Shown piece by piece: positions 1-64,000 of a DNA stretch of 64,000 nucleotides (its first letter is position 1; each line of letters starts with the position of its first letter). Source of the stretch: Urechis unicinctus (taxonomy: Eukaryota; Annelida; Polychaeta; Xenopneusta; Urechidae); the NCBI GenBank assembly GCA_034190875.2, contig CM067357.1:20537462-20601461 (forward strand), in the 5' to 3' direction. The notes below the pieces were generated by a model. The model had not been told where the DNA came from. It searched no databases and saw only the letters and a program-made list of their open reading frames with translations. Both the position numbers and the translations under genes were made by a program.

Positions 1-2
1 CG

Positions 3-1014
<1,012 letters not shown>

Positions 1015-1329
1015 GGGAGATGTGCATTGCATGGAAAATCCTTTTTTAATACTGATAATCTATCAGCTTGTTGTACATTTAATTCATACATTTGGCACAT
1101 GGCTATACTTATTGTGTGTTACTAATTATTTGTTTGTAGTCAAGGTAATGTTTTTTTTCTTCCATACTATGACGGTATGCATAGAACAACTGTCTCGCTT
1201 TCATAACAAAATGTTGTTTATTTTCATAAATCACCAATTTAAAATGTGTAATCATAGTGAAATATTTACATGGGGCAAATGATGTAATAAATTACATTGT
1301 TTCCATATATTGCGTACTGTTCTCAAGTC

Positions 1330-2342
1330 AAGTTTCAAGGTCACTATCTTGTACTAAAGGAGGGAGGAGATTTGTTATGGCACAAACAATTGTCATAATA
1401 TTGTCAAGCTGGCTAAACCGACTCAGGGAGAAAACAGCCTGCAACACTCTAAAGTCCTTTATTCGCTCTATTGCTCTCAACGTGAATCCTGAGGCTGGAC
1501 ACTTTTCTGTGGCGTTCGACTTCACATTGGCTAAGCTGTGTCTTTCCTTTGGTGAATGGGGGTATATTGAGCATGACACATCTGGGGGCCAGAAGATCAG
1601 CAATGTCAAAACCCTGGTCTGCCATAATCTGGTCGTGTGGGTCGAACTGATCCAAGAACTCTGCTCCTGTAAACATTTTGAAAAGCAAATGATATAAACG
1701 GGTATATGTACATAGTATACAGGCAAGCAACAAGTTAAGTTACACAAGACCAATGATACTCCCTTACCTGAGTTTTTTACAAGTGCTTGTCTGAAGCCCA
1801 ACCACCCCACATCTTACTGAGTGCGAAAACCCGAGAAATGATGCAATAAAACTAAGGTACTACAGGTGAAATTTAAACAATATTTCTTCATTTTGTATGG
1901 GACTCTTACCAGGGGGTAACTGCTTTGACAACTTGAGCCTAGATTCATATTCACGGCGAGAGGGCAATCTGAACCTGGAAGTATAACATACAAATTAAGA
2001 TTCTCAAACAGAAGTAGATTTTAGCTGTATGACATAGCTTTACTGATGTATTACAATAAATCAAACAGTCACCTTGTCTGTATCTTCGATGGGTAACCCA
2101 TGTTAAGGCATGGTGTTGGATGTTGAGGTGTTGGCATACCTTCTATAAAATGCTTGGAACAAACAACAGTGTGTGGTTTGATAGCTAAGTTCTTCCTGCT
2201 AACTGCCTTGACCCATGCCTTGCTCTGGGTAGCGAATCTGCCCCGGGAATTTGAAGAATTTAGGTTTGGAGCCATCCTGGTTTGTAGTTCTTGAGCTTGT
2301 GATGCAATCGACAATGCAGCAGTGATTCACCATTGTGATATA
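1330..2342 (-). pseudogene. THAP-domain + DDE_Tnp_4 (Harbinger/ISL2EU-type) transposase, broken
   Basis: Reading leftward, a THAP DNA-binding domain begins at about 2339 with MVNHCCIVDC, continues to KPKFFKFPG, and after a one-base change in a GGGG run near 2245 continues as WVKAVSRKNLAIKP and VVCSKHFIEGMP. This is the THAP C-x4-C ... C-x2-H zinc pattern. A small exon (about 1909-1972) encodes FRLPSRREYESRLKL. The DDE part follows: GWASDKH, a frame break near 1775, VKNSG, a 75-bp intron with GTAAGG donor and TTTACAG acceptor, then DQIMADQGFDI, LNIPPFTKGKTQLS, LRIHVE, a two-base loss in an AG run near 1464, and AIERIKDFRVLQ to ITNLLPPLVQD. These are the DDE_Tnp_4 (HARBI1-like) catalytic blocks. 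The stretch normally lying between THAP and the SDKH block is missing, so this is an internally deleted, frameshifted copy. Confidence 0.8.
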
Positions 2343-3312
2343 TACCATAATTATTGAGATTAACCCCTTTATATACCCAGTGGCGTGCATTAGCCCAAAA
2401 GAACAACGTCAGGTTCCATTTATCACCTTGCATCACTCCCGTACTTAGTTCGAAAGAGCTAGCGTGCATGGTTACGAGCGGTGTTGGCATTTGAGCAGAT
2501 CATAATAAACCGTGAGCGAGAGGCCAGCCTCATTGCATTGACTTTCTGCATGATCAAAGGTATCGACAGCTACGAAATGCGTCCTTTAATCCTTCCAAAC
2601 CGCGACACACCCGAAATCAAAGACATCACTTCTACCACACGACGACCTATCTTCCACCTATTTCACAGCTGTCAAAATCGCGTTCCTCGACCACCGATTT
2701 CCGGTTTAGCGATCCAAGATGGCGGAACTCGCCTAGTCGGTATACTGGAAAGATTACTGAGCAGAATCATAGAGCACATCGCGTTATGATATATACCATG
2801 GCTAAATTCTTGATATGATTAGATTATCGCTCAAGTCCATACAAAAAAGTGTTACGATTATTCATTTGAAGGGTAATTAGATATATTAAATAATAAACGA
2901 TGTATAAATAGCTTGTATATATTTAGAAGACATGAAAACATACTGCCGATCAATCGATCTTACCAAAACAACAAAGTTTGTGGCATTCGTCGATAAGATC
3001 AAAATAGTAAACAAATTGCCGCGTTCACAATTTCGCTACCCGTCGACTCGTCCTACATCATTTTCGTTAAGCTCCGACCGGAATTACCACAGGGAAAATA
3101 GGAAGTTATTTATCATATGAAGGGAGGTGCCTTCGTTTGAAACAATATATGTAATGATCGATAATAACACATCACAAACAGGACACATGCATCGATACAA
3201 CTTGTGACTAAATTTCTTCGCATGACTGATTCAAATGACGAAGTTGGAAAATTACTGAACCTAACCATATTGTCTTACGATCTTTGAATTACTCCACGTT
3301 AGATTGTAACAA
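2343..3312. other. no gene seen
   Basis: Short open frames only. One YY1-like word (CCAAGATGGCGG, 2714-2725) lies upstream of the minus-strand transposase remnant. The rest is unremarkable AT-rich DNA. Confidence 0.5.
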
Positions 3313-3787
3313 GATTGTCGTATTTATATGTCTAGTGTAAAAAGTGAGTACAAAAACGGGTATTTTTTTTCTCTACTTGGTAGTTTGTTTTTTTTTACCA
3401 TCCGACAAGAATGTGATCCAATTGACTGCTAAACCAAGCTTACATTAACATACTGGATGGTAGTTATACATATTTAGTTACAATACACAACAATAATTAG
3501 AGATGGTTTATCCTCAGGTGAATTTTATAATACTGCATCGTAAATTGTCGTATTGATATATTTTTTTCTTCTTGATAGTTTTTTTTACCACCTGAGAAGA
3601 ATGTGAACTCGGTTCACATCAGTCGATTCCTCCGGCAACAATACTTGAAAGACACCCAGGAATTGAATGTGGCTATTAATCAATTGACTGATAAACCATT
3701 CTGCATGGTAGTTATACATATTGAATTACAATACACAATAATTCGAGATGGTTTATCCTCAGGTGAATTTGATAATACTGCATAACA
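3313..3787. repeat. imperfect tandem duplication, two copies of about 230 bp
   Basis: Copy 1 (3313-3540) and copy 2 (3543-3787) share, in the same order, ATTGTCGTATT, a T-run followed by TTACCA, AAGAATGTGA, TTGACTG.TAAACCA, TGGTAGTTATACATAT, GATGGTTTATCCTCAGGTGA and ATAATACTGCAT. Copy 2 carries an extra block (about 3610-3675). No coding function is apparent. Confidence 0.8.
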
Positions 3788-5271
3788 TTTGCAGGATGCG
3801 GCTTTTTTTGAACGAAATAATGATTTTGCATTAAGTACACAATATGTATCAATATTAACGTACATATGATTTTGTGTCATTATGTCTTAAGTTGTTAAAA
3901 AGTGGGGTGACATTCAAATTACATCTATGTCGATCGATCAAATACTTAACGCAAGGCAGATAACGGTGTTAAATTTAGTGCGTCACAATTGGAATACAAT
4001 ATTCACTGTCATAGCACAAGGTCAATGCGACAATCTAATTTGCATTCAGAGGTATATTCATACAACCATGACAGTGTTCAAACCGATTCAATGAACATAC
4101 AAGTTGCCTAAGCCTAAATATCATTAACATGAACAATCTACACTGTCATGGAGTACTGACAAACAAATGCCTAGGTTGTTTTTTTCAACAGCATCAATAC
4201 AAATATGTCATATGAAACGATGCTGGGTTCTAGTTTTAAACATTACATAAACCACATTTCGTTTTGACAGTTGGAACTGATACACTGGATATTGTCAAAT
4301 TATGTATTGGTGTTGCTCTATCCCAACTTGCAAAGCGTCCAATTTCGAAGAGCATTCAATGTGCACGATGCTTAATTTACAGCGGACATAGCTGGATGTT
4401 AGATTCCTGACTCAACTGTTTCACTTAGCCACAGCGATTTGGTGTTAGTGCTATATGTAATGTGATCTTTATATTGTAGATTTTGGTGGTGGCAAGAATT
4501 TACCATTATTATTTCTCATCGGTAAGGAATCTCTCCATTGGTTGAGACGCAATCAAATATGGAAGACATCGGACACTGGTAAAGCTTAATCTCGGTTGGC
4601 TTGGCATTGACGTTTGTATGCTGTCAATACAAACACCATGCAGGGCTAAGGTGGCATATAACGCTAGTTCCCAATAATGAACTCCAAAATTTGAAGTATA
4701 TGCATCAAATTTGAAATGATATAATAGTGTAGTCAATGCGACATAAACTTGCTTTAACTCGCGATCCCATATCAAATACCTTTAGCTTGACGTAATTGTG
4801 TCATTTGGGATTGAGCACGTCAGGTTATCAAGGCGTCATTGTCGATAAATTAACAATGATTTGGTGTTTCCTTTCACGATCAGGTGTTTAAAGTAAAGTA
4901 ATTTAGAATGAAACGCTCACGAATTAATGCAATTCAATGACAAGAAAAACAAATACCCTCCCAAAGTTCATTTTTATCAATGCTTCGAATCGGAATATCA
5001 CAAATTGAAAATCGAACGATTGACGACAGGACCGTGAAATGTAATTGAATATTTAGAAAAATAACTTGAAAAGTACAAGGTGGCCATTGCCTATAATCCA
5101 TTTACATCTCACTTATTGATATTTGTACGGACGGAGACGCACTTGGACCAAAACGACTCGGACATGTATAAATGTGTTTATAGCGTAGCTATAAACTCTT
5201 TGCGTGTACTATGATGTTGCGTTATGGGGCCGTAACGTCCGGGAACATTATACTTGATTAGAAGGAATACA
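3788..5271. other. no gene or clear repeat seen
   Basis: AT-rich sequence with only short open frames (under 90 codons) and no recognisable motifs. Confidence 0.5.
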
Positions 5272-6565
5272 GGTAGTTTCGTACACCGGCTGTTTCGTAC
5301 GCACTACTTGCGGTATTTTCGTACACGCGATATTTGAGTTTCGTACAAGCACTATCAAAAGATGTTGTTCTGTATGTTATGCTTAGTGAAGTAGCTTTGT
5401 TATATATATCTAAATATAAATTATCTGCTATCGTGCTTTATTGTTTATTTTAACAAAGGTTTATTAAGAGTTGGCTTGAAAAATGTTTTGGCTTGTGTAT
5501 ACTAGAGCATCTATTCATCTATTGGGTACATTATTGAGTGTTATGTAAATATTTATTATTAAAGAAATTGGAAGCGTAGAAAATTTGTTTGTTGAGTAAT
5601 AATTAATGTGGACGAAATTTCCAGTCGACAATTAAAAGTGTATGTAGCATGTTTGTTTTATATACAATTGTTCGTCAAGGAATAAGGAACCGGGGTCAGA
5701 CAATGAAATAATGACGACAGAAGACAAAAATTACCTGTTTGTGTCAGTAATTATGTGGATGTAAATTATTTTAGCATAAATATGTCACTCCATATTGCTG
5801 AATCCCGATGTTGTTCCGTCCTGGTTCCTCATAGGAATTCTCAAATGGAAAACCGACAGAGAGAAATTGAATGAATATTGCAATGGACGTCATATCCGAT
5901 TCTAATTGGCCATCGATAGATGTTGAAAGAATATATAAGTAAAACATTATTTTGCTTTCTGCATAACATAACTAACGATGTACTTTTTGAATGGCTAGAT
6001 CTTTTGAAGCTCATATTATTGTACTATGAATTTTGCATTCAATAAATTCCTTATTCTAACTGACTCCCCCGTATATGCGTAACATTCCTTTAAGCCTGGC
6101 TACACCCCTGGTATGTTTGTGTATATGTATAGATAAGTATATATAATTAAGTAACTCATTATTGTGCTTTCTGCATAACATAACTAATGATGAACGTTCC
6201 CTAATAGCTAGATCTTTGTGAAGCTCATATTATTGTACTATGAATTTTGCATTCAATAAATTCATTATTTTAACTTGAATTGATTTAATTTTATACGGTG
6301 AACCCCACAGGATAGATCTGAAAGTTTTGTTATAATAAATATCCTACTATATAATTACTACTGCTGTATTTTATAAGTCATTAATTTAATTTCGCATTAA
6401 TTGCATGGCCGAATTGACTTGTGGCGGACATAACTCATGGCCGAGTTGACCTTCCTCGCCAGGTACGAAACGATCTGTGTACGAAACGTGTACCAGTCCT
6501 GAGTACGAAACAACCATCGGTGTACGAAACGACATGTGTACGAAACCCCGGTGTACGAAACTACC
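5272..6565. mobile_element. 1.29-kb non-autonomous inverted-repeat element with clustered GTTTCGTAC end motifs
   Basis: The ends are an 18-bp perfect inverted repeat, GGTAGTTTCGTACACCGG at 5272-5289 and its complement at 6548-6565. Behind each end the core word (TTTCGTAC or its complement GTACGAAA) recurs at irregular spacing, about four times on the left (to 5345) and six times on the right (from about 6460), in opposite orientations. The interior has no long open frame but contains a direct duplication (5953-6061 and 6167-6276). This is how a short foldback or MITE-like DNA transposon with multiple transposase-binding sites would look. I could not find a convincing target-site duplication, so the exact ends are uncertain and the superfamily is unassigned. 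Confidence 0.65.
5953..6276. repeat. direct duplication inside the 1.29-kb element
   Basis: Two copies about 213 bp apart share TGCTTTCTGCATAACATAAC, GCTAGATCTTT, GAAGCTCATATTATTGTACT and ATTTTGCATTCAATAAATTC. Each copy ends with an AATAAA word. Confidence 0.85.
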
Positions 6566-6568
6566 GCG

Positions 6569-6612
6569 TAGTGCGTAGCGGATTCCGCGTATAAACCACG
6601 AACTACAACCAC
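6569..6612 (+). repeat. 44-bp dispersed motif, copy 1
   Basis: Begins TAGTGCGTAGCGGATTCCGC and ends TACAACCAC. It matches 33519-33562 on the opposite strand at 40 of 44 positions by eye. It directly abuts the right end of the 1.29-kb element. Its core TAGCGGATTCCGC also recurs in every 172-bp satellite unit that follows. Confidence 0.75.
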
Positions 6613-6791
6613 AGCATTGAGGAGCCCGTTCAAGTCAACTTATCGGTGTTTATTTCAAAGTTGGGCTGTTATATATTCACCAAGAAGCCTATTAAAAGGA
6701 TAAGCACATTGCAAAGCGAATCGGAAAGTCTGTAATGTGAATTGTAGGCGATTTTGATCAAATCGGTCAATATTACCAAGACATGGTTCTT

Positions 6792-8030
6792 AACATGATA
6801 TGGTAGCGGATTCCGCTACAAATACCCCAAAACCCATGGTTCTTAGCTACTGCAATGAACCAGCTTCCAAAAATGGATGGTTCTGAGGTGGTGGCACCCC
6901 GACTACCTCAGAACCATGCATGGTTCCATGCATGAGGGTTCCAGTAGTTAAGAACCATGGGAAAACATGATATGGTAGCGGATTCCGCTACAAATACCCC
7001 AAAACCCATGGTTCTTAGCTACTGCAATGAACCAGCTTCCAAACATGCATGGTTCTGAGGTGGTGGCACCCCGACTACCTCAGAACCATGCATGGTTCCA
7101 TGCATGAGGGTTCCAGTAGTTAAGAACCATGGGAAAACATGATATGGTAGCGGATTCCGCTACAAATACCCCAACCCCCATGGTTCTTAGCTACTGCAAT
7201 GAACCAGCTTCCAAACATGCATGGTTCTGAGGTGGTGGCACCCCGACTACCTCAGAACCATGCATGGTTCCATGCATGAGGGTTCCAGTAGTTAAGAACC
7301 ATGGGAAAACATGATATGGTAGCGGATTCCGCTACAAATACCCCAAAACCCATGGTTCTTAGCTACTGCAATGAACCAGCTTCCAAACATGCATGGTTCT
7401 GAGGTGGTGGCACCCCGACTACCTCAGAACCATGCATGGTTCCATGCATGAGGGTTCCAGTAGTTAAGAACCATGGGAAAACATGATATGGTAGCGGATT
7501 CCGCTACAAATACCCAAAAACCCATGGTTCTTAGCTACTGCAATGAACCAGCTTCCAAACATGCATGGTTCTGAGGTGGTGGCACCCCGACTACCTCAGA
7601 ACCATGCATGGTTCCATGCATGAGGGTTCCAGTAGTTAAGAACCATGGGAAAACATGATATGGTAGCGGATTCCGCTACAAATACCCCAAAAACCCATGG
7701 TTCTTAGCTACTGCAATGAACCAGCTTCCAAACATGCATGGTTCTGAGGTGGTGGCACCCCGACTACCTCAGAACCATGCATGGTTCCATGCATGAGGGT
7801 TCCAGTAGTTAAGAACCATGGGAAAACATGATATGGTAGCGGATTCCGCTACAAATACCCCAAAACCCATGGTTCTTAGCTACTGCAATGAACCAGCTTC
7901 CAAACATGCATGGTTCTGAGGTGGTGGCACCCCGACTACCTCAGAACCATGCATGGTTCCATGCATGAGGGTTCCAGTAGTTAAGAACCATGGGAAAACA
8001 TGATATGGTAGCGGTTTCCTCTACAAATAC
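6792..8030. repeat. 172-bp satellite array, seven nearly identical units, each a nested hairpin
   Basis: AACATGATATGGTAGCGG recurs at 6792, 6964, 7136, 7308, 7480, 7652, 7825 and 7997: period 172 (once 173), seven full units and a truncated, diverged eighth. Each unit contains three self-complementary blocks. The first is GTAGCGGATTCCGCTAC. The second is an outer stem, CCCATGGTTCTTAGCTACTG against CAGTAGTTAAGAACCATGGG. The third is an inner stem, ATGCATGGTTCTGAGG against CCTCAGAACCATGCAT, closing on a GGTGGCACC tip. A unit could therefore fold almost end to end. Differences between units are single bases (for example the first unit's AAATGGATGG), so homogenisation is recent. No open frame is conserved. 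Confidence 0.97.
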
Positions 8031-8044
8031 ATGATTGGTTACCA

Positions 8045-8290
8045 ATGGACCCCAAGCCAGAGTGTTCTACTTGCTAAGTGTATGTTGGTAGGCTATATTG
8101 GAGACCCACACAAGTGTATGTTGAGAGGCTATATAGGTAGCCCACACTGCATGTTTGTGCAATGAGGATATGAAGGGGACCCAACCAGCAAGTGTATCTA
8201 ATGAGGCTATAAAGGGGAACAAACCAGCAAGTGCATGTAATGAGGCTTTATAGTGAAACCAACCAGCTAATATATGTTGTAGAGTCTGGG
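8045..8290. repeat. degenerate ~50-bp tandem repeat
   Basis: Variants of CAAGTGTATGTTGAGAGG followed by CTATATAGG.AGCCCA recur about five times immediately downstream of the 172-bp satellite. They are strongly diverged and non-coding. Confidence 0.6.
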
Positions 8291-8329
8291 AGAAAACTCA
8301 ATCATAAAGTGAATGTTGCTATGTTACAT

Positions 8330-10575
8330 GCTAACAGAGGTCCCACAATGCTCTCATCACAATATTTGATGCATAAAAATGCCATTTTCAGGCACATGAA
8401 GCAGTAAGTACCGAGAGAAACATAACATCAACTGCTTGACTGATACAGTTTTATTTCAAACATCCGAGTCTAAGGGGAACACAAAGCATGGAATATATTC
8501 TCCCGTGTCTGATCTGGTGCATCCCAAGTGGAACTTGCTGCAGTACATCTGTACACAAAGGGTTAATGCCTGTTTATCTTTTTGTCATTTGAAAACATTT
8601 AGTTGTATCACAAAGATATCAATAATCATGGCAAGTGAGTTTCTACCACGCCCACACAACTCCTTAAAGATTATAAACCAAAAGATCACATCTCAAAAAC
8701 ATATACACATTTTATCACTTACCAATGTGTCAGTATCGTGCCTCAGTTTATGTAGTTTAAGTCTGCAACCAGAAGGACCAACTGATGCAATATTCATATC
8801 ATGGGATATGGAGATATTAGAAGTTACAGCTCCACTTTATTCCTTCTGGGTCAACTGAAGATAACAGACACATTAATATGTTCAAACAGGTTCATTGCAA
8901 CTTATAAGCATAAAATACATTTCACTAAGAACAAATTAATAATGTGCATGCATACAATATACCATTCTAAATTGATTGATAACGAGGGCTCAAGCAAACT
9001 CATTATCTGTGTTATATTGCCACAAACCATTAACATACCATTACATTCGAAGTAAAAGTTCTCACCTCTAGTGAGACTGAATGTGTCTCTTATTGTTTTG
9101 TCTTCGTATGTTGCCTTGTTTCATGGTACCATCTATACATACATAACAATAATTCCTTTTCCATTTAAATGTAAGAATGCAGTTTTCCAAAGTACCAGTT
9201 ACACAGACAATTTATTAATGCTGAATTGTAAGGTATCTAAAATGGAAAAAAATAATATAAATAAACCAAAGATATATGTCATGTTCTACACCATGCTCAT
9301 TAAAATACACTAATTACAATGAAATATGCTAACATAATGTGACAACAAACTATATGCTGCCACATTTCTATCATTTCAGCAGTATTCTAAGCTGATTTAA
9401 TAAGGGGCACAATATGTTACTTATCTTATGACATAGGCAATACTTACTACTGCTGTCCAATGTGCACCACCTTGAGGATACATCCCAACACTGATGTCAA
9501 AATCACTTGCCGGGCAAATAACAGTACAAAGCAGACAAGCAATGGTTACTGAATACAAAAAAAACACAGCTTACTCAATGATGCAATATTACACCACAAT
9601 GTTCATAGAAAAACAGACTGGACTAGAAGGGTGTGAAACTGTGTCAATAAAATAAAATTACTTCTTTTTGGTGGATGACTGTATTTCACTGGTATTATTA
9701 TCATGTCCCAACGCCTGATTAGGGTTTGTTCGAACATCCTTACGTAAAACATGAGGGCTGGTACCTGTTTCTCAATCCAGGACTCTGGTGTATTGCCAGG
9801 TGCAGTAAGCATCGATTAACTGTGATCTATAAACCTTTGGGTGTTAATGACATCATGTAAGTCGTAGAAGGTCAATGAAACCATAAACGACTTAAATTCC
9901 TGCAAGCAAACAAACGACATCATGTCAAAGTTAGTTAAATCCACTGCCTCGGATATTGAGGAAGTCATTGGCTGAAAGTGGATATGGCCCGTGATGAGCA
10001 AGTACGAAGCTGCCATTCTTCCCAAGTAATAAGAAATGTAGGGAGCCCAGCTTTTAATAGAAGGAAAAAGAAAACAATATGCTTGTATTATCTGTCTCAT
10101 GTATACCAGATCATGTTAATCAAAATCTCATTTATAGTCAACCCTCTTTCCCAATATGTAAGATGAAGAGCATGCAGATACATTTCTTAATTATTCAAAA
10201 CATTCAGATCCAATTCCCTATTATGTGTATATTCTTCCCAAGTACTGACGTAAAAAAAAAAAATCATACTAACCAAGGCTGACTTTCCTTGAGTGTCTTA
10301 TGGAAGCATCTGCTGAATAGCACAAAGCAAAGATAAGCAAAGAGGTATTTGACTTCCCTGTTTTCAGTCAAAAGACAGTATCCAAATGCTTTTATGTGTG
10401 CAGATACACATAATATGGTTATAAATGAGATTTAAACAAATTTACACCAAACTGTAATGGTTGCCAGTTAAATGCATAACAATGGGCATATGTAAACTAA
10501 TATCAGTAATCCAGTAATTTAAGTCTAGACTCAAAAATTCCAAAACTGGAATGAGACTCAAAGACAATTAAGGCC
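8330..10575. other. no supported gene
   Basis: Contains open frames up to 140 codons (8436-8858, +) with no recognisable domain, signal or conserved motif. Their composition resembles the surrounding AT-rich DNA. I treat them as chance frames. Confidence 0.5.
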
Positions 10576-10627
10576 TGCATAATACAAAAATACCAGCAGT
10601 ATACTGCTGGTATTTTTGTATTATGCA
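10576..10627. repeat. perfect 52-bp palindrome with no loop
   Basis: The left arm 10576-10601 begins TGCATAATACAAAAATACCA and ends GCAGTA; the right arm 10602-10627 is its exact reverse complement with no spacer. One mismatch further out (10575 against 10628) the complementarity resumes for two more bases. It may be a tiny inverted-repeat element or a cruciform site; its function is unknown. Confidence 0.97.
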
Positions 10628-11580
10628 TGCAAACTATAGTTTGGTTTTGTGGGGCACACACCTTCCTTCAGTTTCCCCTCAGTGGCTGCTGTTTCTGTAC
10701 ACATCACAATATGAGACTCTAAACTTCTGAAGAATACACTCCATTGATACAAAATATCCTGAGAGACAGGGCATAGAAAACAAAAGTACCTTTTCTTGGT
10801 GAGGAAGTTTTCCTTCTTATCTTTATCCTAGCCTCTGTATAAAGCACAGCATCAGACTGTCAATATATACACCTGTGACACTTTTTACAGACAATGTATG
10901 GATAATAATTTAACCTGTGGCTGTTTGATCTGGCTGGGGGGATCCTTGAATTATTTTCTTCTACAGATGATGCTTCTGTCTTTAGCAGACTTTAACCTTG
11001 AAAATCCATATACATTTAGCCGGTTGCCTATAATATTAAGCCCCCTTTAAGTGAAGGTTTGAAATAGATAATATAATATATTTTTATGTTGCATTTTCCC
11101 TCTTTGCTTATTATTGATTATCTTATCATCTTATATTAGGATGAAGTTGAATAACATTTAAAAATTCATAAAGTATGTACCATATTAACACATTGTTAAC
11201 TCTGGGGGACTTTCACGGTTAAGTGTATTCAAGTTTTTCCGCTCTACTACAATGGGGCTGTCCTGGTGGAATCTGTCAAATTCAGCATCATTGTAGTCAG
11301 ACCCGGATAGGGGATGGTTGGTACTACTAGCATAGCTGTGGTTACTGTTACATTATACAGCACATGGGCCAAATCCAAATGTGGGATGTCCAGTCTTCTT
11401 TTGTGCTCTGCAAATTTTCCTCACAACTCTCTGCAAAGCGGCCCCGATGTGGATGCTATTGTTCCTCCCGTTCCCATGTCATGCAACGTCACGTGATGTT
11501 TTAATGACAAAGGAGATCAACAGAGTCACGTGGATTCTCTCCTCAGAGCGAAAACTTCACCCCACAAGAACCCCACCTGC
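10628..11580. other. no gene seen
   Basis: Only short frames, including 11381-11722 (+), whose 3' half is translated microsatellite. Nothing is recognisable. Confidence 0.5.
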
Positions 11581-11584
11581 AACA

Positions 11585-12338
11585 ATAATAAAGCATTACT
11601 GTATGTGTGCGTGTATACCTATGATGCATGCCACAGGGATTTGGTGCATGCATGTATATATGTGTGCGCATGTGTATGCATGCATGCATGCATGTATGTA
11701 TGCATGGTGTATGTATGTATGACGTGTAAGAGTGAGTGTATGTATGTATGATATGTGTTGGTGTGTGTTTATCTATTTATGAAAGTATATATGATGTGTG
11801 TGTATGAATGTATATATGTGTGTGCGTGCGCATACGTGCGTTCATGCATGCATGTATGTAGTATGTGTTTGTATGTTTGCATGCATGGATGCAAGCATGT
11901 ATGTATGTACGCAGGTATGTATGTATGTATGTCATACATATGTACGTACGTATGTATGTATGGGTGTATATATGTGTGAGTGTACGTGTATGTATGCATG
12001 TATGTATGATGCGTGTGTATGCATGTGTGCGCGTGTGTGTGTGCATGTATACATGCATATATGTATGTACGTGAGTGAGTATGAATATATGTATGCATGA
12101 ATGTGTGTATGCATGTATGTATGGAAGTATGTGCGTACGTACATACATATGACTTTACGTACGTGCGTATGTGTGTATGTTTGTATGTATGTGTGTTCAA
12201 GTGCATGTGTATGCATGGTTGTACGTACGTATGTATGCATATATGTATGTTAATTGACGTATGATTGTGTGTGTATGTGTGTATGATGTGTGTGCGCATG
12301 TATGTGTATGTGCGTGTGTGCGCAAACACATGCGTATG

Positions 12339-12370
<32 letters not shown>

Positions 12371-12560
12371 TGTATGTATGTATGTATGTATGTATGTATG
12401 TATGTATGTATGTATGTATGTATGTATGTATGTATGTATGTACGTATGATGTGTATGTATGTATGCACGTATGCACGTATGTATGTACGTTCCAATGTAC
12501 GTACGTTCCAACGTACATATATATATACGTATGTATGTATGCATGTATGATATGTGGGTG
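11585..12560. repeat. TATG/TGTA tetranucleotide microsatellite, about 1 kb
   Basis: Degenerate TGTA/TATG/TGCA repeats surround a perfect (TATG)25 core at about 12341-12440. All long open frames here (up to 249 codons, both strands, encoding IHTY- or MYVC-type repeats) are by-products of a stop-free tetranucleotide repeat and are not genes. Confidence 0.97.
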
Positions 12561-15136
12561 TGCGTGTCTGTGTTCAACAGTGGCGTAACTGTGTACGAAT
12601 GTGTTCAGGCTTGCAGTAGCTGCAAGAGAAGTGAACCGTTATTAAACCATTGTTGGAGCTAATATACGCACTGCACGAGGGGATTCTCATTTTGCGATTC
12701 ATACTTAACGTTTTGCCCTTAGAACTAAATTCTCTGGGGTTTTTATGTTGTTGTTGTTGTTATCTCCTATATTTGTCAGTTCACGCAGATAAATCATTAT
12801 CTCACATGTTGCGACCACAAGTTGACACCAAGATAAAGTGTTAAAGTCGATGCGCTTCACCGCTAGCATGTCGGACGTCGATATTTCTCCGAATGTCTGA
12901 CACCGAGTCGATGCGAAGGTACGCTTTTCTAAGTCCCAAAGAGACAATTCTCTCAAAACAAACAAACACAAAATATAAAATTATTAACTGACCATACCAG
13001 AAACCCATACTGAATACCAAAGTCACATGACTGGCGGTTTTATGTTTAAAAAAACGTGGGATTATGCGACGTAAGGTAATTGTCATTGGAAAAAATTTTT
13101 ATTTCTCTCACGGGCCAACTAAATTTTGAAGTTAAATAATTCATAGTCCCGTGGGAGTAACGATTTATATTACGGGATAGTCATACAGTCCCGTTTTTAA
13201 AATCCAAGTATTTTACTACTCGAATGCAACCTAACCACCTTACTTCGCAGGGTTAGCCAGACACCAACCCACCCGTCCATGGGGCTACGTAGCGAGGTCG
13301 ACATAATCCCATCCGACCCCACGTCGCGATCACAGGCACTTAAGTCAATAACCCCAAGCAACAGTGACATGTATCGATATAAATATACGAGCCAAGAAAA
13401 ACCGAAAACTACCGAACGCGCTCGTTGAATTGACTTGGGTGACTTTTGTCGCGATCGCCAAAAGGTGCGAATGCAGCTAAGCTGGCTCCAACAGCAAGGG
13501 GGTCCATTGCTATATAAGATAATAAGGCTTGCGACGCCTAGCATCTTGTCCTTAAAATTGTTTCTAGCTGGTGGATCATCCATAACTTATAACCTCTGTG
13601 ATTTTCTAAATAACCATGTTAGTTTGATATTTCTCCGATTCGTAGTCACCGAGATATTGCCTCCCAGACATGACTAGAATGCTACAGCGAAAAGGTGTTA
13701 AGGAGACAGTTTGGACAGTCACCTGCGATGTGACGTCACAGGTCCTATTGGACGAGTGATTTTAAAATACGGCGGGCTGTATTGTATATCTTAGAGAAAA
13801 ACACTTTCTTTAAGTTAGTTACATTTTTCACAAACCTACGTCTTGGTCTAACTTTTTTCATAGAACGCAGAATAGTACTGCGATCGCGCAAGTAAACGTC
13901 ATGCAGACGCTCACGTCGGGAACATTCTTGTACAGCACTGCAGTGTATATTATTGCCCGATCCAATAATTTCCCAACATGATTTTTGAGATATAGCTTGT
14001 CAGCTATTGAAATTAACCCTGCATTTGAGTTCCAGAAAAGGCTAAGATTATACGATACAAGAAAGCACCTGTTTCACAACTAAAACATTGCACTAAAACT
14101 TCTGCAGCTTGCAGTTGATGAGCAATCCAATAAGAATTTAACACATTTCCAGTGGTGGGCCGTTTGCGGGTAGGGGTGTAGACGGGACGGTTGGGTTGGG
14201 TTGGGTTAGCAAGGGTAGGACGGACAGTTAAGGAATCCTGGCTAAGACCTTGGTACCGCTGATCCTGTTATTTACTTATCAAGGCCATTAGTACGAATAC
14301 AACCCCAAACCTACGCACTGCAAACACGCGATGCGTCCCCCACCGAGCGATCAAAGGCTCTACGACAACTTCACATCCGTAACCTGATAAGATTCGCAAC
14401 CGTGAATTGAGTCAAGATAAGGGAGGGGGGGTAAAAGGTAAACCATGCAATACCCACACATAGGGAGAATCAACGGCGTGAAGCCCTTCCGCACGAGTAG
14501 TGGTTCCCGCCGCGACAAGCGCCTCGTGACACATTAGACGGTTCATAGTCGGTTCTTCAATGCGTAAAGAAAGGAAGCCAATGTGATTATTCGAGGATAC
14601 AAATAGTGATGCGATGTGCATACCTGAGGATACATACAGTGATTCGAAGGAATTATTCAGCTTCAGAGAAAATAAGCCATGACATTTTTTCCAAATGATA
14701 CTGACTACTTTTCCAAAGACATAGTAAGTACGCAGTTTTTGTAAGCTGTGACTCGTAAGCTGCAGACGATCTACACAATATTACTCCGTCTATTCCGTTT
14801 GTAACGCAGGGGAAGGAGTAAGGTCATAGGGTAGGAGCAAAGCAAAGACACGTCGTCTCGATCTTTAGATGTTCTTAGTAGATCAGCTCGCTGTAATTTA
14901 CTCTAAGGTGATCCCTCTCAACTCCATCCCACCTCAAGTGAGAGATGCAGTTATATCAGCGAGCGCGCCGAGGGGCGCTTGGTCGAATTCGATGGGCACT
15001 TTAAGATCTCATCGTGGCATGCGTACCTTATACAAACTCTGCATAGGCGGCTCAGTATTTATCAGATACTGGCTGCTTGAATCTTCAGTATTCGCAGTAA
15101 AAATATTTTAGTTTTGTAACGGCTTTGTTTCATTTT
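12561..15136. other. no supported gene
   Basis: Several 60-128 codon frames without recognisable domains. At 14193-14215 four G-runs (GGGTT repeated, then AAGGG) could form a quadruplex. Confidence 0.45.
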
Positions 15137-15670
15137 TTAAATCCGTCGTACATAGTATATAGTTGCTGAAAACCATATGACGCTTGATGCAACAACAACA
15201 ACAACAACAAAAACAACAAGTACCGCATTGAAATTAAACAGATAGTCAAAATCGTACTCAAAGGGGTCATTAACATGATGTTTAAAGCCAGTGTGTCTTT
15301 TTTTCGAGACTGCCACCTGGTGTGTAAACAAAACAGTCCCCAGCAACATTATGATGTGTTGCCGCGGGCGCTGATAGATTAAACCACTGGTAGATTTACC
15401 CCTATACCCAAAACAAAACAGTACGTCGAGTAAGATGCGTATATCATATATATGTGGACATAAACAGTTACTTAAAGTGAGTAAATGCCACACCCAATAC
15501 GCATGCCCCATTATCCTCCTCCTATCTCCATGGCATACACATGACCAATATGCTGAATATTTACAGTATTTCCGCCGGTTAGCTAGCCAAAGGTTAAACA
15601 ATGTGGTGCAAATTACTACTAGGATGATGCACAGGCACACAATGCTGCCAAATAGCTTGAGATAAGTCAA
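15137..15670 (-). CDS. hypothetical 177-codon open frame, two hydrophobic segments
   Basis: Not recognised. The N-terminus (LFGSIVCLCIILVVICTTLF) would make a signal anchor or membrane helix. A second hydrophobic stretch near the C-terminus (VVFVVVVVVASSVIWF) is partly a translated CAA/TTG microsatellite (about 15190-15225). There are no neighbours or promoter signals to support it. A frame of this length is expected by chance in 64 kb, so it is listed only as the longest unexplained frame outside repeats and the transposon. Confidence 0.15.
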   Translation of the reverse strand: MTYLKLFGSIVCLCIILVVICTTLFNLWLANRRKYCKYSAYWSCVCHGDRRRIMGHAYWVWHLLTLSNCLCPHIYDIRILLDVLFCFGYRGKSTSGLIYQRPRQHIIMLLGTVLFTHQVAVSKKRHTGFKHHVNDPFEYDFDYLFNFNAVLVVFVVVVVVASSVIWFSATIYYVRRI

Positions 15671-16195
15671 GTTATTAATTTGAGTTGTGGTTAAAGGCAG
15701 ACATAGATTGTGGTCAGGGAAGTTTTCTTCACAAAGTCAGAATGGCTTTAAATGATACACACGAGTAGCAAAAATACATTAAAATATTTTTTATACCACT
15801 GCCATAAATATATATTTAAGATTGTAAAGTAATCTCTTAACGTGTTATCATTAAAAACTATTCTATGACGGATTGTGATGAGCTGTACGTCGCTGTTGTT
15901 CCTTATGAGCTAACTTCTAAAAAGGGTGCAATTTTCCGCGAAAGCATAATATATTTGCGGAACACAGTGTGACATATTGCCGTGGAACATAGGATTTTAT
16001 TTCTTGACTGGAATCTAGAGTAGAAATGCGACTTACCTCATCGGGAGTCTTCCATGATGAAGTGCTGAAGTTGATTAAGTGACCTCTGAATGTAGTAACA
16101 TCGAATAAAAATACTCCTCAATATATATATTTGCCAAGTTTTGCTGTGTCGGAGTATTTTCACTTTCTTCATTATTCGTGTAGTCTGATGAGCAT

Positions 16196-16229
16196 TGAAG
16201 TTGGCGCAAAATAGTAGAACCATATAAGA
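16196..16229 (+). repeat. putative left terminal inverted repeat (34 bp)
   Basis: Contains GGCGCAAAATAGTAGAACC. Over 34 bases it differs from the reverse complement of 33480-33513 at two positions. Similarity stops abruptly on both sides. Confidence 0.6.
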
Positions 16230-16234
16230 CGAGA

Positions 16235-16244
16235 TCTCGCGAGA
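16235..16244. promoter_or_regulatory. TCTCGCGAGA palindrome
   Basis: An exact copy of the TCTCGCGAGA element known from many animal core promoters, five bases inside the putative left terminal repeat. A ten-base match has limited weight; no gene start is visible beside it. Confidence 0.25.
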
Positions 16245-16770
16245 AGAAAAAGAAGCAAATACCTTATTGCAGATATTACTATGTTTTCGAGATAGCTTGA
16301 CATTTTCGTCTGCTACGATATGCTTTATTTTAATTTGGCAATCTTCGTTTTATACTGGTAATTGCGGCCAAATGTCGAATATGACTCGAGTGCTGTGAGA
16401 AATGATAACAAGTGGATCTACAATCACCCGCGTTGTTGTTATCATTCGTTATTAAACTATATATGGTGTGTAAACTTTAGTTTTGAGCGATATTGAAAGG
16501 TTTTTTGTGCAATCAAGTCCATAATAGGATCGGTAAGTTAGAAATCAAAGTTAGAAATCAATGAATTCGAGCACATAATTTTATAAAATAAAATATGATT
16601 AAAACCAGTTATGAACACATGCTAAATGATATAAACTTGTTGTCTCTCTTGAATGACATTGCATTTTCGCCGAATAGGGATATTGCTTTCCCATATGTCA
16701 TGCGTTAATAATCCTAGTGTGAGAGCCTGTCATGTAATGTAAGAATCTGTAGAACCACCATCCCCTAACA

Positions 16771-16792
16771 CCCCCCCCCCAAAAAAAAAAAA
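16771..16792. repeat. C10-A12 homopolymer pair
   Basis: Ten C followed directly by twelve A, just outside the left satellite arm. A likely spot for length errors in the assembly. Confidence 0.9.
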
Positions 16793-16904
16793 CCCCAGTG
16801 ATAATAGCAATGAACAATCCCATACATTAAAAACATATCCCAGCAACAAAATATTGTACATTGTTCCACAATCAAGTTTTTCTATGTCCAGAGCAATTTA
16901 GCTG

Positions 16905-19900
16905 ACTCCAAAGTAATTATTCTCTGGTGCTATGCACTGATAAGGCAACTCAAAACTGTATGTAGTATACCCCAATCAGCCAGTTAACTATCTAGAAAAG
17001 ATTATTGGAAGCCATGTGTATTGAGCTCACATTGGGTCCAAAATCTCACTTTGCACCCGCTAAAGCAAAAAATATGGGAGGGAACCCCGTAAGATAACTT
17101 TTATCTGGTGCTATACACCCACTAGGCTACCCAAAACTGTATCCAGTATACCCCCATCGGCGTTATAACTATCTAGAACCATTTAGTGGAAGTAATGTGT
17201 ATTGAGTTAACATAGGGTCCAAAATCTCACTTTCAACACCCTGTAACACAAAAACTGGGAGGGAAACCCCCAAAGTAACTATGGTCTGCTACTATACACC
17301 CACTAGGCTACCCAAAACTGTATCCAGTATACCCCCATCGGCGTTATAACTATCTAGAACCATTTAGTGGAAGCTATGTATATTGAGTTAACATAGGGTC
17401 CAAAATCTCACTTTCAACACCCTGTAACACAAAAACTGGGAGGGAAACCCCCAAAGTAACTATGGTCTGCTACTATACACCTACTAGGCTACTCAAAACT
17501 GCATGCAGTATACCCCCATCGGCGTTATAACTATCTAGAACCATTTAGTGGAAGTAATGTGTATTGAGGTCCCGCAAAGCCAAAAATCTCACTTTCAACC
17601 CCCTGTAACACAAAAACTGGGAGGGAAACCCCCAAAGTAACTATAGTCTGCTACTATACACCCACTAGGCTACCCAAAACTGTATGCAGTATACCCCCAT
17701 CGGCGTTATAACTATCTAGAACCATTTAGTGGAAGTAATGTGTATTGAGTTAACATAGGGTCCAAAATCTCACTTTCAACCCCCTGTAACACAAAAACTG
17801 GGAGGGAAACCCCCAAAGTAACTATGGTCTGCTACTATACACCCACTAGGCTACCCAAAACTGTATCCAGTATACCCCCATCGGCGTTATAACTATCTAG
17901 AACCATTTAGTGGAAGCTAGATACCATTTAGTGGCCAAAAATCTCACTTTGAATGTAACACAAAAACTGGGAGGGAAACCCCCAAAGGTCTCCCTATACT
18001 CCAACTAGGCTACCCAAAAAAATCTCATAACTATTCAAACCATTTAGTGAAGCTATGTGTATTGAGTAACACAAAATCTCAAAACTGGGAGGGAAACCCC
18101 CAAAGTAACTATGGTCTGCTACTATACACCTACTAGGCTACCCAAAAACTGTATGCAGTATACCCCCATCGGCGTTATAACTATCTAGAACCATTTAGTG
18201 GGTAATGTGTATTGAGGTCCCGCAAAGCCAAAAATCTCACTTTCAACCCCCTGTAACACAAAAACTGGGAGGGAAACCCCCAAAGTAACTATAGTCTGCT
18301 ACTATACACCCACTAGGCTACCCAAAACTGTATCAGTATACCCCCATCGGTGTTATAATGTTTTAACTATCTAGAACCATTTAGTGGAAGTAATGTGTAT
18401 TGAGTTAACATAGGGTCCAAAATCTCACTTTCAACCCCCTGTAACACAAAAACTGGGAGGGAACCCCCAAAGTAACTATGGTCTGCTACTATACACCCAC
18501 TAGGCTACCCAAAACTGTATCCAGTATACCCCCATCGGCGTTATAACTATCTAGAACCATTTAGTGGAAGCTATGTGTATTGAGGTCCCGCAAAGCCAAA
18601 AATCTCACTTTGAACCCCTGTAACACAAAAACTGGGAGGGAAACCCCCAAAGTAACTATAGTCTGCTACTATACACCAACTAGGCTACCCAAAACTGTAT
18701 CCAGTATACCCCCATCGGCGTTATAACTATCTAGAACCATTTAGTGGAAGCTATGCGTATTGAGTTAACATAGGGTCCAAAAATCTCACTTTCAACACCC
18801 CTGTAACACAAAAACTGGGAGGGAAACCCCCAAAGTAACTATGGTCTGTTACTATACTCCCACTAGGCTACCCAAAACTGTATCCAGTATACCCCCATCG
18901 GCGTTATAACTATCTAGAACCATTTAGTGGAAGCTATGTATATTTAGGTTGCGAAGGTCCCGCAAAAAAAGAAACCCCCAAAGTAAAATCTCACTTTCAA
19001 CCCCCTGTAACACAAAAACTGGGAGGGAAACCCCCCCAAAGTAACTATATGGTCTGCCACTATACACCAACTAGGCTACCCAAAACTGTATGCAGTATAC
19101 CCCCATCGGCGTTATAACTATCTAGAACCATTTAGTGGAAGTAATGTGTATTGAGGTCCCGCAAAGCCAAAATCTCACTTTCAACCCCCTGTAACACAAA
19201 AACTGTGAGGGAAACCCCCAAAGTAACTATGGTCTGCTACTATACACCCACTAGGCTACCCAAAACTGTATGCAGTATACCCCCATCGGCGTTATAACTA
19301 TCTAGAACCATTTAGTGGAAGTGCTATGTAGGTATATGATCGGGTCCCTAGCAAAGTCCCCAAAAAAATCTCACTTTCAACCCCCTGTAACACAAAAACT
19401 GGGAGGGAAACCCCCAAAGTAACTATAGTTTGCGACTATACACCTACTAGGCTACCCAAAACTGCATGCTCTATACCCCCATCGGCGTTATAACTATCTA
19501 GAACTATTTAGTGGAAGTAATGTGTATTGAGTTAACATAGGGTCCAAAATCTCACTTTCAACCCCCTGTAACACAAAAACTGGGAGGGAAACCCCCAAAG
19601 TAACTATGGTCTGCTACTATACACCCACTAGGCTACCCAAAACTGTATCCAGTATACCCCCATCGGCGTTATAACTATCTAGAACCATTTAGTGGAAGCT
19701 ATGTATATTCAGGTCCCGCAAAGCCAAAAATCTCACTTTCAACACCCTGTAACACAAAAACTGGGAGGGAAACCCCCAAAGTAACTATGGTCTGCTACTA
19801 TACACCCACTAGGCTACCCAAAACTGTATGCAGTATACCCCCATCGGCGTTATAACTATCTAGAACCATTTAGTGGAAGTAATGTGTATTGAGGTCCCGC

Positions 19901-20072
19901 AAAGCCAAAAATCTCACTTTCAACCCCCTGTAACACAAAAACTGGGAGGGAAACCCCCAAAGTAACTATAGTCTGCTATTATACACCCACTAGGCTACTC
20001 AAAACTGTATCCAGTATACCCCCATCGGCGTTATAACTATCTAGTGGAAGCTATGTGTATTGAGTTAAACCT
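16905..20072 (+). repeat. left satellite arm, about 17 copies of a ~181-bp monomer
   Basis: Each unit carries AACACAAAAACTGGGAGGG, CCCAAAGTAACTAT, CTAGGCTACCCAAAACTG, CCCCCATCGGCGTTATAACT and ATCTAGAACCATTTAGTGG. Two variants of the joining segment alternate: GTTAACATAGGGTCC and GGTCCCGCAAAGCC. The outermost unit and a half (16905-17100) is clearly the most diverged. Units near 17925-18080 and 18950-18990 are truncated or scrambled, either real rearrangement or collapse in assembly. The inner end (20072) lies 77 bp from the gene's poly(A) signal. Confidence 0.97.
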
Positions 20073-20148
20073 CTAAACCTTAGACCATGCATTTCATAAC
20101 AAATAAATGACAGAAGCACAGCTATTAAGGTAGAACATGGACAGTAAC

Positions 20149-20154
20149 TTTATT
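20149..20154 (-). terminator. AATAAA polyadenylation signal of the transposon gene
   Basis: AATAAA on the minus strand, 227 bases past the Ulp1-domain stop codon and just before the left arm. It is the only well-placed signal between the stop and the array. Confidence 0.5.
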
Positions 20155-20380
20155 GATTTCAAACCGTTAACGCATTATCATACATGGAATGGGATTTAAT
20201 TGGCTTATTTGCAAAATATATACAATATGTGTATATACAACAATATTTAATGATATGTAAACCATATACTCTACTCACAATTTTTAATCACATGTTTGTT
20301 CAATCAGAGTAGTAAATGTGCAATGAAAAAGATATCCCTGGCAAATATTGCAAATTCCTTATCGATTATGAATATGTCAA

Positions 20381-20935
20381 TTAAACTTCAATTCTCGTTT
20401 TATTAATTGTTAGTCTAGAAAGCAGGGGTTCAAATGAAAATACCTTATTAAAGACTAGAGCTTTTGCCATGGTGCAGACATATGGCCCACAGCTATGACC
20501 ATCCTTTTGTTTTAGGAAATTATTAGTTTGACAATAAGCAACATGAGACCAATATTTAGATTCCATTTTTTTACCGGTTGCACATATATACTCAAAATGA
20601 AGGTACTTAGCTATTTGAGCCACAACTGAATCATGTGTGCCACAGTAGGAGTCACAAGTAAAAATGGCGTTTCTCTTGGTGTTCACAACAAACAGTATCC
20701 AATGGAGGTCGGAATTGCATGGTATCAAAACCCATTCATAATCAAACCATTTAATTGAACACTGACGAGTTATAAAATTTTGCAATGGTTTTTTTTGTTA
20801 CAATCAAACAAACGTTGGAAAATCCACCCAGAATCCACCACATGAACCAATTTTGAATTTATACTATGATTCTTAATAAGAAACATGTAAGTATCTATAA
20901 CAGCACTGTTGAACCACCCATCCCTATTGCAACTA
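20381..20935 (-). CDS. transposon gene: Ulp1/SENP-type SUMO protease (C48) domain
   Basis: Cleaves SUMO-like modifiers if active. It opens with DGWFNSAVIDTYMFLI and VHVVDSGWIFQRLF, the substrate-facing start of C48 proteases. The catalytic set follows: YEWVLIPCNSDLHWILFVV (His 20702-20704), IFTCDSYCGTHDSV (Asp 20651-20653), then KQKDGHSCGPYVC (Gln six residues before the Cys at 20489-20491). All four residues are in place and the spacing is normal for a domain of about 185 residues. A one-base change at the T8 run 20789-20796 splits it; adding one base rejoins the frame. The protein stops at 20381. ULP domains occur in plant Kaonashi MULEs, and adenovirus-type relatives in Polintons, so a role in transposition is precedented. 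Confidence 0.8.
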
Positions 20936-23900
20936 CTAATTTTGGATAGTGTTTCTGTACTGATGAAGTGGCCACCAAGAGAGATGTTATTTAACTGTTT
21001 ATAAGATGGCTTAGACTTGGCCGAAACTAAACTAATTTTTTCAATGGATGTTGTCTCATATCTTGCTTCCCTCAAGGTCGGTATATTAGTTTGTTTAACA
21101 ACATTCTTGTTCATAAAAATTATTGCTGTGTTTGTAACTAATAGTAATTCTTTCAAAAAAGCTGAAGAAAGTTGACGTGAAACCCCCTGGTTGTCCATTT
21201 GAAAAATGTTGCCCTTTAAGAAACTTACATTCATCAATGAGTCATTAAGTTCAAAAAAAAAAAAGCAACCACATGGTACACGACAACCCTGCCTGGGTAA
21301 ACTAAATTAATTATATGTGAACTATCAAATGAGACATCACATGCAAAATCTAATATTTTGTTTAAATTGGAATTGAGTCTCACTACCAATGTACTTGGTA
21401 GTGATGAAACAACTACAGGGTGTGTATTTTGGTCTGATATACAATTACAAGAATTTACTCTGTGTTTTTTGCTGATGAAGGCTGACAGGCTTTTTAGCAA
21501 ATCGTGAGCAGTTAAATTAATGACATCTATGAATGGCACAGAACAGGAAGTTACATTTTTTATACACCCTGGGCAACTACTGGTAGAATGGAAAATGGTT
21601 GAAAATGCAGTTGCCAAGCCCCCGGAAACATTTACTTGAGTAAGTGTTTTAACCATAGCACAGTAGAAAGCAATAGCACTAGTTGTAGTTGCGACCCCAC
21701 TAACACTTTTACAGATTAACTCTATGTTTGGCTTGTGTAATTTGTTGGTGAGAAGTAAGCAGTTTAAGAATATGTTTCGCCCTATATAGCCTAGAATCTG
21801 ACTTATTTGACAACTCATTCTTTAGATCTAAAAGGCCTTTGGCATTGGATAGAGCGTGGACTATTGGCTCTATCCATAGTAACTTTGAATCGAAATGTTC
21901 CTTTTTTTCATACACTAAAACATAGGCATTTTTTTCCCACAAGTTCCTCGGTTGTCATGAGCTGGGTTGATATAATATTGTCGTTACAAAGGGTCACATA
22001 TGTTTGATTGCTAATTGATGTCAATACACTTGCTGTATAGTGGCCAGAATCTGGTGAATCACCCCAATGATCAATATAACTAAGAAGTTGGTAAGATTGT
22101 TTTGAACTATCTGATACCCCAATATTAATGACCTCATTTAAATATACCTCATTGCGGTTTTTCTCTGCACATTGACTAGTTTGATTGAACACAAACCTGT
22201 TTAAAATTATGACCAGTGTAGGTGGTAAACTGGCAAAGGATACAGTCTCTGTGCTGGCACTTGTTGAGCATTTGGAGCAGGTCTGTTCCATAGGACGCGG
22301 TTCTTGGTGTTCATTTAGTAGGTCCTAATAACAAAACCAAATATCACATTATTATCTTGCTACAAAATGATGAGAGGTTATGCTAGGGCAATTACAGATG
22401 ACTTCTTTGTTTGATAAGGTATGTACTCAGCCAAGTAGCTTCGACAAACTAACTAACCTGAATAGACCTGTAATAACCTGCTGGAGACTCCTGGGGTACT
22501 GTCAGGACCAAGCAGGTGTCACTTGCTTGTTTGAAGGTAACTGTCCTGCACCTCTGACATTCCCGTTTGTAGTCAATCTGTTACCGAGCAAACATCCCTG
22601 TAAAAAGTAGTCTACAGCCAACGAAATACAGCAATGGGTAAACTTATTACGTTTATCGGCAATATTTACCATAATGAGGTATTTGAGCCGTGTCATCTCT
22701 CTGCTCATGTACTCCATGAAGAACTCCTGGGCATCTACCTGTATTTGATAAGGAAATTTCTCAGAACCCAAGTAATGAAGGGGCCTTTTGGTAGTTTTGA
22801 GTGATGATATTGGTAATGTGCTTACTGGATAATTCAAGCAAAAAAACATCATCCTCACTTTTGTCAGCGATTGGCTTCAGCATATTATATAATAAAGTAT
22901 CCGGTACTGGTTCAGGGGAATTGACCAGAATATGATGCCATATACCTAGCAGGGGTCTCATCTCCTGTTGCACAGAAAAATTGTCTTGCATATATAAAAC
23001 TAAGTCAGATTGAGAAAATGCCTGAATTGTTGAATTTAACCAACATGAATTTCCAATATTATTTATGCCACAGAAAGATACGTTAATGGCGTCCGAATGT
23101 AATCTTGTATTATTACTTTTTATGGTGTCCTTATTGGGTATCACGGGTAGCTTTATATTGGGGGCTTTTTGGTAAGTTCCAGACTGCTCGGGCAATTTAT
23201 CAAATTTCCTTTTCTTGTTATACGTTTCGGACACTGTTTCGGTTAACTTAGAGGATTCTTTTGGTAATCTTTTTTTGCGGGGACTCTTAATTAGACTTAA
23301 TGCCAGATTCTGTTGCAGAGCACAAAATTCCCTTTCCAATATTGCAGATAATTCGTCGCATCTTAATCCTTCTCTGCCCGCCAAAGTTATATTTTTAAGG
23401 TAGTCAAATCTTTCTTCCTGTGCACTTGTAGTTTTAGATGGGTCTAAGGCTGATCTAAATCTGGTATTGTTAGTACCATTAGCTAAAATTGAGAGTGGTG
23501 TGGTAAAAGACTTATACTTACTAGAATGGCGGCTCGGATCACCAAGCAACAAATTTGACCATAGTGGGAATGTAGGCAACCAAAGTTTCAACAATAGCTT
23601 GGCAAAAGTAACGGAGTAGCGACTATTTTTCGTCGTTGATGAAACATCACAAGAAGCCTCAACAATTTTATCGGCTTCTTCTTCTATTCCTGATGCCCAG
23701 ATATGGAAAGGGGAGGATGTATTGAATAACAACTTTTCTTCTTCACTGAAATAATTTGGTTTTTCTAAATCCTCAACAGTCATTTCATTTGTCTCCTGGT
23801 TAATGCTGTTTGATTCAGTCAGATCAGATTTATCAAAAAGCGATCGCAAACTGGTGTCAAAACTATTTATTTTCTTTATCAATCTACTGCTGTGTTTTTG

Positions 23901-26679
23901 AATAACTTTATTGGTAAATTTGGATTTTAAAATGACTAGCCCATCAAGAAAAACCTCTCCTGCCTCAGCTAGAGAATTACAATTAACTAACAGGCCCATC
24001 AAAAACATACCAAACTTATGCTTGTCCTGGTTTTTATGGAAGTTAATTTTTTTTAGATGCCGGGATGTACGTTTCATGTGATGACTTAGGCATATATGAA
24101 CTACTGTTGCACTTAACATTCGCTCATTAGCACCCCCGCTGACTATTTCCCAACCTCGGTTCAAAAAGTCCAAAACACTCTCCTTACAAAAGACATCTAA
24201 AACAGCGACTATCATGGCCATAGCAGCATCTACATTAAACAAAGAATCGGAGTGGTTTGAGGTTTGTTATGACCAAAAAGCCGTTTCTCGTCATCTTTTA
24301 AGTGAACTAGGAAATCTCTTATACGAGTTGCTCGTTGATCTGATGAAAGCATCCCTGCAACTGGTACAGTAGATTCCTTCCTAATAGGGTTTGCAAAGGA
24401 CACTTCATAGTAAAGAAATTTCTTACCGTCTGCTAAAGGTTTAGCTATACCTCCCGTTGCATCTAAGAAAACTACATCCCTCTTGCATAACTCATGCCAT
24501 ATTCTCAAACCCGTCTTAGAATAAAAATGAACATAGAAAGGATCAAGACCAATATTTTGTATGAATCCTTCTACCTTTGACTTTTTACTTCCACTAGATT
24601 TCTCTATCATATGCTTTTTCATTCTTATGATACTAATAAATAAATCCTTATCATGTCTATCCTCTTGGTTACTCTCGCTCCTTATTTTCCTTAACACTGA
24701 CTTGGTAAGCCCCATACCACTGAAATTTCCTGCCAACAGTTCTTCCCCCACTTTTTTGTCGCTGAGTAGTATTGTAAAAACTTGAAGCATTAACACAGTG
24801 CAATATTTTTTTCTTCACTTCCCTTTCTGTGCCTGATATAGGTCTAGCATGTTTCTCATAAACGCTATGTTTAAGGGTTCCCTTGTAATACACATGGACT
24901 ACTTTTTGGTCAAATGCTTTGAGAGTGGCCCTCATGGTACAATCTTCAAAAGCACATTTATATGTTTTAGTATGCAAAAGAGGACTCTTACGATTTCTTC
25001 TAGTCGCTGAACTTAATCTTAACCCTCTTTCAAATGCAAAAACACAATATTTGTTAGATTTTGCAATACCTGCAGTCATAACATGCTGCCAGCTGTTCCT
25101 TCTAATATAGGAATTGCCGTTGGTATTTTGCACTATTTCATTGTACATTTCCTCTCCTAAAGCAAAGGTTGCATGCGGCTCAATTAGTTTTGTAAAGAAT
25201 TTACCACTTACTTTGGTTCCAAGACATTGAGAAAGACATTCATCTGTCAAAATCATTGGATTTATGAGACCTCTAACAGCTTGAACACCTTCCTTACTTT
25301 GTGGAACGTCACTTTCACGGCCAATATTATCCTCTCCCTGCTTACCTTTGATAGTTTGAACTTTTAGGGATGCCTGGTCAACACTGGTGGAACTTCTGTC
25401 ACCCTCACGGGGCCAAACATATGAACACAGGGATGGTTGACTATCATCTTGATGAACTTGGATATTGTTCACCTCGCTACTATTGACAGTGTGACCACTC
25501 ATGGATGACTGGTCAACAATATCCTCACCCTCACTACGCCTTACATCGGTACACAAGGAAGGGGGATTATCCTCTGTAGGAATATTGTTCGTGTTCTCCT
25601 TTGAGTTACAAGACTCATTGAAGTTACTCATTGGGAAGTTCTGAACGACATGTTCAACTTTGCCGTCACCCGAAGGGGGATTATCCTCTGTAGGAATATT
25701 GTTCGTGTTCTCCTTTGAGTTACAAGACTCATTGAAGTTACTCATTGGGAAGTTCTGAACGACATGTTCAACTTTGCCGTCACCCGAAGGGTGATTATCT
25801 TCTTTAGGAATATGGTTCTCCTTTGAGTTACAAGACTCATTGAAGTTACTCATTGGGAAGTTCTGAACGACATGTTCAACTTTGCCGTCACCCGAAGGGG
25901 GATTATCCTCTGTAGGAATATTGTTCGTGTTCTCCTTTGAGTTACAAGACTCATTGAAGTTACTCATTGGGAAGTTCTGAACGACATGTTCAACTTTGCC
26001 GTCACCCGAAGGGGGATTATCCTCTGTAGGAATATTGTTCGTGTTCTCCTTTGAGTTACAAGACTCATTGAAGTTACTCATTGGGAAGTTCTGAACGACA
26101 TGTTCAACTTTGCCGTCACCCGAAGGGTGATTATCTTCTTTAGGAAGGGTTATTGTGGTCTAGTATTGATAATGGAGAAATACCAAAAATACAAAGCCAA
26201 AGTCGTTTTACCATGTCATTACGGTGTCTGTTCCTCAACCACACATTTATAAGTTGCTGCCGAGTCTTTCTGGTGTTGGGCCAGTTGAGATGCTGTGCAA
26301 CGAGACCCCAGACGCTTCCATCTGGCTTGTAAGATGTCAAGTTCATCTTACCATTCTTATTCTGTACAGAGTGCAAAGCGCGCATTATTTCTTTTACTGG
26401 CCTTCCTCTAGTGAACTTTTTCCCATAACGGACATGTTCTGGCTTCCCTCCACCTGTACACTGTATTCATATTATATGTTTAAAAATACTGAAGACTGCG
26501 AAAAAGCGAGCACTAAATACGACATACTACTTTGTCGTGGTAAGGAAACGCACAAGTTGGTATATATATTGCGAAGTCTCCAAACGCGAGTTCAACGCTG
26601 TAAAAATACACAAATTTGTTGTCCAGATTTAGAATCAAAATAAATTTATTTCATAGTTCGGTTGAATCAACACTCACCA
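20381..26679 (-). CDS. giant fusion protein: zinc-finger MULE-like transposase + USP + degenerate USP + Ulp1 protease
   Basis: Reading leftward, one frame can be followed from the start region to the stop at 20381, through three predicted introns (26461-26677 or similar, 26160-26211, 22578-22669 and 22325-22457 being the candidates, the first least certain) and seven single-base frame changes. It would encode about 1,900 residues. Domain order: N-terminal RYGKKFTRGRPVKE region; 38-residue repeats; CAFEDC...HSVYEKH zinc finger; transposase D in FLDATGG, D in VDAAMAM, C-x2-H; USP Cys box NIGNSCWLNS to His box DSGHYTAS; a second USP-like unit without catalytic residues; Ulp1 with LHW, CDSY, Q and CGPYVC. 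Plant Kaonashi MULEs also carry ULP domains, but an added USP is not something I know from described elements. The frame changes sit mainly at A or T runs, so sequence error is as likely as decay. Single-gene status is inference; the reading could also be two or three genes. Confidence 0.65.
20936..21898 (-). CDS. transposon gene: second, degenerate USP-like domain
   Basis: This part repeats the second half of a USP without its catalytic residues. SSCPGCIKN stands where the first zinc half-site would be, NSCNC where the second would, then SLPSTLVVRLNSNLNK (compare LPPTLVIILNRF in the first USP), a hydrophobic strand YHVVAFFF, FQMDNQGVSRQLSS (compare LCNDNIISTQLMT) and AIIFMNKN (compare YVLVYEKK). 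No Cys box and no GHY is present. It may be a pseudo-protease scaffold arising from duplication of the first USP. Frame changes fall between 21709 and 21818 and at the A12 run 21253-21264. The relation to USP is by pattern alignment only and needs a profile search. Confidence 0.45.
21899..23064 (-). CDS. transposon gene: ubiquitin-specific protease (USP/C19) domain
   Basis: Cleaves ubiquitin from proteins if active. Visible in order: Cys box GINNIGNSCWLNSTIQAF (nucleophile codon 23043-23045); QVDAQEFFMEYMSREMTRL, the usual QDAxEF block; YKRECQRC and later CSKC, the paired zinc-ribbon half-sites; LPPTLVIILNRFVF; YQLLSYIDHWGDSPDSGHYT with the catalytic His (22040-22042); LCNDNIIS; and YVLVYEKK, the usual closing strand. 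Two introns fit (22578-22669 and 22325-22457), each joining phase 0 ends. One-base changes at A7 22840-22846 and T7 21929-21935 break the frame; removing one base in each restores the expected sequence. At about 380 residues it has the family's normal length, so it is a complete domain. Confidence 0.75.
22325..22457 (-). other. predicted 133-nt intron in the USP domain
   Basis: Donor CAG|GTTAGT and acceptor TTATTAG|GAC. The join gives VPQESPAGYYRSIQ then DLLNEHQEPRPM and CSKC, in phase, matching the usual USP spacing between half-sites. Confidence 0.65.
22578..22669 (-). other. predicted 92-nt intron in the USP domain
   Basis: Donor GTAAAT after TRLKYLIM and acceptor GGTAACAG before IDYKREC, both phase 0, which removes an in-frame TAA. 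A stronger polypyrimidine acceptor (TTTTTACAG, near 22598) exists but would put the zinc half-site out of frame or leave the TAA in. Confidence 0.45.
23065..24796 (-). CDS. transposon gene: MULE-like DDE transposase core
   Basis: LTKSVLRKIRSE opens the core. The first acidic block is DVVFLDATGGIAKPL (Asp at 24461-24463) followed by FLYYEVSFANP and VPVAGMLSSDQ, the beta-strand pattern of MULE transposases. After a one-base frame change at about 24237-24243 comes NVDAAMAMIVAVLDVF (Asp at 24228-24230) and then HICLSHHMKR, a C-x2-H typical of MULE between D2 and E. A later block, LWLPTFPLWSNLLLGD and TSAQEERFDYLK (23412-23417 the Glu codons), may hold the third acidic residue. The remainder (SPRKKRLPKESSKL and on) is a basic linker into the USP. 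Assignment rests on motif order; which Glu is catalytic is inference. Confidence 0.65.
24776..25560 (-). CDS. transposon gene: linker and WRKY/FLYWCH-like zinc finger
   Basis: After the repeats come about 100 disordered residues, then GLINPMILTDECLSQCLG, GKFFTKLIEPHATFALG, YIRRNSWQHVMTAG and a C-x4-C ... H-x5-H motif: YKCAFEDCTMRATLK, VVHVYYKGTLKHSVYEKH. MULE transposases typically carry a FLYWCH or WRKY-GCM1 zinc finger of this spacing ahead of the catalytic core, and the basic stretch RPISGTEREVKKKI that follows also fits. The frame shifts by one base between 24752 and 24780, at either a five-base or a six-base A/T run, into the catalytic part. Confidence 0.6.
25559..26150 (-). repeat. five tandem 114-bp units coding a 38-residue repeat
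   Basis: The unit encodes MSNFNESCNSKENTNNIP, then TEDNPPSGDGKVEHVVQNFP. Units start near 25559, 25672, 25786, 25891 and 26005, with a partial sixth to 26150. The third unit lacks nine bases (three residues), keeping frame, which suggests the repeat is translated. Acidic, polar and Pro/Ser-rich, it is probably a disordered linker between the N-terminal region and the zinc finger. Confidence 0.95.
26160..26211 (-). other. predicted 52-nt intron
   Basis: Donor GTAAAACG and acceptor AATACTAG. Removing exactly these 52 bases joins RNDM (phase 0) to TTITLPKEDN, which runs straight into the 38-residue repeats. Without splicing both frames meet stops here, and the acceptor AG is itself part of the upstream TAG stop. 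Confidence 0.6.
26212..26460 (-). CDS. transposon gene, N-terminal exon
   Basis: Open for 83 codons from a plausible acceptor (AATACAG, 26461-26467) to a GTAAAA donor at 26211. It encodes GKPEHVRYGKKFTRGRP, then SYKPDGSVWGLVAQHLNW and RKTRQQLINVWLRNRHRN. The basic start and the Trp/Leu-spaced helical block look like a small DNA-binding or helix-turn-helix unit, as found ahead of transposase zinc fingers. I do not recognise the family. The true start codon is unclear: the first ATG in frame within this exon is at 26385, while an upstream candidate exon ends ATG|GTGAGT at 26678. Confidence 0.5.
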
Positions 26680-26734
26680 TCAAATCTTCTTTCGCTGAAT
26701 AATTAGATTGGCCTCCTCCTCGGAATTTCTTGAC

Positions 26735-27205
26735 CCTACCCTGACCTGCACCTTACCACGGGACTGCACCTTACCACGGGACTGCACCTTACCACGGGAC
26801 TGCACCCCACCACGGGACTGCACCTTGCCACGGGAATGCACCCCACCATGGGACTGCACCCCACCACGGGACTGCACCCCACCACGGGACTGCACCCCAC
26901 CACGGGACTGCACCCCACCGCGGGACTGCACCCCACCGCGGGACTGCACCCCAGCAGGGGACTGCACCCCACCACGGGACCGTACCCCAGCAGGGGACTG
27001 CACACCAGCAGGGCCAACAGGGGAGTGAACCCCAGCAGGGGACTGCACCCCACCACGGGACCGTACCCCGGCAGTGGACTGCACCCTAGTAGGGGACTGC
27101 ACCCCAGCAGAGGACTGCACCCCAGCAGGGGACTGCACACAAGCAGGGGACTGATCCCCAGCAGGGGTTCGTACCCCACCACGGGACTCAACCCCATCAC
27201 GGGGT
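26735..27205 (-). repeat. 18-bp minisatellite at the 5' end of the transposon gene
   Basis: About 25 copies of GGGACTGCACCCCACCAC and close variants. Because the unit is a multiple of three and nearly stop-free, several frames on both strands stay open (minus-strand GGVQSR repeats; plus-strand DCTPPR repeats). The minus-strand frame 26680-27225 stops two bases before a strong GTGAGT donor at 26677, so the array may be the 5' leader or first exon of the gene. GC-rich against an AT-rich background. Confidence 0.9.
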
Positions 27206-27254
27206 ACCCCTGAACTAGCACCCAATTCCGAGCGACCGTCACTGATCGAGCACT

Positions 27255-30200
27255 CACTTTGGGGGTTTCCCTCTCAGTTTTTGTGTTACAGGGGGTTCAA
27301 AGTGAGTTTTTTGGCTTTGCGGGACCTCAATACACATTACTTCCACTAAATGGTTCTAGATAGTTATAACGCCGATGGGGGTATACTGGATACAGTTTAG
27401 GGTAGCCTAGTGGGTGTATAGTAGCAGACCATAGTTACTTTGGGGGTTTCCCTCCCAGTTTTTGTGTTACAGGGGGTTGAAAGTGAGATTTTGGACCCTA
27501 TGTTAACTCAATACACATAGCTTCCACTAAATGGTTCTAGATAGTTATAACGCCGATGGGGGTATACTGGATACAGTTTTGGGTAGCCTAGTTGGTGTAT
27601 AGTGGCAGACCATAGTTACTTTGGGGGTTTCCCTCCCAGTTTTTGTGTTACAGGGGGTTCAAAGTGAGATTTTTGACTTCGCGGGACCTAAATATACATA
27701 GCTTCCACTAAATGGTTCTAGATAGTTATAACGCCGATGGGGGTATACTGGATACAGTTTTGGGTAGCCTAGTGGGAGTATAGTAACAGACCATAGTTAC
27801 TTTGGGGGTTTCCCTCCCAGTTTTTGTGTTACAGGGTGTTGAAAGTGAGATTTTGGACCCTATGTTAACTCAATACACATAGCTTCCACTAAATGGTTCT
27901 AGATAGTTATAACGCCGATGGGGGTATACTGGATACAGTTTTGGGTAGCCTAGTGGGTGTATAGTAGCAGACTATAGTTACTTTGGGGGTTTCCCTCTCA
28001 GTTTTTGTGTTACAGGGGGTTCAAAGTGAGTTTTTTGGCTTTGCGGGACCTGAATATACATAGCTTCCACTAAATGGTTCTAGATAGTTATAACGCCGAT
28101 GGGGGTATACTGGATACAGTTTTGGGTAGCCTAGTGGGAGTATAGTAGCAGACCATAGTTACTTTGGGGGTTTCCCTCCCAGTTTTTGTGTTACAGGGGG
28201 TTGAAAGTGAGATTTTTGGCTTTGCGGGACCTGAATATACATAGCTTCCACTAAATGGTTCTAGATAGTTATAACGCCGATGGGGGTATACTGGATACAG
28301 TTTTGGGTAGCCTAGTGGGTGTATAGTAGCAGACTATAGTTACTTTGGGGGTTTCCCTCCCAGTTTTTGTGTTACAGGGGGTTCAAAGTGAGATTTTTGG
28401 CTTTGCGGGACCTGAATATACATAGCTTCCACTAAATGGTTCTAGATAGTTATAACGCCGATGGGGGTATACTGGATACAGTTTTGGGTAGCCTAGTTGG
28501 GTGTATAGTGGCAGACCATAGTTACTTTGGGGGTTTCCCTCCCAGTTTTTTGTGTTACAGGGGTTCAAAGTGAGATTTTTGACTTTGCGGGACCTAACTC
28601 ATATACATAGCTTCCACTAAATGGTTCTAGATAGTTATAACGCCGATGGGGGTATACTGGATACAGTTTTGGGTAGCCTAGTGGGTGTATAGTCGCAAAC
28701 CATAGTTACTTTGGGGGTTTCCCTCCCAGTTTTTGTGTTACAGGGGGTTGAAAGTGAGATTTTTGGCTTTGCGGGACCCTCAATATACATAGCTTCCACT
28801 AAATGGTTCTAGATAGTTATAACGCCGATGGGGGTATACTGGATACAGTTTTGGGTAGCCTAGTGGGTGTATAGTAGCAGACCATAGTTACTTTGGGGGT
28901 TTCCCTCCCAGTTTTTGTGTTACAGGGGGTTGAAAGTGAGATTTTGGACCCTATGCGGGAACTCAATATACATAGCTTCCACTAAATGGTTCTAGATAGT
29001 TATAACGCCGATGGGGGTATACTGGATACAGTTTTGGGTAGCCTAGTGGGTGTATAGTAGCAGACCATAGTTATTTTGGGGGTTTCCCTCCCAGTTTTTT
29101 GTGTTACAGGGGGTTGAAAGTGAGATTTTTGGCTTTGCGGGACCTCAATACACATACTTCCACTAAATGGTTCTAGATAGTTATAACGCCGATGGGGGTA
29201 TACTGGATACAGTTTTGGGTAGCCTAGTGGGTGTATAGTAGCAGACCATAGTTACTTTGGGGGTTTCCCTCCCAGTTTTTGTGTTACACAGGGTGTTGAA
29301 AGTGAGATTTTGGACCCTGCGGGAACTCAATACACATAGCTTCCACTAAATGGTTCTAGATAGTTATAACGCCGATGGGGGTATACTGGATACAGTTTTG
29401 GGTAGCCTAGTGGGTGTATAGTAGCAGACTATAGTTACTTGGGGGTTTCCCTCCCAGTTTTTTGTGTTACAGGGGGTTCAAAGTGAGATTTTTTTGCTTT
29501 TGCGGGACCTCAATATACATAGCTTCCACTAAATGGTTCTAGATAGTTATAACGCCGATGGGGGTATACTGGATACAGTTTTGGGTAGCCTAGTGGGTGT
29601 ATAGTAGCAGACCATAGTTACTTTGGGGGTTTCCCTCCCAGTTTTTGTGTTACAGGGGGTTCAAAGTGAGATTTTTTGGCTTTGCGGGACCTTAACTCAA
29701 TACATAGCTTCCACTAAATGGTTCTAGATAGTTATAACGCCGATGGGGGTATACTGGATACAGTTTTGGGTAGCCTAGTGGGGGTGTATAGTAGCAGACC
29801 ATAGTTACTTTGGGGTTTCCCTCCCAGTTTTTTGTGTTACAGGGGGTTGAAAGTGAGATTTTGGCTTTGCGGGACCTCAATATACATAGCTTCCACTAAA
29901 TGGTTTCTAGATAGTTATAACGCCGATGGGGGTATACTGGATACAGTTTTGGGTAGCCTAGTGGGTGTATAGTGGCAGACTATAGTTACTTTGGGGGTTT
30001 CCCTCCCAGTTTTTGTGGGGTTCAAAGTGAGATTTTTGGCTTTGGGGACCTGAATATACATAGCTTCCACTAAATGGTTCTAGATAGTTATAACGCCGAT
30101 GGGGGTATATACTGGATACAGTTTTGGGTAGCCTAGTGGGGTATAGTAGCAGACCATAGTTACTTTTGGGGGTTTCCCTCCCAGTTTTTTGTGTTACAGG

Positions 30201-33200
30201 GGTTCAAAGTGAGATTTTTGGCTTTGCGGGACTGAATATACATAGCTTCACTAAATGGTTCTAGATAGTTATAACGCCGATGGGGGTATACTGGATACAG
30301 TTTTGGGTAGCCTAGTTGGTGTGTATAGTAGCAGACTATAGTTACTTTGGGGGTTTCCCTCCCAGTTTTTGTGTTTACAGGGGTTCAAAGTGAGATTTTT
30401 GGCTTTGCGGGACCTCAATATACATAGCTTCCACTAAATGGTTCTAGATAGTTATAACGCCGATGGGGGTATACTGGATACAGTTTTGGGTAGCCTAGTT
30501 GGTGTATAGTAGCAGACCATAGTTACTTTTGGGGTTTCCCTCCAGTTTTTGTGTTACAGGGGGTTGAAAGTGAGATTTTTGACTTTGCGGGACTCAATAC
30601 ACATAGCTTCCACTAAATGGTTCTAGATAGTTATAACGCCGATGGGGGTATACTGGATACAGTTTTGGGTAGCCTAGTGGGTGTATAGTAGCAGACTATA
30701 GTTACTTTGGGGGTTTCCCTCCCAGTTTTTGTGTTACAGGGGGTTGAAAGTGAGATTTTTGGCTTGCGGGACCTCAATACACATTACTTCCACTAAATGG
30801 TTCTAGATAGTTTATAACGCCGATGGGGGTATACTGGATACAGTTTTGGGTAGCCTAGTGGGTGTATAGTAGCAGACCATAGTTACTTTGGGGGTTTCCC
30901 TCCCAGTTTTTTGTGTACAGGGGGTGAAAGTGAGATTTTGCGGGACCCTATGTTAACTCAATACACATAGCTTCCACTAAATGGTTCTAGATAGTTATAA
31001 CGCCGATGGGGGTATACTGGATACAGTTTTGGGTAGCCTAGTGGGTGTATAGTAGCAGACCATAGTTACTTTGGGGGTTTCCCTCCCAGTTTTTGTGTTA
31101 CAGGGGTTGAAAGTGAGATTTTGGACCCTATTGCGGGACTCAATACACATAGCTACTTCCACTAAATGGTTCTAGATAGTTATAACGCCGATGGGGGTAT
31201 ACTGGATACAGTTTTGGGTAGCCTAGTGGGTGTATAGTAGCAGACCATAGTTACTTTGGGGGTTTCCCTCCCAGTTTTTTGTGTTACAGGGGTTCAAAGT
31301 GAGAGATTTTTTGACTTTGCGGGACCTAAATACACATAGCTTCCACTAAATGGTTCTAGATAGTTATAACGCCGATGGGGGGTATACTGGATACAGTTTT
31401 TGGGTAGCCTAGTGGGTATATAGTAGCAGACCATAGTTACTTTGGGGGTTCCCCTCCCAGTTTTTGTGTTACAGCTTGTTCAAAGTGAGATTTTTGACTT
31501 TGCGGGACCTCAATACACATAGCTTCCACTAAATGGTTCTAGATAGTTATAACGCCGATGGGGGTATACTGGATACAGTTTTGGGTAGCCTGATGGGTTT
31601 ATAGAAGCTGATCATAGTTACTTTGGGGGTTTCCCTCCCAGTTTTTGTGTTACAGGGGGTTCAAAGTGAGATTTTTGGCTTTGCGGGACCTCAATATACA
31701 TAGCTTCCACTAAATGGTTCTAGATAGTTATAACGCCGATGGGGGTATACTGGATACAGTTTTGGGTAGCCTAGTGGGTGTATAGTGCAGACCATAGTTA
31801 CTTTGGGGGTTTCCCTCCCAGTTTTTGTGTTACAGGGGGTTCAAAGTGAGATTTTTGACTTTGCGGGACCTAAATATACATAGCTTCCACTAAATGGTTC
31901 TAGATAGTTATAACGCCGATGGGGGTATACTGGATACAGTTTTGGGTAGCCTAGTTGGGTGTATAGTGGCAGACTATAGTTACTTTGGGGGTTTCCCTCC
32001 CAGTTTTTGTGTTACAGGGGGTTCAAAGTGAGATTTTTGGCTTTGCGGGACCTGAATATACATAGCTTCCACTAAATGGTTCTAGATAGTTATAACGCCG
32101 ATGGGGGTATACTGGATACAGTTTTGGGTAGCCTAGTGGGTGTATAGTAGCAGACCATAGTTACTTTTGGGGGTTTCCCTCCCAGTTTTTTGTGTTACAG
32201 GGGTTCAAAGTGAGATTTTTGGCTTTGCGGGACCTAAATATACATAGCTTCCACTAAATGGTTCTAGATAGTTATAACGCCGATGGGGGTATACTGGATA
32301 CAGTTTTGGGTAGCCTAGTGGGTGTATAGTAGCAGACCATAGTTACTTTTGGGGGTTTCCCTCCCAGTTTTTGTGTTTACAGCGGGTTCAAAGTGAGATT
32401 TTTGGCTTTGCGGGACCTGAATATACATAGCTTCCACTAAATGGTTCTAGATAGTTATAACGCCGATGGGGGTATACTGGATACAGTTTTGGGTAGCCTA
32501 GTTGGTGCCGATGGCAGACTATAGTTACTTTGGGGATTCCCTCCCAGTTTTTGGGTAGCCTAGTGGGTGTATAGTACAGACTTATAGTTACTTTGGGGGG
32601 GTTTCCCTCCCAGTTTTTGTGTTACAGGGTGTTGAAAGTGAGTTTTTTGTGACCCTATGTTAACTCAATACAATACATTACTTCCACTAAATGGTTCTAG
32701 ATAGTTATAACGCCGATGGGGGTATACTGGATACAGTTTTGGGTAGCCTAGTGGGTGTATAGTAGCAGACCATAGTTACTTTGGGGGTTTCCCTCCCAGT
32801 TTTTGTGTTACAGGGTGTTGAAAGTGAGATTTTTGGACTTTATGTTAACTAAATACACATTACTTCCACTAAATGGTTCTAGATAGTTATAACGCCGATG
32901 GGGGTATACTGGATACAGTTTTGGGTAGCCTAGTGGGTGTATAGTAGCAGACCATAGTTACTTTGGGGGTTTCCCTCCCAGTTTTTGTGTTACAGGGGGT
33001 TGAAAGTGAGATTTTTGGCTTTATGGGAACTCAATACACATTACTTCCACTAAATGGTTCTAGATAGTTATAACGCCGATGGGGATATACTGGATACAGT
33101 TTTGGGTAGCCTAGTGGGTGTATAGTGGCTGACCATAGTTACTTTGGGGGTTTCCCTCCCAGTTATTGTGTTTCCTAGGGCCAAATATGTGATTTGGGAC

Positions 33201-33235
33201 CCAATGTTAACTCAATATTCATAGTATGTATATTG
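27255..33235 (-). repeat. right satellite arm, about 32 copies of the ~181-bp monomer, inverted relative to the left arm
   Basis: The same monomer as 16905-20072 on the opposite strand: CTAGATAGTTATAACGCCGA recurs at 27356, 27537, 27718, 27899, 28080 and so on at 181-bp steps to 33063. Both joining variants of the left arm occur here too (GGACCCTATGTTAAC and GGCTTTGCGGGACC). A scrambled short unit lies near 32500-32590. The outermost unit (33050-33235) is the most diverged, mirroring the left arm. Confidence 0.98.
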
Positions 33236-33479
33236 ATTTACAAAAGTTCACTTGAAGTGGATCATGGTTCCCGATTATGTTTGATTATAGTTGTTTATTT
33301 ATGATTGAAAGGAAATAAACTATTTCTACTTGTCTATAGTCGTTCATTCTGTTTAAAGATGCTTTGAATCCTTATATTCCGTTGCAGCCGATCAATCAGC
33401 TGATCTGTGTTTACATGCTAAAATTCGGCGTAAGCTATTTGCCGCTCATCTGTGCCAGGAATAGGTTGTCCCGTCGGGC

Positions 33480-33513
33480 TCTTATTTGGTTCTACTATTT
33501 TGCGCCAGCTTCA
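33480..33513 (-). repeat. putative right terminal inverted repeat (34 bp)
   Basis: Reverse complement of 16196-16229 with two mismatches. Confidence 0.6.
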
Positions 33514-33518
33514 CACTG

Positions 33519-33562
33519 GTGGTTGTAAATCGTGGTTCATACGCGGAATCTGCTACGCACTA
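33519..33562 (-). repeat. 44-bp dispersed motif, copy 2
   Basis: Read on the minus strand it matches 6569-6612 at 40 of 44 positions (TAGTGCGTAGC.GATTCCGC ... TACAACCAC). It sits five bases outside the putative right terminal repeat. Confidence 0.75.
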
Positions 33563-36200
33563 ATGGCTCTGGATTCTGGATTGCGATAGTGAACGTTTTA
33601 ATTTGGGACCAAAAGCAAATTTGCAATCGTTGGCTTGTCAACGATCAATAACGGATTAACTTCTTAGAAGTTGTAGATTGAGTAAGCTTTATATGATTCA
33701 TCATTTATGATTGTTAAGAACCATTGTCATTTCATGTGTTTGATTGATTTGCTATCTTCGCGGCAATGAGAGCGATAATACGGCCCTGTAGCGCCTGTGA
33801 GACGATGCTAGTTGCATTTTATCTTCGACTTATCAAGCCCATTATATTACATAAACAAATAATTCACCGAGAAAATGTGTCGAATTTTAATAATATGCCG
33901 ATACCTTTTGCAGTTTTCTCAAATTGAACCATGTAATCATTTCAAATTCTTTGCGAAGATACGATACGATAATTTATTAGCCCTATTCGGGAATTTGCTT
34001 TACAGTCTACAATTGACTTGTGTCTCTCTGTCATTCTCCTCGTGTCCCAGCCCCTGCTAGGCCCGTGTTTTGCCAGGAAAATTCCAGATGGCGCTGGAAG
34101 ACGGGTGCTGTGATGAAGAAGAAGCAGTGACCCGAAGATATCGAGCAGTTCCTTCCTGGTGTAGGACAGCCTATGCTTTATTTGCACACGGTCGTCACAT
34201 GATCGGCAACTCACGTTACATATTGATGTGTTGGTCAGAAAGACGGCTGCTCGTTTGGTGATGTTGATGTAGTTTCCAAGGTCGAAGAGTGGAAAGACAC
34301 TGGAAATAGGACCAGGCAAAGCACGTGGCTTTCCTAGAAGCGAAGCGCGTAGTTGAGCAGATTGTCCATGTTTTGCAATTTGGTCTGTTTCGAATAGCCC
34401 AACAGACCAACGTCAGGCTTTATCACCTTGTTGGTCTAACAGTACAACCATTAATTATGTGGTCGATTCGGTACATGCTTACAGAACTCACCCCTATTTT
34501 CACTGAATATGCATGTTCAATCGAGTTTCAGGCGATAAGTGTCGAAAGTGATAATTTAGTTTTGATTAAGATAATGTTTCATTTTCCTATCACCAGCCAA
34601 AAAATATATCTGCGGCAACTTTCCAAGTTTACCAGTGATATTTCCTTCTGAAATACAAGCGGAGGACGGTACACCAGAGAGCCCAATAAATTTCCGATGT
34701 AAATATGGCTGTGTGAACGTAGCCAAATCTATTGATGACTGTTCCTGTTGCCTATTCCCCAAGTTTTCGTTGTTTACTTCGTGATTTGGTGTGCTATTTG
34801 TGCGACTGATTGTTTGTGGCCTTTTCGACATGTTAGCAAGGCATGAAACTAAGAAACATTTTCCACCTGCCATCCGGGCTGGTAGTCTCAAAATCCACTG
34901 CCACAGAATTAATTCAACCAGCCAAAAATAATCTAAATGACTTGATGTGTGTTCACAAATACTTTAAATTTTTTACCCATGACCCACAGAATATAATTTG
35001 CAACAAACACATACCAAAATCAATCACTTGACATACACAGCATGAAAAACATATTGACACTTGGGGAAGAACATATAATATACAACATAAACACCATACT
35101 CGACAACAAACCATCTTTATATCCATGTTGAGACAAAACGCAGTGGCCGACGTTTCGCACATGTCATTACGTTGACTGCTTGCACCGCATCGTGAAGCGC
35201 TGACTAGTTGAAAGCTCGAGCTCCTGTAACAGCTTCTCAAAAGCCGACCCTAATCTTAGAGTATTACCTCCATGCCCCTACTAACATTATTACCTGAAAC
35301 AACAATAATTAGGTGGCATATCCCGGCTCACTGCGACACATGCAAAGATAAACAAGTACTCGAATACAATTCTAGTGCAAAAAAAATCATGACTGCTCGT
35401 GAGGGGTGTTTTACTCCCAAAGTACGGAAGATATCGCTACATATTATCGGATGGGGTAATGGTAGAATGATATTGTTTGTGGAACTGGGATGAAACAAAC
35501 CGTTATATTATATATAAAAGAACAGAAAGCATATGAATAGGGATGCATCATTAGGTATAACCGTCACACTGCATTGTTAGTGTATGTGAACATTTGGTCA
35601 GCTAAGTGAGCGACGGTTTTTTAGCGCCCAATTAAACAATACCAACGGGACATCAGATAAGGCCATATAAGTTGTCCAAATCTATATATTCAGTACTACG
35701 ATGAAGACCGTCTTGATAAACAATCGCTGCGTTTGGAGTAAACAATCACCGACGATATCAGTCTGGGTTTGGAAGGTTAACTGCGTCTTGAATTAAATGC
35801 CGGACGCTCGGCTGCTAGCTGTTTCTTGTGGGCGGATAATAAATACCTAATACATGTGAATTGTTCACTCGCCACCCGGCGAGACTATTGAAAATCAGTA
35901 ACATGTAAACAGTGCCCACAGCCATCAGGCTAGGGGACCTTGACTACAAATAGTCCCTGTGAACCCGCAAACTGCCTCGCCTATGTTCCAATTGGTGAAA
36001 GCTTCTGTCGGTCAGTTGCCGCCTCGCCGCCATGTTGGCAAGTCGGGGCCAGATATAACCGCTTGGTGTGATTTTAGGCCGAGATACTCATTCACTTGAG
36101 TCTTAAGTTGTTGAATCTCACCTTAAGTTCAGATAAATATTCGGTGAGTTGATTTTATAAGATAAAACTAGATAAAACACGGGAACACAGATCATTTTGT
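33563..36200. other. no supported gene
   Basis: Several frames of 60-125 codons. 34556-34891 (-) contains MSKRPQTISRTNSTP, which could begin a small coding exon, but I recognise nothing. A GCCGCCATGTTGG word (about 36028-36040) and a nearby CCAATTGG resemble promoter words. Confidence 0.4.
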
Positions 36201-37620
36201 TGAATTCACGGTTAGACGCCAGAACTAAGAGGGAGTGCAGCACTCTAATTAGTGCTCCAGTTGGTTGCTTGTGAGGCGTAGATGAATGATGAGTGACTGT
36301 GAGGGAGCTGTGGTGGGCAGACATGACATCTGCATGGAGCAGGTTGTCAGAGCCATCACCGGCTGCTCAGCTGACATACTGTATGGAACTATTGTTTTCT
36401 GTAGTATTATGTTTGTCACGGTTTACACCTTACTAAGGGATATGGAGAGAACCCTGTTTCCTTGGTGCACTCTGTCCAAATCATCGCTTGTTGTTAAACA
36501 TTGCTACTGCCTCATCTCTACCTTGTTAGTTTGGTATAAATAGTGATTGTTGCCCCTCTTTTTACACTTGATTGTACAGGAGAAGGACACACAGAATGAA
36601 GTGACGTGCCTCATCCAGCAATCCCTGGAGCATGTTAAATGGCACAATGAGGCAGCTGGAACAGCCACAACATATGGTTGAAACAGCAGCAGTAGCAGCA
36701 CCTTCAAGTGGAACAGACCCTGTGTGGTAATGGTCAGCCCAGCCATCCTCTGGCAGAGCCAGATTCAGTAGATGAAACTGGACTTCTCTTCATGAGGTAA
36801 CTGTGGTTATATACTCAATGCCTTAACTACTAAGGGTAAATGTTAACTAAAGCAGGTCATGTGATTGAACTTGTCTATATACCTGCTGACCATGTGTAAA
36901 CAAACAGTACCAACTGGTGCTGTAACTGCCATCATCAACAAAGGGCTCTCTTGATGATTGACCTGCAACATCAACAGTTGTTGCAAAACTGGCCATGAAT
37001 CCTCGTCTTTGACAAAGCTCGCCCTTTCTACAGATTTGGTTCACAACATCAAACTCTGCTTAATATGTTATGAATATACAAAATCAGGTGAGTTGCATAA
37101 AGCTTAGGCCAACATCTCAGTTCAAACTTGATAATTGAACTTAAAGTTATAGCATAAAATGAAGTTAATGTGTAATATTTGATACCTTATGACTGTAACA
37201 GCCAAGGATGTAATGCTATATTGAGGTTGATTTGTCTGTTGTGATGTGTGTACCCAGAGATGGGGAGGAGGTAGACATGGAGGGGAACCAGAGAGTTAAT
37301 GAAAAGGAGGTGGTCTGACTTGGCTGCTGGCAGCAATGGGATGTCCAACAAGGTCACTCCTCAGATGACCCCTCACATTCTGACCATCAAACACTAACAG
37401 GTTCAATATCTCCCTGTTAACATGCTTTAACAGTAACGAGGCAATTGATCTACCACAATAACATATCAATGCTTTAGTAAAGGCTGTGACTGGGTTGAAT
37501 ATGTGGGACTAGGTGATGTGTTGAGTATAGAAGAGGCCTGTTTGTTAAGACAAGCCTCATGTACAGATCATCAAAGACATGTTATATGGTGACTGAAGCA
37601 GCTTGGGTTGAGCTTACATG
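36201..37620. other. possible exon remnants, unrecognised
   Basis: Somewhat less AT-rich than its surroundings. A frame 36286-36543 (+) begins MMSDCEGAVVGRHDICMEQ. An exon-like block from about 36580 (after TTGTACAG) reads EKDTQNEVTCLIQQSLEHVK before a stop. These may be decayed transposon exons. No family assignment is possible. Confidence 0.25.
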
Positions 37621-37623
37621 ATA

Positions 37624-37700
37624 GATGTTGTGGTGTAGTGGTATACTGCATCTCCTTTGATCCACAGGTTGTGGGTTCAATACCAAGGTGTGAAAATCTA
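37624..37700 (+). repeat. tRNA-derived SINE-like head
   Basis: A-box-like TGGTGTAGTGGT (37631-37642) and B-box-like GGGTTCAATACC (37673-37684) at the spacing of an RNA polymerase III internal promoter. The T stem pairs poorly, so this is not a functional tRNA; a SINE head or tRNA pseudogene is more likely. Confidence 0.5.
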
Positions 37701-37786
37701 ACTGGTTATCTGTGACTTGGATGATCACGTTAAATGGCAGTCCCGTCTCTTTTGGTTTGTATTTATTATCTACATAACTTGGTGTT

Positions 37787-38098
37787 GTACAGAGGCATAC
37801 AGCTGGTGATACAGGGATATGATGTCCTGGTAGGTTAGTGACGCAGAAATATGGTGTCCTTTCAGTAACCTACCAGGGTGTACAGAGACATACAGCTAGT
37901 GACTCATGAATATGGTGTGCTCCTGTTAGCAATCTGTCAAATTGTACAAAGGCATACAGCTAGTGACACAAGAATATGGTGTCCTCTCATCAATCTGTCA
38001 TGTTGCTGGTGTCACAGGAATGTGTGTCCTATCAGCAATCTGCCATGTTGTACAGAGGCATGCCACTGTTGAATTGGTGTCCTGTCAGCAATATGTAC
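37787..38098. repeat. degenerate tandem repeat (unit about 65-105 bp)
   Basis: GTACAGAGGCATACAGCT.GTGA recurs at 37787, 37880, 37944 and 38050, each followed by variants of ATATGGTGTCCT and CAGCAATCTGTCA. Confidence 0.75.
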
Positions 38099-38099
38099 T

Positions 38100-38855
38100 T
38101 CGTTACTTTTCCTGGTGGATGTGTGGTGGAACTCGAAGAGGCCGACTAAAGGAATGTCTGCTTCTTTGTGTAGTAATTGTCAGGCAGTTGGCTCTTGTTC
38201 TGAGAGACAGTATTCCCAGCCAAGCTTTTCTATCATGCCAGATACACTGCTAGTGTAATGAAAGTCGCCAATGCAAATCAGGCGGGAAGGGTTTGGAACC
38301 TGTCAAGCTTGGCGGAGTCAGACAAGGTGCGTGGGTCTCACATGGCAATGCAGTACTCCTTATTTGGGCACTAAGTTTCATGTAGACTGCTTTCTTGTAG
38401 TGGATCATGCAACCATAGGTGTTCCTTTGGACAAAGTTTAGAATATTGCTGGTTTTCTTAGCTACTGTGTCTATATGTGTCTATATGTGTCTATATGTGC
38501 AAACCACTTGTAGTTATCTGCATTTATGACACCAAGATATTTGTGCTGTCACGATCCAGTGCTGTGCCAAAGATGATGTATGTGAAAGTAACTTATTCTC
38601 TGTTTAGCGAAAAACGTAGGACTGAGCATATAGAATCATTGTAGGACTTCTGTCTTTTGACTTCTGTAGGGCATCAATGAATTTATCTCTATAATATACT
38701 GTTGTCTGCATATAAGGGAGTTTGGGACCTGACACTCTAGGGTAGGTCATTGATATAAATGAGAAATATAACAGGTGCAAGTACTGTGCCTTATGGGACA
38801 GTAGTAGGAGTGCAGTAGGAGGTTTCCCCTTCCAGGTCTATGTCATTAATGGTCA
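38100..38855 (-). pseudogene. non-LTR retrotransposon reverse transcriptase fragment, decayed
   Basis: Minus-strand translation gives EGETSYCTPTTVP, a stop, GTVLAPVIFLIYINDLP, YADNSIL, KYLGVINADNYKWFAHID, VAKKTSNILNFVQRNTYG, then, in another frame, HYTSSVSGMIEKLGWEY. This is the order of LINE reverse transcriptase blocks (VPQGTVLGPLLFLIYINDLP, the F/YADD active site, KYLGV..., and the RRAARFV...LGW tail). The active site reads YADN and there are at least three in-frame stops, plus a 10-bp triplication (38463-38497) and frame changes, so it is dead. Jockey/CR1-like by pattern; the clade is not resolved. The 5' part is missing before the assembly gap. Confidence 0.8.
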
Positions 38856-38937
38856 TGTCTATGTCATCAGTATTCGTGGCTGTGTCACATTGGTCATGTC
38901 CACGTGAACAATGGACATGTCAACAATGGTCTAGTCC

Positions 38938-39022
38938 ATGTCAACAATGATCATTGCCATGACAACAATGATCATTACCTTGACAACAATGATCATTGCC
39001 ATGACAACAATGATCATTGCCA
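38938..39022. repeat. 21-bp minisatellite beside the gap
   Basis: About four copies of TCATTGCCATGACAACAATG (21-bp period) with TGATCA at each junction, running toward the run of Ns. The gap may represent uncollapsed copies of this repeat. Confidence 0.85.
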
Positions 39023-39082
39023 TGTCGTCATGGCCATGTCAACAGTTGCCATGCTAACAGTAGGTATCCCAACTGCCCACTT

Positions 39083-39182
39083 NNNNNNNNNNNNNNNNNN
39101 NNNNNNNNNNNNNNNNNNNNNNNNNNNNNNNNNNNNNNNNNNNNNNNNNNNNNNNNNNNNNNNNNNNNNNNNNNNNNNNNNN
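39083..39182. other. assembly gap (100 Ns)
   Basis: Exactly 100 Ns, a conventional placeholder; the true length is unknown. Confidence 0.99.
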
Positions 39183-39896
39183 GGTCCATTGTTCATAAAG
39201 TGCATTAGCTGTAATTTGTTGCTAACTCAGGGAGAAACCAGCACGTGGAATAATTGACCCAGGTTTGTTAAATCAGCATAAATTACTGTTGCCCACTTCG
39301 AACGGCGACTGTATATTGGCAATATGTTGCTGGAAAAGCCTACATAGCATAAAAGAAACGGCCTTCTCGATTTGTAGCAACACGCTGTGAGATCAATAAA
39401 TTGCATATAAATAGGACGCAGTCAGTCGATAGCAAAAACAAAATATCATAAGTCCAGCGCAGTGATTTTTAACTTTATTCGTCCATAATTGGTGCTGGAT
39501 CATATCCCACAGTGGTGTAGATAATAGTTTCGCGAGCAAGCTTAAATGGAGCCGCAATATATTTCCCAATGAAGATATATGAATAACCCTAAAGAGCGTG
39601 CGATGTTGATATCAATGTGTGATTTTGCTTTCCGGAAGCGAAATAGTAACCTAAAGATGAATAGTAGCACAATATATCCAAGTTAAAAAATTACATAATT
39701 ACACGCAACGACAGAAAAAAAAAATTAAGGTGACGCAATTGAAGGATTAATTTGGCTTCAGAGAAATTGAATGACGTCGATTATCGGCCTCTAATCAAGA
39801 CGAGCTCTGTTAACGGCATGGCGATGTCTCTATGTTAAGATACCACGATGGCGACAATGAAGAGATAACATCATAAATATATGTATAAATTTATTT
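39183..39896. other. no gene seen
   Basis: AT-rich sequence without long frames or recognisable repeats. Confidence 0.5.
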
Positions 39897-39912
39897 ATAT
39901 ATATATATATAT

Positions 39913-39993
<81 letters not shown>

Positions 39994-40185
39994 AGCTATA
40001 TATTCACCTTGTTAATACATAGCATTTATTTTAACTTATCTGGTTTTTGACAGCCGTTGAAAATTTAGATCAGCGAAATAGTTAGTAATGTGTGATTGTA
40101 CTGTACGATATATATTATATATTATATTTATATTTATATATATATATAGTATTAATTATAGACAGATATATATATATATATATTC
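39897..40185. repeat. (AT)n tracts
   Basis: A tract of nearly pure AT at 39897-39990, and shorter TATA-rich runs at about 40108-40185. Confidence 0.95.
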
Positions 40186-42906
40186 CAATGATATATGCAC
40201 TTCATATGTTATGACCAAATATATCTTTTTATAAATGTCCCAAAGCTGTGTTTGACGCTGAATGTTTATGCTTTTTACTCATAGGAAAATGAAAAATATA
40301 CAATTGACCATACAAATAATCCTCATGCTTGTACTTAGCATTACAATAGTGGTTGATGATCCCATCATGTGACTTAGTTTCAGCATCACAACACGCTTGT
40401 TCGATGTGCATGCAAGTTATTTTAATGTAACAGATTATTCCCAAGATTATTGTGTGCATGCAGACAATAGGCTCTCATTATCGAGCACGGTATCCCATAT
40501 TGAAACCCATTAGCTAGTTGATGTATGCTGCATCCGTTAATTGTGATTCATGCTTACAGAGGCCATCAGATCCGCAAAGGCTGAGCCCTAGCAGTTGTTT
40601 GCGTCAATAGTCGTTCTGAATTATCCATACCGTTTGAATGCCAGCCACATAGTGTGCTCTGATTACTTATACATCGTTAACGGCTTATGAGCTGATATTA
40701 ACTTAGTTTCCCAATTACAGTAGATGAATGATATGGCCCGCTCAGTTAACTTAAACATCTTCATCATAGGTATACGCTACGAAAAGCATTGGCAATACTG
40801 CGTAACTGGCACGTGCTACAGTTCTGTGATAAAATGCGGCGGATGTATTCATTTACAATAAATCGTTTCACATGGAAATAAAGCAATTTGATCCAAATGC
40901 TGACGGATAAGCAGCGTTTTTATTGTGAGGTCAGTCTTTTTAATCACTACCATCGGTATTCCAGGGAGCGTCGCATTAATGACATTCCGAATCATAGATC
41001 ATATAAACTTGCGGTTTATTATCTCATTCTTAGTAATGAAATTCTGATTAAACAATATTTTAGTACATGGTTCTATTAACGTTGTGACACTCAATATACA
41101 GAGCTATAGTAACCATTGAAGGTGTCTGTAAAGGACTCTTTTTTGTTGAGTTGGTTTATAGGGCTTAACATGGTTACAAAAGACCAATTGCCATGTCCGG
41201 TAGGGTATAATTCCTAAACAATGAGCTGGGCACTGCAAAATACCACGGATATTGTCCCACCATAACACAGTTATATTGCAATCATGCAGATATTCAGCAT
41301 AACATACAAAAATACACAGTCACATGCAAATTCCTCATTACCAAATGAATTATTTACCGAAGATTTCAGCAGCCGTCGTGCATTTACGTGCAAGATAAAT
41401 GATGTGCATATTACTGCGCAGCATGTTGTTGCTAATGCATACTTATATCACCAGGTACAATTGTCTGTGAACGGAATATACTATATAAGTGTATGAGAAA
41501 CTAATAAACACAATAAATTATTGCTTTTTTTAGGCAAATCTTAACATGCAGTAAATCATCGTTTTACATTGCCATTCTTGTCAATTAAGAGTTATAGCGT
41601 GCTTTATCTATCAGCAACTAATATAATGAATAACATTCACCGCACATTTCTATCATGCCAGCGTGTTGCTTAAATGCTCACGGCGGGTGATATGTTCACT
41701 AGTACTGGTTTACTCCTACTATGTATCAATATGCAATAAACGTATATCATCTTACTCTTGCCCCACTCGACCCAGGTTACACCTGATAATGACATACCTA
41801 ACCTTTGATCCAACAAGCCATAATGCAACTGAAACATTAAAACAAACGACGCAATAACGGTTTTTGTTACGTTGATGGTTCACGTGCTGTTGAATATAAA
41901 TTGCTGACTCAGTGATTCTCCATCGTGCGCAATGTATAGTCTTAAATGGTGCCAATATGCCAGGTTACCCCATATTAAATGAATTATCATTTCAGCAAAT
42001 TGGTAATAAAACGGATCATGAAGTTCCATACGGTAACATTTTTGAAACTGATTATCTGACACTACATATGTTTCTTCTGCATGCAAAACAAACTATAACC
42101 TGGATCGCAAAAAGTTGCTGCTGTATTCTCATAGTGTGAACTCGGGTCAACAGTAGCTACGAACCACCGTAAACTATTGATGCTTATCCAGAGCTGTGAT
42201 TCGCTGACCGCGTGATTCCAACAAATACGTTGTCTCTACACAATAGCAGACTGTCTATTTCCCATTACTGAATAAGCAGGCATTTTACGACTGACGCATC
42301 TGCTTTTGAGCCAAATAATTCTTTAAAGTTCCCAATTGACATATAATTATTGAGAAAATTTCCAAATCGGCCCGCAATTTAAATGTGTTCATGTTGCGCT
42401 TCCATTAAGCAGATCTTAACGAGCATGTGGAATAACGTTGCCAAATTCATCGTAATGTCAAAAGCAACCATTACACACAAAACTTACATCAAAAGACCTT
42501 TTACCGTTCGATGCAGTCTACATCACATGATATGCGTATCGCAGCATATAAACCATATTCGAATAGAAGGTCGGTAATATCAACCTCTAATATAACATTG
42601 CGTGACTTCGGTTGATAGCATTATACCTGCTTCTCTCCGGAGCAGTTACAATGAAATGTGAGGCAATATGTATTGTGCAACAGCTTACAACGAGATTATG
42701 ATACCGCCTAAAGGCAGTCTTTCTTCATTTGGGCTGTTGTTGCTTGGCTTATTGATAAAAATGTGAGCAATTTTACAATTCTCATAAACATCGCGCTCAC
42801 ATACTCACATATTCTCTTATCAACTAAATAGTTCTATGTTCTATATTTTGGGATACATTGGTCAAATTGGCTCTCATATTGTTGAAGTTATATTATAGTA
42901 TAAAAC
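40186..42906. other. no gene seen
   Basis: AT-rich desert. Open frames are all under 80 codons with no recognisable content. Confidence 0.5.
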
Positions 42907-43040
42907 ATATATATATATATATACGTATATATATATACATACATATGTTAAAATATATATATATATTTATATATATGTATATATATACATTTATATATAT
43001 ATATATTTATATATATATATAAATAAATATGAATATATAC

Positions 43041-43092
<52 letters not shown>

Positions 43093-43096
43093 TTAT

Positions 43097-43168
<72 letters not shown>

Positions 43169-43176
43169 CTCTATAT
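42907..43176. repeat. (AT)n tract, interrupted
   Basis: TA dinucleotides with TAC, TTT and TAAA interruptions; the longest pure run is about 43098-43160. Confidence 0.95.
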
Positions 43177-46100
43177 ATTGTGTTTTAATAAATTGTAATC
43201 TATAAACCAAATCTTGTAGCTGTAAGCTGAGGCTTCTGACTTTCGTAGGCAGCAATACCTTTCATTTGCTTCATCTGTTCCAACAGACATGTCAAATGTT
43301 GGTTAGGCACGAAACAGGTCTGATTAGACAGGTCAGTTGCAAGTTCATTACTAATGCACTTTTGGGCGCCTTGGTTAACCTCGATTTTTGTCCATGTATT
43401 TGCTGTTGCTAAATGACTCGAATGCAACCCATTCTTGTTGTTGTGGATGGCTGTGCATCGACAGCGTATCTATACATACGATATGTAAACAACCGCCGCC
43501 TTTGACTAGTATACGCAACCGATTATAATATGGGTTACGTAGATACGCATATGCAATTACATAATTATCTGGGATTATAGTTCCATCTCCCACCGTTCTT
43601 ATCATTGTATTTCCCCTAAAATGTCATCCTGCCATATCTGGTTCATGATTTACTTTGTTGCAAGTCAGCACAAAGAGCCGCTATTACTGATATGACGAAA
43701 TTGTACGGATATCATTTTGGAATAAATATATAAGTATCGGTTGACAATACATTTTTGCGTCTAATTATGTTCATTGAAAGCACCTTAAAATTATTCGGCC
43801 ATTGAACATTGTACTTCTTCCGCTCGAGTCCACGATATACATTAGTCATATGCATAATTGCTGTTGACTCAAGGTGCATATGTCGCAAAACGAGTCAAAG
43901 AAAAACGAACGTTTTGCAACAAAGTACCTGCAGCAATGACTTTGACGTCAGTGTTCTTCTTAGCTAAATACAGTTCAACAGTCAAATTAAACCAGCATCG
44001 GGGATCAACGTCAAACTTAGTCGGCACATTCAACAACATTTTGGGCATGTTGCACCAATTTCCTATCTGCCCGAAATAATCATTGGAAATACAGCTCCAC
44101 CTTCCTCCACAGCATATCTTTGCGAGGCAACATCATGCAATTTAGACGTATGCCTGTGATAAATATTATAAACAGCCATCATTTGTAATGTGGTTATGTA
44201 ATGCAAATCGATAGTACACAACCGATAACTTCAATCGAGTATATTTGGTTTGCGATGCTATTTAGGATGAAATCATCGTTAAAGCTGTAATGAACGTTCC
44301 TTTAATTTGGCTCTAAGCTACCACTTTACATTTATCTACTTGGCTGGATTATGTACATAACGTTGAGTCGAAGCCGTATGGTTTGCGTTGCATACGAACC
44401 TTGCATCACTCGATTTAATCAACCGGTATTGCAGTCAGACTTCTGGATAAGGCTTACAATGCACTTCATATTTCAATAGCTACTCTTCGTTGCATGCGTG
44501 ATTGTGTTTTGTTACTGACAGCGTCAACCAGAGCATCGAACGCCGCATTAGTCTTTTTGCCCTATTGAGGTGAAAAGCTACAAGCATGTTTAATAAGGCC
44601 TTAATATAACTGTACATTGTTCACATGACAAACTACCATGGATGACGAAAATTAATTGCTTTGACTGAAGCATGAATGCATCTGTTCAGGGATAATTTGT
44701 GGTTATGATCTACATTCGAATGATTGACTGTACTATTCATTCTGTCAAATATTTATGATCTTGAAAACCCGGGGCAAGTAACATTATGGTATATATCACT
44801 CGGATGAAACTACGGGCTAGTGGTGTTTCTACATTGTATTGTAGGAGGCTAAATGTGTCTGTTGATCGTGAAAGCATACGAAGTAATATTTGTGTCATTT
44901 GGCATACCAACGTATATTAAAAATGAAGAAGAACGCATCCTTCCCTCATCACACATTGACAGAATATCGATTGAAAATAATCGCACCGGAGCACTCGTTA
45001 CTGCTTGGAAGTAATATCGATTGGATGAATTATTTTAGCCGTTTGCATTGCATCTGCATTTACAAAAACTGAGTTTTATTTTGGCCACTACTGTTTTTAT
45101 GCTTTTTGCCAAAATTGCCAGTTACTCATGCACACCATGTGCGTGCTCTACTACATCAGGTTGTGCACTGTTTAATGAGAAAACTGAATTACCGTCATTT
45201 ATGGTGCCATCGTTCAGATTGGACTTTGAATGAGCTGCAGCAGCATCCAATTCTGACCGATCACCAGGGTTATCTGCATTGCGACGTTTAGTTCCCTTTT
45301 TCAGCCCTACCCGTTCGTAAGTGTCTTTTAATAGGCATATTTCATTGAGTTTATTTGACTCTTGTAAATCAGTGCGAAAGAAATTCTTATTTGCCCCAAC
45401 CCTTTCCACGGAGTAGCCTATTAAATGTATTTGGTGTACGGTCGAACCAGCATATATGTTCATGCTAACATGCTATCGATCTTGGCGGAATATGATTGCC
45501 AAGCATCGCTTATTACTTCGAAATTCCCCACCATAACGTAACTATAGCCAAGCACAGTGATGTTACATTCCTCGCGGTCGTGCGTTGATCATCGTCACGG
45601 TTGCTTTGCTGCGATTGATGTTATGTTATATTTGTCATGTGTTGAGAAGATGAGGCGCATTAACGAATGCATGCTGGCAGCATTATCAAACAATATAGTA
45701 CATTATAAGCTAACCCAACAATGTGCATGTACATCACTGCTCTCCAGCTGGCTGTCATATTTGGTCGTTGATTTAAAATTGAATAATGCATACTGCCTAT
45801 CCCAGGAAGACAGCGCAAACACTTGTCTAAAATATATTGCTTACTCATTTAAACTGTTATACTTATTCAAGTAGTTCACCTGTCTACATATTTGTAATAT
45901 ATGATGTATATGCGTAAAATCAGAATCGACGTATCACTGGGCGATTCTGTATTCCGCCAAGATCGATAGCATGTTTGCATGAACATACATGCTGACAGCG
46001 CTCAGCGTACGGGGCAGTCGCCACTGAATTATTAACCCCATCTACGTAGCATTGCCGTTGCAATGCTGTTAGTAATATGGCATGACTATTCAAGTATGGC

Positions 46101-48799
46101 TTAGATGCTTCATTTTTACCGCATTTGACTGAACAAAATTTTAGTGCACTTGTAGACACAACCGTCAGAATTTATATGGGGCGGTTTAGTGCTACTACTG
46201 GCGACCTACTTGAGCAGCCGGCAAACGTTTCCGATGGAACTCTCACTCCTTTGGCGCTAGGAAATAGTAATGCGGGAGGTGTTAGGGTAATTATCAAGTT
46301 AGCGGATCATTGCATTTATCGTCACAGTTCCCCCATCATTCAATCAACAAATGTTGGGGAAATACCACAGCGCAACATGAAATTGAAAAACTAAAGTTTA
46401 CAGGATTATTGCATTTCAAAAGGCGTGTATTGACAAATATTCCGTGGCATATAGGCAAAACGATAGATTGTGAGGGTACATCATTACGATGGCGGTGATC
46501 AGATTCTAATGGATGTGGTTAGATATAAATTACTAAAGCTCGTGCGTATGTTAGACATTATTATGACTACAAACGAATCCTACACTCCAATGAGATCTAC
46601 ATAAAATCAAGCATAACGTATGCATGTTTAAGATGTAATTGGCTCATTTTGGCATAAAAGAACATGCTTTTCTGTCTAGCTTAGTGCAAATGACATATGA
46701 TTTCCATTCAAAGCTCTGGTATAGTTTATATATGTTTTATTGCTAGACACAACTTTGATTGCGACACCATTTATTGTGAAACCACATTCATTGTAAAACA
46801 ATAAGGCCTTATGCAAAACGTTATTTTGTTTACGTGCTAAAATCAGAGAAGCGTCGGTGCCTACCGGCCATTTGAGCCACCAAACATATGATAAAGAAAT
46901 ACTCGGATCAGATGTTGAAATCAGATTCCAATGGCACAGGTTCCAGGTGGATCGAATGATTTGTATCCAATCGCATAACTAACGGCAAGTAGCGTATATA
47001 CCATCAAAATTCTATCTTGTGTCGTTATAAAATCTTGTCACTCAAAGCGAAATAAGCCAATTTTGTTTTTAAGAATACATTATTTTGCAATATCCACAAT
47101 TGTGCACTTTACAGCTAACGTTGTGACAAGCCTCGCCTTACTGAACTTAGCAAAATGTGAATAAGGTAATAGTTTTCGTCACTTCTATTCCCTATGCGCA
47201 GCATACATTGAAGCGTGCGTGAATAATATGTACAATTGGATTATGTGCATTCGTACATGGGTAACAGATGCTCCTCAACCTATTTATGATACTTATGTTT
47301 GTAAATGTTACTAATATTATTGACATGACTCGCTAAGTATTATCAGTTCGTAATATATCTTAGAAATATATCTAAAATTATTATTCAATTACAACGCCAT
47401 ACTAATAGGAGTCACAATGCGGGTATGGATTGCATCAGAGTAAATGGCGAAAATTGTTCCTAATCATGCTGTTTGTGTATGGCGTTACGTTATATTCAGA
47501 GAAGCACCTGACATATTACACAATTGACCAGCTTATTGCGTCCCCTGATTTCATGGGCGCAACCAAAATAACTATAAAATGCCAAATTGCCTCATCGATC
47601 ATATATCTCATTTTGGCACTAAGCACATTGAAAACCACGAGTGACGTAACTAGCCTTGGTTATATTGAGACCTTCGTCTTTCGAAAGTGACTTGTTTGGA
47701 ATGCAAATGGGCAATCACAGCCAGCTTGACGTTGCTTGTCGCTTTCATGTAAGAAAGCTTCGATCCAGTTTGCACACATTTTCAGTGAATAATGTACCAC
47801 TTTGTTAAAATAAAACTATTTATCGCTCATCAAAAATGGGTCCTTTGAACAAGCTGACATTTGTAGCAAATACCCACTCTCTGACTTTAAAGTGACGCTG
47901 GTTAGACTCGCATGTAATTGCCTATCAAATAGAGCAATATAGTAAATTGAGAACTAGCAAAATGTTTCTGCCACAAAATAGCCATGACTATGCTACCTGC
48001 AAAACAACAGGTGTTTAAAGGTATTATGCAATAAATGTGACGCCAGCAAATTAAGTTTGCGTTCGTTGATATTTGAGATTTTCAAACGGAAAATTATTTT
48101 GTTAGATTTTGCAATTGCTAAACCGATATCATGACATCCCATTCAATGCAATCAATTTGCAAGTCGGTTGCTTACGTTATCCATTTCATCACATCTATTG
48201 ATATGCCACTTATTGTTTCATTTACGTCTCGGTACCTTGAATATTCTAGCGAGGTAACACAGACTATGAATAGCAAGTGTAACCATTGTGTCGACAAACA
48301 AAAAAGAACATGGAATCTATAATCTTGCCATTTTCAAAATATGTACATTTAACATTGAGCAAACGACAAATCACATGTCCTGTTCGGAGTTTGCCTGTTA
48401 TTTGACAAGTCTTCTGATTAATGAGATAAGGGCTCATATTAACTTTTGTTGGGTGCTGCGTCGAGGAATCGGTACTTATTATTAAATGTTATGTTACGGG
48501 TCACAATTATCTATCAGCCCCTACAGCCATATTATTCCATCAACCAGCACCGACACCATTACTGTTGTTAAACACTAGCTCACCAAAGCACAAAATCAAA
48601 TCCTGTTTCTCTACATAACATGCTAACCAACAACGCGTATATATATGACCAAAAGTATATACCAGGATTATAAAGTGGCAAAAAGATATTTATTTGCATT
48701 AAACCTTTTGATTATATCATTTTAGATATGCCGAATTAATTATTAAAAAGTAATGATAATAAAGATTGTCTACGAGGGGTTAGAGTCTACGAATGGTTG
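43177..48799. other. no gene seen
   Basis: Over 5 kb of AT-rich DNA. The longest frames (about 113 codons at 45122-45463, -) show no domain or composition signal. Confidence 0.5.
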
Positions 48800-48942
<143 letters not shown>

Positions 48943-49435
48943 ATACGTATAAATCCTACCTTTCGTGCCAAATATGTTTGCGTATATATGCGGAATATGA
49001 AACATTTGAAATATTTTCAGTCATAATGGATTAGAATTATAATAAAGTTGTATATACGATTATAAAGAGCCATTTGCAGCGTTTTGCTAACTTATTGTAA
49101 GCTGTAAATAACGAATTATGAGAATAAATACAGTAATATCGGTGATAAAATTTATAATTAACATAATCTACGCCCATGTTTAAAACATTATTTTGACCAT
49201 AAGGGCAAAAGTATATATTGCTGCAAAGAAGATATAAAGGGAATCAGGTTATGTCAACGAATGGTGAGTTGTTAAATTTTAATTTCGCTATGACATTAAA
49301 AAATCCAAGAAATCATTCAAAAAAGATTATCTTTGTACGTTGTTAAGACTATACTATCATATTGAAATGGTCAAAACAAAAATTTTGCAAACATTTTGAA
49401 AAGTGCATTGACTTTATATATCATTTTGTGGATCC

Positions 49436-49470
49436 AAATATATATATATATATATATATATATTTTTATA

Positions 49471-49519
<49 letters not shown>
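49436..49519. repeat. (AT)n tract
   Basis: Two AT runs separated by a short TTTTTATATACCC segment. Confidence 0.95.
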
Positions 49520-49520
<1 letters not shown>

Positions 49521-51699
49521 TTTTGCTGCCCGTCTACGGCTGCTAGTGAAACAATAAACGCTATAGCATCCTATACCCTAGATAGGCGATATAACCTATC
49601 TGTATCCATCTCAATTACCTTATGTAACACCTGAACAACATTTGCAAGCAGCAGATCGTTTGACCCAGTGTTTTGCTCGCAATATGTAACATAACGTGCA
49701 TTTACTCGGTTGAAACTGATGTTCTGATTATTGATTGCTCCTTCAAGTGAGCCAATAAGTACAGCATTATTGTTTTAAGAATAACATAATTAGGCGCAAT
49801 AACATAATTAGGCGCAACAATCTTGTCACCTGATATGTGCATCACGTCAGCTTGCTACAATATGTGTGCATTTACTTACTGCAGGTTTATGAGCAGCATC
49901 CCGATACTTATGATTCAATCAGCCGCGGGAATGGTGGAAAGGTACTTCAAGGCCAAACATCATCGAAATAGAATAATTCAATTCACTGATGCTTTATGTT
50001 TTGCCTATTACCATTCTACAATGAATTACCCATCCAAATTAGAATTTAACACCTTTTTATACCCTGGATCTATACGGCAGTATAGGGAGCTGTCGGTGGT
50101 CAAATTTTGCGTGCGCTTGAACGTAATAGTTGAATCAACGCTGTAAAATCCTAACTCTTAGATTGTCATCATAACCCTTGTACCATCCTAAATTCTGATA
50201 TACGTAGCTATTTGCCTTAAACATATTGTAGCAAACTAACGAGACGGATGGTTTCCGCCAATGCAGCAATTACGTACAGTGAAAACTTCCCATAAATCAT
50301 TATTCAGATGCAGATCGCTTATTCTGCAATATCAGAGTCGTTAGGACACGCCAATGGAATATATCTAAAATCCCACAAAATGTAACGAGTTATTTAACAA
50401 AACAAGGAAAGCGCCTCTCTTAAGGCAAATAGAGAACGACCCATGATGCAGCTTAATGAGTCTCATTGGCAAAAAGACAGCTAAGAGGAAAACAAACTCA
50501 ATGAGTGCCGTCTGCATTGGTTGGTCAAGATACTGAATAAAGACGATTGGATTAGGTTTGCTCGATGTCGTTAATAATCATTCAAGTGTCATTCAGACAA
50601 TACTAATAACGATATCGCATCACAGCGTATTTTGAAAGGAATATGAAAACAAACAAGCCATATTGAATTTTATTTTACCGAATTATGCATCCATCTCAAC
50701 AACGATAGCTAGCTGCATCATGTAGAGATGTCTAGCTACAATCTCTTCCGACAATGTGAACTTCACCATGGCCAAGCCGATATCAGCGAATGTCCATCTT
50801 ATCGTATGCTATGACAACTGACGTTGTAGAAATAATTAAGCGGTTTTACAAGTGGTGCTGTTGGTGCAGTAGCAGTGTAGCTGGGAATAGTCTTGTCGCT
50901 TGGTTGCACATAGATATCAAGACGCTCTCTGTATCAATGAGTACTATTTTGCAGAAGACCGGTACCATACTCGCTCTTAATACTGTAAATGGGTCAAGCT
51001 GTTTGGAAATGTAACCTTTCCCACCGTGACATTTTCATGCATGGTAGTTTGTTTTGCTTACTGCATGGCTGATGATAATGTGACGAATTGATGAGGCTCA
51101 AGTTGTTCTTACCTAACGTCAACTCATCCTAGTTTATAAGGACTGACATTATGCCCTGCATTATACACAGCTGTTCCGGTGCAGCTAAACGGTCTCGATA
51201 TATTAATGGATCCGTACAGCGATATATTATTGCCTTATAAGACCAATCATTTTATTATTCAAATCCCCTGCCGCCAAATAATATTCAATTTAGACCATTT
51301 ATGAGAGCGAGCAGCTTCGTCATGTGGCCTGTATAAGCTGCTCTTGTACAGACAACGATGTTTAATTTTACGCCGCCATTTACGGGACAAGCATAAAGCA
51401 AGTAATAGTCACATCAACGCAATAGGCAGGGATTCATTTACCAAATCAATGAGATTATCTTCCATGTGTGACAAATAGGTGGTTACATGGCGCTTATTAA
51501 ATCATACAATAAACTTCTTACATGACACTTAACGATTCGCTGTTCGTGCAATCTCATTCAGTGGCGAGACATATTTTTGTTATTTTTTTAGTTACACTTC
51601 ATCTTGTTGAGATGGCTATAAACCGCTAAAAACCCGAGCGTTGATTGTTAAGCTCTGCAATCGGACATAATAATATGCATGTAATATTATGATACGTAC
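49520..51699. other. no gene seen
   Basis: AT-rich; the longest frame is 107 codons (49823-50146, +), unrecognised. A short tandem AACATAATTAGGCGCAA doubling occurs near 49785-49818. Confidence 0.5.
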
Positions 51700-53960
51700 T
51701 TTACTATAGCTGATTCATTTGTACATCTAACCAGCACTGAAATGCAACGTTTTTTCATGTAACTTACCGTTGTATCTGTGAGCCTCGATAACACGTTTAC
51801 AGAGGTACCGAATCTTATGAATGGCCACATTTCTGAGGCTTTCTCCAGCGACATTATTTGACATTTAAGTCATTTTTGTACGACTTAACGTTGGTTAAGG
51901 CGAATACAAGAATCACAATTAACCATTTTGTTCTGTATATCCGTGAATATCCCAGCAAATTGAATAATCTTTTCACATTTTAGTGGTTACCTAGGTTTGC
52001 CTACAAGTTCTATAGTTTTCGTATTATGATGAATCAATAGATCGAATATACGCTTGTCCTGCAGAAGACAGAGAAATTGACAAAATGTGATTTAATGCAG
52101 AACATCGTTTATCGCGCATTGGCCCGGGGTATAACTTGCACCAGCGATGCGTAGGCGGCAGAAGAAGTTCCCTCGATTATATTACCGCCGACAACCTGCG
52201 TCTCGTAAATCTGTAACCTCCAGCGTGGAATCATCAATTTGATGTTGTTCATCACGACTAAAACTAAGCTCATAATGCATCTTATATAAAATGTTAAATG
52301 TTAAATGTCAAAACAAACAATGTCTATATTCCAAGCAGTGAAGCTTGATACCTAAGCCCGGCTAAATGAATGTTGATATATACAGCTAGTAATACCTAGT
52401 TCGTAGATAATGCGCGATATATGCAAACCATTACCATAGATTTCGTCCTAGGCACACTTACATCCCAATACGTCTTGGGTATACCGCCACGTGCATGGTT
52501 TTTGCCCTAGCAATTACCAATACTGCCTCATATCACAAATATTTCGTTAAGTTAGCAAACCTTCAACATATTGATATGTATGTTCTTTGTTATTAATCTG
52601 ATTGCTGTTCATCATACGTGAATATACTTTCCAATGAGCATCTATATGATAAGTGTTATGATGGTCTTTATTCTGGACGTGTTTTTACCGTGAATAAAAA
52701 TAGTTTGCCTCTTGGCGAGAAATATCAATTAACAATTTTTGTTATATGATCCTAAAGTGGCATCTAATTGGCGTTTGAAAGTGCAATTTAAAGTGATCAA
52801 AAGGGACGCAAAGCAAGCAACATCATCTGCAACTACTTTTTGTATGATTTCACATAAGTAGCTCTTTATTTCTGAATTCACCTGCGGCGGCAGTTTGTTT
52901 TGAAAAGCTATCATTTATTCGTAATGGTCCCCTAACATTATGGACTCGAGTTAGTTGTACTATACATTTTGTTAATAGATATGGATTAGAAATATTATTG
53001 ACTCATGTGAGTAAGCTATCTTTTCCCTGCCATTATGAGTTATCGTATCGCTGATAAAATTAGGGTCATTGTGGGCAATACCAATTCCTTATCTCACAAG
53101 TCTCATTCAAATATCTCAAATCCCTTTTAACGATAACCCTTCCAGTGTGCGACGCAGCTGTTGAATTGTTTGCGATCAGTTATATCGTGCAGAGTTGTCG
53201 TTTATGTCACATCAAAAAATTTAAAACACCGCATCATCCAATATATGACATACTTAGCTGGTACGCTAACCTAGTGAGCTTGCTACGCGTTACAATATGT
53301 AATACAAATCATTTATGGAAGAGTTAGTAAATTCAAGATCTTAAAAATCACATGCCTTTCAACGCAATTTGTGCAATCCCAATTCCTTATCTCAATAAGT
53401 CTCATTCAAATATCTCAAATCCTTTTAACGCAGCAACATAAAAAAAATTTTAAAACACCGCATCATATGGTACGCTAACCTAGTAAGCTTGCTACGTGCG
53501 TTTGTTGTTAGGTGAACAACAAGTGCGTTTAAAGTTTGGAAAAGAAGCATATATTAATACATGTGTTTTTCGTACTCAGGGTATCAGCATAAAAAACTGT
53601 AGCAATATCACGATGCTTCGAATCATGCAAACCATTACGCTGTCAAATCCATTAATATATAATTATATATAATAATATGTAAAACAATTTAATACAAATA
53701 AAGTATGTATCAATGTCTCTTGTGCATTTTCTAGCGACTTTTTTTAAATTATATCTTTTGTAATAGTTGAGGTCATAAAGTCATAAGGAGTATTTGATAT
53801 GTTACGCGTTTTTTGCTATATTGTTAATAAATCCCAGGCTTTTTTTTGCGAGTTCAGCAATTATTATGCATTTGCCTTTGCGTCGCACCCAATGATTTAG
53901 TTTTGATAGGATAATTACATTAGGTGATTGGATGCCAGTTCTGTGGGATAGACTGTAGCC
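51700..53960 (+). repeat. old segmental duplication, copy 1
   Basis: Shares ordered blocks with 54300-57750: CCAGCACTGAAATGCAA, AATCTTATGAATGGCCAC, CATCAATTTGATGTTGTTCA, GCAATTACCAATACTGC, TCACCTGCGGC, GGGTCATTGTGGGCAATACC, CGAATCATGCAAACCATT and ATTATGCATTTGC. A partial extra copy of 53085-53300 lies at about 53370-53500. No reading frame is conserved between copies. Confidence 0.85.
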
Positions 53961-54299
53961 ACATCCGACTAGATCAAGCATAACTCTGACACAGTCTTGC
54001 AATACGCCGCGTTATAGTATACATATGGGCATATTAGCTGCCTCTGTTCCGTGACGCTGTTTCTCCAGCCGCTCTACAAGCTCAATACCGTCAGTCGTGA
54101 TCCACCAAAACCTTAAGGACGCACAAGGAGCACGCCTTTGCAAACCAATTTTCATTTTACTCGTCACTCGTGCGTACCGTTACTCTGCCTCAATAGCTCT
54201 ATGCAACATCCTGACGTTCTGCTTGCTAAACTTATTGCAATGTTATTAGATGCACATGATCTAAGCAAAAACACTCGGAAGACTTGATAACCAAGAAAC

Positions 54300-57200
54300 G
54301 GCTACAGCTGATTTGTTTGAATATCTAGCCAGCACTGAAATGCAATGTAATTTAAAGTAATTTACCGTTGTTTCTGTGAGCCTTGATTACACGTTTAGGG
54401 ATATATAGAATCTTATGAATGGCCACTTTTCTAAGGATCTCCCAAACGGCGATATGTGACATTCGAGTCACGTTTGTGCGACTCAACGCTAGCTAAGACG
54501 CACACAAGAATATAACCATTTCGTTCTGTATGAACATCCTGGCAAACGTTCTTGAAAGCGACATTGCATAATCTTTGCCGACTAAAGTGATTACCTATGC
54601 TTACCTGCAAGTTCTATAGTTATCATATTATAGTGGGTCAACAGATCGAATATACGCTTATCCTGTAGACATCCTGAAATATGGCCAACATCGTTTCTAT
54701 TAAACGAAGGATCATTATATCTAATCAGTTATTCATTCCTCAGCAACCATGGGTATGTATTTGAAAATGGGATGCTGCATGTAACTTTTTTGCATTCAAG
54801 GTAGCTAAGTGATGCTTTTATGAATCGTGGCTGCGTAGCAGCACTATCGAACCATACAGTTGGCAAACCTTCAATCTATTCAGCTAAACGACCCTAATTC
54901 TACTTATTATTGCAGCTTGATATGGAATATTATTATGTCACGGCTAAAGGGTTTTGGTTCAGCAATCATAGATATAACCTGCAGAAAATTTAACAAAAAG
55001 TGATTTAATGCAGAGCATGGTTTATCAAGCATTGGCACTGGCGGCATACGGTGTACTGTCGATTTTATTATCCGCAACAACCTACGTCTAGTAAATCTGT
55101 ATCTTTTAGCGTTGAGACATCAATTTGATGTTGTTCATCGCAACTACAACTAAGTTAATAACGACACCTCATTTAAAACGATAACATGTTTTCTAGAATA
55201 GCATTGTATGCTTTAGCAATAAAGATCAATATTGATATCGGAAACATGTTCCTAAATGGATAAATCTGATAAGGAAGCTTAGTTAGTCACAAATAGAGGT
55301 GTGAGGTGTGGCTCATCATGTGCCATTTCTTTCTACTTTCATACAAAGCGGCTAACTTACGGTGTGGGAGATGCTGTCGGTCTTAATGTGTGGAAGCTGT
55401 TGTTGTTTCTTCGTAGCTAAAGCTGCTGTCGGTATTATGTTGTGGGAGATGACCGTCCTCTAAATCATCCTGCGCATATTCAAGCCAACGATAAACAGAC
55501 TGTTTATCAGTATTTCTATTTCCACAAATAAATTCATTTTCGTGTTACGAATATATGAATCATGGTGCTGTAAATTAATTCCGCGGTAACGGCAACAAAA
55601 TGTATGGGGCTGTTGAGGAAGAAAATTATACTCAGGTGTAAGTACTATCGATTGTTATCCGCTTCAGGGGGCAGGTAAAACAAACATCATCTTGATTTTA
55701 ATTGATATTGCTACTCGATGTAGCCAATATGTCAAGGTATATATTAGAATTATCCCATTTTTCTGCCACTTGTTGCTTCAGTCTCCTCCTCTCTCGAATA
55801 AATGATCCCCAGGTGTTACTGCGTTATAATATTCACATACAACAACAGGTATGTGTTACTACTGCAGCACACATCTATATAAGCAAGTGGTTATAGACAA
55901 GTTATCCTCATTTCTAGCTCTGCAGTTTTAGAATATTGACTCTAATACAGGCCATTCAAGCCCGTCAATGTTTGCAAAACACCAATTAGGTCTGATGACT
56001 TAACATGCGCATTGTCGAATCTATATATTTCAAACGCTTTCGTCTTTGCTGCCAATGCAATGATCATTTAATATTTCCTGTCTTGATTTGAAAAGCTTAT
56101 TCTTAACTTTAAGTTGCGTGGATCTTTTACATAGACACCATATGACATCAGAAGGGTTGAGCATATCAACGAGTATACGGCGTCAGTTTTTACTACACTT
56201 ATGATGAATTATTGCAGAGATAAATTTGATCTTTGACCAATGTCATACGGTACAGAAATTTTGTTCTCACCATTGGTATATGAAACTATGTTGGCATCCT
56301 AAAATCTGAGTACGTCTTCAATTTAGCTACGCGTGGTTTTCTCCTTAGCAATTACCAATACTGCGTCATATCACAAACATTTCTTTACACTACCTTATCA
56401 TCAGCATATTGATATATTGTTGTAGATCCGAATGCTGTTAATGAGCCGTGTATCTGATTTCTAGTGAGCCTCTTTATAATTAGTGTTATAATGGTCTATA
56501 TTCTCGACTTGTTTTTATAGATAGATTTGGTTGACCTGTTGGCGATCAATGAGCAAGTTTGTTATATGATTCAAAAGTGGCATCTAACTGGCGTTTGAGA
56601 GTGTAATTTCCAGCTATAGCTCACCAGAACGTGAACAATAAGGACGCAAAACAAGCTACATCCTCTGCTACTAAATGGTATATGATTTCAAGTAAGAAGA
56701 TCTATATTTATGTATTCACCTGCGGCCGCTGTTTATTTTAGAATGTTATCATCTATTCGTAATGGTCTATTCAAATTATTGACTCGAGTAAGCTATGCCA
56801 TACATTGTTTGGATATATATAGAGCACAAATGTTACGTACACCTGTGCCTCAGTTATGTTTTCTTTGCAATCATGAGTTATCTTATCGTTGATGCTAATG
56901 GGTCATTGTGGGCAATACCAATTCTTTATTTCCATAATTGTCATTACAATATATCAAATCCCCTCCTTGTGTGCAGCGCAATAGGTGGATTTATGGCAGT
57001 TAATAGAATGGTGCAGAATTATGGTTTATGTAACATAGAGGATTAAAAACACCCCATCATCCAGTATATGACATAAAATGGTATGCCAACCTAGTAGGCT
57101 TGCTACGCTTGACAATATCTTTTACACAATCATTTATTGAAGAGGCACCAATCTATTCTGCTTTGTGTATATCGAACTCAAAATATCAACATAAGAAGAA

Positions 57201-57750
57201 ACGTAAGATAATGAACAAGTTTTGCAACATTCAACATAATGAAGCTTAACGTTTGCGATATAACAATACTTCGAATCATGCAAACCATTTCGCTGTCAAT
57301 TCCACCCTTATATAATTATATGTAATAATATATATACCTATTCAATGCCGTATATATCAATGCCATTTGTGCTAATGTTAGTGACTCTTTTGTAATAATG
57401 TTTTTGATATAACAGTTATTTTTCATGTCCCAATGTTGATTCTTACAAGCATATGCTGTCATGCAGTGTTCAATTCTGATTTATTCGTTTTATAATTGTG
57501 AGCAACGACAAGCTAATGTGCAGCCGGCCAATTAACGATCACACAGAACGGAATTTACTTCCTAACAGCCTTAATCTATTAAATGCATGTTTTGTTAAAT
57601 CCATCAGAATAAAATGTCTATAACTGGGAGCTATATTGTTGATAAATCTCAGGATTTTGTTTGTAGAGTTGAGCAAATATTATGCATTTACATTTGCGTC
57701 GAAACCAATGATTTAGTGTCGTTCAGATGATTACGATAGATGATTTTAAT
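54300..57750 (+). repeat. old segmental duplication, copy 2
   Basis: Same block order and orientation as 51700-53960, but about 1.1 kb longer because of material between roughly 55200 and 56300 that is absent from copy 1. The two copies are 340 bp apart. Confidence 0.85.
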
Positions 57751-60700
57751 GAGTAAAGAAACAAGTTGATCTACTTATGCCCAGTATTTTTCACAAGTAA
57801 TAGATTACGAAGTAGATGTTGGAGTTAATTACCCTAGTTATTTACCTTAGGTTTTTATCTGTTGGCAGCGGCCAAGGTGGCCGTATATATGATATGTAAC
57901 TGTTGATGTGCATGTGAGGTCTCAAATGTCATGTCCGTGCCATGTCCGTTGCAGTGTTGTATTAGTAATGCAATTCCAAATAAGTTATTGAATACTTCTA
58001 TATTGAGGACAACTTTAAGGGATCACTAAGACTAAAGGAGTTGAACATAGCCAATACCGTGTTCCTTGCTATACTAATACGAGTCTGTGACATCGGTAGG
58101 GTACACAAATATGTTTATAGCACATGTCACGTTGTAGATAAATCCAGTGTAAAACTCAATTCAATTCAAGTGATGGTACAATTGGTAAATATGCCCATCG
58201 CCGTAGTATTATACGTCATTATTGTTCAGAATACGGCGTATATTTAGCTTTTAATAATGAAGCACTTGTCTGAATTTGTCTGATAATTGTTAATGGTCTG
58301 GCGATCGAACGTTCATTAGATACATTACTTATATGCTAATCTTGCATCGTTTGTCGTCCTTTGCGCGTATAGGATTGTAGATTAATGGCTTCTAATAGAT
58401 GCGTTAATTAATCCCACTTCTCGATAGGAGCAGTTTTCTCCGATATGGATAAGAAATTCAACAAGTTAGACCTAATGATTCATTGGCGTGCTCAATATTT
58501 CCAAGTGGGTTTACTGAACACGTAGGGAGTCAGCGAGTGAGTATAGCGTTTAATGGCATACCAACACGTATGTGTTATATGGCGCCCATGAACATGTTAG
58601 GAACAGCCCCCTGATACCTAGCATTGACCTGTTCGATGTTTTTATCCGATATATGTATTATTGGAGATTGAAATGATTGAACGGACAATATATGATATAC
58701 ACAAGGTAACGAAAGCAGACTAACGTAGAATCTTCAACCATGCACAACATAACCTTGCCACTGGTTGATGATATATGAATGAGTAATCCACACACCTGCA
58801 TGCACTGTGGAATTCGGATTAATCGACAACCACCAAAACGAGACGCCCATCGTTGATTTATTTACTATTTTAGACAATAGCCGTTACCAGATTTACCATG
58901 CAGTTAACAACCGATATGACAAATAGATGAAGATACGAAAATATAAAATAATAACAAAACAGAATAACCACAGAGGAATCATTACGAAATCGCCGTAGCT
59001 AACATAAATGCGGTCTGCAAATATAAATCAATAACACATCTCTCTCACATAAATGGCGACCAGAACGGAGGAAGTTACATTCGTGACTCAACTTCTAATA
59101 AAGTTTGGATCTCGTCGTGGGTTGCATACTGAACGATAGAAGACTATTTCCTGCCGTTCTATACATTCGTCAACTAGGGCTAAAATTAACCATGGGTTAC
59201 TCTGATATCACCTTTTGCCTGGCAATGGCTACAATATATCCTGATTTATCACCGCAGCATTGATGTAAGGCATATTTGGGAGACCATGCTTATATTAGCT
59301 TACCCTTAGAACTACTGTTTGCGCGCTAGTTTTCGACAAGGTTTCTATGATTGACCAGGGAATTGTGTTCCTGCATCCGGATTTATCGCCTTGATTGAGT
59401 TATTTTTATTCGCTCTATTGGTGCCCTTGACTTTTACCCGATTTATGACAAATGTCTTAATCTAGAGCTTTAAATGTCGTAGAAATCTGCTTCGTATGAG
59501 TCTGTGTTGAAACACGGCACACGGCATTTTTCGCTCTCAGTCACATATATATATATATATATACAATAATTAGGTTACTCAGGCGCGGCTCAACTAATCA
59601 TGCAACCTGTTATGTGATAGACAATCATGGTTTGTTGGTCTTTAATGAAGACACAATCGTACAACATAGATGGCGTATAGACAGTGAATCATTTACCGCT
59701 GAAGAACACAGTTATTGCTCTATCAAGTGGTTTTCAAATATGCAGCCGAATAACTGCCAACTAATGGTTCACTTGGTCAGCAATTGTCGAGCTTCCATGA
59801 AAAATTTGCATCATATAATTTTATTATTAAAACGACATGTCTTTTCTCGTGCGTGTTATATTTACATGTATATTTGGCCCCGCTTTACCGATTGCAACAT
59901 GATTAATTCGCCGGCGAATAATCTGATAGCCAGTTAGCTTTTTCCGTTCCAGGAAGCTGTTTTAATTCAAGGACGAATAAACGAGTGATTTCAAAGCTGC
60001 AACGATAATTTGGTAATCAACGTATATTATCATGATTGATCATAAGCATTACAGCCAATGCAAATTTGCGTAGATCCATTTTGCATCTCTCATTTGTACC
60101 TCAATTTGACAAATTCTTCCATTGAAGCAGTTTCAAAAATATTGGACATTAGCAGCTCCTGTCCAGCTAGACTGTTCAGTATACACGTACGTTTAGTCCA
60201 TTAAAATATTGACGATTCAAACTATGAAATATCCACACTCTCCCATTTTCCGAGGACAAGTTAATATAATTAGGCTGAACACCAGTAACATTGCAATCCA
60301 CCAATGAAGTTGTGATTAAGGATAATCTTTCCAGCTAAAGCTTGTTAGTAGTACTCGCAAAGAAGTACAAGCGGAATTTAATTGCCTAATTCAACAACCA
60401 CAAAAATGCATTCGTGCCAAATAATACGAATTTAAAGTACTCTTCTATGTCAAAGGAGAAGAGCTAATGATGAGAAATGCAAATGATTAGTAGGTTTACT
60501 CGTTTAACAAACCCATAATGTATTAACTTATTCCCGCAGGTATCATTATTCTAAAAATTACAGTGCCATTAGACATGAACTCCAAGCCATGCAATACAAT
60601 CGTCTCCAAGCTAATAAGCTGTTGACCAACTAAACTCGGTTGTTTTGTTCCCAACGACACTTAGCATAGCTTAGAACGAATTATCGCAGCGCAAGTATCA

Positions 60701-61465
60701 TAACCAAATTTATTCGTCTGTGATGATTGTTTGATTCGTACTTAAATGTGATAAGCTGACCGGGCAGCCGATGAAGTATTCATTGGATTTCTCGAATAAT
60801 TGGTAAAATTACATTTACGCCTCGCTTGGCGTTCGCCATGCGACTACAGATTGCAAATTGTTTTAGACGCAATCCTGACATTCTCTATGGTGAGTAGTTT
60901 TCGAACCTGCGTTAAGGATAATCTGAAATGCGAAATATATAACATGACATATCTTAGGTAAGTAGTTTATTTCCTAAAAATAGTCAACCTAGATTTCTTG
61001 GTGCCGTAAATTTCCTCAAACTAAATTCCCGACGAAGTGTTGTTTTCCAAAGCAAACATAAGTATAAAGTGTTTATCTTTTCACACCAATCTATGCTATA
61101 CCCAACGCCCTAGATCGAGTTATGACAAATGTCACAAAGGTGCAACGAGAGCGAAGATTTTATTAGCAACCCAGTTTAACTGCAGATAACTAGTTCTTTG
61201 TAGCAATGACAGAGAAAAGCATTCTCCAACAGAGTGACTACACGAACGATAATAATGGCTAATTTGATAAGATTAGATACATCACACATGCGCATATGTC
61301 TGTTCTCATGAATATCATCAGTACGTTCTAAATAAATTTAACTATAACATTTATTTGAAGCAACATTGCTTCAAGAAGAACTTATTTATGGATGATCTAC
61401 TGACTGCGATTGGCCTTACACGGTGGAATGACTATGAGATAAATCGCAATTATTATGTAGGTATG
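57751..61465. other. no gene seen
   Basis: AT-rich DNA with one short (AT)n (about 59545-59562) and frames up to 107 codons, none recognisable. Confidence 0.5.
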
Positions 61466-62270
<805 letters not shown>

Positions 62271-64000
62271 ATTATCTATGTACTATTATAATTATGAGAG
62301 CGCATATTGTGTTTCTACATGGTAGACTCTTGATAGTGTAGTTCAGCCAGAGAACATCAATGAATCAGCTGGGACCTGTATTGGATTAATATGCAAATAG
62401 TACCGAGTTATGTGTATGCGAATGGTGTCTTCAATTCACAAGAGTAACGAGGTTTAAATGTCTTTCAAGCGATATTATATAAATAGTATTGATCATAACT
62501 CTGAAAAAGGCAATATTGTCTCTAAATTGATTATGCCCCTGTTTTTTTCTGATGTTGGGGATGGGGTGCATTACGAGTCAGAAAAGTATCAGTTGATTGT
62601 TAGAAGTTGGTCACCGTAAGGCTGGGAAACACAAGCCGAAGCATGTTGCGTTTTAGAACATAAAATAAATTAACAGGTAAGAGCGATTGTGCCCTGGTAC
62701 TAACCCCCGGTGATACAAGAAGGTATTGCAAAGACTAACCATCGGTAATTATTATTAACCAGAAAACGCAATTCCACTGTGGCTATATTTGACTGATTCC
62801 GGAGAAATTGGCGTTGCCAGATACTTAACATGCCCGATTACACGTTTGTACTACCACACCAACTGTAATTATTTTCTTTTGAACTTAAAGTGGGTTGTTT
62901 CATACAATAAGCAGCGTTTTGACATGCACAATTATCTGGTCGTTGTCTAAGGAGTGATAATTTAGTGGTTTTAATAGCTGGAAGTTGCTGAGACTCATTA
63001 GGATGAACACAGCTGTGTATAATTATCCTAATTAAGAGCATGCTCGTGTATTGCCCAGGTTGTTGCAAAGACTTAGTGAAGCCGAATGGACCATTCAGCT
63101 CGGACAAATCTAGCTCACCACTTTGTCACCTTAAGGGAAACGTTGCTTCAGTTGATGATAACTTACAGAACATTGTATTGTTTCTGTTGTCGCTTATTCG
63201 TAAAGGTATAATAAGACATATCGGTAATGGTGGAAGATTTTGCGAAAAAATACTGAACGGAAATTTTGCCTACTTAGGCTAGAATGAGATTGTAAGAAGC
63301 AGTGGCATATTTCTAATAAGTATTATTCCAAATATTTAACACACCAAGCAATAGTATATATAGCTGAAATGAAACTGAAGATGCCTCACAAGTATTCGTT
63401 TTCAACGCAGTCCCGGTAGCCCGGTTTTCCATAGAAATGTAAACAAGCAATATACACTGCACTAGCGTTGTCTTGCCTTAAATATATGCGCGACAGTACC
63501 TGAAACTTGACCTAATAAAAGCATCTCATCGGAGATAACGAGATCGGTGAGGCGTCTGAATGAAGACGTCGAGCACCATAATCAAATGTGCAACGCCGGT
63601 CAGGTCATGTTCAAGAACATTATTAACTGCTGTCCTACTTCCGGGAATTGTCCGTCCCTGCAAGAAACGCTATAGCTGTATTGTGCATAAAAGCTAACAA
63701 TTGACCAGTAATTGACAGCCATTTCCTATTGGCCGTCGCACTTCCGCACAGGTTTAGCTTACTGGCACCACAGTAAACCAAAAAAAAAATCCTTAGTCAA
63801 TAAAAGGATCAGAATCCAGTTTCCAGCAGAAGGTTTTCCGTGTGACAACTAACCTACGATTTTGTTGATTCGACAACTTGAGGTTTTTTCAAGTCCACAG
63901 AAATAATTATAAGTTAACAAACGTCGCAATATGCGGCACGGTGACATATCTTGGCATATATTCCAAAGATGTCTCTTTTCTCTGGTGAGAACGACATTCT
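62271..64000. other. no gene seen
   Basis: Short open frames on both strands and no recognisable motif. Ends mid-sequence at the window edge. Confidence 0.5.

What the first reader, a model, noticed from the sequence alone, without database searches (positions are those of the whole stretch)
20381..26679. A transposase fused to a deubiquitinase, a pseudo-USP and a SUMO protease
Seen: MULE-like D/D and C-x2-H blocks, a USP Cys box and His box, and a complete Ulp1 His-Asp-Gln-Cys set follow one another on the minus strand, joined in one direction with in-phase introns. Known: plant Kaonashi MULEs carry ULP domains and Polintons carry adenovirus-type proteases. Inference: a mobile element carrying two different ubiquitin-family deconjugating activities may counter host ubiquitin/SUMO control, stabilise its own transposase, or process a polyprotein. 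I know of no described element with this combination.
Basis: partly seen in the sequence, partly recalled or inferred. Interest (0 to 1): 0.92.

Follow-up and report, generated by a model that had tools for sequence, protein, structure and literature searches.

The report
Transposon carrying ubiquitin and SUMO proteases
A young, multi-copy jumping gene in what is probably an animal genome encodes one long protein that joins a DNA-cutting transposase to one enzyme domain that should remove ubiquitin and another that should remove SUMO, tags that cells use to destroy proteins and to silence such elements.

Summary
Core observation confirmed. On the minus strand at about 20.38-26.47 kb lies one gene with DDE motifs, a WRKY-like DNA-binding domain, a full USP (UCH E 5.8e-25 on the read-through) and an Ulp1 protease (C48 E 7e-17), catalytic residues present. 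It lies in a DNA transposon, window 16,196-33,520: 34-bp terminal inverted repeats, perfect 9-bp duplications at 4 of 5 testable sites, inverted arms of 181-bp units. The 1.19-Gb, probably animal, genome holds 193 end matches (control 0). Five long copies differ by 0.04-0.19% substitutions: a young family. In copy C3a one 646-aa frame holds USP His half and Ulp1; in the window one 501-aa frame joins transposase and USP Cys box. Many frame breaks look like homopolymer-biased indels, not introns. C3a also has a PHD finger that the window lost. Two diverged relatives keep the USP-X-Ulp1 order; against one (42-58% identity) all five segments show purifying selection; against the other, decayed, one interval includes neutrality. 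'Pseudo-USP' is unproven; no Pfam transposase model matches. Anatomy is nearest Rehavkus. Best reading: a transposase that strips ubiquitin and SUMO in cis; activity untested. No printed USP+Ulp1 element found in nine searches.

The parts
16196..33520 (.). whole transposon copy, about 17.3 kb; its left end lacks the outermost terminal bases and no target-site duplication was found
   Evidence: homology to other copies stops at these positions; ends read
33487..33520 (-). right terminal inverted repeat, 34 bp, intact
   Evidence: 193 matches genome-wide at up to 2 mismatches, backwards control 0
16196..16222 (+). left terminal inverted repeat, incomplete in this copy
16223..16907 (.). unique subterminal block Y, changes sides with X in copies C2a and C7a
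33173..33486 (.). unique subterminal block X
16908..20044 (+). left arm: tandem array of about 181-bp units
27256..33172 (-). right arm: inverted array of the same units, up to 97% complementary to the left arm
26746..27203 (.). 18-bp minisatellite between the right arm and the gene
20381..26466 (-). gene: one multidomain transposase protein; start codon not resolved; broken in this assembled copy by frameshifts and a deletion near 26145
26212..26466 (-). first coding exon (proposed donor after 26212)
   Evidence: frame fit in copy C3a, position; not checked with RNA
25558..26146 (-). 114-bp (38-aa) tandem repeats in the protein; the PHD-finger stretch of other copies is missing just upstream, near 26145
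24830..25110 (-). DNA-binding domain with predicted WRKY-type fold (coordinates approximate)
23403..24560 (-). transposase core: D codon 24463-24461, D codon 24230-24228, C-x2-H (C 24092-24090), E about 23417-23415
   Evidence: motifs conserved in relatives; positions
22761..24266 (-). single open frame of 501 aa joining the second D, C-x2-H and E of the transposase to the USP Cys box
21900..23085 (-). USP domain: Cys 23045-23043, His 22042-22040, Asn-Asp 21985-21980
   Evidence: UCH E 5.8e-25 over 1-254/254 on the read-through; E 4.4e-14 on one ORF; positions
22578..22669 (-). proposed intron, 92 nt, phase 0
   Evidence: GT-AG and frame; not checked with RNA
22325..22457 (-). proposed intron, 133 nt, phase 0
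   Evidence: GT-AG and frame; the downstream frame starts at the same residue in 6 of the 9 sets (C2a, C3a, C5a, C9b, C3b, C7a)
   Evidence: 48% and 67% aa identity to two relatives, pN/pS 0.48 and 0.59; hhalign to USP E 0.057
20381..20980 (-). Ulp1-type protease domain: His 20704-20702, Asp 20653-20651, Gln 20509-20507, Cys 20491-20489
   Evidence: Peptidase_C48 E 7e-17, SENP1/2 alignment, positions (Gln counted from the Cys codon)

Best explanation
It is a young cut-and-paste DNA transposon of the MULE/Rehavkus kind that encodes one long protein: PHD finger, WRKY-type DNA-binding domain, DDE transposase, USP, a conserved middle block, Ulp1 protease. Shown: marks of mobility, copy number, domain order, catalytic residues, and long-term constraint against one diverged relative. 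Inferred: the transposase binds the element's ends, cuts and reinserts with a 9-bp stagger, while the tethered Ulp1 and USP domains remove SUMO and then ubiquitin in cis, from the transposase itself, from repair factors at the break, or from silencing complexes on the element's own chromatin. Together they would undo the two-step SUMO-then-ubiquitin (STUbL) route that marks nuclear complexes for destruction. The PHD finger would steer the complex to chosen chromatin.
For: TIRs and perfect 9-bp duplications at 4 of 5 sites with both ends; 193 end matches, control 0; five copies 0.04-0.19% diverged; USP, Ulp1 and PHD profile hits; single frames joining domains; same USP-X-Ulp1 order in two diverged relatives and pN/pS 0.33-0.51 in five of five segments against C12r, upper 95% limits 0.45-0.66; WRKY-type fold in two relatives. 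SUMO promotes Argonaute-directed silencing in C. elegans (PMC8131101, abstract).
Against: No enzyme activity, expression or localisation was tested. No Pfam transposase model matches, and the catalytic core of both structure models is low-confidence. Every one of the five long copies, as assembled, has frame breaks, attributed mainly to assembly error without reads to prove it. Against the second relative, C8r, pN/pS is 0.59-0.84 and the Ulp1 interval (0.56-1.38) includes 1; C8r lacks the stretch with the Ulp1 His in the alignment. The target of the proteases, and action in cis, are guesses.
Confidence: 0.5

Rival explanations
1. The proteases process the element's own polyprotein: USP or Ulp1 cleaves the transposase chain at internal sites, as adenovirus-type proteases are thought to do in other elements (recalled).
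For: One very long coding stretch with a C-terminal cysteine protease; a 38-aa repeat stretch and linkers between domains.
Against: USP and Ulp1/SENP families act on ubiquitin and SUMO; the solved relatives found are deconjugating enzymes. No cleavage motif was looked for.
Confidence: 0.15
2. Host USP and SENP exons were captured as passengers, as plant MULEs capture gene pieces, and have no role in transposition.
For: MULEs tend to acquire host gene fragments (abstract of PMC6446971 as listed).
Against: The same order in relatives, one with near-saturated synonymous change and pN/pS 0.33-0.51 in five of five segments; in C12r the USP Cys and His boxes and the Ulp1 His, Gln and Cys are kept; the parts share frames with the transposase.
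Confidence: 0.07
3. Only the Ulp1 part matters, as in MULEs with Ulp1; the USP is a binding module without catalysis.
For: Ulp1 domains recur in unrelated transposons (PMC2836005, passages).
Against: USP Cys, His and Asn/Asp are present here; the Cys and His boxes are conserved in C12r; the USP Cys half has the lowest pN/pS, 0.33, though the intervals of the segments overlap.
Confidence: 0.15

Closest known systems
Rehavkus DNA transposons (Repbase; Rehavkus-1_TC of Tribolium)
   Same: PHD finger, 9-bp duplication, one ORF, minisatellite (PMC6446971, section 6 read in full; passages); tandem 164-bp units in the inverted termini of a 9.5-kb element (PMC10218199, passages) against 181-bp units here.
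   Different: No USP or Ulp1 is listed for Rehavkus in what I read; I held no Rehavkus protein, so descent is untested. Here the terminal repeat proper is 34 bp and the arrays are subterminal.
Phantom and Tm1 MULEs
   Same: FLYWCH-type DNA-binding domain, foldback-like repeated termini, 8-10 bp duplications (PMC6446971 section 6; PMC3169594, passages). That FLYWCH has a WRKY-GCM1 fold is recalled.
   Different: Tm1 transposase is 496 aa; the terms Ulp, ubiquitin, C48 and protease do not occur in PMC3169594; no Pfam FLYWCH or MULE hit here.
Ginger1 transposons
   Same: C-terminal Ulp1 or OTU protease, once with PHD, fused to the transposase (PMC2836005, passages).
   Different: Integrase-type core; of the families in the table each has OTU or Ulp1 and none both (one is marked NA), and none a USP.
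ULP-carrying MULEs (Kaonashi of plants, MuDR of hydra and lancelet)
   Different: No USP mentioned in what I saw.
Helentrons with VTD/OTU deubiquitinase domains
   Same: A mobile element that carries its own deubiquitinase (PMC9741609, passages).
   Different: Rolling-circle element, different protease families, no SUMO protease in the passages seen.
transposase_11-Peptidase C19 protein of Trichomonas vaginalis
   Same: A USP-type domain fused to a transposase (one sentence in PMC2836005).
   Different: Another transposase family, no Ulp1 mentioned.

Membership tests
MULE superfamily (wide sense) | 8-11 bp target-site duplication and long terminal repeats | tested here: met
   perfect 9 bp at 4 of 5 sites, fifth 7 of 9; 34-bp TIR plus inverted arrays
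MULE superfamily (wide sense) | match to the MULE transposase profile | tested here: not met
   no Pfam hit for the transposase region at E<=10, nor at E<=1 for a transposase model in outside relatives P0002-P0004; the own-genome search with PF10551 did not complete
MULE superfamily (wide sense) | DDE triad with C-x2-H between second D and E, RNase H fold | tested here: inconclusive
   motifs conserved in relatives; models mostly under 50 pLDDT there
MULE superfamily (wide sense) | WRKY/FLYWCH-type DNA-binding domain | tested here: inconclusive
Rehavkus | PHD finger in the protein | tested here: met
   Pfam PHD E 1.7e-7, above cut-off, in copy C3a, the one copy scanned; absent from the window copy by deletion
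Rehavkus | tandem repeats or minisatellite in the terminal regions, 9-bp duplication | tested here: met
Rehavkus | transposase sequence groups with known Rehavkus proteins | not testable with these tools
   no Repbase sequence held
Phantom | FLYWCH plus MULE domains by profile | tested here: not met
   no such Pfam hits at E<=10
USP (peptidase C19) | full UCH profile with Cys, His and Asn/Asp | tested here: met
   residues read
USP (peptidase C19) | deubiquitinase activity | not testable with these tools
   none
Ulp1/SENP (peptidase C48) | profile match with His-Asp-Gln-Cys | tested here: met
Ulp1/SENP (peptidase C48) | SUMO protease activity | not testable with these tools
   none
USP-derived pseudoenzyme (middle block) | detectable descent from a USP domain | tested here: inconclusive
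   no UCH hit at E<=10, no PDB sequence match at E<=10, hhalign E 0.057 over 21 residues

The most novel reading that the evidence does not exclude
A transposase that is also a two-enzyme eraser: Ulp1 removes SUMO and USP removes ubiquitin from whatever its DNA-binding and PHD domains bring it to, so that each copy disarms SUMO-dependent, small-RNA-guided silencing and STUbL destruction at its own ends. The conserved middle block, without a recognisable catalytic set, would hold the ubiquitin or SUMO substrate between the two enzymes.
Probability: 0.25. Interest if true: 0.85.

Novelty: new variant of a known kind. Interest (0 to 1): 0.62.

Why it matters
Proteases of the ubiquitin and SUMO families turn up in several unrelated transposons, yet in what I read no role in transposition has been shown; PMC2836005 proposes one (passages). 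Here both kinds sit in one transposase and look constrained, and the family is young enough that it may still move. That makes the question directly testable with one protein and two point mutations.

Tried and rejected
Rejected: random open frames (profile hits; many copies). Rejected: in-phase introns at every frame change; indels differ between copies, 17-26 gap runs per copy in the five-copy alignment against 2-10 substitutions per pair, and 43 of 55 one-base gaps sit in homopolymers of 4 or more, which hold 10.5% of bases. Rejected: host gene beside a repeat; homology to other copies stops at the element ends.

Led nowhere: protein search with 22761-24266, none at E<=0.001 among the 7996 best candidates (capped list); with the 646-aa USP-Ulp1 frame, only a crayfish SENP1-like protein, 23% identity, among 7996 candidates (capped list); viral-contig scans, no relative in 3 scans; PHROGs, best E 0.014; Rfam, none; structure models of two relatives, mean pLDDT 38 and 42, usable only for the DNA-binding domain. 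P0003, an outside relative with 45% identity in the transposase, ends in a different Cys-containing block (LNTCTIDN); I thought it kin to the middle block, but hhalign and BLAST gave nothing. Relative C6 (L037) could not be tested for USP and Ulp1 because other coding sequence interrupts it after the transposase. The own-genome search with the MULE profile never ran. One tblastn piece in a wrong frame across the Cys box was dropped from the pN/pS count.
Full report
What was checked. The finding claims a transposase, a USP, a pseudo-USP and a Ulp1 protease joined on the minus strand at 20381-26679. Pfam finds UCH at E 4.4e-14 on 21908-22324, UCH at 1.9e-4 (below the curated cut-off) on the ORF 22761-24266, and Peptidase_C48 at 3e-15 on 20381-20797. 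Read through with X at the joins, the whole UCH profile matches (1-254 of 254, E 5.8e-25) and C48 reaches 7e-17. The solved relatives by sequence are USP35 alone for the USP His half (E 3.2e-4) and 13 chains for the protease, SENP1 and SENP2 first. Cys, His and Asn/Asp of the USP and His, Asp, Gln, Cys of the Ulp1 domain are present.

One protein or several. In the window a single 501-aa frame carries the second D, the C-x2-H and the E of the transposase and then the USP Cys box. In copy C3a a single 646-aa frame runs from the USP His half through the middle block to the stop after the Ulp1 domain, and this one frame hits UCH at 1.7e-15 and C48 at 2.4e-15, both above cut-off. C11a has 565 aa from within the USP His half to just before the Ulp1 Cys; in C17a a 695-aa frame runs from the end of the DNA-binding domain through the core to the USP Cys box; in C3a an 821-aa frame runs from before the PHD finger to the C-x2-H. 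So many frame changes of the window copy are not introns. Still, each of the five long copies has breaks somewhere. The five, window included, differ by 2-10 substitutions in about 5,150 bases (0.04-0.19%), yet carry 17-26 gap runs each in the alignment, and 43 of 55 one-base gaps lie in homopolymers of four or more, which hold 10.5% of the bases. That is the pattern of long-read assembly error, though real mutations cannot be told apart without reads. Two GT-AG introns in the USP (22669-22578 and 22457-22325) and one after the first exon fit the frames; no RNA was available.

The mobile element. The window lies in a 1.19-Gb genome, contig C16; that it is an animal is my inference from its size and from the animal sources of distant relatives. 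The USP piece has 25 matches at E<=0.001 there, a lower bound by the tool's own words, ten of them, besides the window's own, at 96-98% identity. Of ten fetched sets, eight run past the Ulp1 end and six hold transposase core, USP and Ulp1 without a large gap; C7a lacks about 0.3 kb that includes the USP Cys box, C9a starts after the transposase, C10 (two copies) and C3b stop before the Ulp1 domain. In nine of the ten sets, and in the window, an array of 181-bp units stands on each side of the gene in inverted orientation; in the tenth (C10) only one arm lies in the fetched range. Homology to other copies stops at window 16196 and about 33520. There the copies share a 34-bp terminal inverted repeat. 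Of five sites with both repeats, four have a perfect 9-bp duplication and the fifth matches at 7 of 9. The repeat has 91 + 102 matches in the genome at up to two mismatches and none when read backwards; in the part of the list that is shown at least nine inverted pairs lie 1.6-3.8 kb apart, which suggests short non-autonomous forms. The window copy itself lost the outermost left bases and no duplication was found at it, and it lacks about 0.5 kb near 26145 that five other copies (C17a, C2a, C3a, C5a, C9b) carry and that encodes a PHD finger in C3a, the one scanned (Pfam PHD E 1.7e-7). The outer unique blocks X and Y change sides in C2a and C7a, so the internal part flips between the inverted arrays.

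Constraint. Two diverged relatives in the same genome were read. C12r (L030) keeps transposase, USP Cys box, QIDAQEFF, His box, middle block and Ulp1 in this order; what reads by eye like a Gypsy retroelement lies inside it, and it has stops. C8r (L029) keeps USP His box, middle block and Ulp1. Against C12r, pN/pS is 0.36 for the transposase part, 0.33 and 0.47 for the two USP halves, 0.48 for the middle block and 0.51 for Ulp1 (42-58% amino-acid identity), with every 95% bootstrap limit below 1; near-saturated synonymous change and decay of the copy both push these ratios up. Against C8r, a copy with stops, three segments give 0.59-0.84 and the Ulp1 interval (0.56-1.38) includes 1. Catalytic residues in relatives: C12r keeps USP Cys and His and Ulp1 His, Gln and Cys, but the residue after the Ulp1 His differs and the stretch with the Asp is not aligned; C8r keeps the USP His box, has His for the Asn of the USP, and lacks the stretch with the Ulp1 His.

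Transposase loci without USP. By my reading of the capped lists, the query P0003 hits 21 loci in the genome; 15 have a USP hit within 6.5 kb. Of the other six, four lie beside a family end repeat (C5, C11, C12 and C1) and look like internally deleted or partial copies, and two are diverged fragments; one of these, C6 (L037), is interrupted after the transposase. So no intact relative without the proteases was found here, but none was ruled out, and P0003 outside the genome may be one.

Mechanism. Shown: structure of the element, domain order, catalytic residues, constraint against C12r, youth. Inferred: cut-and-paste by the DDE core with 9-bp stagger; removal of SUMO and ubiquitin in cis. SUMO promotes Argonaute-directed silencing in the worm (PMC8131101, outline and abstract), and a paper on piRNA-guided heterochromatin in the fly also holds the term SUMO (PMC7272611, listing only). 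The STUbL idea, that SUMO recruits ubiquitin ligases and an element with both proteases would undo both steps, is my inference from general knowledge.

Known relatives. Rehavkus shares PHD finger, 9-bp duplication and repeats in the termini (PMC6446971 section 6; PMC10218199 passages), so I place this beside Rehavkus by anatomy, without a sequence test. No group in the table of PMC6446971 lists a USP or Ulp1; one lists an ovarian tumour gene. A 2026 survey of arthropod MULEs has no occurrence of Ulp, ubiquitin or PHD in its main text (PMC13359780, term search). Ginger1, Ulp1-carrying Mutators, Helentrons with VTD or OTU, and a transposase_11-C19 protein are precedents for single protease kinds. 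The USP+Ulp1 pair in one protein was not found in nine searches of the held library on the subject, which lacks most subscription journals and Repbase.

Verdict. A real, young transposon with a domain combination that I did not find described: new variant of a known kind. The arrangement is established well (about 0.9); the mechanism much less (0.4), and the pseudo-USP label remains open.

Noticed in passing
window 6792-8030: Tandem array of a 172-bp unit, 7.2 copies, 98% matches, unrelated in unit length to the transposon arms.
   Followed up: no
window 1328-1813, minus strand: Weak DDE_Tnp_4 match (E 8.1e-4, below cut-off), perhaps a remnant of another transposon.
   Followed up: no
window 16196-16908 and 33173-33520; copies C2a, C7a: The internal segment of the transposon is inverted relative to its outer ends in some copies, as expected from recombination between the inverted arrays.
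   Followed up: partly
L021-L022 (C10): Two gene copies 4.9 kb apart in the same orientation, both ending before the Ulp1 domain.
   Followed up: no
L037: A 62-75% identical transposase copy is interrupted by frames that read by eye like a Polinton-type DNA polymerase; described only.
   Followed up: no
P0003: Outside relative of the transposase, 1091 aa, ends in a Cys-containing block (LNTCTIDN) with CxxC motifs and no Pfam hit; possibly another protease type in place of USP and Ulp1.
   Followed up: partly
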